Assembly: GCA_017538795.1 (NCBI GenBank) | Contig: JAFYIE010000087.1 | Coordinates: 1-40,759 of the forward strand | Length of the DNA stretch: 40,759 nt | Source of the DNA: Bacteroidales bacterium | GTDB lineage: Bacteria; Bacteroidota; Bacteroidia; Bacteroidales; F082 | Reading direction: 5' to 3' | Shown here: positions 1 to 40,759 of the stretch, piece after piece | Position numbering within the stretch: the first letter of the stretch is position 1 | Layout of the letters: every line of letters starts with the position of its first letter | Position numbers and translations under genes: made by a program | Notes under the pieces: generated by a model | What the model was told of the DNA's origin: nothing | Database searches by the model: none | What the model saw: only the letters and a program-made list of their open reading frames with translations

Positions 1-24
1 ATCGTTGAGTTGTATTCTAAATAA
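1..24 (+). CDS. rpsD: 30S ribosomal protein S4, C-terminal end (partial)
   Basis: Frame 1 reads IVELYSK and then TAA, which is the usual C-terminus of ribosomal protein S4. S4 binds 16S rRNA and starts 30S assembly. In Bacteroidetes rpsD lies directly in front of rpoA, as here, with a gap of 19 nt. Only the last seven codons are in the window, so the call rests on this short tail and the gene order. Confidence 0.85.
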   Translation: MVELYSK

Positions 25-43
25 TCGAATATAAACTGATATT

Positions 44-1036
44 ATGGCAATATTAGCATTTCAAAGACCTGATAAGGTCGTCATGGTAGAATCGACAGAC
101 AAACACGGTGTCTTCGAATTTCGCCCACTCGAACCTGGCTACGGCATGACCATCGGTAACGCCCTGAGAAGAGTTCTCCTCTCATCGCTCGAAGGCTTCG
201 CCATCACTTCAATCCGTATTGAAGGCGTGGAACATGAAATGGCTCCTATCCCTGGCGTCATCGAAGACCTCACCGATATCGTGTTGAAATTCAAGCAAGT
301 TCGTTTCAAACAACAAATTCCGGGTGAGACATTCGAGAAAGTCACCGTCGTCATCGGTGGACAAGAAGAATTCGTCGCCGGCGATATCAACAAGTTCTTG
401 TCAGTATTCCAAGTGCTGAACCCAGAACTCGTTATCTGCCACATGGATCCATCAGTGAAGTTGACAATCGACATGACTATCAACAAAGGTAGAGGTTATG
501 TCAACGCCGACGAGAACAAAGTTCTCAACGCACCTGTCAACACCATCGCAATTGATTCAATCCATACACCTATCAGAAACGTCAGCTTCAAGGTTGATAA
601 TTACCGTGTTGAGCAGAAGACCGACTACGAGAAGCTCATCCTTGACATCGAAACAGATGGCTCTATCAATCCTAAGGATGCAATGACGGAAGCTGCTAAG
701 ATCCTCATCTATCACCTCATGCTGTTCTCAGACGAACGCATCACCCTGATGGACGAACAGAAGACAGTGTCGGAAGACTTTGACGAAGGCTCACTGCACA
801 TCCGTCAACTTCTGAAGACCAAACTCGTCGACATGGATCTTTCAGTTCGCGCTCTGAACTGCCTCAAGGCAGCCGAAGTCGAAACAATCGGTGAACTCGT
901 CGCCCTTAACAAAGCCGACCTGCTCAAGTTCCGTAACTTCGGTAAGAAGTCACTCACAGAACTCGAAGAATTGGTCAGAAGCAAGGGTCTCGAATTTGGA
1001 ATGAATATCAGTAAATATAAATTAGATAAGGAATAA
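44..1036 (+). CDS. rpoA: DNA-directed RNA polymerase subunit alpha
   Basis: This 330-residue protein is the alpha subunit, whose dimer is the scaffold for beta and beta' and whose C-terminal domain contacts upstream DNA and activators. The dimerisation helix with [13 protein letters not shown] lies at about residues 39-51. The C-terminal domain, with helix-hairpin-helix character ([18 protein letters not shown]), occupies roughly residues 260-320. Length is normal for Bacteroidetes. It sits between the rpsD tail and rplQ, with only 5 nt before rplQ, in the standard ribosomal operon order. Codon use is strongly biased, as expected for a highly expressed gene. No anomaly was seen. Confidence 0.98.
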
Positions 1037-1041
1037 TAGAG

Positions 1042-1524
1042 ATGAGACACAATAAGAAAATCAATCATTTAGGAAGAAAAGCTGCTCACCGTGAGTCAAT
1101 GCTCGCTAACATGGCATCATCATTGATCCTTGAGAAACGCATTATCACCACAACAGCTAAGGCAAAGGCTTTGCGCCTCTACGTCGAACCAATGATCACC
1201 CGTTCCAAAGACGACTCTACAAATTCACGTCGTATCGTTTTCTCACAGCTCCAGAACAAATATGCTGTGACAGAACTCTTCCGCGAGGTGAGCCAGAAAG
1301 TCGCTAACCGTCCAGGTGGCTACACACGTATTATCAAACTCGGTTTACGTGCAGGCGACAGCGCAGATATGTGCATGATGGAGTTGGTCGACTATAACGA
1401 AGTCTACACCAATGGTAAGAAAGCTGCTAAAGCAACCAAGACAACACGTCGTGGTGGCAAGAAAAAAGCTGAGGCTCCAGCAGTCGAGGCTCCGGCAGCA
1501 GAAGAAGCTCCAAAGGCTGAATAA
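1042..1524 (+). CDS. rplQ: 50S ribosomal protein L17
   Basis: The start [20 protein letters not shown] is the signature of L17, a 50S protein near the polypeptide exit site. The conserved core covers about residues 1-115. The last 35 or so residues are a low-complexity Lys/Ala/Glu/Pro tail ([21 protein letters not shown] region), an extension common in Bacteroidetes L17 and absent from E. coli L17. It follows rpoA by 5 nt and is the last gene of the operon, with a terminator 24 nt downstream. Confidence 0.97.
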
Positions 1525-1548
1525 TATTTAGCTTATAGCTATTCTATA

Positions 1549-1577
1549 AGGGATGCGGAAATGCATCCCTTTTTTTG
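1549..1577 (+). terminator. Rho-independent terminator after rplQ
   Basis: An 8-bp stem (AGGGATGC pairing with GCATCCCT) closes a 6-nt loop and is followed by a run of T. It lies 24 nt after the rplQ stop and ends the ribosomal protein operon. Confidence 0.85.
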
Positions 1578-1617
1578 TTATTAATTCGGCATTTTTTGCA
1601 CTGTTAAAATTCACACA

Positions 1618-1685
1618 TTTTTAACATGTAATTCTTTGTTTTCTAACACCATTGTCTGTTTTTTAACACCTTATTTGTTTTTAAT
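1618..1685 (+). repeat. Four imperfect direct repeats (TTTTnTAACAcc) upstream of the 1761 gene
   Basis: Copies of a TTTTTAACA-like word occur at 1618-1626, 1638-1650 (GTTTTCTAACACC), 1658-1670 (GTTTTTTAACACC) and, degenerate, at 1677-1685. The two best copies are exactly 20 bp apart and the outer ones 22 and 18 bp away. The array ends just upstream of a -7 element, so it is a candidate activator site. No protein can be assigned to it from the sequence. Confidence 0.5.
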
Positions 1686-1689
1686 GATA

Positions 1690-1697
1690 TATTTTTG
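1690..1697 (+). promoter_or_regulatory. Bacteroidetes -7 promoter element for the 1761-3589 pair
   Basis: TATTTTTG fits the TAnnTTTG consensus of the Bacteroidetes primary sigma factor. No clear -33 TTG is present at the usual spacing, and the direct repeats occupy that place, which suggests activator dependence. The predicted leader is about 55-60 nt. Confidence 0.5.
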
Positions 1698-1760
1698 CAG
1701 CCGATTTGAGGACGAGGCGAAGGGAAATATGAAAAGGGAATTCATTAAATAACAAATAAT

Positions 1761-2030
1761 ATGAAAAAGTTTTCAGAGAAAGCAAAGGCCTTCGTTATGG
1801 CCGTGGCAATAGTGGCCTCGCTGCTGTTGCCAGTTAACTCAAACGGACAAACCAGAATGGATGGATTCTTTTCCTCCTATGATGATGACAACACAAACCG
1901 CACTGGTTGGGACTTCAATGTCACAAATCAAGGTTTCGGTCAAACAAATGAAAGCCCTCTCGGCAGCGGACTTATCATCATGACAATCGCAGGCGCCGGC
2001 TATGCATTTTTAAAGAAAAAGGAGGACTGA
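1761..2030 (+). CDS. Small exported protein with C-terminal PLGSG membrane segment
   Basis: An 89-residue protein of unknown function. It has an N-terminal signal peptide (hydrophobic stretch about 11-25, likely cleaved near NGQ at 28-30), a polar Asp/Asn-rich middle (31-62), and a C-terminal tripartite end: PLGSG at 66-70, a hydrophobic run 71-84, then KKKED. This end resembles the motif-helix-basic-tail layout of C-terminal sorting signals, but I cannot assign it to a named sorting system. The gene is stop-start coupled to the lipoprotein at 2033. The same 89-residue layout, with NGQ and PLGSG at identical positions, forms the N-terminus of the protein encoded at 28905-30728. Confidence 0.7.
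   Translation: MKKFSEKAKAFVMAVAIVASLLLPVNSNGQTRMDGFFSSYDDDNTNRTGWDFNVTNQGFGQTNESPLGSGLIIMTIAGAGYAFLKKKED
2021..2025 (+). promoter_or_regulatory. Shine-Dalgarno-like GGAGG for the 2033 gene
   Basis: GGAGG lies 7 nt before the ATG at 2033 and inside the last codons of the upstream gene. Such a strong SD is rare in Bacteroidetes and suggests translational coupling of the two genes. Confidence 0.5.
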
Positions 2031-2032
2031 TT

Positions 2033-3589
2033 ATGAAAAAACTAAGCATTATATTACTCGTGTTGTCATTATTTATGACATTAACACAATGCAAAAAGAA
2101 TGATTTTCATGTTGCACCTGAAACAAATAATGAAGTTGTGTACATCAGACTTAATGTAAATAATGGTTCGAAAATTGATGTAAACACAACAAACGGTGAT
2201 GTCAATTTTGAAAAATATGACCAGATTTACGTTGTCAGCAACGGGAAATACGTCGGAACTCTCAGCCACGACGGTGAAAGCTTCTATGGAGCCATCGAAG
2301 GCGCAGTAGAAAATGAATACCTTTATTTCTATTTCTTTGGAAATCAAAAAATAGAAACGCTTAAAGTCGGTGAATCGATTTCCTGCTCGGTAAACATTGA
2401 AGATCAGAGCAAAAAACTCCCTGTTATTTCATGTGGTCAATCATATGAATTGTTTAAAGGAGAAGGCTCTTATTCAGTTTTCTTGTTCAACAAATGCGCT
2501 TTGGTGAAATTCAATGTCTCGACAAGTTCTGACAAGGAAATGATTTGCTTAAGCGGATTGAACAATAATGTGGATATCGATTTTACAAATAGTTCATTCG
2601 CATACAGCCAGGTTGATGGCGGTATAATAAAACTCGGAGAAGGCTCAGGCGAACATTGGGCTATACTTTTCCCAAGTGAAGCGATGGAAGAAGGCGCGGA
2701 AGGAACAGCGTTTTCAGCCGATTATCGTTATACCGGAAGACGCCCGGCTATGAATGCCATAGGAGTCAATGATTTTGTTACCGAAGCCTACGATTTCTCA
2801 ATTGAGACGGCAACCGTATCTGACGGTATGTTCACTATGGGCGCCTCAAAGAGAATAATTTTCGCACCAGGTAATGTCCAATATATAGGTAGCGCAGAAA
2901 CTCCATATTGGAAATTCGCTGATCATCAATATGACGTGCTTTCAAATACAGACGAGCAAAATAGTGCCGCAGAGAATGTCGACCGCGACCGCTTCGGATG
3001 GGGTACAGGCGATTATCCAAATAATGTGTCAAATAAAAATGCCAATTACTCTACATTTGTCGATTGGGGTGATAAATTCACAGCCGTAGACGGTCACGAA
3101 TGGCACTCACCAAGATGCTACGAATGGAAATATGTGTTGTATGAACGTAATGCTACGAAACTTAATGGTGTGTATAACGCGCGCTATGCAAGAGCAACAA
3201 TAGAAACAGATGGGAAAAATAAAGTATACGGTTTGATAATATTCCCGGATGTGTATAATCATCCGGACGATGTTGAACTTCCTGCTGCCGCCAGTATTAA
3301 CTATACCACAGACAATCAGCATTTGGGTTACGAAGAAAATGTGTACACTGTGGCTGAATGGGAGAAAATGGAAGCTGCGGGCGCCGCATTCTTGCCAGCC
3401 GGTGGACAACGCATCTACAAAGACGAAAGCATGGGATTTTATGAGCTCAACGAAGGCGGCCATTATTGGTCACAATGCACATTCAACGAAGGTTTCGCAT
3501 GTAATATGTTTTTCACCGATTATCGTCCTTATGTTTTTGACGACAACGACCGTTATAAAGGTTTTTCAGTTCGTTTAGTTCACGAATAA
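2033..3589 (+). CDS. Fimbrillin-like surface lipoprotein with FISUMP-like C-terminal domain
   Basis: A 518-residue predicted lipoprotein: basic start, hydrophobic stretch and lipobox LTQC with Cys20, followed by KK. The N-terminal half has the pattern seen in Bacteroidales fimbrillin-like proteins (a strand, then G-D-V-N-F region and YDQIYVVSNGKYVGTL). The C-terminal 240 residues or so carry the elements of a domain common in Bacteroidales surface proteins: FAPGNVQY, FGWGTGDYPN, a GLIIFPD strand, WEKMEAAGAAFLPAGG and a closing SVRLV. I compare this with the Fibrobacter-type paralogous domain only by eye. Function is unknown; surface adhesion or structure is an inference. It starts 2 nt after the stop of the 1761 gene and has a paralogue in the 28905 gene. 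Confidence 0.65.
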   Translation: MKKLSIILLVLSLFMTLTQCKKNDFHVAPETNNEVVYIRLNVNNGSKIDVNTTNGDVNFEKYDQIYVVSNGKYVGTLSHDGESFYGAIEGAVENEYLYFYFFGNQKIETLKVGESISCSVNIEDQSKKLPVISCGQSYELFKGEGSYSVFLFNKCALVKFNVSTSSDKEMICLSGLNNNVDIDFTNSSFAYSQVDGGIIKLGEGSGEHWAILFPSEAMEEGAEGTAFSADYRYTGRRPAMNAIGVNDFVTEAYDFSIETATVSDGMFTMGASKRIIFAPGNVQYIGSAETPYWKFADHQYDVLSNTDEQNSAAENVDRDRFGWGTGDYPNNVSNKNANYSTFVDWGDKFTAVDGHEWHSPRCYEWKYVLYERNATKLNGVYNARYARATIETDGKNKVYGLIIFPDVYNHPDDVELPAAASINYTTDNQHLGYEENVYTVAEWEKMEAAGAAFLPAGGQRIYKDESMGFYELNEGGHYWSQCTFNEGFACNMFFTDYRPYVFDDNDRYKGFSVRLVHE

Positions 3590-3599
3590 AAAAAAGTAT

Positions 3600-3607
3600 T
3601 ATCTTTG
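3600..3607 (+). promoter_or_regulatory. -7 promoter element for eno
   Basis: TATCTTTG matches TAnnTTTG and is followed by GCAG, a frequent context in this genus group. It lies 31 nt before the eno start, giving a leader of about 25 nt. The -33 region overlaps the end of the preceding gene and is weak. Confidence 0.6.
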
Positions 3608-3626
3608 CAGTTTGAAATTATTTTAA

Positions 3627-4928
<1,302 letters not shown>

Positions 4929-4957
4929 TTGATCAGTTAAACTGAACAACTGAATAA

Positions 4958-6364
4958 CTAAAAGAAGTATTCTTCAGTAAAGTTTACAAAGTATAACTTT
5001 TGTTGAGCACGAGTCATTGCAGTATAAAACCAGCGCAAGTCGCTGATTTGCAATGACTCGCCTTCTTTTATGTAAGGCGCATCAATGAAAACATTTGGCC
5101 ATTGTCCGCCTTGTGTTTTGTGGCAGGTGAGGGCATAGCCGAATTTTACCTGCAATGCGTTGAAATACGGATTCTTACGCATCTCCTTGTATCTGTCACG
5201 CTTGTTGGGGATATCCATGTAGTCTTCTTCTACAGTGCGATATAATCTTTCCGATTCTTCAGATGTCAGGGCAGGGGAGTCGCTTGTCAAAGTCTCGAGC
5301 AAAATCTTTACCGATAACATTGGCATATCTTGATAATCAATGAGTTGTATCTCGACGTCGGCGAAATGAAAACCGTACATCTCTTCTATACGATTGATGC
5401 GCATCAGCTCAATCATGTCGCCGTTGGCAATGAAGCTGATTTTCTGGTCTTCGTCGGTCCAGAAATAATTGTTTTTCACCACCATGAGCTTATCGCCAGT
5501 GGAAATGTCGCCTTCTTCCTGTAAAATCCTTGCTCTAATGGCTTGATTATACATGTTTGCTCGCTTGTTGCTATTGCAGATAATCACGGCCTCGTTGTTG
5601 TTTTTGCCACTGAAACCCTGCCATAACAATTCTTCAAATTCTTGAGGCTCAATGCGATGTACATCGTGGAAGCCATTGATGGTGAATAGTGGCAATTGTA
5701 AAGATGTCGTTTTTACGTTTCGCAATGCGGTTGCATTCCACAAAATCCCTGACTCCTCTTCCTGTCGCATCACCTCGGTGAGCTCATACGCCGCCACAGT
5801 GAGCCCGAATTCGTTTTTCAAAACGTTGATATCGTTCGCCGGACTGATTTCCAATCCTACCGGAGGCAGCTGAGCGTTGTCGCCGATGAGCAGAAGCCGG
5901 CAGTTTTCGCCGCTGAACACGTAGTTTATCAAATCGTCGAGTAATGAGCGCCCGTTGCTGTAGTCATCGGAAATCATAGAACATTCGTCAACGATGAAAA
6001 CGGTGTTTTTTGACTTGTTTTCAGCTCGTGTCATGCGGAAGTTCCCGTCTGCGAACGTCTGGAAACGGTATATTTTCCTATGTATCGTCGATGCAGTCTT
6101 CCCCGTGTAGCCGCTCAGTACCTTCGCGGCTCGTCCCGTCGGCGCCATCAGCTGGTATCTCATCCCAATCTGCGGAAGCGTCTTAACCAACGTCGTGACA
6201 AGAGTGGTCTTGCCCGTTCCTGCATAGCCTTGCAATAAATATGTGGGTCTTTGCTTCTCCGAAAGAAGAAACGCCGCAAGATGGTACAAAACGGTACGCT
6301 GCCCCTCGGTGGGAACAAATCCAAAGGATCTGCTCAACAACTGATACAATTCCTGCCGCGTCAT
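4958..6364 (-). CDS. RecD-like superfamily 1 DNA helicase / AAA ATPase
   Basis: A 468-residue SF1B-type helicase. Walker A GYAGTGKTT is at residues 46-54, Walker B is FIVDECSMI, motif III is LIGDNAQLPPVG, and the C-terminal UvrD_C_2-type part has YALTCHKTQGGQW and the arginine-finger motif FYTAMTRAQQKLYF. It lacks the N-terminal extension of RecD2 and resembles the short RecD/Dda-like helicases common in Bacteroidetes; the precise role in repair or replication is not known. Its ATG lies 1 nt after the tamL stop, so it is the last gene of the exbB-to-helicase operon. It converges on eno across 29 nt. Confidence 0.85.
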   Translation of the reverse strand: MTRQELYQLLSRSFGFVPTEGQRTVLYHLAAFLLSEKQRPTYLLQGYAGTGKTTLVTTLVKTLPQIGMRYQLMAPTGRAAKVLSGYTGKTASTIHRKIYRFQTFADGNFRMTRAENKSKNTVFIVDECSMISDDYSNGRSLLDDLINYVFSGENCRLLLIGDNAQLPPVGLEISPANDINVLKNEFGLTVAAYELTEVMRQEEESGILWNATALRNVKTTSLQLPLFTINGFHDVHRIEPQEFEELLWQGFSGKNNNEAVIICNSNKRANMYNQAIRARILQEEGDISTGDKLMVVKNNYFWTDEDQKISFIANGDMIELMRINRIEEMYGFHFADVEIQLIDYQDMPMLSVKILLETLTSDSPALTSEESERLYRTVEEDYMDIPNKRDRYKEMRKNPYFNALQVKFGYALTCHKTQGGQWPNVFIDAPYIKEGESLQISDLRWFYTAMTRAQQKLYFVNFTEEYFF

Positions 6365-6365
6365 G

Positions 6366-8699
6366 TTAAAATGGATAACCTATACCGAAATTCCAAACAG
6401 CATCACTCCAACGCAAACTGCTTATCCTCCATCTTTCAGGCTCATCATATGCCGGATCGTGAATAGGCGCCGCGATGTCAAGACGGATGAGGAAGAATGA
6501 GAAATCAAAACGTACACCAAAGCCGGCGTCTATAGCAATCTGCTTGTAAAACTTGTCGAATTTAAATTGACCTCCCTCAAAAGAGCTGTTATCGCTCATA
6601 GTCCAAATGTTACCCATATCGCAGAAAATGGCTCCTTTTAAAATGCCGTAAAGCGGATGTCTGAATTCTATATTTGACTCTAACTGTATGTCACCGATGT
6701 GTTCAATATCGTAATCGTCAGTGTTTTTAAACTCACCAGGACCGAGCGTTCTGAACTGCCATCCTCGCATGCCGTTAGTTCCTCCTGCATAGAAACTCTT
6801 TTCAAACGGCATGTCGTTTGAATTTCCGTAAGCCAAACCTTGACCGTACATCATGCGTAACGCTAACACGTTTTCATTTCTGAAATAATGGTAAAATCTG
6901 AAATCCAATTGGTATCTGAAGTATTGCGCGTAACGGATCCCAATTATTTCGTGATATTTATCCGTCTTCGTGATAACAGGCGTGCTGCTGAATAACGACA
7001 GGGCGTTTCCTGATGTCTCGATATCGGCCTTAAAATACACGAAGTCGTGGTTTTTATTGACATTTTGGTTGTTGAAGATAAAAGAATAGCTCAAACCGAA
7101 AATCAAGTGGTCTGTATATTGGTCTTTTATGCGCTGGTTTGTCTCAAAATCAAGCAAAAACTCAAATAACTCGGTTGGCAGAAGCTTAACGATATTGAGA
7201 TTGATAGGAGTGAGGTAGTGCTCAATGGTGTTGGTGGCTTTCCAGTTGTAACCGAACGACGTTGTAACTATATGTCGCGCATACAATGGACGTATTTGCA
7301 CGTTATAACCTGTCGAGAGCAATGTTTTCGGCTGATACTCGATGACAAATCTGTGCAAAGATATAGGACTTAAGAATCGCGGGAACAAGATGCTCGCATC
7401 GATGCCGAATTCTTTGGTGTTGAAAATACCTTCGTCAACGACGACATCCGACACTTTCTGGGCTTGAACACCGCCTCTGATAGTGACTCTGAAAACCTCC
7501 GAACCTCTGAAGATGTTGTTGTTCCTGTACGAGATACTTCCTAAAGCGCCAAGGTCGCCGCCAGAATTAGTGCCCTCGATCTGAATGTTATAGTGATGAA
7601 GCTTGCCTTTCTGTAGTTTTATGGTACAGTTGAGTAACTTCATGGTGTCGTTGCTGCTTCGCACCGTGTCAAAGGTGATGTTGCTTAAGCTGTATATCTT
7701 AAGGCTTCCCAGCGCTCGGTATGTCTGGCTCACTTTTTTCTGACTGAACTCGTCGCCTTCATGAATCTGAATCACCTGATTGAAGGTCTTCGGATTGATC
7801 TTCGGCTTTTTACCGTGAACGAAGTGGGTCGTGTATTTGGGCCCGTTTTTCCTTAAAGAAAAAGTGAACGGTATAGTGTCGTTTACGGTTACATTCGCTA
7901 ACTTCGGCTTATGGTTAGGATAAACGAAAACTTTGTTGATATAGTATTTATCATGCTTCTTGCCGTCAATACGAAGTCTGACGTCGGCCTTTCTCTGTCT
8001 TAAATTAGTGTCGACTTCATAAACAATATATTCTTTCGTGAAGAAATAATATCCATTGTCTCTAAGATGATTCATTATCAGATCACGATCTTTATCCATC
8101 GTGTAAACGTTGTAATTGTCGCCTGTTTTGACGAGCAAATCATCTTCAATCTTTTTTATTTCAGAATATATGGCACTGTCGTATATCTTATAGTCGATAT
8201 TCCTTATTGTGTAAGGCTCTGTTTTAATGACTTTGTAAACAACTTTCGCGCGTTTTCTCTTGTTCTCAGTCTTTTCAGTAACAACTTTCGACTTAAAGAA
8301 ACCGGTGTTGTCAAGATAATTTTCAACCAGTTTCTTGGAATCCGTGGTTAATGCATGGTTGTAATAAACAGGCTCCACGCCGAGATTCCTGTTAATCCAT
8401 TTGGAGAATTTTTTTGTCTTATATTGCGTTTTATAGTAAATCCATACACGCGGCATCCACCCGAGAAATGTTTTATTTGGCCTTTGTATGATGTAATTTG
8501 AAATCTCCGATTTTGTTATATCATATTTGGGTATTTCATATTTCTTTAAATCATAGCTTGGCAGATTTTGTCGGGAGGTGTCGTTGACAATTTTGTATTC
8601 AACCAATATCGCTTTGCCTTCAGGCACATATTTCCTGACGGCACAACTCGCAAATCCTATGATTACGAGCGACAGCAATATAACTTTAAATACTTTCAA
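6366..8699 (-). CDS. tamL: Omp85-family outer-membrane assembly lipoprotein (TamL/BamA-like)
   Basis: A 777-residue Omp85 protein. It begins with a lipoprotein signal ending in GFASC (Cys19), unlike classical BamA, which has an ordinary signal peptide; a lipidated TamA-like Omp85 is the Bacteroidetes TamL type. The N-terminal half has POTRA-like segments (YYFFTKEYIVYEVD, HEGDEFSQKKVSQTYRALGSL). The C-terminal half is a predicted 16-strand barrel of the bacterial surface antigen family, with the conserved GGTNGMRGWQFRTLGPG (lid-lock VRGF/Y-like motif GMRGW) and a terminal aromatic residue (GIGYPF). It should help insert outer-membrane or surface proteins. It lies 24 nt after folC and 1 nt before the helicase. 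Confidence 0.85.
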   Translation of the reverse strand: MKVFKVILLSLVIIGFASCAVRKYVPEGKAILVEYKIVNDTSRQNLPSYDLKKYEIPKYDITKSEISNYIIQRPNKTFLGWMPRVWIYYKTQYKTKKFSKWINRNLGVEPVYYNHALTTDSKKLVENYLDNTGFFKSKVVTEKTENKRKRAKVVYKVIKTEPYTIRNIDYKIYDSAIYSEIKKIEDDLLVKTGDNYNVYTMDKDRDLIMNHLRDNGYYFFTKEYIVYEVDTNLRQRKADVRLRIDGKKHDKYYINKVFVYPNHKPKLANVTVNDTIPFTFSLRKNGPKYTTHFVHGKKPKINPKTFNQVIQIHEGDEFSQKKVSQTYRALGSLKIYSLSNITFDTVRSSNDTMKLLNCTIKLQKGKLHHYNIQIEGTNSGGDLGALGSISYRNNNIFRGSEVFRVTIRGGVQAQKVSDVVVDEGIFNTKEFGIDASILFPRFLSPISLHRFVIEYQPKTLLSTGYNVQIRPLYARHIVTTSFGYNWKATNTIEHYLTPINLNIVKLLPTELFEFLLDFETNQRIKDQYTDHLIFGLSYSFIFNNQNVNKNHDFVYFKADIETSGNALSLFSSTPVITKTDKYHEIIGIRYAQYFRYQLDFRFYHYFRNENVLALRMMYGQGLAYGNSNDMPFEKSFYAGGTNGMRGWQFRTLGPGEFKNTDDYDIEHIGDIQLESNIEFRHPLYGILKGAIFCDMGNIWTMSDNSSFEGGQFKFDKFYKQIAIDAGFGVRFDFSFFLIRLDIAAPIHDPAYDEPERWRISSLRWSDAVWNFGIGYPF

Positions 8700-8723
8700 C
8701 TATTCAACTTTAAACTCTAAACT

Positions 8724-10013
8724 TTAAATGACTTCAGCTACAGTGAAATTACTTCCTCCAATGAAAACCACATCCTCAAAATGCGCGTTGTTGAGCGCTG
8801 AGTTATATGCTTGCTGCACCGACTCATACACGTTTCCGTGAAGCCCGGCCACGAAAGCCTTCTCTGCTAATATGTTGGCGTCCAAACCTCTTGGGATGTC
8901 GGCCTTGCAGAAATAATAATCGGCGTGATGTGGCAACATGTGCAAAATGCCGTCGATGTCTTTGTCGTTGACACATCCCAAAACGAAATGTAACTTTCTG
9001 AAACTCATATCGTTAAGCTGCATCACTATTTCTTTGATACCGCCAATGTTGTGGCCTGTATCGGCTATAACCAACGGCTGACGGCTTAAAATCTGCCATC
9101 TGCCCATCAGATTGGTGTTTTTTATAACATATTCAAGCCCGTTGACGATGTCTTTTTGCTCTATTTTGAACTTTCCTTTAAGCTGCTCGATGGCGCAAAT
9201 CACCGTGGCGAGGTTCTTTTTCTGGTAATATCCTAAAAGCGGGAATTCCACTGCCTCAAGATATAATTCGTTGTCTTTCCAGATGTCAAACTTCTGATAA
9301 TCAAGTGATTCGATGTGAATCTTGTCGCAGTCGATAATCTGGTCGGCGAAGAAAATAGGAGCGTTGCACTCCTGCGCTTTCTTGATGAACACGTCTTTTG
9401 TCTCAGCCTGTGTCTCGCCAATCACGACAGGGGTGTTAGGCTTTATGATGCCAGCTTTCTCACCGGCTATTTCGGCTAAAGTGTTGCCGAGCATTGCCAC
9501 GTGATCCAATGAGATGTTGGTGATTACGCTGAGTTCCGGTTTTATCACGTTGGTCGAGTCGAGTCTTCCGCCAAGACCCACCTCGATGATGGCGATGTCG
9601 ACTTTTTCTTTCGCGAAGTAGTCGAAAGCCATGCCTGTGGCCATCTCGAAGAACGAGAGCTGCATCTCTTCGAACTTTTTCTTGTTATCTCCGATGAAAT
9701 CGATGACATCCTGCTCAGGAATCATCTGCCCGTTGATGCGTATTCTCTCACGAAAGTCGCGCAGGTGAGGGGAGGTGTACAAACCTGTCTTATATCCACA
9801 TTCCTGGAATATTGATGCCAAAGTGTGCGACACTGTGCCTTTGCCGTTGGTGCCTGCTACGTGTACCGTCTTGAATTTGTTTTGCGGATTGCCAAGAAAA
9901 TCAAGCAGCTCCACAATGTTACCAAGATCAGGCTTGTAAGCGGCAGCACCGATTTTTTGATACATCGGAAATTTGTTAAACATCCAGTTTGTCGTCTCAG
10001 CGTAGTTCATCAT
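8724..10013 (-). CDS. folC: Folylpolyglutamate synthase / dihydrofolate synthase
   Basis: A 429-residue Mur-ligase-fold enzyme that adds glutamate to dihydropteroate and to folates using ATP. The P-loop is VAGTNGKGT at residues 52-60. Further family marks are YTSPHLRDFRERI, the metal/ATP region EVGLGGRLDSTN, NISLDHVAMLG, AGEKAGIIK and DTGHNIGG. Length is usual. Its start overlaps the end of the tonB-like gene by 4 nt (ATGA), so it is translationally coupled inside an envelope operon, a common but functionally unexplained location. The next in-frame ATG is the second codon. Confidence 0.96.
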   Translation of the reverse strand: MMNYAETTNWMFNKFPMYQKIGAAAYKPDLGNIVELLDFLGNPQNKFKTVHVAGTNGKGTVSHTLASIFQECGYKTGLYTSPHLRDFRERIRINGQMIPEQDVIDFIGDNKKKFEEMQLSFFEMATGMAFDYFAKEKVDIAIIEVGLGGRLDSTNVIKPELSVITNISLDHVAMLGNTLAEIAGEKAGIIKPNTPVVIGETQAETKDVFIKKAQECNAPIFFADQIIDCDKIHIESLDYQKFDIWKDNELYLEAVEFPLLGYYQKKNLATVICAIEQLKGKFKIEQKDIVNGLEYVIKNTNLMGRWQILSRQPLVIADTGHNIGGIKEIVMQLNDMSFRKLHFVLGCVNDKDIDGILHMLPHHADYYFCKADIPRGLDANILAEKAFVAGLHGNVYESVQQAYNSALNNAHFEDVVFIGGSNFTVAEVI

Positions 10014-10750
10014 ATTATAAAATATGTTATTGTTCCTATTAAAATACCAGTATCATCTTTCCTCATTCTCCATTTTGATTGTTTTGCTGCATTTATTGCT
10101 GCATTAATGGCTGGCTGGTTTTGTGTTGTATTTGGGAGAGTTGAACCTTTTAATCTGTAAGAAGCTTCTTCTACTTCACCTTGGCTATTTACCTTAATCT
10201 GTATGCAGATTCTATCTCCTTTTTGTGTTAAATAGTCCTTATTAGGTTTGGGCAAGGATCCTATAGGATTTCTGCCTCCAAGATCATAAGATGTGTTAAT
10301 CCCATTTCCGCCAGGTCCTTCATTATTCACTGATTCTTCAGTGCCATTTTCTTTGCCTTGGTCGCCAGGTGTCTCGGTTTTGCCTTCCGACGAAGGCTGT
10401 TCCTGCGATTTCACTGGCTTGAACAAGGCTCTCTCGTTGACTTTCGGCTCTTCTTTTTTCTTTGGCTTAGGTGCTTCGAGTGCTGGCGCTTCCTCAGTGT
10501 CTTGCGTCACTGTCTGTTCCTTGACAGGTTCTGGCTGCGGCTTCGGCGTCTCTACAACTTTCTTAGGTTTCGGCTGCTGCTGAACGCCCATGCCTTGGTT
10601 GTACATGCCGAGATTTACCTCAACTCCAGCTTCGCCAGGCAACGGCAACGGCGTGGTGAACGCCATCATGATGAGAAGCGCCACAACGACAGCATGCACA
10701 GCGACGGTGACAGCTATCGCGATTGCCTTATTTTTGTTCTGACGTGTCAT
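10010..10750 (-). CDS. tonB: TonB-like energy transducer
   Basis: A 246-residue periplasm-spanning protein: one membrane helix at about residues 9-31, a long Pro/Lys/Glu linker (QPKPKKVVETPKPQPEPVKE), a Gly/Asn-rich segment, and a C-terminal domain (about 165-246) with the predicted alpha/beta pattern of TonB/TolA C-termini. It would couple proton motive force, harvested by the ExbB/ExbD proteins encoded just upstream, to outer-membrane transporters or envelope integrity. It overlaps exbD and folC by 4 nt on either side. A TolA-like role cannot be excluded because no tolB or pal is nearby. Confidence 0.8.
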   Translation of the reverse strand: MTRQNKNKAIAIAVTVAVHAVVVALLIMMAFTTPLPLPGEAGVEVNLGMYNQGMGVQQQPKPKKVVETPKPQPEPVKEQTVTQDTEEAPALEAPKPKKKEEPKVNERALFKPVKSQEQPSSEGKTETPGDQGKENGTEESVNNEGPGGNGINTSYDLGGRNPIGSLPKPNKDYLTQKGDRICIQIKVNSQGEVEEASYRLKGSTLPNTTQNQPAINAAINAAKQSKWRMRKDDTGILIGTITYFII

Positions 10751-11160
10751 TTCTTTGCCGAAGTTGCGAGTAAAACCTTATGATTTTGATGTGTTTCGTT
10801 GTTGATGTTATTTACAGCGTCGATGACGTTGACGACGTATTGAACCGGCACGCTCTTGTCGGAACGTACCACCACGGTGCCTTCGATGGTGCCGCCGAGT
10901 GCAAGTAAAATCTCAGGTTGTAGCTGATTTTCGTTTACTTTGCGTTCCCCAACAAAATAGTCCATCTTATCATTGATGTAAACGGTGACGGTCTGCTTCG
11001 CCATTGTGCGGCTGCTGCTCTGCGGAAGCAACAGCTTTATGGCGTTCGGCGCTACCAACGTCGATGTCAACATGAAGAAAATGAGGAGCAGGAACACGAG
11101 GTCTGACATCGACGACGAGTTGAAGTCACTTCTTCTTTGATTTCTGCGTTTCAGTGCCAT
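10747..11160 (-). CDS. exbD: ExbD/TolR-family proton channel subunit
   Basis: A 137-residue protein with a short basic N-terminus, one membrane helix containing the conserved proton-carrying Asp (SMSDLVFLLLIFFML, Asp20), and a periplasmic domain with the S-A-V-P-type repeat (VVRSDKSVPVQYVVNVID). It pairs with ExbB to drive TonB. It follows exbB by 3 nt and overlaps the tonB-like gene by 4 nt, which argues for a single complex. ExbD and TolR cannot be told apart from the sequence alone. Confidence 0.9.
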   Translation of the reverse strand: MALKRRNQRRSDFNSSSMSDLVFLLLIFFMLTSTLVAPNAIKLLLPQSSSRTMAKQTVTVYINDKMDYFVGERKVNENQLQPEILLALGGTIEGTVVVRSDKSVPVQYVVNVIDAVNNINNETHQNHKVLLATSAKK

Positions 11161-11163
11161 GGC

Positions 11164-11850
11164 TTATTGTGCTGGTTCGTTCAAAACATCCATAAACTCA
11201 ATACTCTTCGACTCGAGAAGGTTTACCACCTTGTCGATCTGCGAAACAAGAATATTGTAGAAAATAAAAGCTATGATGCCGACGATGAGGCCGCCTACGG
11301 TAGTCACCATGGCTTGGTAGATACCAGTCGAGAGAAGCTCGATATCGATATTGTTGCCGGCCATCGACATGTCGTAGAAGGCACGAATCATACCGATGAC
11401 AGTGCCAAGGAATCCTAACATAGGGCCTGCACCTGAAATCATGGCGAGGAGCGCCACACCTTTCTCCAGATTGCTCACTTCAAGATTTCCGACGTTCTCT
11501 ATGGCTGTCTGGATGTCGCTCAACGGCTTGCCGATACGTGAGATACCTTTCTCTATCATTCGCGAAAGCGGAGTAGAGTTTCTCTGGCATAAAACCTTGG
11601 CGTCGCTGAGCTTGCCTTCTTTCATGTAATTGCGGATCGTCTCCATGAACATATCGTCTTTCTTAGCCGCCTTGTTGATGGTGATGAATCTCTCAATAAA
11701 GATGTAAAGTGCTATAACTGAAAAAATTGCCAGGAAAAGCATAATCCAACCACCCTGGACTGTCATGTCCCATAACGACATTCTGATCTCTGTAGGCTCT
11801 GTAACTGATTCAACTACAGGTACTTGCAATAAAAAACTTGTTAAATTCAT
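11164..11850 (-). CDS. exbB: ExbB/TolQ/MotA-family proton channel subunit
   Basis: A 228-residue inner-membrane protein of the MotA/TolQ/ExbB channel family. It has a first helix near GGWIMLFLAIFSVIALYIFIERF, a cytoplasmic loop, and two C-terminal helices with the family motif GAGPMLGFLGTVIGMIRAF and MVTTVGGLIVGIIAFIFYNIL. A longer reading frame extends to 11883, but a -7 element at 11871-11878 would then lie inside the gene, so the ATG at 11850 (MNLTSFLLQ) is preferred. First gene of the six-gene minus-strand operon. Confidence 0.92.
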   Translation of the reverse strand: MNLTSFLLQVPVVESVTEPTEIRMSLWDMTVQGGWIMLFLAIFSVIALYIFIERFITINKAAKKDDMFMETIRNYMKEGKLSDAKVLCQRNSTPLSRMIEKGISRIGKPLSDIQTAIENVGNLEVSNLEKGVALLAMISGAGPMLGFLGTVIGMIRAFYDMSMAGNNIDIELLSTGIYQAMVTTVGGLIVGIIAFIFYNILVSQIDKVVNLLESKSIEFMDVLNEPAQ

Positions 11851-11870
11851 ATACTTATATTTGTCATTTA

Positions 11871-11878
11871 CAAAAATA
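11871..11878 (-). promoter_or_regulatory. -7 promoter element for exbB operon
   Basis: On the minus strand this reads TATTTTTG, a match to TAnnTTTG, 20 nt before the chosen exbB start. A -33 match is poor. It supports the shorter exbB start. Confidence 0.5.
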
Positions 11879-11899
11879 AACAATTAATTGACAAATATA

Positions 11900-12796
11900 T
11901 TATATTTCTGTGAATCTTTTAACAATTTTTTCTCTGTAAGTGTTAGAAACCGGCACTGATTCCAGACCTTCCTGGTTGAAGTCGATGTAATAGCCGTCGG
12001 AGTCGTTGCGTATCAGCTTGATATTGTTGGAGTTAACGATATAAGTGCGGTGACAGCGCATGAGCGGAGTGCCTGCGAAAGCGTCTTCAATGGCTTGAAT
12101 TTTGTTGCGTAACACAAACGAGCTGATGCCACCTTTATTATTATAAAACACGTTGATGTAGTTGCCTTCCGCCTTGATGTAGTAGATATTCTCGAGTTTT
12201 ACCGCGAATTTCTGCGCTCCTGTGTAGTCGTGGAAGTTGATGATATCAGGGTTTTCAGTCACCAAACTCTCTGAGCCTGAGGTTTTTACGTTTTTATTGT
12301 TGTTTGCCTCGTTTAGCTTAATCACTCTTCGGGCGATGTTCAAGATTCTGCGGGCGTCGATGAGCGCGAAACTTAAGTCGGTGACGATAAACGGGAAGCC
12401 GAGTGCAATAATCGAGATTAGAATACTCTTTCCAATGATTAGAGCCGGGCTATAAATCGATATTCTCATGATTCTCAATGATATATACGCATGGAATAAG
12501 CCTATGATTAATACTTCAATTGTATTCCATAATATATATTTAGGGAATGTGAAACGTATCAGTCGTTTTGAGGTGTAATACATCATTATTCGACTGAAAA
12601 TGAGGAAGATAGTGGAGAAGATGATGAAAAATGCGGTGTAAATGAACCTCTTTTCATCTTCTACTGAGAACCATGCTGTGTTTGAAAACGGGTAATATAT
12701 GGCCAAAAACGCTATCGCGAAGAGCACCGTGATTGTCACTTGGACCACCAGATTGTTCTTCTCAATAAGGTAATGTGGCAGTTTTTTTCTATTCAT
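11900..12796 (-). CDS. Membrane-bound LytTR-family transcription regulator
   Basis: A 298-residue protein. The N-terminal half holds four predicted membrane helices (about 17-36, 51-72, 88-110, 117-140); there is no receiver domain. After a polar linker, residues 193-298 form a LytTR DNA-binding domain: LENIYYIKAEGNYINVFY, a central LRNKIQAIEDAF, and MRCHRTYIVNSNNIKLIRND. LytTR proteins bind pairs of direct repeats about two helical turns apart. The gene is transcribed away from fabH, and the region between holds an array of such phased repeats, so control of the fatty-acid operon and of itself is a reasonable inference. What the membrane part senses is unknown. Confidence 0.85.
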   Translation of the reverse strand: MNRKKLPHYLIEKNNLVVQVTITVLFAIAFLAIYYPFSNTAWFSVEDEKRFIYTAFFIIFSTIFLIFSRIMMYYTSKRLIRFTFPKYILWNTIEVLIIGLFHAYISLRIMRISIYSPALIIGKSILISIIALGFPFIVTDLSFALIDARRILNIARRVIKLNEANNNKNVKTSGSESLVTENPDIINFHDYTGAQKFAVKLENIYYIKAEGNYINVFYNNKGGISSFVLRNKIQAIEDAFAGTPLMRCHRTYIVNSNNIKLIRNDSDGYYIDFNQEGLESVPVSNTYREKIVKRFTEI

Positions 12797-12814
12797 AGTT
12801 TAAATTTTATGATG

Positions 12815-12822
12815 CAAAGATA
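12815..12822 (-). promoter_or_regulatory. -7 promoter element for the LytTR gene
   Basis: On the minus strand this reads TATCTTTG (TAnnTTTG), 18 nt before the LytTR start. The nearest direct repeat begins 25 nt further upstream (gap 12823-12847), at the place of a -33 element. Confidence 0.6.
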
Positions 12823-12847
12823 TAAAAAATATTAATACGAGCATAAT

Positions 12848-12981
12848 TTCGTCACAAAAAAGTTAAATTTTATCCCAAAATTTTTATTTTCGTCACAAAA
12901 AAGCCGAAATTCGTCACAAAATGGCCAAATTCGTCACAAAAACACCAAATTCGTCACAAAGATGCGAAAATTCGTCACAAA
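12848..12981 (+). repeat. Phased direct-repeat array (TTCGTCACAAA x6) between LytTR gene and fabH
   Basis: Six exact copies of TTCGTCACAAA start at 12848, 12889, 12910, 12930, 12950 and 12971. A degenerate copy (TTATCCCAAAA) at 12870 fills the one gap, so intervals are 22, 19, 21, 20, 20 and 21 bp. Spacer sequences differ, while several copies share AAAT before the core and extra A after it. All copies have the same orientation. The array is flanked on both sides by exactly 25 nt to the -7 elements of the two divergent genes. It is most likely an operator array; LytTR binding is an inference from spacing and neighbourhood. Confidence 0.85.
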
Positions 12982-13006
12982 AATATGTCATGCGGTATTA
13001 TAAGGG

Positions 13007-13014
13007 TAATTTTG
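13007..13014 (+). promoter_or_regulatory. -7 promoter element for the fabH operon
   Basis: TAATTTTG matches TAnnTTTG, 42 nt before the fabH start. No -33 TTG is visible; the last TTCGTCACAAA repeat ends 25 nt upstream, where an activator could replace it. Confidence 0.6.
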
Positions 13015-13056
13015 CACAGAATTGAAAATGAGTATTTATTAATTAAATTATTGTAA

Positions 13057-14004
13057 ATGAAGATTTCAGGAACAGGAAGTTCTCTTCCATCAAAAGTGGT
13101 CACAAACCAGATGTTGAGTGAGATTTTGGACACTTCTGATGAATGGATTACAGCCCGCACCGGTATCAAGGAGCGCCGTGTCCTTTCAAAGGAATATGTT
13201 CTGGACCTCGCCGTCGATGCGTCTTTGAAGGCTCTCGAAGACGCCAAGATGGATGTGAAAGACCTTGATTTTATCATTTGCGCCAATGTCGTGAATGAGT
13301 ATGTGACACCGGCTTTGAGCTGCATAGTCAAAGATAAGATCGGTGCTCACTGTCCATGTGTTGACCTCAATGGTGCTTGCGTGGGATTCGTTTATGCTTG
13401 CGACATTGCGGAAGCATATTATAAAATTGGTAAGGTAAAGAACGTGTTGGTGGTCTGTGCTGAGGCACCGGCTCACATGCTCGACTGGCACGATCGTACA
13501 TGTGCCGTGTTGTTTGGAGCAGGAGCTGGAGCGGCAGTGCTGACACCTGGCGACAATATCATCGCCACACGTCTCACAGGCTCGGAAGGTTGGGATCGTC
13601 TCTATGAGATGCACGACCTTCAGTGGTGCCCATACGACGAAAAAGGCAGCACAAACCTCCCTCTCGTGATGCACGGTCAGGATGTGTTCAAATTCGCCAC
13701 ATCGACTTGCGTCAACGATTTGAAGGAAGTGCTTAAAGAAGCAAAAATGTCGGCCGATGAGATTGACACATATTTCATCCATCAGGCTAACTTGAGAATT
13801 ATTAAGTATATTGAACAGATGCTGAGACAGCCAGTCGAGAAGTTTCCGACAAACATCGAGAAATACGGTAACACCTCGTCGGCGAGCCTCCCGATTTTGC
13901 TTGATGAAGTGAAACGTGAAGGCAAACTCAAAGAAGGCGACATGCTCGCTTTCAGCGCTTTCGGCGCAGGTCTCGTATCAGGTGCAATGATTATGAAATG
14001 GTAA
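13057..14004 (+). CDS. fabH: Beta-ketoacyl-ACP synthase III (KAS III)
   Basis: A 315-residue thiolase-fold enzyme that starts fatty-acid synthesis by condensing an acyl-CoA, usually acetyl-CoA, with malonyl-ACP. The full catalytic triad is present: Cys108 in NGACVGF, His242 in IHQANLRI and Asn272 in EKYGNTSSAS, with the family's usual 30-residue His-Asn spacing. The N-terminal motif DEWITARTGIKERR is typical. It is the first gene of an eight-gene operon; fabF follows after 11 nt. Substrate preference (acetyl- or branched starter) cannot be read from the sequence. Confidence 0.95.
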   Translation: MKISGTGSSLPSKVVTNQMLSEILDTSDEWITARTGIKERRVLSKEYVLDLAVDASLKALEDAKMDVKDLDFIICANVVNEYVTPALSCIVKDKIGAHCPCVDLNGACVGFVYACDIAEAYYKIGKVKNVLVVCAEAPAHMLDWHDRTCAVLFGAGAGAAVLTPGDNIIATRLTGSEGWDRLYEMHDLQWCPYDEKGSTNLPLVMHGQDVFKFATSTCVNDLKEVLKEAKMSADEIDTYFIHQANLRIIKYIEQMLRQPVEKFPTNIEKYGNTSSASLPILLDEVKREGKLKEGDMLAFSAFGAGLVSGAMIMKW

Positions 14005-14015
14005 ATTAGAAAACT

Positions 14016-15254
14016 ATGGAAAAAAGAAGAGTAGTAATAACAGGAATGGGAGTTGTCTCTCCTGTAGGAAACGATGTCAACACTTTCCTCGACAGCATTA
14101 TGAACGGAAAATGCGGTATCGATTTCATCACAAAGTTCAACACTGACGACCTTCCTGTGAAGGTGGCAGCCGAAATCAAGGATTTCCAGCCTGAGAAATA
14201 TGGTCTGGAGACACCTTTCGTGCGTCGTAACGACCTTTTCGCTGTCTACGCTATGGCAGCTGCTTGCCAGGCTATGCAGGGCAATGAAGAAGGTTGGGAC
14301 CAGGACCGTTTGGGCGTTTACATCGGCTCAGGTATCGGCGGTTTCGACACTATGATGCGCGAGATGCACAAACTCGAGGCCGAAGGTCCACGTTGGGTCT
14401 CCCCATTGATGATCCCTACCATGATCGCTAACATGGCAGCAGGTAACGTCGCTATCAGATTCAACGCTCACGGCGTATGCTTGCCAGTGGTTACAGCTTG
14501 TGCTACAAGTACTCATGCCATCGGTGAGGCTTACCGCGCCATCAAAGACGGCTATGCTGACGGCATCATCGCCGGTGGTACAGAAGCACCTATTAATAGA
14601 TTGTCTATCGCCGGTTTCGCCAACTGCAAGGCTTTGACAAAGTCGGAAGACCCTAACGCGGCATCACTGCCATTTGACGCACGCCGCGCTGGTTTCGTCA
14701 TCGCTGAAGGCGCAGGTATCGTTCTTCTGGAAGAACTTGAACACGCTAAAAAACGTGGAGCTACAATCTACGCCGAGGTTTGCGGTTATGGCAACACCTG
14801 CGACGGTCACCACGTCACAGCGCCACATCCTGAAGGAACATACGCAGCCAAAGCCATCAAGATGGCTCTCGACGAGGCAGGTTATCAAGAAAAGAAAGAT
14901 CTCCTTTATATTAATGCACACGGCACCGGCACAGCTCTCAACGACTCATCAGAGACAGAGGCTATCAAGAAAGCCATGGGCGAGGAAGAAGCACGCAGAG
15001 CTCTCATCAGCTCAACAAAGTCAATGACCGGACACCTCCTCGGTGCAGCAGGCGCTATCGAAATCATCGCTTCAGCGTTGGCATTGCAGAAAGGCATGGT
15101 TCCTCCGACTATCAACCTCAACGAGGCTGACCCGGCTTGTGACCTCAACTACACACCAAACAAGGCAGTGAAGGCCGACCTGACAATAGCAGTGTCACAG
15201 TCACTCGGCTTCGGCGGACATAACGGCGCTGTGGCTCTCAGACCGATAAAATAA
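14016..15254 (+). CDS. fabF: Beta-ketoacyl-ACP synthase II (KAS II)
   Basis: A 412-residue elongating condensing enzyme that joins acyl-ACP with malonyl-ACP. The Cys-His-His triad is intact: Cys162 (VTACATSTHAIG), His302 (INAHGTGTALND) and His340 (STKSMTGHLLGAAG), nearly the same numbering as E. coli FabF. The C-terminal SLGFGGHNG is present. Codon use shows strong bias. It lies 11 nt after fabH and 21 nt before fabZ. In many Bacteroidetes fabF is next to acpP; here acpP is three genes further on, between the ETF genes. Confidence 0.97.
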   Translation: MEKRRVVITGMGVVSPVGNDVNTFLDSIMNGKCGIDFITKFNTDDLPVKVAAEIKDFQPEKYGLETPFVRRNDLFAVYAMAAACQAMQGNEEGWDQDRLGVYIGSGIGGFDTMMREMHKLEAEGPRWVSPLMIPTMIANMAAGNVAIRFNAHGVCLPVVTACATSTHAIGEAYRAIKDGYADGIIAGGTEAPINRLSIAGFANCKALTKSEDPNAASLPFDARRAGFVIAEGAGIVLLEELEHAKKRGATIYAEVCGYGNTCDGHHVTAPHPEGTYAAKAIKMALDEAGYQEKKDLLYINAHGTGTALNDSSETEAIKKAMGEEEARRALISSTKSMTGHLLGAAGAIEIIASALALQKGMVPPTINLNEADPACDLNYTPNKAVKADLTIAVSQSLGFGGHNGAVALRPIK

Positions 15255-15275
15255 AACATTGAAAATCATATAGTT

Positions 15276-15701
15276 ATGACAAAAGAAGAATTAAAAAACT
15301 ACTTACCTCACCGCGAGCCTATGTTGCTCGTTGACGAGATTGAGGTTGACGACCAGCATGTCGCCCACTCAAAATATCACGTCAAAGGCGATGAGTTCTT
15401 CCTCCAGGGACATTTCCCGGGCAACCCAGTGGTGCCGGGTGTCATCCTCTGTGAGATTATGGCCCAGAGTTGCGCTCTCCTGATGAAGGAAGACCTTCCG
15501 GGAAAACTGACATTCTACACAGGCATCAACAATGTACGCTTCAAAAATCAGGTTCTTCCTGGTGACACAGTCGAAGTGGACGCTGTTTTGACCGCCCATC
15601 GCGCTAATATCTATTTCTGCGACGCTAAGCTCAGCGTTAGAGGAAAACAGTGCGTCAGCGGAAGCCTTTCGTTTGCTCTCGTTCCAAGAACAGAAAAATA
15701 A
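15276..15701 (+). CDS. fabZ: 3-hydroxyacyl-ACP dehydratase
   Basis: A 141-residue hot-dog-fold dehydratase that turns 3-hydroxyacyl-ACP into trans-2-enoyl-ACP. The active-site helix motif GHFPGNPVVPGVILCEIMAQ carries catalytic His46 and Glu60. The N-terminal LPHREPMLLVDEIE is also typical. Length fits FabZ rather than the longer FabA, and no isomerase function is expected. It is followed by etfB after 9 nt, so its product, the enoyl-ACP, would be the substrate of the dehydrogenase encoded further down if that enzyme works in reverse. Confidence 0.95.
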   Translation: MTKEELKNYLPHREPMLLVDEIEVDDQHVAHSKYHVKGDEFFLQGHFPGNPVVPGVILCEIMAQSCALLMKEDLPGKLTFYTGINNVRFKNQVLPGDTVEVDAVLTAHRANIYFCDAKLSVRGKQCVSGSLSFALVPRTEK

Positions 15702-15710
15702 TTTTATATA

Positions 15711-16532
15711 ATGAAGAAAGAATTTCAAATAGTTGTGTTGGCAAAACAGGTGCCTGATACCAAGAACGTTGGTAAGGACGCCATGAATGCCGACGGCACC
15801 ATCAACCGCGCGGCTCTTCCTGCCATCTTCAATCCGGATGACATGAAAGCCCTTGAGATGGCTCTGATGTGCCGTGATAGAATCAAAGCAGAAAACAACA
15901 TCGACGTCAAAGTGACCGTCATCACCATGGGTCCTCCACGCGCTAACGAGATCGTGCGCGAGGCTTTGTACCGTGGAGCCGACAATGGCTTTGTTGTCAG
16001 CGACAAACGTTTTGCAGCATCAGACACTCTTGCTACATCATACGCTTTGTCGATGGCTATCAAGAAGTTAGGTAATTATGACGTAGTCTTCACAGGCCGC
16101 CAGGCTATTGATGGTGACACCGCACAGGTGGGACCACAGACAGCAGAGAAACTGGAAGTGCCACAAATCACTTACGCTGACGAGCTTATCGCTGTGACAC
16201 CTGAGACCATCCGTCTCAAGAGAGTGCTCCAGCATGGTACCGAGGTCGTCGAGGCAAAGCTTCCGGCTCTCGTAACAGTTCACGGCAACGCCAAGGACTG
16301 CCGCTCACGCCACGCTCATCTCGTAATTAAGAAGAAAAACACCGAAATCCCAATGTGGACAGCCGATGACATCAATCCTGATTTTGAAAGACTTGGTGGA
16401 AAAGGTTCTCCAACAAAGGTGAAAAACATCGAGAACGTCGTTCTCGCAAAGAAAGAAAGCATTACAATCAACAGCGATGACGAAGGCATCAAAGGTTTGA
16501 TCGAAGACCTTACATCGTCGCACATTTTCTAA
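15711..16532 (+). CDS. etfB: Electron transfer flavoprotein subunit beta
   Basis: A 273-residue EtfB/FixA-family protein that carries electrons between an acyl-CoA dehydrogenase and other partners as a heterodimer with EtfA. It has AKQVPDTKNV near the start, VITMGPPRANEIVREALYRG, and GRQAIDGDTAQVGP at 129-142. From memory, that last form is the one in ETFs of strict anaerobes working with butyryl- or caffeyl-CoA reductases, while respiratory ETFs have GKQAIDDDCNQTG. Whether it holds FAD (bifurcating) or AMP cannot be settled here. It is 9 nt after fabZ and 27 nt before acpP, separated from etfA by the carrier gene. Confidence 0.93.
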   Translation: MKKEFQIVVLAKQVPDTKNVGKDAMNADGTINRAALPAIFNPDDMKALEMALMCRDRIKAENNIDVKVTVITMGPPRANEIVREALYRGADNGFVVSDKRFAASDTLATSYALSMAIKKLGNYDVVFTGRQAIDGDTAQVGPQTAEKLEVPQITYADELIAVTPETIRLKRVLQHGTEVVEAKLPALVTVHGNAKDCRSRHAHLVIKKKNTEIPMWTADDINPDFERLGGKGSPTKVKNIENVVLAKKESITINSDDEGIKGLIEDLTSSHIF

Positions 16533-16559
16533 TTTATTAACTTTAAAAATCTTAAAATC

Positions 16560-16796
16560 ATGAATACAAAAGAAAAAATCACTGAAATTATCGTCAATAA
16601 ACTTAACTGCGAGCCATCAATGGTTACAGAAGACGCAGGTTTTGTCACAACATTAGGTGCTGACTCACTCGACATCGTTGAGCTTATCATGGACATCGAG
16701 CGTGAGTTTGAGATCACCATTCCGGATAACATGACAGAAAAAATCGTCACAGTGGGCGATGCAATCAAAGTTGTTGAAGAAATCAAGGCAAAATAA
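16560..16796 (+). CDS. acpP: Acyl carrier protein
   Basis: A 78-residue acidic four-helix carrier. Ser36 in GADSLDIVELIMDIE is the 4'-phosphopantetheine attachment site, and the helix II pattern is that of type II fatty-acid ACPs. It shuttles acyl chains between the Fab enzymes. Its stop codon overlaps the start of etfA (TAATG), so a carrier gene sits inside an ETF gene pair. No other ACP is in the window. Its synthase (AcpS) is not encoded here. Confidence 0.96.
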   Translation: MNTKEKITEIIVNKLNCEPSMVTEDAGFVTTLGADSLDIVELIMDIEREFEITIPDNMTEKIVTVGDAIKVVEEIKAK

Positions 16797-17791
16797 TGAA
16801 TAACATTATTGTTTATTGTGAAGTAAAAGACAACGGCAAGATCGCTGATGTGAGCTTGGAACTCTGTTCAAAGGCTCGTCATCTGGCAGATCGTCTCAAC
16901 GTGAATGTTGAGGCCGCTGTCATCGGCAACAATCTCAAAGGTCTTGAGAACGAGCTGTTTACACACGGTGTGAACACTGTGTTCTGCCTTGAAGATTCAC
17001 GTCTGGATTTTTATCAGACGTTGCCTCATTTCAGTGCGATGACCAAGCTCATCGAGCGTGAGAAGCCGTATTCAGTGCTTTTCGGAGCAACTCCTGTCGG
17101 CCGTGACCTCGCTCCAAGAGTAGCGTCATATCTCCGTTGTGGTCTTACAGCAGACTGTACAGCTCTCGACATCGATGAAAACGGCAATTTGATGCAGATC
17201 CGTCCGGCTTTCGGCGGTAACATCATCGCCACCATCATCTGCCCAGACGTCCGTCCGCAGATGGCTACAGTACGTGAAGGCGTTATGAAGGTTGAAGTGT
17301 TTGAAAAACAGAAGAACACATCTGTCGTTAAACTCAACGCCTCTGAATTCTTACAGCCAGCCGATTTCGCAGTGAAAATCATCGAGCGTAAGCTTGAAGA
17401 GAAGAAAATCGACATCAAGGGTGCTCCGATTATCGTTTCTGGTGGTTATGGCATGGGTTCGAAGGACAATTTCAAGCTTTTGCATGAGTTGGCCGACCTT
17501 CTCGGTGGAGAAGTTGGTGCAACACGTGCCGCTGTCGACGCAGGTTTCGCCGAGCCGGAACGCCAGGTTGGACAGACAGGCGTCACAGTGCGTCCGAAAG
17601 TCTATATCGCTTGCGGTATTTCTGGCGCGGTGCAGCACCGTTCAGGTATGGAACAGTCAGCGTTGATTATCTCTATCAACACCGACCCGCATGCCCCGAT
17701 CAACTCTATCGCAGACTACGTCATCACAGGTGATGCCGCAGATGTTGTGTCGAAGATGATAAAATATTGTAAATCAAATAGTAAGAAATAA
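16796..17791 (+). CDS. etfA: Electron transfer flavoprotein subunit alpha
   Basis: A 331-residue EtfA/FixB-family protein. The N-terminal domain covers about 1-190; the C-terminal FAD domain has GATRAAVDAGF (241-251), RQVGQTGVTVRPKVYIACG (257-274), SGAVQHRSGM (276-285) and INTDPHAPINSIADYVITGD (294-313). These are the usual FAD contacts. It partners EtfB encoded two genes upstream. Start and stop codons overlap acpP and the dehydrogenase gene by one base each (TAATG), so translation of the three genes is probably coupled. Confidence 0.94.
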   Translation: MNNIIVYCEVKDNGKIADVSLELCSKARHLADRLNVNVEAAVIGNNLKGLENELFTHGVNTVFCLEDSRLDFYQTLPHFSAMTKLIEREKPYSVLFGATPVGRDLAPRVASYLRCGLTADCTALDIDENGNLMQIRPAFGGNIIATIICPDVRPQMATVREGVMKVEVFEKQKNTSVVKLNASEFLQPADFAVKIIERKLEEKKIDIKGAPIIVSGGYGMGSKDNFKLLHELADLLGGEVGATRAAVDAGFAEPERQVGQTGVTVRPKVYIACGISGAVQHRSGMEQSALIISINTDPHAPINSIADYVITGDAADVVSKMIKYCKSNSKK

Positions 17792-19371
17792 TGAACTTTT
17801 ATCAAGATAATAAAAGCCTCGCTTTCTATCTGAACCATCCGAAGATGGCTGAGATTGTCCGCATGAAGGAGAACGACTTCGCAGACGCTGAGAACGACGA
17901 GCTTGCTCCAAAGAACGTGGAAGACGCTATCGACAACTACGACAAGGTTTTGGACATCGTTGGAGAGCTTTGCGGCGAAGTGCTTGAAGCAAACGCTGAG
18001 GCTGTAGATATTGAAGGTCCTAAAGTTGTTGACAACGCTATCGTTTACGCCAAGGGAACACAGCAGAACCACGAGGCTATGCGTGACGCTGGCCTTTACG
18101 GAATGGCATTGCCACGTAAATACAACGGACTTAACTTCTCATATGTCCCTTACGTGATGGCAGCTGAGATGGTTTCACGTGCTGACGCGGGCTTCGCAAA
18201 CATTTGGGGCTTGCAGGACTGCGCTGAGACAATTTTGAAATTCGCTGACGACGCTATCAAAGACGAATTTTTGCCACGTATTTATAAAGGTGACACATGC
18301 TCAATGGACCTCACAGAGCCTGATGCAGGTTCCGACTTGCAGTCAGTGCAGCTGAAGGCAACTTACGACGAGAAGGCAGGTTGCTGGAGACTCAATGGTG
18401 TGAAGCGTTTCATCACCAATGGTGACGCCGACATCAAGTTAGTGCTCGCACGTTCAGAAGAAGGCAGCACTGACGGTCGTGGCCTTTCACTGTTCGTTTA
18501 CGACAGAAAAGAAAGAGCTGTGACAGTGAGAAGAATTGAGAACAAGATGGGTATCCATGGTTCACCGACAGGCGAGCTTGTGTTTAACAATGCTCCTGCA
18601 AAACTTATCGGCGACCGTAAGATGGGTCTTATCAAATACGTCATGTCGTTGATGAACGGTGCACGTTTAGGCGTTGGCGCTCAGTCGGTTGGACTCGCTG
18701 AGGCAGCAGTTCGCGACGCTGAGGAATACGCAGATCAGCGTGAGCAGTTTGGCAAGAAAATCAAGGAGTTTGTCGCAGTTCAGGACATTCTCGACTTGAT
18801 GCGTGCCAAGACTGACGCAGCTCGCTCATTGCTTTATGAGACAGCACGTTACGTTGAGACAAACAAGAAAGTCGCCGACATGCTTACACCAGTGTTGAAG
18901 ATGTTCGCTAGCGAATGGGCAAACCAGGTCGCATACGACGACATCCAGATTCACGGCGGCTCAGGCTTCATGAAAGAATACAAATGCGAACGTCTGTATC
19001 GTGACGCCCGTATTTTGACCATCTACGAAGGTACATCACAGCTTCAGGTTGTGGCAGCTGCACGTTTCTTAGGCAACGGCGCATATCTCAAGTATATCGA
19101 AGAACTCGACAACTTCGAATATGCTGAAGAACTTCTGCCATTACGCGAGAAACTTCGTGCCATGACAGCCAAGTACAAAGAGGTTTTCGAACTTTCAGGC
19201 AACAAAGAGACACATCACCGTCGTCTCGTCGAGGCAGTAGGATACATCATCATGGGTTATCTGATGCTTCAAGACACCACACGTTGCGCTGATTTCAGAA
19301 AATCATGCGAAGACATTATTAAATTAGGTCAAGGAGAAATTGCAAAATCATACGAATATGTTAAAGAATAG
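17791..19371 (+). CDS. Acyl-CoA dehydrogenase family protein, proposed acyl-ACP/enoyl-ACP oxidoreductase
   Basis: A 526-residue FAD enzyme, about 140 residues longer than short-chain acyl-CoA dehydrogenases, with extra N- and C-terminal helical parts as in the long acyl-CoA dehydrogenases. Core motifs are TEPDAGSDLQSVQLKA, KRFITNGDAD, EQFGKKIKEFVAVQD and QIHGGSGFMKEY; the catalytic base is Glu413 in IYEGTSQLQV, so it should be active. The family interconverts acyl and trans-2-enoyl thioesters with electrons passing through ETF. Its gene overlaps etfA and fabG and sits in a type II fatty-acid operon that lacks an enoyl reductase, so reduction of enoyl-ACP is proposed. An ordinary CoA substrate remains possible. 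Confidence 0.85.
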   Translation: MNFYQDNKSLAFYLNHPKMAEIVRMKENDFADAENDELAPKNVEDAIDNYDKVLDIVGELCGEVLEANAEAVDIEGPKVVDNAIVYAKGTQQNHEAMRDAGLYGMALPRKYNGLNFSYVPYVMAAEMVSRADAGFANIWGLQDCAETILKFADDAIKDEFLPRIYKGDTCSMDLTEPDAGSDLQSVQLKATYDEKAGCWRLNGVKRFITNGDADIKLVLARSEEGSTDGRGLSLFVYDRKERAVTVRRIENKMGIHGSPTGELVFNNAPAKLIGDRKMGLIKYVMSLMNGARLGVGAQSVGLAEAAVRDAEEYADQREQFGKKIKEFVAVQDILDLMRAKTDAARSLLYETARYVETNKKVADMLTPVLKMFASEWANQVAYDDIQIHGGSGFMKEYKCERLYRDARILTIYEGTSQLQVVAAARFLGNGAYLKYIEELDNFEYAEELLPLREKLRAMTAKYKEVFELSGNKETHHRRLVEAVGYIIMGYLMLQDTTRCADFRKSCEDIIKLGQGEIAKSYEYVKE

Positions 19372-20095
19372 AGTAGCAATCGTTACCGGTGCCGCCCGCG
19401 GTATCGGCAAGGCAATCGCAAAACGTTACGCTATGGAAGGCTGCAACATTGCGATTACCGATATCAATGAAGACAATATCAACGCCACTGTCGCTGAACT
19501 CAGTGAACTCGGCACAACAGTGAAGGGTTATGTCTCAAACGCAGCAGATTTCGCTGACGTTGAGAAGACAGTCAATCAGATTGCGGCAGACTTCGGTCGT
19601 ATCGATATCCTTGTGAACAACGCTGGTATCACCAAAGACGGCTTGATGCTTCGTATGACAGAAGCTCAGTGGGATGCTGTTCTCACAGTGAACTTGAAGT
19701 CGGCATTCAACTACATCCATGCTGTGTTGCCAATCATGGCACGTCAGAAGGGTGGAAGCATCATCAACATGGCAAGTGTCGTCGGCGTTAGCGGCAACGC
19801 AGGTCAGGCCAACTATTCAGCTTCAAAGGCTGGTTTGATCGGTCTCGCCAAGTCAATCGCCAAGGAGATGGGTAGCCGTGGCATCCGCGCCAACTGCATT
19901 GCTCCAGGTTTCATTGAGAGCGACATGACACGCGCACTTCCTGAGGAGGTGAGAAAAGACTGGGCAACAAAGATTCCGTTGAGAAGAGGCGGTACACCGG
20001 AAGACGTCGCCAACGTGGCGTTGTTCCTCGCATCAGACCTCTCGAGCTATGTCACCGGACAGGTGATTAACTGCTGTGGCGGTATGCAATGCTAA
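19358..20095 (+). CDS. fabG: 3-oxoacyl-ACP reductase
   Basis: A 245-residue short-chain dehydrogenase that reduces 3-oxoacyl-ACP with NAD(P)H. It has the TGAARGIGKAIA nucleotide loop, NNAGITKDGLMLRM, and the Ser140-Tyr153-Lys157 catalytic set (ASVVG, then NYSASKAG), plus the FabG C-terminus YVTGQVINCCGGM. The ATG at 19358 is chosen; it overlaps the dehydrogenase gene by 14 nt. A TTG at 19340, 4 nt after AAGGAG, would add six residues and is less likely. Last gene of the operon; its end overlaps the convergent anmK by 4 nt. Confidence 0.95.
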   Translation: MLKNRVAIVTGAARGIGKAIAKRYAMEGCNIAITDINEDNINATVAELSELGTTVKGYVSNAADFADVEKTVNQIAADFGRIDILVNNAGITKDGLMLRMTEAQWDAVLTVNLKSAFNYIHAVLPIMARQKGGSIINMASVVGVSGNAGQANYSASKAGLIGLAKSIAKEMGSRGIRANCIAPGFIESDMTRALPEEVRKDWATKIPLRRGGTPEDVANVALFLASDLSSYVTGQVINCCGGMQC

Positions 20096-21165
20096 AAAAT
20101 AGGGTAGAAGATCTTACCTGAACAGGAATCGGATTCCGCACCCGTGACGGATCTCAAAACGTTGACTTCGTTACGGCTGCGGAGCAATCCGAGGAAAGCG
20201 AACACCAGGGCTTCTTTGTAGTCGATGATATCGTCGGCGGGAACGAAGACCTGGTGTTTTGTATTTTTTTGAATACGTTCCACAAGGAATTTGTTTTTTG
20301 CGCCGCCGCCGGTGATTAACAACCGTAGAGACGCGCCATGGCATGTCTTTACATTTTCAATTGATTTCGCAATTTGCATAGCGATATGTTCCACAAACGT
20401 CGCCATCATATCCGCGATGTCGTTGCGGTTTTCCAATAAAGGCTTTATGTTTTCCTCGAAGAATTCGCGTCCCAGTGATTTAGGATATTTTTGTGAATAG
20501 AATGGATGTGAATTCAGGATTGTAAGCAATTGATTGTCAATGGTTCCGCTGTGGGCAATTTGTCCGTCTTTATCATAGGGTAATGATAAGCGATTTGCCA
20601 AATAATTCAGCGCCTGGTTTGCGATGCAGATATCGTATGCGATGCGTTGGCCGTCGACATCGTAAGAAACGTTGGCGATGCCGCCGATATTGAGGCAGAT
20701 AGGGTAGTCGGCGAACAGAAGTTTGTCGCCGATTGGCACGAGAGGCGCACCCTGACCGCCTTTGAGCACGTCTTCGGTGCGGAAATCGTTGATAACCATT
20801 ACGCCACAAGCGTTTGCAAGTGCTTGACCGTCACCGATTTGCAGTGTGTAATGCTCCTGTGGACGATGAAAAATAGTGTGTCCGTGCGAGGCGACGATTT
20901 CGGGATGCAGGTTGTATTTGTCAATAAACTGTTTCGTTACCTGACCTAAAAACGCACCGTATTGATAATCAATAGTTTTTAATTGATTTTCATTATAATA
21001 AAAAGCATCCGATAATTTGTGCTTCCAATCATCATCGTAATTGTAATTGTCTTTTGCGACGATTTCGAAATGCCATTTGCCATCGTTCCAGAAGTCGGCA
21101 TCGACAAGGTCGATGCCGTCGAGCGAGCTGCCCGACATCAAGCCGATGATGTTGTATCTTCTCAT
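20092..21165 (-). CDS. anmK: Anhydro-N-acetylmuramic acid kinase
   Basis: A 357-residue ASKHA-fold kinase that opens and phosphorylates 1,6-anhydro-MurNAc to MurNAc-6-phosphate during peptidoglycan recycling. Signatures are GLMSGSSLDGIDLVD at the N-terminus, ASHGHTIFHRP, NIGGIANVSY and LITGGGAKNKFLVERIQ. Length is usual. It shares one base with murF (stop-start ATGA type), so the two peptidoglycan genes are coupled, and it converges on fabG with a 4-nt overlap, which leaves no room for a normal intergenic terminator. Confidence 0.93.
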   Translation of the reverse strand: MRRYNIIGLMSGSSLDGIDLVDADFWNDGKWHFEIVAKDNYNYDDDWKHKLSDAFYYNENQLKTIDYQYGAFLGQVTKQFIDKYNLHPEIVASHGHTIFHRPQEHYTLQIGDGQALANACGVMVINDFRTEDVLKGGQGAPLVPIGDKLLFADYPICLNIGGIANVSYDVDGQRIAYDICIANQALNYLANRLSLPYDKDGQIAHSGTIDNQLLTILNSHPFYSQKYPKSLGREFFEENIKPLLENRNDIADMMATFVEHIAMQIAKSIENVKTCHGASLRLLITGGGAKNKFLVERIQKNTKHQVFVPADDIIDYKEALVFAFLGLLRSRNEVNVLRSVTGAESDSCSGKIFYPIF

Positions 21166-22448
21166 TACAATGAATCGATGATTTTATTGAGATGAACGCT
21201 GTTGGAGCCTTTGACGAGAATGTCGAAGCCGGAAACAGGATGTTGTTGCAGATACTGCGCGAGCTCTTCTACATCGTTGAATGAAGAGAACTCTGAGCTC
21301 CCTGAAACCTTGGAGAACTCGGAACCAACCAAAAATACGTTCTTGAATTTAAGCTCTTTCAAAAGCTCAATTATTGTTTTGTGTTCCTGCTCCGACTCAT
21401 TGCCGAGCTCGCGCATGTCGCCGAGTATCAGCAGGTTGTCGTTTTTGCAGATGTTTCTGAAGTTTTTGATGGAAAAATTCATGCTCGTCGGGTTGGCGTT
21501 GTAGGCGTCCATCACCACACGGTTTTTACCGGTTTCGATGACCTGTGAGCGGTTGTTGGTAGGGCAGTAGCTCGACAAAGCCTCTACGATATTGTTTGCG
21601 TCGACTTTAAAATATGTTCCCACGCAGATGGCGGCCATTACATTTTCAAAGTTGTAGTCGCCAACCAGTTGAGTGCCGATTTTGTGTCCGTTCCATTCGA
21701 CCGAAAGATAAGGATTGGCTGAAAGCATCTTGCCCTGAATGTCCGCACCGCTTGATGTCCCGTATGTCACCTTGTTAATGTCACGCGCGAGGCTCATCAG
21801 CAACTCGTTGTCGTGGTTTACGAAAACAAGCTTGTTGTGCGCCGCAATGTATTGATACATTTCGTTTTTTGTCTTGACTACGCCTTCGTAGCCGCCGAAA
21901 TCTCTAAGATGAGCGCGTCCGATGTTGGTTATGATGCCGTAGTCGGGCTCGCCTATGTTTGTAAGTTCGTCTATGTCGCCCGGATGACTGGCTCCCATCT
22001 CAACTACTGCCAATTCAGTGCCAGGCTTGATTCTCAGCACCGTAAGAGGCACTCCAAGCTGATTGTTGAAGTTGCCTTGAGTGAAAACGATGTTGTATTT
22101 TTTTGACAGAACTGCCGAAATGAGCTCTTTTGTTGTGGTCTTGCCGTTGGTGCCGGTAATTCCTATTATTGGCAACCCAAGCTTTTCGCGATGATATTTC
22201 GCAAGTTCCTGCAACGCTTTCAAGCTATCCTCAACGACGAACAACTTTTCGTGTTTCGGAAGATCTTGCCTGTCGGCGATAACGCATGCCGCGATGCTAT
22301 CTTCGGCTACTTTAAGAGCGAAGTCGTTGCCGTCGAAATGTTCGCCTTTCAATGCCACGAAGACGCAACCTTCGGTAATGTTGCGGCTGTCGGTGGTGAT
22401 GGTGTAGGCTTTTTTGTAAAGCTCGTAAATTTTCTCGATAGTGTTCAT
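21165..22448 (-). CDS. murF: UDP-N-acetylmuramoyl-tripeptide-D-alanyl-D-alanine ligase
   Basis: A 427-residue Mur ligase that adds D-Ala-D-Ala to the UDP-MurNAc-tripeptide. It shows TDSRNITEGCVFVALKGEHFDG (substrate domain), the P-loop GITGTNGKTTTKEL, VVEMGASHPGDI, NIGRAHLRDFGG and MDAYNANPTSM. An open frame continues upstream to 22562, but that extension lies inside gldJ and has no family similarity; the ATG at 22448, overlapping the gldJ stop as ATGA, gives the expected N-terminus (MNTIEKIYELY). The gldJ-murF order is also seen in Flavobacterium, as far as I recall. Confidence 0.95.
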   Translation of the reverse strand: MNTIEKIYELYKKAYTITTDSRNITEGCVFVALKGEHFDGNDFALKVAEDSIAACVIADRQDLPKHEKLFVVEDSLKALQELAKYHREKLGLPIIGITGTNGKTTTKELISAVLSKKYNIVFTQGNFNNQLGVPLTVLRIKPGTELAVVEMGASHPGDIDELTNIGEPDYGIITNIGRAHLRDFGGYEGVVKTKNEMYQYIAAHNKLVFVNHDNELLMSLARDINKVTYGTSSGADIQGKMLSANPYLSVEWNGHKIGTQLVGDYNFENVMAAICVGTYFKVDANNIVEALSSYCPTNNRSQVIETGKNRVVMDAYNANPTSMNFSIKNFRNICKNDNLLILGDMRELGNESEQEHKTIIELLKELKFKNVFLVGSEFSKVSGSSEFSSFNDVEELAQYLQQHPVSGFDILVKGSNSVHLNKIIDSL

Positions 22449-23806
22449 CGAGTTGTTCCTATCATATTCATTGCGCATCTGAAGCCGATTGTTGATGAAG
22501 ATTGGTTCTCTTCCAAGAAACGTCTTACAGAAGGGCTGAGGTAGTATGGACCGTCGGCCCATGAACCGCCTTTGTACACGCGTGAACGGTCTGAAATCAA
22601 AGTGGTGCTGCCGTATTCATACATCTTATTGGTGTACTCTTTTTGGTCGCCTTCCTGGTTGTTCCAGTCGTTTTGGATTGTCGACATGTAGTCGCCATCC
22701 TTGTAGTTGATGCTCTCGCTATTGCCACGGAACGGGTTCTGATCGTCGAAGTCCTCGAATGAGAGCGGACGATACACGTCGTATACCCATTCTGAAACGT
22801 TGCCGGCCATGTTGTAGAGACCGAAGTCGTTTGGCCAGTAGGATGTTACAGGTGCAGGGAATGCGGCTCCGTCGTTGAGACTGCCGGCAACGCCCATGTA
22901 GTCGCCGTTACCTCTCTTGAAGTTGGCTACGAAGTTGCCCATATAGTTCTTTTCTTTAGTACGCAATCCGTCGGTGCTCCATGGATAAACCTTACGGTCT
23001 TTGATGCTCTCTTCGGCTGTGTTGCCGATAAGACCTAAAGCTGCGTATTCCCATTCGGCTTCCGTGGGGAGACGATATTTCGGAAGGATGATACCGTCTT
23101 CCATCTTAACGTTGCGCTGACCTGTAGGGTTGTTAGGGTTGAGGTCTTTGAAACCGTTGGCGATAACGCCTGTGTATTGTCCGGCGAGATAAGCGTCGGT
23201 GGTGAAATGGTTGTCTTTATCCTGGTTAGGGTCGAAAGCGAGGACGCCGGCTTCGATGAGCAGGTTCTCGTTGACACGGTCTGAACGCCACAAAGCATAG
23301 TCGTTTGCCTGAAGCCACGACACTCCGACTACAGGATAGTCGCGGTAAGCAGGGTGGCGGAAGTAAATCTCAACCATAGGCTCGTTGTATGACATTGAGT
23401 TGCGCCATACGAGAGTGTCAGGAAGAGCTTTGTTGACCATCTCAGGATAGTCATTGCCGTAGATGCGCTCTAACCAATAGATGTATTCCTGATAATCGAG
23501 GTTGCTGACCTCTGTCTGATCCATATAAAATGATGAAACGGTAACTTGGCGAGGGGTGTTGTTCCATTCATAAAAAACGTTTTCTTGTGTTGCGCCCATT
23601 GTGAAAGTACCGCCTTCTATAGGTACAAGACCCGGACCTGTTTTCTGCTCAACAGATTTTGAAACATAAAAACCGCCGAAGTTAGGGTCGTTGTAATTCC
23701 ATCCTGTTGATTTTGACTTAGGAGAAGACTTCTTTCCACACGAAATCATAAGGATGCCGCAACAAATAATTGCCAAAATAACGCTAAATTTAAACTTTCT
23801 ATGCAT
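22445..23806 (-). CDS. gldJ: GldJ-like lipoprotein with formylglycine-generating-enzyme (SUMF1) fold, T9SS/gliding
   Basis: A 453-residue lipoprotein with lipobox MISC (Cys23) and a domain of the FGE-sulfatase family: PIEGGTFTMGATQENVF, DQTEVSNLDYQEYIYWL, YRLPTEAEWEYAALG, NMAGNVSEWVYD and YKGGSWADGPYYLSPSVRRF. In Bacteroidetes such lipoproteins (GldJ, GldK/PorK) are structural parts of the type IX secretion and gliding machinery, not enzymes. The neighbourhood (murF behind it; porU and porV divergently in front) matches gldJ rather than gldK, which sits with gldL-M-N. Gliding itself cannot be claimed from this. Confidence 0.78.
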   Translation of the reverse strand: MHRKFKFSVILAIICCGILMISCGKKSSPKSKSTGWNYNDPNFGGFYVSKSVEQKTGPGLVPIEGGTFTMGATQENVFYEWNNTPRQVTVSSFYMDQTEVSNLDYQEYIYWLERIYGNDYPEMVNKALPDTLVWRNSMSYNEPMVEIYFRHPAYRDYPVVGVSWLQANDYALWRSDRVNENLLIEAGVLAFDPNQDKDNHFTTDAYLAGQYTGVIANGFKDLNPNNPTGQRNVKMEDGIILPKYRLPTEAEWEYAALGLIGNTAEESIKDRKVYPWSTDGLRTKEKNYMGNFVANFKRGNGDYMGVAGSLNDGAAFPAPVTSYWPNDFGLYNMAGNVSEWVYDVYRPLSFEDFDDQNPFRGNSESINYKDGDYMSTIQNDWNNQEGDQKEYTNKMYEYGSTTLISDRSRVYKGGSWADGPYYLSPSVRRFLEENQSSSTIGFRCAMNMIGTTR

Positions 23807-24017
23807 TTTCGTTCGAATTTTATTATCTTTTTCAATAACTTTAAATCATTATATTTATTGCATGAGCTGATAAAAAAATGATTTTTTTTGTGCTTAAATT
23901 TTCAAACTGCAATTATACGACTTTTTTCCGTTGAAAAAATATGGTTTTTAAATTTTTTTTGAAAATGTTTTTGACAATAATATTTAACATTGTCCGTTGT
24001 ATTAACGAAATATTGTG

Positions 24018-24025
24018 TATCTTTG
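24018..24025 (+). promoter_or_regulatory. -7 promoter element for porU
   Basis: TATCTTTG (TAnnTTTG) with a -33 TTG at 23997-23999, 18 nt upstream. It lies 15 nt before the ATG at 24041, so the leader is short. The element lies inside the longer open frame starting at 23990 and supports the ATG at 24041. The rest of the 235-bp region between gldJ and porU is very AT-rich with no other clear feature. Confidence 0.6.
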
Positions 24026-24040
24026 CAAGATTATATAAAT

Positions 24041-27000
24041 ATGTATATTTTGAGAAGTTTTAAGAAGGCCTTTTTGTTGTCGGTTGTCGTGTTTTTCATG
24101 ACAAGCCTTAGCGTTTTTGCCCAGAATTCGGTGCTCAGCAGCGGAGTTTGGTATAAGATGTCCATTTCCTCGACGGGAATGTATAAACTTACATATTCCG
24201 ACATGGCTGCCATGGGTGTTGATGTGGCTAATATCAATCCTAAAAACATTCGTGTTTACCATAATGGCGGCGGCGTTCTGCCAAAGATTAACAAGTCGTA
24301 TTATCCCGATGATTTGTACGAGATCCCGATTTTTGTTTCGGGCGAGGATGACGGCGTGTTCAATCAAAACGACTATGTGCTGTTTTATGCGAGAGGTCCT
24401 GTAGTGTGGAAATACAACAATCTGAAACAATATTACAGCCACGTGAAAAACCCTTATACCGATTATACATACGTTTTTGTAACGGTTGGCGATACACCGG
24501 GAAGGCGTATTCAGACGGCTGATGATGTTGAGGCGGATTACGTCGTCTCTGTTGATGAATACCTCGATTATCGTGTGAAAGATGTCGATGAGGTGAACAT
24601 AAACAACATGGGCTGCACCTGGTTTTTTGATAAGTTTGATGTCGTTTTAAATAGAAGCTATGAGTTCTCTTTTGACAATCTGAATACAAATAAGGAGATG
24701 AAGATGAAAGCATCGATGGCGTCGAGAAATGCCTCGGCTGCGACGATGACGTTCAAATACAACAACAAGCAGATCTATACGAAGTCGTTTGACCATTATA
24801 CGACATATTACTATGCGAGATGGGATACAAACTGCCTTGTCAGATTCAAACCGGTACAAAATCCTGTGGTCATAAACGCGCAATACAACCGTGCCGCATC
24901 GAATTCCACGGCTTGGATGGATTATGTGTCGGTGAACGCCTGGTGTTATTTGAGGATGTCGGGCAATGTCATGGAGTTCCGTAATCCTGAATGCAGTGAT
25001 AAAACGATAGGTTACGAATATCATCTGCAAAATGCGTCAAGCGCGGTGAAAGTTTGGAATGTCACCGACCCTATAAACCCGGTGATGATGAAGACCACCT
25101 TGTCGTCGTCGACATTGTCGTTTAAGGTGAAAGGAAATATTAAGAACCAGTTCGTGGCTTTTAATGGAAATAGCTTCAAGACACCTGAATTTGTCGAGGT
25201 CGTGGCTAATCAGAATCTTCATGCTTTAAGGGATGTCGACTACATTATAATCGCGCACCCTGATTTTCAGGCACAAGCGGAGCGTTTGAAGAATCTGCAT
25301 GCTCAACTCGACGATTATACCATTGAGATTGTCCAGCCGCAGTATATTTACAACGAGTTCTCTTGCGGCGCACAGGATGTAGGAGGAATACGTAATTTCC
25401 TAAAGATGCTTTACAAAAATAATGATGTGGAGCAAAATTTAAAATATGTGTTGCTTTTTGGTGACGCTTCCTATGATTACAAAAATAATGACGTGAATTT
25501 TATCCCCTCATGGGAGTCGTTCAACTCATGTGTCATTACGGCTTCCATCGTTACAGACGATTTTTATGCTTGTTTTGATGATGAAGAAGGAGACATGGAG
25601 GCGTATAACTCAATAGTGGATATCGCTGTGGGTAGAATGCCGGTCTCCACGACGGCGCAGGCCGACGATGTGGTCGACAAGATTGAGGCTTACATTTCGA
25701 AAAACGCCGCCACGATGAGTAATTGGCGCAACGTTATCACATTTATCTGTGACGATGAGCAGAGCGATTTTATCAATAATTCTGAAAATCTTGCTAAAAA
25801 CCTCTCAAAATGGGGTGGAGACGTGTTGGTCGACAAAATTTACCTCGATGCTTACAATCAGGTGGCGACGGCGAGCGGACAACGTTGTCCTGAAATAAAC
25901 GAAGCTATTTCGAACAGAATACAAAAAGGCTCGCTTGTGGTGAACTATAACGGCCACGGTGGCGAGTTAGGTTGGGGCGACGAACGTATTTTGACCATAG
26001 AAGACATCAATTCGTGGGAAAACATGCCGATGTGTCCGCTTTTCATCACGGCGACATGCGAATTCAGCAGATATGACGACCATACAAGGACGTCGGCTGG
26101 CGAGATAATGTTTTTAAGTAACAAAGGCGGCTCGATAGCCATGATAACAACGGCCAGAACCACAAGTGGAAGCTATGCTGTTATGTCGAGAGCTTATGAG
26201 AGGATGTTTGTGCTTCAAAACGGCGAATATCCTACAATGGGCGATATCTATTTTAACTCGAAACAAGATAAATCGTCGAATACAAAAGTTTTCGTGCTGT
26301 TCGGCGATCCGGCTTTGCGTCTTGCTTATCCAAAATATAACGTGGTTTTGAAAGAGATAAACGACAAACCTGTTTCCGAAGATAATAATGATACGATTAA
26401 AGCCTTGAGTACCATCAAGTTGTATGGCGAGGTGACCGATAATTTCGGTGAGAGGATGACAGACTTCAACGGAATAGTGCGTGTGTCGGTTTACGACAAG
26501 GAAAACACCTATCGTACGAAGGGCGACAAGACGTCTCCTGTCATGGATTTCAAACTTCGCAACAGCCTGTTGTTCGACGGAATAGCGAATGTGGAGTCGG
26601 GAGAGTTTAGATTATCTTTTACGGCTCCGAAAGATATTAATTACAGCTACGGCAACGGATTGATAAGTTTCTATGCCACAGATTATAACGTCGACGCTAA
26701 CGGAATGTTTGACAATGTTATAGTGGGCGGTTATAACGATAGCGCTTTGCCGGACGAGCAAGGACCTGTCGCTCGTGTGTTTATTGATGACACTTTGTTT
26801 GTGAGCGGTGGAATCACAAACGAGAATCCTATACTGTATGCCTTTATGAAAGACAAGCATGGCATCAATACTACCGGAATCGGAATAGGACATGATATTA
26901 CTGTTACTCTGACGGGCGCGACGAATAAGACTTATACCTTAAACTCTTATTATGAAACGCCTTTAGACACAAGCGATTATGGTAAGCTGGCGTATCGTTT

Positions 27001-27412
27001 CTACGGACTTAACGAGGGTGAGCATCATCTTAATTTCAGGGTGTGGGATATTTATAACAACTCAACAAACGTCTCCTTGGACTTTACTGTGATAAAGAGC
27101 TCGAATGTCGTTGTGAATAATGTCTACAACACGCCGAACCCGATGACGACTTATACGAAGTTCTGTTTTGAGCACAATCAGAAAGGAAATCTGGAGATCA
27201 GAATCAACATTTATAATATAAACGGACAGCTTGTTAAGACCATAAGAGAGAGCAGATATGGAGTCTCCACGCGTATTGATCCTATTTATTGGGATGGAAG
27301 GTCTGACGGCGGATCGTTATTGCCGACAGGCGTTTATATTTACAATGTGTTGATAACAAACGACGGTAGGGAGAAGAACTCAAGTTTCTCGAAATTAGTG
27401 ATTTCTCGATGA
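24041..27412 (+). CDS. porU: Type IX secretion system C25-family signal peptidase/sortase
   Basis: A 1123-residue secreted peptidase of the gingipain (C25) family. PorU cuts the C-terminal signal of T9SS cargo at the cell surface and attaches the cargo to A-LPS. It has a signal peptide ending in SLSVFAQ, a long N-terminal beta region, the C25 catalytic pair His639 (YNGHGGELGWGD) and Cys673 (ITATCEFSRYDDHTRTSAGE), Ig-like segments, and a C-terminal T9SS-type domain with NTPNPMTTYTKF, YNINGQLVKTI and LPTGVYIYNVLI. Length fits PorU. The porV gene follows after 83 nt, the same pairing as in Flavobacterium and Porphyromonas relatives. Confidence 0.9.
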   Translation: MYILRSFKKAFLLSVVVFFMTSLSVFAQNSVLSSGVWYKMSISSTGMYKLTYSDMAAMGVDVANINPKNIRVYHNGGGVLPKINKSYYPDDLYEIPIFVSGEDDGVFNQNDYVLFYARGPVVWKYNNLKQYYSHVKNPYTDYTYVFVTVGDTPGRRIQTADDVEADYVVSVDEYLDYRVKDVDEVNINNMGCTWFFDKFDVVLNRSYEFSFDNLNTNKEMKMKASMASRNASAATMTFKYNNKQIYTKSFDHYTTYYYARWDTNCLVRFKPVQNPVVINAQYNRAASNSTAWMDYVSVNAWCYLRMSGNVMEFRNPECSDKTIGYEYHLQNASSAVKVWNVTDPINPVMMKTTLSSSTLSFKVKGNIKNQFVAFNGNSFKTPEFVEVVANQNLHALRDVDYIIIAHPDFQAQAERLKNLHAQLDDYTIEIVQPQYIYNEFSCGAQDVGGIRNFLKMLYKNNDVEQNLKYVLLFGDASYDYKNNDVNFIPSWESFNSCVITASIVTDDFYACFDDEEGDMEAYNSIVDIAVGRMPVSTTAQADDVVDKIEAYISKNAATMSNWRNVITFICDDEQSDFINNSENLAKNLSKWGGDVLVDKIYLDAYNQVATASGQRCPEINEAISNRIQKGSLVVNYNGHGGELGWGDERILTIEDINSWENMPMCPLFITATCEFSRYDDHTRTSAGEIMFLSNKGGSIAMITTARTTSGSYAVMSRAYERMFVLQNGEYPTMGDIYFNSKQDKSSNTKVFVLFGDPALRLAYPKYNVVLKEINDKPVSEDNNDTIKALSTIKLYGEVTDNFGERMTDFNGIVRVSVYDKENTYRTKGDKTSPVMDFKLRNSLLFDGIANVESGEFRLSFTAPKDINYSYGNGLISFYATDYNVDANGMFDNVIVGGYNDSALPDEQGPVARVFIDDTLFVSGGITNENPILYAFMKDKHGINTTGIGIGHDITVTLTGATNKTYTLNSYYETPLDTSDYGKLAYRFYGLNEGEHHLNFRVWDIYNNSTNVSLDFTVIKSSNVVVNNVYNTPNPMTTYTKFCFEHNQKGNLEIRINIYNINGQLVKTIRESRYGVSTRIDPIYWDGRSDGGSLLPTGVYIYNVLITNDGREKNSSFSKLVISR

Positions 27413-27417
27413 AAAAA

Positions 27418-27475
27418 TATTTTTGCACAATAAATGAAATATGCGTGCGTTAAATGAAATAAATGTTTAATTTTG
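27418..27475 (+). promoter_or_regulatory. porV promoter region: two -7 elements and a 20-bp-phased direct repeat
   Basis: TATTTTTG at 27418-27425 and TAATTTTG at 27468-27475 both fit TAnnTTTG. Between them TAAATGAAAT occurs twice, at 27431-27440 and 27451-27460, 20 bp apart. The second -7 lies 20 nt before the porV start and is the better candidate. porV may thus be transcribed on its own in addition to read-through from porU. Confidence 0.5.
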
Positions 27476-27495
27476 CAAAATAATTTAAAAGTAGT

Positions 27496-28701
27496 ATGAT
27501 AAAGAAGAGTTTATTTGTTTTAGCGGGCCTTTTGATGGCTGGTGTGGTAGCAAAAGCGCAAAGTAATGATTATAATGTTATCAATACAGCGGTTCCGTCG
27601 ATGATTATTGCTCCGGATGCACGTTCGGCAGGTATGGGTGATTTGGGTGTTTCAACATCTCCTGATGTTTACTCAATGCATTGGAATCCGGCAAAATACG
27701 CATTTATTGAAGATGATTTCAGTATCGGTTTGGGATACACACCTTGGTTGAGAAAACTCGTTCCTGATATGAATATCGCATATCTGGCTGTTTCAAAGCG
27801 CGTTAGCAGCAGATCTACAATAGCAGGTACATTGCGTTACTTCAATTTAGGTGACATCAACTTCAGAGGTGAAGAAAACCAGGATCTTGGAACATACAGA
27901 CCAAACGAATTCGCAATCGATATCTGTTATTCGAGAAAATTTGGTGATTATTGGTCAGCAGCTGTGGCTGGACGTTACATCCGTTCCGACTTGACCCAAG
28001 GTGTTGGAAATTATTCCAAAGCAGGATGGTCGGTGGCGGCTGATATCGCTGTTTACTACAAGAGACCGGTGAACCTCGGTACCGTTGACGGTGACTTCTC
28101 ATGGGGTATCGCCATTACAAACATGGGTAGTAAGGTAGACTATGGTAATGGAAAAACAGAGTTTATCCCTACTAACTTGCGTTTGGGTCCGACATTGAAG
28201 ATTAACATCGATGAGTTTAACTCACTCGCATTTTCAATCGATTTGAACAAATTGTTGGTGCCTACACCGCCGATTTACGCTACAGACTCTGTGGGACAAC
28301 CAATTCCTGATGGACATGGTGGATATGTCATTTTAAAAGGTATGGATGACGATGTGTCAATGATTCAGGGTATGTTCCAGTCATTCTACGACGCTCCGGA
28401 CGGATTCAGCGAGGAGATGAAGGAAATCACAGTAAGTATCGGTGCTGAATATACATATAATAAGGTGTTCTCGGTGCGTACAGGTTTCTTCCATGAGTCG
28501 AAGATGAAGGGTAACCGTCGTTACCTCACATTCGGAGCAGGTCTTCGTTATAATGTGTTGGCACTCGATGTTTCGTACCTCGTACCAGTTAACAACACAG
28601 CTAACTCCGGAACGAATCCACTCGAAGGAACTCTGCGCTTCAGTCTCGCGTTCAACATCAACAAGTGGGACAAGAACACGAAGCTTGAGAGAGTCGATTA
28701 A
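27496..28701 (+). CDS. porV: Type IX secretion outer-membrane barrel protein PorV
   Basis: A 401-residue FadL-like outer-membrane barrel with a signal peptide (ending near VVAKAQ). PorV (LptO) collects T9SS cargo from the translocon and hands it to PorU. The family's N-terminal signature is DARSAGMGDLGVSTSPDVYSMHWNPAKYAF read in two parts, DARSAGMGDLGVSTS and DVYSMHWNPAKYAF, followed by alternating barrel strands and a terminal LRFSLAFNI. Length and position directly after porU support the call. A strong terminator follows. Confidence 0.92.
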   Translation: MIKKSLFVLAGLLMAGVVAKAQSNDYNVINTAVPSMIIAPDARSAGMGDLGVSTSPDVYSMHWNPAKYAFIEDDFSIGLGYTPWLRKLVPDMNIAYLAVSKRVSSRSTIAGTLRYFNLGDINFRGEENQDLGTYRPNEFAIDICYSRKFGDYWSAAVAGRYIRSDLTQGVGNYSKAGWSVAADIAVYYKRPVNLGTVDGDFSWGIAITNMGSKVDYGNGKTEFIPTNLRLGPTLKINIDEFNSLAFSIDLNKLLVPTPPIYATDSVGQPIPDGHGGYVILKGMDDDVSMIQGMFQSFYDAPDGFSEEMKEITVSIGAEYTYNKVFSVRTGFFHESKMKGNRRYLTFGAGLRYNVLALDVSYLVPVNNTANSGTNPLEGTLRFSLAFNINKWDKNTKLERVD

Positions 28702-28721
28702 GAAGAGGGGAGTAAAGATGT

Positions 28722-28752
28722 AGAGACGGATGAAAATCCGTCTCTTTTTTTT
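28722..28752 (+). terminator. Rho-independent terminator after porV
   Basis: A perfect 10-bp stem (AGAGACGGAT / ATCCGTCTCT) with a GAAA loop and seven or more T. It lies 20 nt after the porV stop. Confidence 0.9.
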
Positions 28753-28784
28753 GTTTTTGTGGCTGCACGTATTAAAATTTGTCG

Positions 28785-28792
28785 TATCTTTG
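28785..28792 (+). promoter_or_regulatory. -7 promoter element for the 28905 gene
   Basis: TATCTTTG followed by GCAG. The predicted leader is about 105 nt, long for this window, AT-rich and without a clear structure. No -33 at standard spacing. Confidence 0.5.
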
Positions 28793-28904
28793 CAGCACCA
28801 AAAACAGAAATTTATTGAAACTATATTTTTTTATTTGTTTTCAAATAGGTTTCTTGGATTTTGGACTTAAGTAACTATTTGTTTAACATTTAAAAAAATT
28901 AAAA

Positions 28905-30728
28905 ATGAAAAAATCAAAATTTAGTGTGAAAACCTTGGCGTTTTCTTTGGCGATTGCGGCAATTTTAATCTTACCATTGATGGTGAACGGCCAAAGTGGA
29001 AGGTCTGACGGCTTTTTCAATGGCGGTTCCGGTGGTCTTGAAAATCGTGATGATGAGCCCGGAGTGTCGGGAAACATTACAAACGATTCTTTCAATGCGC
29101 CTTTGGGAAGCGGACTTCTCGTCATGGCAGTGGCGGGTGCCTGCTATGCTGCTGTTAAACGCAAGGCTTTTAAACTGATGATTGCTGCGGCGATGATGCT
29201 TGGAACGACACAATGCAAAAAAGATGTTATACCTTATAATAAAAAGGCGGTTAACATCACTCTTAATGTTGACGGAGGTTCGAAAACCAATGTCGACCCG
29301 GAGACGGGAACGGTGTCTTTTGTTGATGGAGACGAGATTATCGTTGCCAACGACGGTTGTTATGTGGGGAAGCTTGTCTATGAAGACGGGGTGTTTTCCG
29401 GCACAATAACCTGTGCCAGCGAAGACGATTATCTGCATTTCTATCATCTCGGAAACAGAGACACCGGAGTGTTGTCGGAAGGCACCAGCACGGAATGCTC
29501 TGTCTCAATAGCCGACCAGACCAGGAGTCTTCCGGTGATATCGTATGCGCCGTCTGATGTTAAATTCTCGGAGGAGATAGATACGTACACCGCGCGGCTT
29601 AAAAACAAATGCGCATTGGTGAAGTTCGACGTGTCGAACCTGTCGCAGTATGCGGGGACGTGCATTACGGGTATGAGAAACAAGGTCACTGTTGACTTTT
29701 CTGAAGCCACGTTTACGTTTACAGAAGAAAACGACGGAAAGATAACGTTGGCGTCGGGCAGTGGAGAGAGATGGGCTATTCTACTCCCGCAGCCGCAAGC
29801 GGCTGCGGGAGTAGAAGGTTCGGCGTTCTCAGGAGTATATTCGGGAACACGAGCCTCGGTACCAGAGATAAAAGAGAATGATTATCTGCCGGAAGGCGTA
29901 TCGGTGGTGGTTGAAACAAAAGTAATCCCGCAAGGAGCGAAAAAAGGACTTTTTACCATTAACAGCGAAGGAAAACAGGTGCATTTTGCACAAGGGAACC
30001 TCGTGTATAACAAGGTGGCAGACAGATGGTACTTCCATGAAAAGCAATATCATATGTTTTATATGCAAAATACCAATCCAGGTATCGATTGTGAAAATGT
30101 TGATGATATAGAATATTTCGGATGGGGGACAAGTGGCTTCAATCACGGGGCGGTGTATTACCATCCGTGGAATACGCTAAAAACCAACAGCTGTTACTAT
30201 GCCTATGGCGATGTGGCGAAGAACTTATACGACGAAGATGGCACTGCCGACTGGGGCTATAACGTCATTGACAACGGAGGTGGCGCTTACAAACAATGGC
30301 GAGTGCTCACACTTGAAGAGCAGAATTATATGTTTCTCTCAAGAGACGGCGCATCGGAGAAATCGTCTTATGGCACCTTGCTTATCAAAGGAAATGAATA
30401 TGCGGGCATGATTGTCTTGCCTGATGACTGGACCGAGCCTTATGACGGCTGGAATTATACGTCTGGTGTTTATGATAACTACACTACTAATAGGTATAAT
30501 ACATCTGAATGGTCGAAGATGGAAGAAAGAGGCGCTGTGTTTTTGCCGTGTAGCGGGCGACGGGGCGATAAATATACCGTTGGCGTGAATCTGATAGGAT
30601 TTTATTGGACTGGCAATGCGATGAATGCTAACAACGCTTACTGTGTCTCATTCGCGAAGAGTGGACTTGATGTGTCTCGCGACTATGTCCGTTCCAACGG
30701 CTCGACTGTGCGTCTTTTGATTGAATGA
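28905..30728 (+). CDS. Fused PLGSG-segment plus fimbrillin/FISUMP-like surface protein
   Basis: A 607-residue protein of unknown function. Residues 1-89 match the small protein at 1761-2030: signal peptide, NGQ at 28-30, R-DGFF, PLGSG at 66-70, hydrophobic run, then KRK. A second hydrophobic stretch follows and ends in TTQC (Cys104) and KK, the remnant or functional lipobox of the lipoprotein seen at 2033. The rest aligns with that lipoprotein: fimbrillin-like part (VDGDEIIVANDGCYVGKL), WAILLP, and a C-terminal domain with FAQGNLVY, FGWGTSGF, WRVLTLEE, WSKMEERGAVFLP and STVRLL. An ATG at 29178 could start a separate lipoprotein, but its signal would be very short. It holds a perfect 18-bp palindrome at 29779-29816. 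Confidence 0.7.
   Translation: MKKSKFSVKTLAFSLAIAAILILPLMVNGQSGRSDGFFNGGSGGLENRDDEPGVSGNITNDSFNAPLGSGLLVMAVAGACYAAVKRKAFKLMIAAAMMLGTTQCKKDVIPYNKKAVNITLNVDGGSKTNVDPETGTVSFVDGDEIIVANDGCYVGKLVYEDGVFSGTITCASEDDYLHFYHLGNRDTGVLSEGTSTECSVSIADQTRSLPVISYAPSDVKFSEEIDTYTARLKNKCALVKFDVSNLSQYAGTCITGMRNKVTVDFSEATFTFTEENDGKITLASGSGERWAILLPQPQAAAGVEGSAFSGVYSGTRASVPEIKENDYLPEGVSVVVETKVIPQGAKKGLFTINSEGKQVHFAQGNLVYNKVADRWYFHEKQYHMFYMQNTNPGIDCENVDDIEYFGWGTSGFNHGAVYYHPWNTLKTNSCYYAYGDVAKNLYDEDGTADWGYNVIDNGGGAYKQWRVLTLEEQNYMFLSRDGASEKSSYGTLLIKGNEYAGMIVLPDDWTEPYDGWNYTSGVYDNYTTNRYNTSEWSKMEERGAVFLPCSGRRGDKYTVGVNLIGFYWTGNAMNANNAYCVSFAKSGLDVSRDYVRSNGSTVRLLIE
29779..29816. repeat. Perfect 18-bp palindrome inside the 28905 gene
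   Basis: The left arm TTCTACTCCCGCAGCCGC (29779-29796) and the right arm at 29799-29816 are exact reverse complements around a 2-nt AA centre. It is much richer in G+C than its surroundings and encodes a Leu-Leu-Pro-Gln-Pro-Gln-Ala-Ala-Ala stretch. The corresponding stretch of the paralogue at 2033 has the same length but no palindrome. Confidence 0.95.
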
Positions 30729-30741
30729 CGGTAAAAATAAA

Positions 30742-30775
30742 AAAAGAGACAATGTTTCGTTGTCTCTTTTTTGTA
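30742..30775 (+). terminator. Bidirectional terminator between the 28905 gene and rpmH
   Basis: An 11-bp stem (AAAAGAGACAA / TTGTCTCTTTT) with a 7-nt loop, A-rich before and T-rich after, 13 nt after the stop at 30728. It can serve the convergent rpmH as well. Confidence 0.85.
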
Positions 30776-30809
30776 ACCTTAAATAATTATCAGGTACGGC
30801 TTCGCCGAA

Positions 30810-30956
30810 TCAATACTCGTCAGATACTGTGAGTTTCTTTCTGCCTTTTGCGCGACGTGCTTTTAACACCTTGCGACCGTTAGCAGTTGCCATTCTTTCT
30901 CTGAAACCGTGTTTGTTCTTGCGTCTTCTGTTCGATGGTTGGAATGTACGTTTCAT
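30810..30956 (-). CDS. rpmH: 50S ribosomal protein L34
   Basis: A 48-residue basic protein on the minus strand, reading [18 protein letters not shown], then [20 protein letters not shown] and a short tail ending TVSDEY. The [21 protein letters not shown] pattern is diagnostic of L34, a small 50S protein. It has its own promoter at 31003-31032. In many bacteria rpmH lies beside rnpA; here it does not, and the upstream neighbour is pepD in the same direction. Confidence 0.97.
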
Positions 30957-31002
30957 TGTCTTATGTATTTATTTTTTCTTTTTTCTCCTAAAATTCGGAC
31001 TG

Positions 31003-31032
31003 CAAAATTACAAAAGTTTTTAATACGTACAA
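31003..31032 (-). promoter_or_regulatory. Promoter of rpmH
   Basis: On the minus strand the -7 element is TAATTTTG (31003-31010) and a -33 TTG lies at 31030-31032, with 19 nt between them. This is the best consensus promoter of the window. Leader about 40 nt. Confidence 0.7.
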
Positions 31033-31047
31033 CATTTTTTTGAAAAA

Positions 31048-32502
31048 TTATTTTTCAGGTACATTTTTCAATGTTTCAACCAGGAATTCCCAGAACGGAG
31101 TCACTGATTCGATGAGCAAAGCCTCGTCTGGTGAGTGTGGGTGAACGAGGGTAGGACCGAACGAAATCATATCCCAGTTAGGATATTTTGCGCCGAGGAT
31201 ACCGCATTCGAGACCTGCGTGGATGACCATCACCTTTGGTTCTTTGCCGAATTTCTCGTTGTAAACTTTCTTCATAGTGGCGAGGATAGGGCTGTCGATG
31301 TTTGGTTTCCAGCCGTGGTATGAGCCGCTTGACTCTGCCTCTGCTCCGTGTTCTTTGAGGATGGCACGGATGTCGTCAGCGAGTTTGTCTTTCAGCTCGT
31401 CGACGAGACCACGCTGCAGTGAGCATGTGATGATCTTACCATTTTCCGACTTGACGAGAGCCAAGTTTGTTGATGTCTCGACGGTGCCTTCGAAGTCTTT
31501 CGACATTCCGATGACGCCGTTAGGATATTTGGCGATAGCTTCGAGCATGTTTTTGAAGGTCTTGTTGTCGATCACTTCTTTCGGCATCTCTGTCTCTGTC
31601 ATCGATACTGAGAGATCAGGCTCGGCTTCAGCATACTGCTCCTTTACTGCGGCCTCATATTCGCCTACGAGTTTCTTCATCTTCTCGACTTTGTCGGCAG
31701 GCACTACCACTGTGGCGAACGATTCTCTTGGGATAGCGTTGCGCAAGCTGCCGCCGTTGATGGTGGCGAGACGCACGCCGAACTTCTGCGACACCAATAT
31801 TAACAAGGTGTTCATGAGTTTGTTGGCATTGCCTCTTCCGAGGTTGATGTCCATGCCTGAGTGACCGCCTTTAAGTCCTTTGACTACCAGTTGGAAAGCT
31901 GCCATTCCGTCGGCCACTTTCTCCATTTTAGGTGTCCAGCAGCCGTTGGTGTCGATACCGCCGGCGCAGCCTACGTAAAGTTCGCCTTCAGTTTCAGAGT
32001 CCATGTTGAGCAAGATGTCGCCTTTGAGGAAGTTAGGCTCGAGTTTGTTGGCGCCAGTCATGCCAGTCTCTTCGTCGATGGTGAAGAGGCCTTCGATAGG
32101 ACCATGCTCAAGGTTCTTCGCTGCGAGGACGCCCATTGCTGCTGCTGCTCCCACGCCGTTGTCAGCGCCGAGAGTAGTGCCTTTAGCGCGCACCCAGCCG
32201 TTGTCGACGTAAGTCTCGATAGGGTCTTTCTCGAAATCATGAACGGTGTCGGCGTTCTTCTGAGGCACCATGTCGAGGTGAGCCTGCAAGATGACGCCTT
32301 TACGGTTCTCGTAGCCAGGTGTTGCAGGTTTGCGGATGATGACGTTGCCGGCTTTGTCGACGATGGTCTCTAAACCGAGGTCTTCACCGAATTTCTTCAT
32401 GAAAGCGATAACCTGAGCCTCCTTCTTTGAAGGACGTGGGATGCGTGTCAGGCTGTAGAAGTTTTCAAATACTTCTTTTGGTTGTAATTCGTTGATTGCC
32501 AT
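31048..32502 (-). CDS. pepD: Aminoacyl-histidine dipeptidase / cytosol nonspecific dipeptidase (M20)
   Basis: A 484-residue M20-family di-zinc dipeptidase (PepD/carnosinase-like). Metal ligands and catalytic acids lie in QAHLDMVPQKN, LGADNGVGAA, TIDEETGMTGAN, MDSETEGELYVGCAGG and HAGLECGILGAKYP, with a closing His in LVHPHSPDEAL. It cleaves Xaa-His and other dipeptides in the cytosol. Length is that of bacterial PepD. It begins 21 nt after the HydS-like gene, so it may be transcribed with that operon or from a weak promoter in the gap. Confidence 0.93.
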   Translation of the reverse strand: MAINELQPKEVFENFYSLTRIPRPSKKEAQVIAFMKKFGEDLGLETIVDKAGNVIIRKPATPGYENRKGVILQAHLDMVPQKNADTVHDFEKDPIETYVDNGWVRAKGTTLGADNGVGAAAAMGVLAAKNLEHGPIEGLFTIDEETGMTGANKLEPNFLKGDILLNMDSETEGELYVGCAGGIDTNGCWTPKMEKVADGMAAFQLVVKGLKGGHSGMDINLGRGNANKLMNTLLILVSQKFGVRLATINGGSLRNAIPRESFATVVVPADKVEKMKKLVGEYEAAVKEQYAEAEPDLSVSMTETEMPKEVIDNKTFKNMLEAIAKYPNGVIGMSKDFEGTVETSTNLALVKSENGKIITCSLQRGLVDELKDKLADDIRAILKEHGAEAESSGSYHGWKPNIDSPILATMKKVYNEKFGKEPKVMVIHAGLECGILGAKYPNWDMISFGPTLVHPHSPDEALLIESVTPFWEFLVETLKNVPEK

Positions 32503-32523
32503 TGTGTTATATTTTTAGATTGT

Positions 32524-33885
32524 TTATTTATTTTTAACAAAATTTTCAATTTTTTCGTAGCCCCAGATGTTTTCCATGGTCTTCAGCGACTCTTCTACTT
32601 TCTGGGTTTTGTGAGCTTCCATATTACGTTGGATGAAAATGCAGTCGGAGAGCTTGCAGCCGCGGCAGACGATGTCTTCGGCGAGGGCGTCGCATGATGG
32701 GGCGCCGCAGATTCCGCAGTCGATTTGTGGCAGCTGGCGTTCCAGTTCTTTGATTTTATTCATCTTCTCGAGAGCTTTGCTGATGTCAGGGTCGAGGCTG
32801 ATGGAGCGAGGTTCCACTTCGTCGACGCTGACATTTTCGAGCAGATAGCTACGTTCGGCCTCCACCTCGTCGGCGCGTGTCATCTCGCCGCGACGTTCTT
32901 TGCCGGCCACGTAACGCGCACGATTGAACATACGTTCGCAGGTGAGGAAGCGGTTGTTGTAGGTGAGGATGCCGCCCGGGCAGCTCTGGTCGCAGGCACG
33001 CAGCTCGAGGAAGTCGACGTCTTCAATCTCTTCATTCTCAACTTTTTCGAGGAATTCGATGACATTATCCATGCCGTCGATAGAGAGCGAATGCTCGGAG
33101 ACTGACAGACGACGTTCGCCATTGGTCAAGGAGGTGAGGATGCTGTCGGATGTGAGTTGTGCGATAGGCAGTTTCACCTCTTTATAGTCGTGGCCTTGTT
33201 CTTTTATCTTTTTGTAGACGCGGTTGTAGAGCGAGTCCATGTTGATGACGCCGTCGACGCTTGATTTCTCTTCGCCGACAGGGCTTTTCACTGCTGCGAT
33301 CTTAGCCGCGCATGGCGTCACGTAAAACACACCGATTTGATCTTCCGGCCATCCGTCTTTCACCAGTTTGCGTCTGATGTACATGGCGGTGATGTCGAGT
33401 GGTGCCTTGACGGGCATTATGTTCTCCACCAGTCCTGGGAATTTCACCTGAATCAGGCGAACGATGGCGGGGCAGAAGGATGAGATTAGCGGTTTGTTGT
33501 TGCCTTCACGCTCCAGATGGTTCTTTGCCTCGGTGTAGACTGGCACTGTGATTTCGGTCTCGATGACGTGCTGGAAGCCTATCTCGTTGAGGATGGCGTA
33601 GATACGCGACACGCTGATATCGTCTTTAAACTGTCCGAGGAACACGGCGGGGACAAGTGCGACTCTACAAGGATATTTGAAGATCTCTTCAAAGTCGTCT
33701 TGTTTGACAAACACGGCTTTGTGCGGACATGCGATGAAGCAGTTGCCGCAGTCGACGCAGCGGTCTTCGTTGATATGCGCTTTTCCGTCGCGGACGCGGA
33801 TAGCCTCGGTGGGGCAGACTCTCATGCAGTGAGAGCAGCCTTCGCAAACGTTTTCGTTTATCTGGAGAGCGTGAAAAAATGACAT
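32524..33885 (-). CDS. [FeFe]-hydrogenase-like iron-sulfur protein, HydS-like, putative sensor
   Basis: A 453-residue protein. N-terminal 2[4Fe-4S] ferredoxin: CEGCSHCMRVCP (14-25) and CVDCGNCFIACP (43-54). Middle: Fe-hydrogenase large-subunit domain with Cys138 (SSFCPAI), Cys192 and Lys195 (TPCAAKI), Cys298 and Cys302 (RACDQSCPGG). C-terminus: Fe-S domain IDCGICGAPSCDALAEDIVC. The four cluster-binding Cys of the H-cluster [4Fe-4S] are kept, but the Cys that passes protons in catalytic enzymes is Phe137. That, and the neighbouring ATPase/DRTGG genes, fit group C sensory hydrogenases; the PAS domain of known HydS is missing. Hydrogen turnover is doubtful. Confidence 0.78.
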   Translation of the reverse strand: MSFFHALQINENVCEGCSHCMRVCPTEAIRVRDGKAHINEDRCVDCGNCFIACPHKAVFVKQDDFEEIFKYPCRVALVPAVFLGQFKDDISVSRIYAILNEIGFQHVIETEITVPVYTEAKNHLEREGNNKPLISSFCPAIVRLIQVKFPGLVENIMPVKAPLDITAMYIRRKLVKDGWPEDQIGVFYVTPCAAKIAAVKSPVGEEKSSVDGVINMDSLYNRVYKKIKEQGHDYKEVKLPIAQLTSDSILTSLTNGERRLSVSEHSLSIDGMDNVIEFLEKVENEEIEDVDFLELRACDQSCPGGILTYNNRFLTCERMFNRARYVAGKERRGEMTRADEVEAERSYLLENVSVDEVEPRSISLDPDISKALEKMNKIKELERQLPQIDCGICGAPSCDALAEDIVCRGCKLSDCIFIQRNMEAHKTQKVEESLKTMENIWGYEKIENFVKNK

Positions 33886-33903
33886 AATCCTAATTTTAAA
33901 TTA

Positions 33904-34317
33904 TTAACTGAGGTTTACCTCCATTTCGACAGTTGTGCCGACTCCTACTGTCGACTGCACGTTGAGGCGGTCGACGTTCTTTTTTATGTTCGGGAGTCCC
34001 ATTCCGGCGCCGAAGCCCATGTTACGGACCTCCGGCGAGGCGGTGCTGTGGCCTTCCTGCATTGCCCAGTCGATGTCGGGGATGCCGGGGCCTTTATCGA
34101 TGACACGAAGGAGAATTTTTCCAGCGTCGATGTCGGCGGTGACCACACCGCCGTAGGCATGCGCGATAGCGTTGACTTCGGCCTCGTAGAGGGCGACAAC
34201 GACGCGTTTCACTATAGACGGGTTCACGTTGAGCTGCTTCAAAGTCTTTTTAATAGAACTTGAAGCCGAGCCGGCGTTGACGAAATCTCCTTCAATTACT
34301 GTGTATTCAAGATGCAT
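33904..34317 (-). CDS. RsbW-like ATP-binding protein (anti-sigma-factor type kinase)
   Basis: A 137-residue HATPase_c domain with N box YEAEVNAIAHA, G1 box DKGPGIPD and G2 box FGAGMGLPNIKKNV. The small size and sequence resemble RsbW/SpoIIAB-type serine kinases rather than sensor histidine kinases. It lies 18 nt before the HydS-like gene. In Clostridia and Thermotogae, ATPases of this kind accompany bifurcating hydrogenase genes; their target is unknown to me. No anti-anti-sigma (STAS) gene is present here. Confidence 0.8.
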   Translation of the reverse strand: MHLEYTVIEGDFVNAGSASSSIKKTLKQLNVNPSIVKRVVVALYEAEVNAIAHAYGGVVTADIDAGKILLRVIDKGPGIPDIDWAMQEGHSTASPEVRNMGFGAGMGLPNIKKNVDRLNVQSTVGVGTTVEMEVNLS

Positions 34318-34332
34318 GATAATCAGTTTTCG

Positions 34333-34677
34333 TTAATAAATAGGTTTGAGTCCGGCAGCCCAGAGGAGACCGCAGGCCTTGAACATCGAGTATTCGCATT
34401 CCATGAGGACCATGCCTTCGTCTTCGGCGAGCTCGATCATCTCTTCTGTCGGTTTTTTCTTTCTGACGAACACGATGATGTCGAGGTTGCCCATCTCGGC
34501 GGTGCGGATAGTTTGCATGGTGCAGAGGCCGGTGACGATCATCGGGAAGTTGTCGCCTAAGGTCAGGATGTCGGACATGAGGTCGCTGGCGAAGACTTTA
34601 TCCTGCTCCTCGTCGAGACGGTCCTGACCGCAAACCACCTTGGCGTTCAATACTTTAGCAATTTCACTTAATTTCAT
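34333..34677 (-). CDS. DRTGG-domain protein (copy 1)
   Basis: A 114-residue soluble protein similar to stand-alone DRTGG domains: it begins with LSEIAKVLNAKVVCG and shows SDLMSDILTL, a central MIVTGLCTMQTIRTAEM and a hydrophobic IIVFV strand. DRTGG domains are ligand-binding or regulatory modules of unknown ligand, found next to hydrogenase-linked ATPases. It starts 1 nt after the ATPase at 34679. It is a diverged paralogue of the 36063 gene (compare VKVLAGKNGL, SDLLSDVMG). Confidence 0.75.
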   Translation of the reverse strand: MKLSEIAKVLNAKVVCGQDRLDEEQDKVFASDLMSDILTLGDNFPMIVTGLCTMQTIRTAEMGNLDIIVFVRKKKPTEEMIELAEDEGMVLMECEYSMFKACGLLWAAGLKPIY

Positions 34678-34678
34678 T

Positions 34679-35227
34679 TTATTCGTTATATTTAATTTCT
34701 TCTAAATTCTCTTGAATCATTTCCTTCAGATACTTCATGATATTGATGTCGTTCATTGACATCCCGTCGAGGGCTTCCTTGATTTCATCGGTGTCGAACA
34801 CGAACTCGCCTTCGTCGGTGATGTGTTTGTAGATGAAATGGATGTCTTCGTGGGCGGCGAACAGCATCACGAGGGTGCCGGCGAGGTCGCCCATTGGTGG
34901 GCGGTCGATGTTGTCGTGCTGGAACCAGAAGTTGAGCACAGTGCCTTTACCCACTTCGCTCTCAATCTTCATGCCGCCGCCGCAGTTCTCGGTGTTCATT
35001 TTTATTAAAGGTAATCCGAGGCCGACTTTTCGTGTCGTTCTTGATGTCGTCCAAGGATCGGTGACCTTTGCCAGAAACTCCGGTGACATGCCTTTGCCGT
35101 TGTCCTTGATGGTGAAGGCGTAGATGTTGTCCTTCAGGCTGTCTTTGATGGTCAGCTCGACAAGGGTGGAGTTGGCTGCGGTGGAGTTCTCCATCAGGTC
35201 ATATACGTGTAGTGCCAGTTCTTTCAT
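34679..35227 (-). CDS. Histidine-kinase-like ATPase, stand-alone catalytic domain
   Basis: A 182-residue protein. The HATPase_c fold covers about residues 1-110 with N box YDLMENSTAANSTLVEL, G1 IKDNGKGMSPEF and the lid/G2 TTRKVGLGLPLIKMNTENCGGG. There is no dimerisation/phosphoacceptor domain. A C-terminal acidic tail (about 111-182) ends in YLKEMIQENLEEIKYNE. Its start overlaps the end of the PHP gene by 4 nt and its stop is 1 nt from the DRTGG gene, so all are coupled. The substrate is unknown. Confidence 0.8.
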   Translation of the reverse strand: MKELALHVYDLMENSTAANSTLVELTIKDSLKDNIYAFTIKDNGKGMSPEFLAKVTDPWTTSRTTRKVGLGLPLIKMNTENCGGGMKIESEVGKGTVLNFWFQHDNIDRPPMGDLAGTLVMLFAAHEDIHFIYKHITDEGEFVFDTDEIKEALDGMSMNDINIMKYLKEMIQENLEEIKYNE

Positions 35228-36003
35228 CCGAATAAAAGTTGTAGTTTTTCTTGAGGTTCAGTGTCGATATATCGTCCATCTTCTCCATGTAAAGTCTTTC
35301 TGAATTCATCGAAAGTCTTGTCGTACATGTGAAGCACGCAGTGCACTTCGCCGATGATATGCAGAAAATGCGCGTCGCTGCTCTTGGTGAACATAAACTT
35401 CTTCAAATAAGCGAATTTCTTGAGGAAATCGGGTTTGGTGACGTGTTTTGAAATCTCCAGCGCGTCGGCCTTGATGTCAGGCGGGATGAAACCCAGTTGC
35501 GACATCAGTGAGGACGCTGGTTTGTTGACGTGCGCCGGCACGAACAGTCCGCCGATTTCATGCACCTTGTCGTAAAGCGTGTCGAGGTCGCAGTCAAGAG
35601 CCGACCACAGCAGCCATGGCTCGTCGCCGATTATTTCCTCGTCTTTGTCGACAATCAGCTGATATCCGAATTTCTCTTCATCGAGAGGAATGTGCGGCAG
35701 ATGTTCGTCTAAAAATTCCTGGAACATATCGAGCTGCTCGTCGTTCTCGAAGTAGGCGAGGGCGTGAGCCTCTTCCTGCGTCGTTATCTCCACGCCTCCG
35801 ATGACGAGAATATCGTTCTCGCGTCCAATCTCCTGCGTCACCTTCACTTGTCGTGTGGTGTTGTGGTCGCAGATGGCGATGACGTCGAGATGCAGCTTTT
35901 TCGCCTGTTCCACGATGGCAGCGGGCGACATATAGATATCGCCGCACGGCGAGAGCACCGTGTGAAGGTGAAGGTCAGCGCGATATTTCTTCAGTTCCAT
36001 CAT
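35224..36003 (-). CDS. PHP-domain phosphoesterase
   Basis: A 259-residue metal-dependent phosphoesterase of the PHP superfamily. The first metal motif is RADLHLHTVLSPCGD, then AICDHNTTRQ, GGVEITTQEEAHALAYF and a late FTKSSDAHFLHIIG; the His/Asp ligands are all present. PHP proteins of this type resemble TrpH/YciV-like nucleases or phosphatases, but inside this module they are a constant companion of the DRTGG and ATPase genes and may act on a nucleotide signal; that is an inference. Confidence 0.85.
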   Translation of the reverse strand: MMELKKYRADLHLHTVLSPCGDIYMSPAAIVEQAKKLHLDVIAICDHNTTRQVKVTQEIGRENDILVIGGVEITTQEEAHALAYFENDEQLDMFQEFLDEHLPHIPLDEEKFGYQLIVDKDEEIIGDEPWLLWSALDCDLDTLYDKVHEIGGLFVPAHVNKPASSLMSQLGFIPPDIKADALEISKHVTKPDFLKKFAYLKKFMFTKSSDAHFLHIIGEVHCVLHMYDKTFDEFRKTLHGEDGRYIDTEPQEKLQLLFG

Positions 36004-36009
36004 TGTTTT

Positions 36010-36064
36010 AGTTAGTAGTTAGTAGTTAGATTAACTTCTAACTTCTCACTTCTAACTCCTAACT
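36010..36064. repeat. Imperfect hairpin of AGTTAG-type repeats between DRTGG and PHP genes
   Basis: Three tandem AGTTAGT units (36010-36030) face an imperfect inverted copy (36044-36064) across a 13-nt loop. Similar AGTTAG/CTAACT strings recur between genes of Bacteroidetes. It fills the only sizeable gap inside the module and may attenuate transcription or be neutral. Confidence 0.6.
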
Positions 36065-36398
36065 ATTTGTTTAAAAGGTTATAAACAAGTCCTGCGATTT
36101 CAAATGTCGGCAGCGATGTCTGAAGGATCGGCAGTTCTTCCTCGTTTGCCTGGTTGATGGTGTCTTCGTTTGCGCCGAGGTCTTTCACGAGGATGATGCA
36201 CGACATCTCTTTAAGAGAAGCCACCGCCATCACGTTTTTGTGAGTCTGAAGGGTGATCCAAATGTTGCCTTCCTGTGCGTTACCCATCACGTCGCTGAGG
36301 AGGTCTGAAATATAGCAACCGTCGATTTCGCGGTCGAGGCCGTTTTTGCCTGCCAGGACCTTAAGTCCCAGTTTGTCAACTAATTCCTGTACTTTCAT
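36063..36398 (-). CDS. DRTGG-domain protein (copy 2)
   Basis: A 111-residue DRTGG-like protein: VQELVDKLGLKVLAGKNGL, then IDGCYISDLLSDVMGNAQEG, ITLQTHKNVMAVASL and CIILVKDLG. It is the first gene of the hydrogenase-associated module and has a clear promoter upstream. The two DRTGG proteins differ enough to suggest a functional pair rather than a recent duplication. The ligand is not known. Confidence 0.78.
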   Translation of the reverse strand: MKVQELVDKLGLKVLAGKNGLDREIDGCYISDLLSDVMGNAQEGNIWITLQTHKNVMAVASLKEMSCIILVKDLGANEDTINQANEEELPILQTSLPTFEIAGLVYNLLNK

Positions 36399-36439
36399 TT
36401 TTATATTTTTAAGATTTAATTGTCAAAAAATATGAACTG

Positions 36440-36447
36440 CAAATATA
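36440..36447 (-). promoter_or_regulatory. -7 promoter element of the DRTGG-to-HydS operon
   Basis: On the minus strand TATATTTG (TAnnTTTG), 41 nt before the DRTGG start at 36398. It should drive the six-gene module and possibly pepD. Confidence 0.6.
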
Positions 36448-36489
36448 CAAAATATTTATCGGAAAAGCAATTTTTTGAAATTTTATGAT

Positions 36490-38727
36490 TTACAGCATAA
36501 ATTCAATCTCAAGACCGATGTTCCATGGCGATGGGTTCTCACCTGGTTTGCCGAGGAGCGCGTCGTCTTTGGTGAAGATGTCGGTGAAGCGGTAACCGCC
36601 GTAAACGCCGAAGTTTATGATGCCCATAACGGAGTAGCTGATACGGGTTTTTGCACCGCATTCGAAGAGGTTCATGGCTTCGCAGTTTCTGTACACTGTG
36701 TTGACTTTATGTCCGTAAGGCTCGCCGCTGTTTTCGGTCACTTTCACGCGGCGGGTGAGGTTGATGCCTCCGTATACGCCCAAGTCCCAGTTGACGCCCC
36801 ACCAGCGGTTTACGACACGTTGCAAGAGCTCGCCGCGAATCTGCATGTTGCGAATCATGGTCTTGCCGCCGTCGACATACATGGTGGAGCTTGGGATGGA
36901 GTCTCTTGCCACGAAACGGTTGAAATCGAGGCTCAGACCGAAGCCGACTTTATAGCCTTTGCCATAGAATTTGCGCCATCCGAAGGCGAAGTGACGGTTG
37001 AAGCCGTCCCAGACGTCGGTGCCGATGTTGTAATCATATTGGAAATAGATGCTGCTCTGCCAATTTTCGGCTTTCACCTTTTTAAATGTGCCGTTTTGGC
37101 TGCTCTTGTAATCGACAAAGAGGTTGATTTCATCGCCGTTGCCTGACACCGGGCTGGAGTCGTAGCATCCGTTGTAAGAAACGTTGACTTTTTTATCTTG
37201 TCCTAAGTCTTTGTTTTTCAACAGTATGCCTTTCCGTCCCGGATATTTTTTAAAATAACTGTCGGGATCGATTTGGTAATAGCCGACGAGCACGCCGTCT
37301 TCACCTTCCACGTTGATGAAGACATATTGGCCGCGTATTATTTCTTTGAGGGTGATGAATATGCCGTCTTTTTCCTGAACGATGTCGAATGATTTCTCAG
37401 GTTTTACGAGCTCGTTGGTGAAATAAGCCGCTTGAGGCACGCCGTATCCGAAGGCGTAGTCGTAGTAAGGGTAGAGGTCGCAAGATTTAAGTATTTCCTC
37501 TTTCATCTGGAGGGCGGTGAGGTCGCGGCGAGTCTGCCATGCGCATGTCACGAAGCCAGCGGTGAGCGGGCTCGCGAACGATGTTCCCGCTGCTGTGGTG
37601 TAAGATCCGTTAGGACTTGCCACTAATGCCTCGCCGAAAGCGCACACGTCGGGTTTGCGGCGTTTGTCGGCGCTTGGACCGTAAGAGCTGAAGCTGATGT
37701 GGCGGTATGAGTCGAGGCTTGGCTCGATGCCAGCCACACAAATCACGTTTTCGGCGTCTGATGGGGTGACGATTGTCATCCAGTGTTTGTCGTCGCCTTC
37801 GTTGCCTGCTGAGTTGCAAATCAAGATGCCTTTCTCAACGGCCATATTGGCTGCTTTTGCCACGTATGACTGACCGTTCATGTCCTTGGTCCAGTAACGC
37901 TCCTTGCCGTAACCGAGCGAGCTGTTGATGACGTTGGCGCCGTTTTTGTCAGCCCATTCTGCGCCTTGAGCCCACCAAATCTCTTCCTTGAAAGGCTCCG
38001 GCTCGATTTCGGTGCGCGCGAGAAGGAACTCGGCTCCTGTGGCGAGACCCAATCTCTTGCCTTGTTCGTCGATTCCTGCTATGCAGCTCAACACCATGGT
38101 TCCGTGGCTGCTCCATCCGTAGACGTCTTCTTTCTTATCAGGGAAGTTATAAGTCGCTATAATCAGGTTTTTGTCACGCAAATGCTTGAACGCCGGATGA
38201 GTGTCGACGCTCGGGAAACCGCCGTCCATAACGCAGACTCGCATGCCTTTGCCGTCGATGCCATTTTTGGCGAAATATTCGCCACCGAAACGTCTTACCT
38301 GGTCGGTTAAAAAATATTTATCAGAAATATAAGTGACAGTTTTTTCTTCAAGAACCTCTTTCTGAGCCATAAAGCCTTTAGTCTCAATCTGTTGGATATC
38401 CTTTACGAAAGGCAATAAGCTGATGAGATGAGCGTTTTCAGCCGTGGCTTGGATCCCTATCGCGTTGAGCCATCTTGATTCTCCGTAAATGTCTGACGCA
38501 TAATCGTTTACGGCATTGACATAATTTTCGTTAAGAGGATAGTTGCTGATGTCGTAAAGGTCGGCGCCGCATTGTTCGTAACGTGCGATAGCCTTAGCGT
38601 CGAAATATGAATAAGGGTCAAACTGAGTGTCGTTTTTATCGGTGAATGACACCATGTAGAAGTTCTGCTGGGCTACCGCCATGTAGACTGTCATGACGAG
38701 AACGGCGAAGATGATGAGTTTTTTCAT
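36490..38727 (-). CDS. Secreted subtilisin-family (S8) serine protease with barrel-like C-terminus
   Basis: A 745-residue protein with signal peptide (MKKLIIFAVLVMTVYMAVAQ), a propeptide-like part (about 20-140), and an S8 protease domain with the full triad: Asp in VCVMDGGFPSVDTH, His in WSSHGTMVLSCIAG and Ser in AAGTSFASPLTAGF. A middle beta region follows, and the last 210 residues or so alternate as membrane strands (YKVGFGLSLDFNRF, WWGVNWDLGVYGGINL, MGIINFGVYGGYRF) ending WNIGLEIEFML. No typical T9SS C-terminal signal is seen. The start at 38727 is chosen because a -7 element overlaps the longer frame starting at 38748. Confidence 0.85.
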   Translation of the reverse strand: MKKLIIFAVLVMTVYMAVAQQNFYMVSFTDKNDTQFDPYSYFDAKAIARYEQCGADLYDISNYPLNENYVNAVNDYASDIYGESRWLNAIGIQATAENAHLISLLPFVKDIQQIETKGFMAQKEVLEEKTVTYISDKYFLTDQVRRFGGEYFAKNGIDGKGMRVCVMDGGFPSVDTHPAFKHLRDKNLIIATYNFPDKKEDVYGWSSHGTMVLSCIAGIDEQGKRLGLATGAEFLLARTEIEPEPFKEEIWWAQGAEWADKNGANVINSSLGYGKERYWTKDMNGQSYVAKAANMAVEKGILICNSAGNEGDDKHWMTIVTPSDAENVICVAGIEPSLDSYRHISFSSYGPSADKRRKPDVCAFGEALVASPNGSYTTAAGTSFASPLTAGFVTCAWQTRRDLTALQMKEEILKSCDLYPYYDYAFGYGVPQAAYFTNELVKPEKSFDIVQEKDGIFITLKEIIRGQYVFINVEGEDGVLVGYYQIDPDSYFKKYPGRKGILLKNKDLGQDKKVNVSYNGCYDSSPVSGNGDEINLFVDYKSSQNGTFKKVKAENWQSSIYFQYDYNIGTDVWDGFNRHFAFGWRKFYGKGYKVGFGLSLDFNRFVARDSIPSSTMYVDGGKTMIRNMQIRGELLQRVVNRWWGVNWDLGVYGGINLTRRVKVTENSGEPYGHKVNTVYRNCEAMNLFECGAKTRISYSVMGIINFGVYGGYRFTDIFTKDDALLGKPGENPSPWNIGLEIEFML

Positions 38728-38745
38728 TTGAATTAAAATTTTCTG

Positions 38746-38776
38746 CAAATATAGTTTATTTTTAATAATTTTGCAA
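38746..38776 (-). promoter_or_regulatory. Promoter of the S8 protease gene
   Basis: On the minus strand the -7 element is TATATTTG (38746-38753), with -33 TTG at 38774-38776, 20 nt upstream. It gives a short leader of about 12 nt and excludes the frame start at 38748. Confidence 0.65.
38766..38773 (+). promoter_or_regulatory. -7 promoter element of queH, interleaved with the divergent promoter
   Basis: TAATTTTG ends 4 nt before the GTG start at 38778, so the transcript would be leaderless or nearly so. It lies between the -7 and -33 boxes of the protease promoter on the other strand, so the two promoters should compete. Confidence 0.5.
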
Positions 38777-38777
38777 C

Positions 38778-39353
38778 GTGAAAAAAATTTTTGAGATAAT
38801 TGTTCCGGGCGGGGAGACGAAGGTTCTTCTTCACACCTGTTGCGCCCCGTGTTCGTCGGCGATCATTGAATGCCTGATGCGGCACGGCGTTACACCTACT
38901 ATATATTATAGCAATCCGAACATTTTTCCTTTGGAGGAATATGAGATCCGAAAAGACGAGTGCACGAGGTATGCCAAGTCGCTCGGTTTGGATATTGTGG
39001 ACGACGACTACGACCATGAAAAATGGCGCTCGGAAATGGCTGGTTTGGAAGACGAGCCGGAGAGGGGAGGACGTTGTCTTAAATGCTTCAAATACAGACT
39101 ATTACGAACTGCTAAATATGCTCATGAACATGGCTTTAAAGTCATTACTACGACCCTTGCTTCGAGCCGTTGGAAGAGCCTCGAGCAGATTGAGGAAGCC
39201 GGAAAATTTGCCGAAACAATTTATCCTGACGTGACGTTTTGGGCGCAAAATTGGCGCAAAGGAGGTTTGAGCGAGAGAAGGCTTGAAATTATTAAAGAAT
39301 ACGGATTTTACAACCAAAAATACTGTGGCTGCGAGTTCTCGATGCATGCCTAA
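38778..39353 (+). CDS. queH: Epoxyqueuosine reductase QueH
   Basis: A 191-residue QueH (DUF208) protein that reduces epoxyqueuosine to queuosine in tRNA, the non-cobalamin alternative to QueG. It has HTCCAPCSSAI (Cys21, Cys22, Cys25), YYSNPNIFPLEEYEIRK, PERGGRCLKCFKYRL and FYNQKYCGCEFS, the Cys set that binds its iron-sulfur cluster and metal. The start is GTG; the next in-frame ATG (residue 33) would remove the first Cys cluster, so GTG is needed. It is not in an operon with other queuosine genes here. Confidence 0.93.
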   Translation: MKKIFEIIVPGGETKVLLHTCCAPCSSAIIECLMRHGVTPTIYYSNPNIFPLEEYEIRKDECTRYAKSLGLDIVDDDYDHEKWRSEMAGLEDEPERGGRCLKCFKYRLLRTAKYAHEHGFKVITTTLASSRWKSLEQIEEAGKFAETIYPDVTFWAQNWRKGGLSERRLEIIKEYGFYNQKYCGCEFSMHA

Positions 39354-39394
39354 AAATATTTTTTCATTAATATTTTTTATATATAAAAGTTTCG

Positions 39395-39402
39395 TATATT
39401 TG
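39395..39402 (+). promoter_or_regulatory. -7 promoter element of the HndB-like/NuoF-like operon
   Basis: TATATTTG (TAnnTTTG) lies 71 nt before the start at 39474; no good -33 TTG. The leader is about 65 nt. Confidence 0.55.
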
Positions 39403-39473
39403 CCAAACGGTAAAATACGTTGAAAATATTGAAGAAATATTCATAATTCATTCATTAACATAACTTTACAAAT

Positions 39474-39863
39474 ATGGCAAAAGTAAAATCTTTGGCAGAA
39501 CTGAAGGCCATGAGAGAGAAATTACAGTCGAATCTCGACCTTCGTGAAAAGAGCAACAATCCTGACTCAATGGTTCAGGTGAAAGTCGCTATGGCAACTT
39601 GCGGTATCGCCGCCGGTGCAAAACAGGTCATGGAACACATGATGGAGAAAGCCGACCAGCTTAAACTCAGTGTCGTCTTCACCCAGACAGGCTGCATGGG
39701 CTACTGCCACGCAGAACCTACCATCGAGGTTAAAGTTCCGGGCAAAGACCCGATCGTTTTCGGTCATGTCGACAACAAACGCGCTGACGAAATTCTCGAG
39801 AAGTATGTCATGAACAACGAGCTCGTTGAAGGCATCATCCCGGTGAACTATGAGAAAATCTAA
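39474..39863 (+). CDS. (2Fe-2S) ferredoxin-like HndB-family hydrogenase subunit
   Basis: A 129-residue thioredoxin-fold protein similar to HndB and the small 2Fe-2S protein of trimeric/tetrameric [FeFe]-hydrogenases. A helical N-terminus (AELKAMREKLQSNL) is followed by the ferredoxin-like part with ATCGIAAGAKQVME and QTGCMGYCHAEPTIEV. Only three Cys are visible, so a normal four-Cys [2Fe-2S] site is not obvious. The NuoF-like gene begins 28 nt downstream. It should pass electrons between the flavoprotein and the hydrogenase. A NuoE/HydC homologue is not directly upstream. Confidence 0.85.
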   Translation: MAKVKSLAELKAMREKLQSNLDLREKSNNPDSMVQVKVAMATCGIAAGAKQVMEHMMEKADQLKLSVVFTQTGCMGYCHAEPTIEVKVPGKDPIVFGHVDNKRADEILEKYVMNNELVEGIIPVNYEKI

Positions 39864-39879
39864 TCATTCATTCTAAATT

Positions 39880-39884
39880 GGAGG
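39880..39884 (+). promoter_or_regulatory. Shine-Dalgarno-like GGAGG for the NuoF-like gene
   Basis: GGAGG followed by ACT, 7 nt before the ATG at 39892; together with the site at 2021 it is one of two strong SD sites noticed, with the same spacing. Confidence 0.5.
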
Positions 39885-39891
39885 ACTTTAT

Positions 39892-40759
39892 ATGACAAAA
39901 ATCAAAACGCACGTGCTTTGCTGCGGTGGTACCGGATGTAAGGCATCTGCAAGTGATGAGATCATTGCAACCTTTGAAAAATTATTAAAGGAAAAAGGTT
40001 TGCAAGATGAAGTTCAGGTCATCAGAACAGGCTGCTTCGGCTTCTGCGAGAAGGGCCCTATCGTAAAGATGCTTCCTGACAACACATTCTATACTCAGGT
40101 AAAACCTGAAGATGTCGAGAAAATCATCAACGAGCACATCATCAAAGGTCGTAAGGTCACTGACCTTCTCTACCTCGATCCGGAGAACAAACAGCATGTC
40201 GCCGACTCAAAGCACATGGGTTTCTACAAGAAACAGCTCCGTATAGCTTTGCGTAACTGCGGTTTCATCAACCCAGAAGACATCGACGAATACATCTCAC
40301 GCGGTGGTTATGAAGCTATCGCTAAGGTTCTCGGCGAGATGACACCTCAGCAGGTCATCGACGAGGTCACCAAATCAGGTCTCCGTGGCCGTGGCGGCGC
40401 GGGCTTCCCGACAGGTGTGAAATGGGGTCTCTGCGCAAAGAACCAGGCCGACCAGAAATACGTCATCTGCAACGCTGACGAAGGCGACCCGGGCGCGTTC
40501 ATGGACCGTTCAATCATGGAAGGTGACCCGAACTCAATCATCGAGGCTATGGCTATCTGCGGATACGCTATCGGCGCTACAAAGGGTCTCGTCTACATCC
40601 GTGCTGAATACCCATTGGCAATCCACCGTTTGCAGGTTGCTATCGCTCAGGCTCGTGAATACGGCCTCCTCGGCGACGACATCCTCGGAAGCGGCTTCAA
40701 CTTCGATATCGAGCTTCGCTACGGCGCCGGCGCATTCGTCTGCGGTGAAGAGACAGCTC
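39892..40759 (+). CDS. NuoF/HydB-like NADH-binding flavoprotein (partial, 3' end outside window)
   Basis: The first 289 codons of a NuoF/HydB/HndC-family subunit; no stop before the window ends. An N-terminal thioredoxin-like 2Fe-2S domain has Cys10, Cys11, Cys16 (LCCGGTGCKAS) and RTGCFGFCEKGP. The NADH/FMN domain follows with SGLRGRGGAGFPTGVKW, ICNADEGDPGAFMDR, VYIRAEYPLAI and AGAFVCGEET. It oxidises NADH, or reduces NAD, in electron-bifurcating [FeFe]-hydrogenases or NADP-reducing complexes; with the N-terminal extra domain it is the hydrogenase type rather than complex I NuoF. The catalytic subunit (HydA) is expected just downstream, outside the window. Confidence 0.92.
   Translation, partial: MTKIKTHVLCCGGTGCKASASDEIIATFEKLLKEKGLQDEVQVIRTGCFGFCEKGPIVKMLPDNTFYTQVKPEDVEKIINEHIIKGRKVTDLLYLDPENKQHVADSKHMGFYKKQLRIALRNCGFINPEDIDEYISRGGYEAIAKVLGEMTPQQVIDEVTKSGLRGRGGAGFPTGVKWGLCAKNQADQKYVICNADEGDPGAFMDRSIMEGDPNSIIEAMAICGYAIGATKGLVYIRAEYPLAIHRLQVAIAQAREYGLLGDDILGSGFNFDIELRYGAGAFVCGEETA

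Follow-up and report, generated by a model that had tools for sequence, protein, structure and literature searches.

Enoyl-ACP reduction in bacteria is usually credited to FabI, FabK or FabV. EtfABs of the NADH-oxidising, electron-bifurcating type elsewhere conserve energy as a bond of this kind is reduced, and some members of the acyl-CoA dehydrogenase (ACAD) family, namely RedW, PigA and the prolyl-ACP dehydrogenase 4IRN, oxidise prolyl groups. The bifurcating Bcd/EtfAB of C. difficile (5OL2), the caffeyl-CoA reductase (6FAH) and AcrCBA comprise the same three protein families that are found in the operon described here, and FabH, FabF, FabZ, FabG and AcpP are common to this operon and to type II fatty-acid synthesis (FAS) with FabI, FabK or FabV.

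Organisation and conservation of the operon

In the window (the whole analysed stretch of 40,759 nt from a Bacteroidales bacterium), positions 13057 to 20095 are occupied by a single tightly packed operon in the order FabH-FabF-FabZ-EtfB-AcpP-EtfA-ACAD-FabG (Table 1). The eight genes share one strand, with intergenic gaps of 9 to 27 nt or overlaps, and those for ETF and ACAD are interleaved with AcpP and FabG. All eight products named in the original prediction were confirmed by family scans, and the operon contains none of FabI, FabK and FabV, as had been claimed. For each of FabH, FabF, FabG, FabZ and ACP, one or more NCBIfam models of the same name are matched above their cut-off. The likely start of FabG is the ATG at 19358, within the 3' end of the ACAD gene, while the ORF list has a TTG at 19340. 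A promoter and terminator scan returned 18 promoter-like sites (7.5 expected) and 9 terminator-like sites (8.3 expected).

Table 1. Features of the operon and of the region upstream of it, in window coordinates.
Feature	Position	Strand	Basis
LytTR-domain protein, candidate regulator	11900..12796	-	PF04397, 56 bits; divergent from operon
Six TTCGTCACA repeats, candidate operator	12848..12979	+	Spacing 41, 21, 20, 20, 21 nt
FabH, beta-ketoacyl-ACP synthase III	13057..14004	+	PRK09352 above cut-off; slightly below that of TIGR00747
FabF, beta-ketoacyl-ACP synthase II	14016..15254	+	TIGR03150 above cut-off
FabZ, 3-hydroxyacyl-ACP dehydratase	15276..15701	+	PRK00006 above cut-off; below that of TIGR01750
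EtfB, bifurcating-type (beta-FAD subunit) by sequence	15711..16532	+	Family scans
AcpP, acyl carrier protein, GADSLD motif	16560..16796	+	TIGR00517 above cut-off
EtfA, bifurcating-type by sequence	16796..17791	+	Arg136 at position of C. difficile EtfA R136
ACAD family protein, 526 aa, proposed enoyl-ACP reductase	17791..19371	+	PF02771, PF02770, PF00441, PF12186; catalytic Glu413
FabG, 3-oxoacyl-ACP reductase	19358..20095	+	TIGR01830 above cut-off

The operon is present in 32 genomes, namely the window genome and 31 named ones (locus L085 belongs to genome G094); the unrelated short ACADs L116 to L118 were excluded from all counts. Neighbourhood comparison across Bacteroidales found all eight genes in the same order in 29 of the 31 named loci, the exceptions being one locus cut by its contig and one lineage that lacks this AcpP, so the arrangement is not a matter of chance. 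The ACADs of the relatives are 65 to 98% identical to the window ACAD, and all 32 from operon genomes fall into a single clade (SH-aLRT 100) in a tree from which L085 and four further duplicate ACAD sequences had been removed beforehand. Since the 32 operon genomes are akin to each other, they represent few independent events. The five fab genes are present without ETF/ACAD in the co-generic genome G189. The carriers of the operon are uncultured gut bacteria from cattle, deer and buffalo.

A divergent LytTR homologue precedes FabH in 30 of the 31 named operon loci, the remaining one (L078) being cut inside the operon. The N-terminal part of the LytTR protein has a membrane-spanning look by eye. 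Regarding the repeats, each of the 18 named loci of lineage A that were inspected has 4 to 7 copies of exact TTCGTCAC (L078, the 19th, being truncated), L111 has three copies of TTCACCACA, L161 has three of TTCGCCACA, and lineage B has one or two looser copies.

The ACAD had been described as catalytically complete, which holds true, as Glu413 is invariant in a 16-row alignment and, when compared with ACADs of solved structure, coincides with their catalytic IYEGT motif. Its closest NCBIfam model is the CoA reductase AcrC (247 bits, cut-off 640), and the operon also falls short of the cut-offs of AcrA (307 against 600 bits) and AcrB (207 against 475 bits). The ACAD likewise misses those of the carrier-protein ACADs RedW (133 against 650 bits) and PigA (130 against 500 bits), where its scores are far below that with AcrC, and the 116 bits it obtains against 4IRN are lower than the scores against Bcd-type chains.

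EtfB and EtfA reach 167 and 287 bits against C. difficile Bcd-EtfAB (5OL2), compared with 58 and 147 bits against human ETF. The operon EtfA retains R136 in the alignment to C. difficile EtfA, where this residue touches N5 of the beta-FAD; the EtfB residues from the bifurcation paper could not be surely placed, since the numbering of the paper does not match that of the chain. By sequence, the operon EtfAB resembles the beta-FAD, NADH-oxidising, electron-bifurcating type, being closest to such EtfABs. The first proposal, that electrons arrive by way of ETF and not straight from NAD(P)H, is refined by this result: the ETF route is kept, but the EtfAB resembles a type that oxidises NADH and would split its electrons between ferredoxin and the dehydrogenase.

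Known enoyl-ACP reductases in the operon genomes and in Bacteroidales

By profile search, FabI was found in none of the 32 operon genomes (top score there 52.4 bits) and neither was FabV, while FabK occurs in 4, all from lineage B, and was not found in the other 28. None of the three was found in the window genome or in G094, the two for which completeness is stated (93.5% and 99%, respectively), so the absence noted in the window extends to the whole genome as far as FabI, FabK and FabV are recognised by their models. As PF07055 matched no control, FabV was represented by PF12241, which matches G026 and G002, the latter once more as a positive, and has no match in the window genome. A hidden FabK was rejected, the operon genomes scored negative reaching at most 26.3 bits (22.9 bits at best in the window genome).

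The window genome has 8 SDR matches in 7 genes. A FabI hidden among these was likewise rejected, since the FabI-type model gives 5 matches and the best one (52.4 bits) is the FabG of the operon itself. The NCBIfam scan covered three of the seven genes (FabG, the gene on contig C52 and one on C78), and within that coverage the operon FabG is the only canonical FabG recognised in this genome. Two other C78 genes were viewed as ORFs only. The two C71 genes adjoin serine-palmitoyltransferase-like and dioxygenase-like genes (ORFs, named by eye). FabL was covered solely by this SDR search, where two SDRs have generic-level scores with the FabL model or no listing.

Other fatty-acid and butyrate genes are found elsewhere in the window genome. 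A canonical acpP-fabF pair on contig C22 (with rnc, named by eye) rules out the operon as the sole FAS set, the operon FabF being one of two ketosynthases of its family found. Beside butyrate-type genes (some named by eye) stands another ACAD, of Bcd type, together with an EtfB and an EtfA of its own, and because of this separate bcd-etf set it is unlikely that the operon ETF/ACAD is needed for butyrate.

The same models do give matches elsewhere: from 197 genomes of the order, FabI was found in 142, FabK in 107 and FabV in 2, the sets being compiled by hand from the ACAD, FabI, FabK and FabV match tables. The curated cut-offs of FabI and FabK were each reached by none of the 197 genomes, and presence was called from score gaps, with thresholds set after viewing them. 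The lowest full FabI match accepted has 73.9 bits, against the 52.4 bits of the top operon-genome match, and G171 was taken as FabI-bearing with a copy cut by the contig end (62.6 bits). FabK was accepted at 248 bits or more, plus a copy in G107 cut by the contig end (203 bits), and NMO-type matches up to 186 bits were taken as FabK-negative. No match to the three reductases was counted in 29 genomes; 8 of them (G047, G077, G084, G086, G095, G122, G174 and G180) have an NMO-type match with E of about 1e-39 to 1e-47, and 21 reductase-less genomes are left if these matches are enoyl reductases. The long ACAD is present in 17 of the 29 genomes and in 89 of the 168 with a known reductase (p=0.69), which rejects, order-wide, a general rule linking the lack of a known reductase to this ACAD.

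Proposed reaction and alternative readings

We suggest, with a confidence that is about evenly balanced, that EtfBA-ACAD is an enoyl-ACP reductase dedicated to FAS, possibly bifurcating, in the role of FabI, FabK or FabV. FabH and FabF would condense, FabG would then reduce and FabZ dehydrate, and the resulting trans-2-enoyl-ACP would be reduced by the ACAD, whose FAD would be re-reduced by the alpha-FAD of EtfA, fed from NADH through the beta-FAD of EtfB. Given an EtfAB of the bifurcating type, ferredoxin may be co-reduced, so that the large drop between NADH and the enoyl thioester would not be wasted. We infer all three of the ACP-bound substrate, the reductive direction and the ferredoxin co-reduction. 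Besides the reductase searches, this reading is favoured by the conserved gene order and single ACAD clade, by the operon FabG as the only canonical one recognised, by the separate Bcd-EtfAB set and by the bifurcating-type EtfAB sequences; the closeness of the ACAD to a CoA reductase model, the order-wide p=0.69, the 80 genomes of the order with both FabI and the long ACAD, and the FabK of four operon genomes speak against it. The stronger proposal of a non-homologous, bifurcating enoyl-ACP reductase class, in which each elongation step would reduce ferredoxin in addition to the acyl chain, is a tentative one and less likely than not. The replacement of the enoyl-ACP reductase by ETF/ACAD, as originally predicted, is partly supported: it agrees with FabI and FabV not being found in the 32 operon genomes, nor FabK in 28, and is weakened by the FabK of the other four, by the fab genes of G189 and by some other Bacteroidales in which neither a known reductase nor the ACAD was found.

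It is unlikely, in our judgment, that an unrecognised enoyl-ACP reductase is encoded elsewhere in the genome and that EtfBA-ACAD serves a linked, different reaction. In 12 of the 197 genomes, neither the long ACAD nor any of FabI, FabK and FabV was detected and a FabF homologue is present in every one, so it is probable that Bacteroidales possess some enoyl reductase that escapes recognition; inspection by eye of their FabF neighbourhoods (2.6 kb on each side) revealed no reductase candidate. The FabK of four operon genomes points the same way, and so do the 80 genomes of the order that hold both FabI and the long ACAD, from which the ACAD family may have another role. Against this reading, no FabI-, FabK- or FabV-like candidate was recognised in the window genome, and the ETF/ACAD genes lie interleaved with AcpP and FabG.

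In favour of the proposed enoyl-ACP reductase, FabI and the long ACAD share a strand and lie within 5 kb of each other in 10 of these 80 genomes according to match coordinates, a closeness with a chance probability of 2e-13 assuming independent genomes, and EtfB and EtfA were confirmed in the seven of these loci that were inspected. In many other Bacteroidales the EtfBA-ACAD family may supply a second reductase, which adjoins FabI in some of them. Also in favour, EtfBA-ACAD is convergent with FabF-AcpP-FabG in a Planctomycetota genome with no FabI, FabK or FabV match. Annotated Bacteroides and Parabacteroides records have EtfB-EtfA-ACAD without adjoining fab genes, FabG being elsewhere.

Both the side-by-side loci and the genomes with FabI and EtfBA-ACAD could also be accounted for by an ACAD that oxidises acyl-ACP, the 2-enoyl-ACP formed going into unsaturated or 3-hydroxy fatty acids, with a precedent of another fold in Helicobacter FabX (parts of PMC8626469). 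We regard this as very unlikely, since the EtfAB is closest to those of reducing complexes and the operon genomes with no FabI, FabK or FabV match would be left without any known enoyl reduction.

FabH uses CoA primers. A complex acting on CoA esters, either from crotonyl-CoA to a butyryl-CoA primer for FabH or on a branched-chain or salvage substrate, has a similarly small probability: the nearest enzyme families act on CoA and FabH is encoded in the operon, but the window genome encodes, apart from the operon, a Bcd-type ACAD and EtfAB alongside butyrate-type genes, and the missing FabI, FabK and FabV matches would be unexplained.

If EtfBA-ACAD does reduce enoyl-ACP, a new class of enoyl-ACP reductase, driven by flavin and ETF, would stand in for the known ones, fatty-acid synthesis of anaerobes would draw its reducing power differently, and an apparent pathway gap that annotation would report would be filled. 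Should the EtfAB bifurcate, lipid synthesis would be coupled to ferredoxin, conserving energy that enzymes of the FabI type lose.

Comparison with described systems

None of the matches listed in a literature search, judged by title and start of the abstract, describes this operon. Unlike type II FAS with FabI, FabK or FabV, the operon holds none of these three reductases. H. pylori FabX, described in parts of PMC8626469 as a flavoenzyme acting on acyl-ACP, differs from the operon ACAD in belonging to the NMO/FabK family, in having an Fe-S cluster and in dehydrogenating its substrate. RedW, PigA and 4IRN are of the ACAD family and have a carrier protein partner, which for the operon ACAD is only proposed. 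The operon EtfAB is nearest to those of Bcd/EtfAB, 6FAH and AcrCBA, with the catalytic Glu and the EtfA R136 kept. Unlike in these three complexes, the operon ACAD is long, with an N-terminal extension and a PF12186 domain, AcpP and FabG are interspersed with the ETF and ACAD genes, and the proposed substrate is ACP-bound.

Conservation of the operon in relatives

The genome carrying the operon (GCA_017538795.1) has 2.48 Mb in 122 contigs, with 93.5% completeness and 6.6% contamination, and the window is one entire contig. The eight genes lie on a single strand with overlaps or gaps of 9-27 nt. The original prediction placed EtfB, EtfA and an acyl-CoA dehydrogenase (ACAD) among fab genes, which is confirmed by family models and strengthened by conservation in relatives. 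The ACAD, 526 residues long, carries the usual N, middle and C domains between an N-terminal extension and a PF12186 tail ("long ACAD" below). It was also expected to be catalytically complete; indeed, Glu413 is invariant among 16 aligned relatives and falls on the catalytic motif in ACADs of known structure, including butyryl-CoA dehydrogenases (Bcd). In this 16-row alignment, about 23 residues (28 alignment columns) near residue 360 are absent in the three lineage-A rows and present in the other 13.

Positions of the operon and of further features in the window and in fetched loci (L-numbers)
Sequence	Positions	Strand	Feature	Remark
Window	12848-12979		Six TTCGTCACA repeats, 20-21 nt periodicity	Between divergent LytTR-type regulator and fab operon
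Window	13057-20095	One strand	FabH, FabF, FabZ, EtfB, AcpP, EtfA, ACAD, FabG	Family models confirm each
Window	14016-15254		Operon FabF	Best match in plasmid collection: Collinsella FabF, 55% identity
Window	32524-33885		FeFe-hydrogenase-like Fe-S protein (PF02906)	
Window	39474-40759		Weak thioredoxin-like 2Fe-2S match, then NuoF-like protein	NuoF-like protein cut by contig end
L005	1264-3349		Serine-palmitoyltransferase-like gene adjoining an SDR	SDR could be 3-ketosphinganine reductase; named by eye
L050 (same genome as window)	4108-12814		KASIII-like genes, AMP-ligase-like gene, SDRs, FabD-like gene	Inside glycan-type region; named by eye
L112 (uncultured bacterium)	3797-4705		FabI-like gene	About 2.5 kb upstream of EtfBA-ACAD
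L161 (genome G189)	7938-11671		FabH-FabF-FabZ-AcpP-FabG	Beside LytTR gene

The closest named relatives are uncultured Bacteroidales, many of them, judging by record titles, from forestomach or hindgut samples of yak, buffalo, goat, deer and cattle. ETF/ACAD genes were found amid fab genes in 31 named loci, with all eight genes in the same order and on one strand in 29; the exceptions are L078, cut by a contig end, and L111, which has no AcpP at that place. By ACAD identity to the window's copy, the loci fall into sublineages A (19 loci, 92-98%), B (11 loci, 65-68%) and L111 alone (67%). In a tree of 82 long ACADs built by a quick method, the 32 operon rows (the window's genome plus 31 relatives) form one clade (SH-aLRT 100), suggesting that the operon arose once and has long been retained.

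Divergent from the operon lies a gene for a LytTR-domain regulator; a homologue occupies the same place in 30 of the 31 named loci, the remaining one (L078) being cut. LytTR proteins bind direct repeats of the kind found here. From 4 to 7 exact copies of TTCGTCAC are present in all 18 lineage-A named loci examined, L111 has three TTCACCACA before the operon, and lineage B shows one or two looser copies. Three TTCGCCACA also precede the fab operon of G189 (L161).

Enoyl reductases in the operon genomes and in the order

The prediction noted no FabI, FabK or FabV in the window, and model searches recognised none in the whole genome: with the FabI-type model (131 bits for E. coli FabI) the highest score was 52.4 bits, for the FabG of the operon itself, while the best FabK-model score was 22.9 bits and FabV had zero matches. 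The SDR family has 8 matches across 7 genes, and the only canonical FabG recognised is that of the operon. The genome also encodes, in canonical arrangement, another FabF together with an AcpP of its own, so the operon is not the sole condensing set. The two FabFs share 44% identity, less than the operon copy shares with the Collinsella protein, suggesting old paralogues or a different origin. Elsewhere in the window, the FeFe-hydrogenase-like, 2Fe-2S and NuoF-like genes are hints of NADH/ferredoxin metabolism. The gene pair of locus L005 possibly serves sphingolipid synthesis.

Among the 32 operon genomes, with completeness given only for the window's genome and G094 (locus L085; 99%), model searches found FabI and FabV in none and FabK in four, all of lineage B (G214, G215, G219, G221). 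In G189, from the same genus, the fab operon is devoid of ETF/ACAD genes; its EtfBA-ACAD sits elsewhere, with an ACAD outside the operon clade, and FabI, FabK and FabV were not found by model.

From 197 Bacteroidales genomes, FabI was counted in 142, FabK in 107 and FabV in 2; since all FabI and FabK matches stayed below the curated cut-offs of the models applied, the FabI and FabK counts rest on score gaps. In 29 genomes none of the three was detected, 17 of them with and 12 without long ACAD. Long ACAD is not commoner among these 29 than in the other genomes (17/29 vs 89/168, Fisher p=0.69), which speaks against a simple rule by which genomes with no known reductase have long ACAD. A match to FabF-type ketosynthases is present in all 29, including the window's genome, G094 and G189. 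Some Bacteroidales therefore probably either reduce enoyl-ACP through an activity that this analysis did not recognise, or depend on fatty acids taken up from outside. The twelve with FabF and no FabI, FabK, FabV or long ACAD found (G001, G003, G044, G077, G095, G104, G105, G113, G122, G132, G174, G180; G104 and G180 being <90% complete) may have an unrecognised enoyl-ACP reductase. A weaker NMO-type match appeared in the FabK-model search in G077, G095, G122, G174 and G180.

EtfBA-ACAD near fatty-acid genes outside the operon

FabI and long ACAD occur together in 80 genomes, and in 10 of them (G005, G017, G038, G045, G089, G109, G111, G112, G117, G148) match coordinates place both on the same strand within 5 kb. 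The chance of this is 2e-13 if the genes were placed at random in 3 Mb and the genomes were independent; in two pairs among the ten, both members belong to one family. The seven fetched (L048, L172-L177), from several Bacteroidales families, have EtfB, EtfA and ACAD together with FabI on the same strand; in L172 and L177, FabI is the reading frame directly preceding EtfB, and in L173 and L174 it follows ACAD at a distance of 0.2-0.35 kb. Where EtfBA-ACAD is away from fab genes (six named Bacteroidales), FabI was found in five; the sixth, G229, had no model match for FabI, FabK or FabV.

On a Planctomycetota contig (L110), EtfB-EtfA-ACAD is convergent on FabF-AcpP-FabG, and model searches of this genome found no FabI, FabK or FabV. 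Two Omnitrophota genomes contain EtfA-ACAD, with EtfB also in L108 and L109 starting at EtfA. Both have FabF, with ETF/ACAD genes not adjoining fab genes, and in neither (completeness not given) were FabI, FabK or FabV found. The FabI-like gene of L112 is probably the 70.5-bit FabI-model match on the same contig number.

Putative function and comparison with known systems

A role of the operon's ETF/ACAD in butyrate metabolism is unlikely because the genome carries a separate group in which a Bcd-type ACAD of 382 residues, with an EtfB/EtfA pair of its own, accompanies hbd-, crt- and CoA-transferase-like genes (some named by eye). We suggest that EtfBA-ACAD is a putative enoyl-ACP reductase dedicated to fatty-acid synthesis, as originally predicted. 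This is plausible and the best of the readings considered, though unproven, and we hold it with belief and doubt in equal measure.

Comparison with the Clostridioides difficile Bcd-EtfAB (5OL2) gives 167 bits for EtfB and 287 bits for EtfA, as against 58 and 147 bits with human ETF. According to the structural account in PMC5691135, in 5OL2 EtfA R136 contacts beta-FAD, the bifurcating flavin, at its N5; the operon EtfA likewise has R136. The EtfB segment GRQAIDGDTAQVGPQ also occurs unchanged in 5OL2, while 6FAH and 4KPU each depart from it at one residue. The EtfB residues mutated in PMC5691135 were dropped from the comparison, the numbering there not matching that of the chain. With NADH at -320 mV and the enoyl thioester at about -10 mV, the value PMC8473912 gives for crotonyl-CoA, the reaction would be downhill. 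A bifurcating version of the putative reductase, in which ferredoxin would be reduced as well, seems rather doubtful.

In the literature searched, no published description of such an operon was found. The operon proteins fall below the cut-offs of the AcrCBA, RedW and PigA models. Their EtfAB scores to 5OL2 stand next to those of caffeyl-CoA reductase and other bifurcating EtfABs, and the closest system in mechanism is the bifurcating Bcd-EtfAB.
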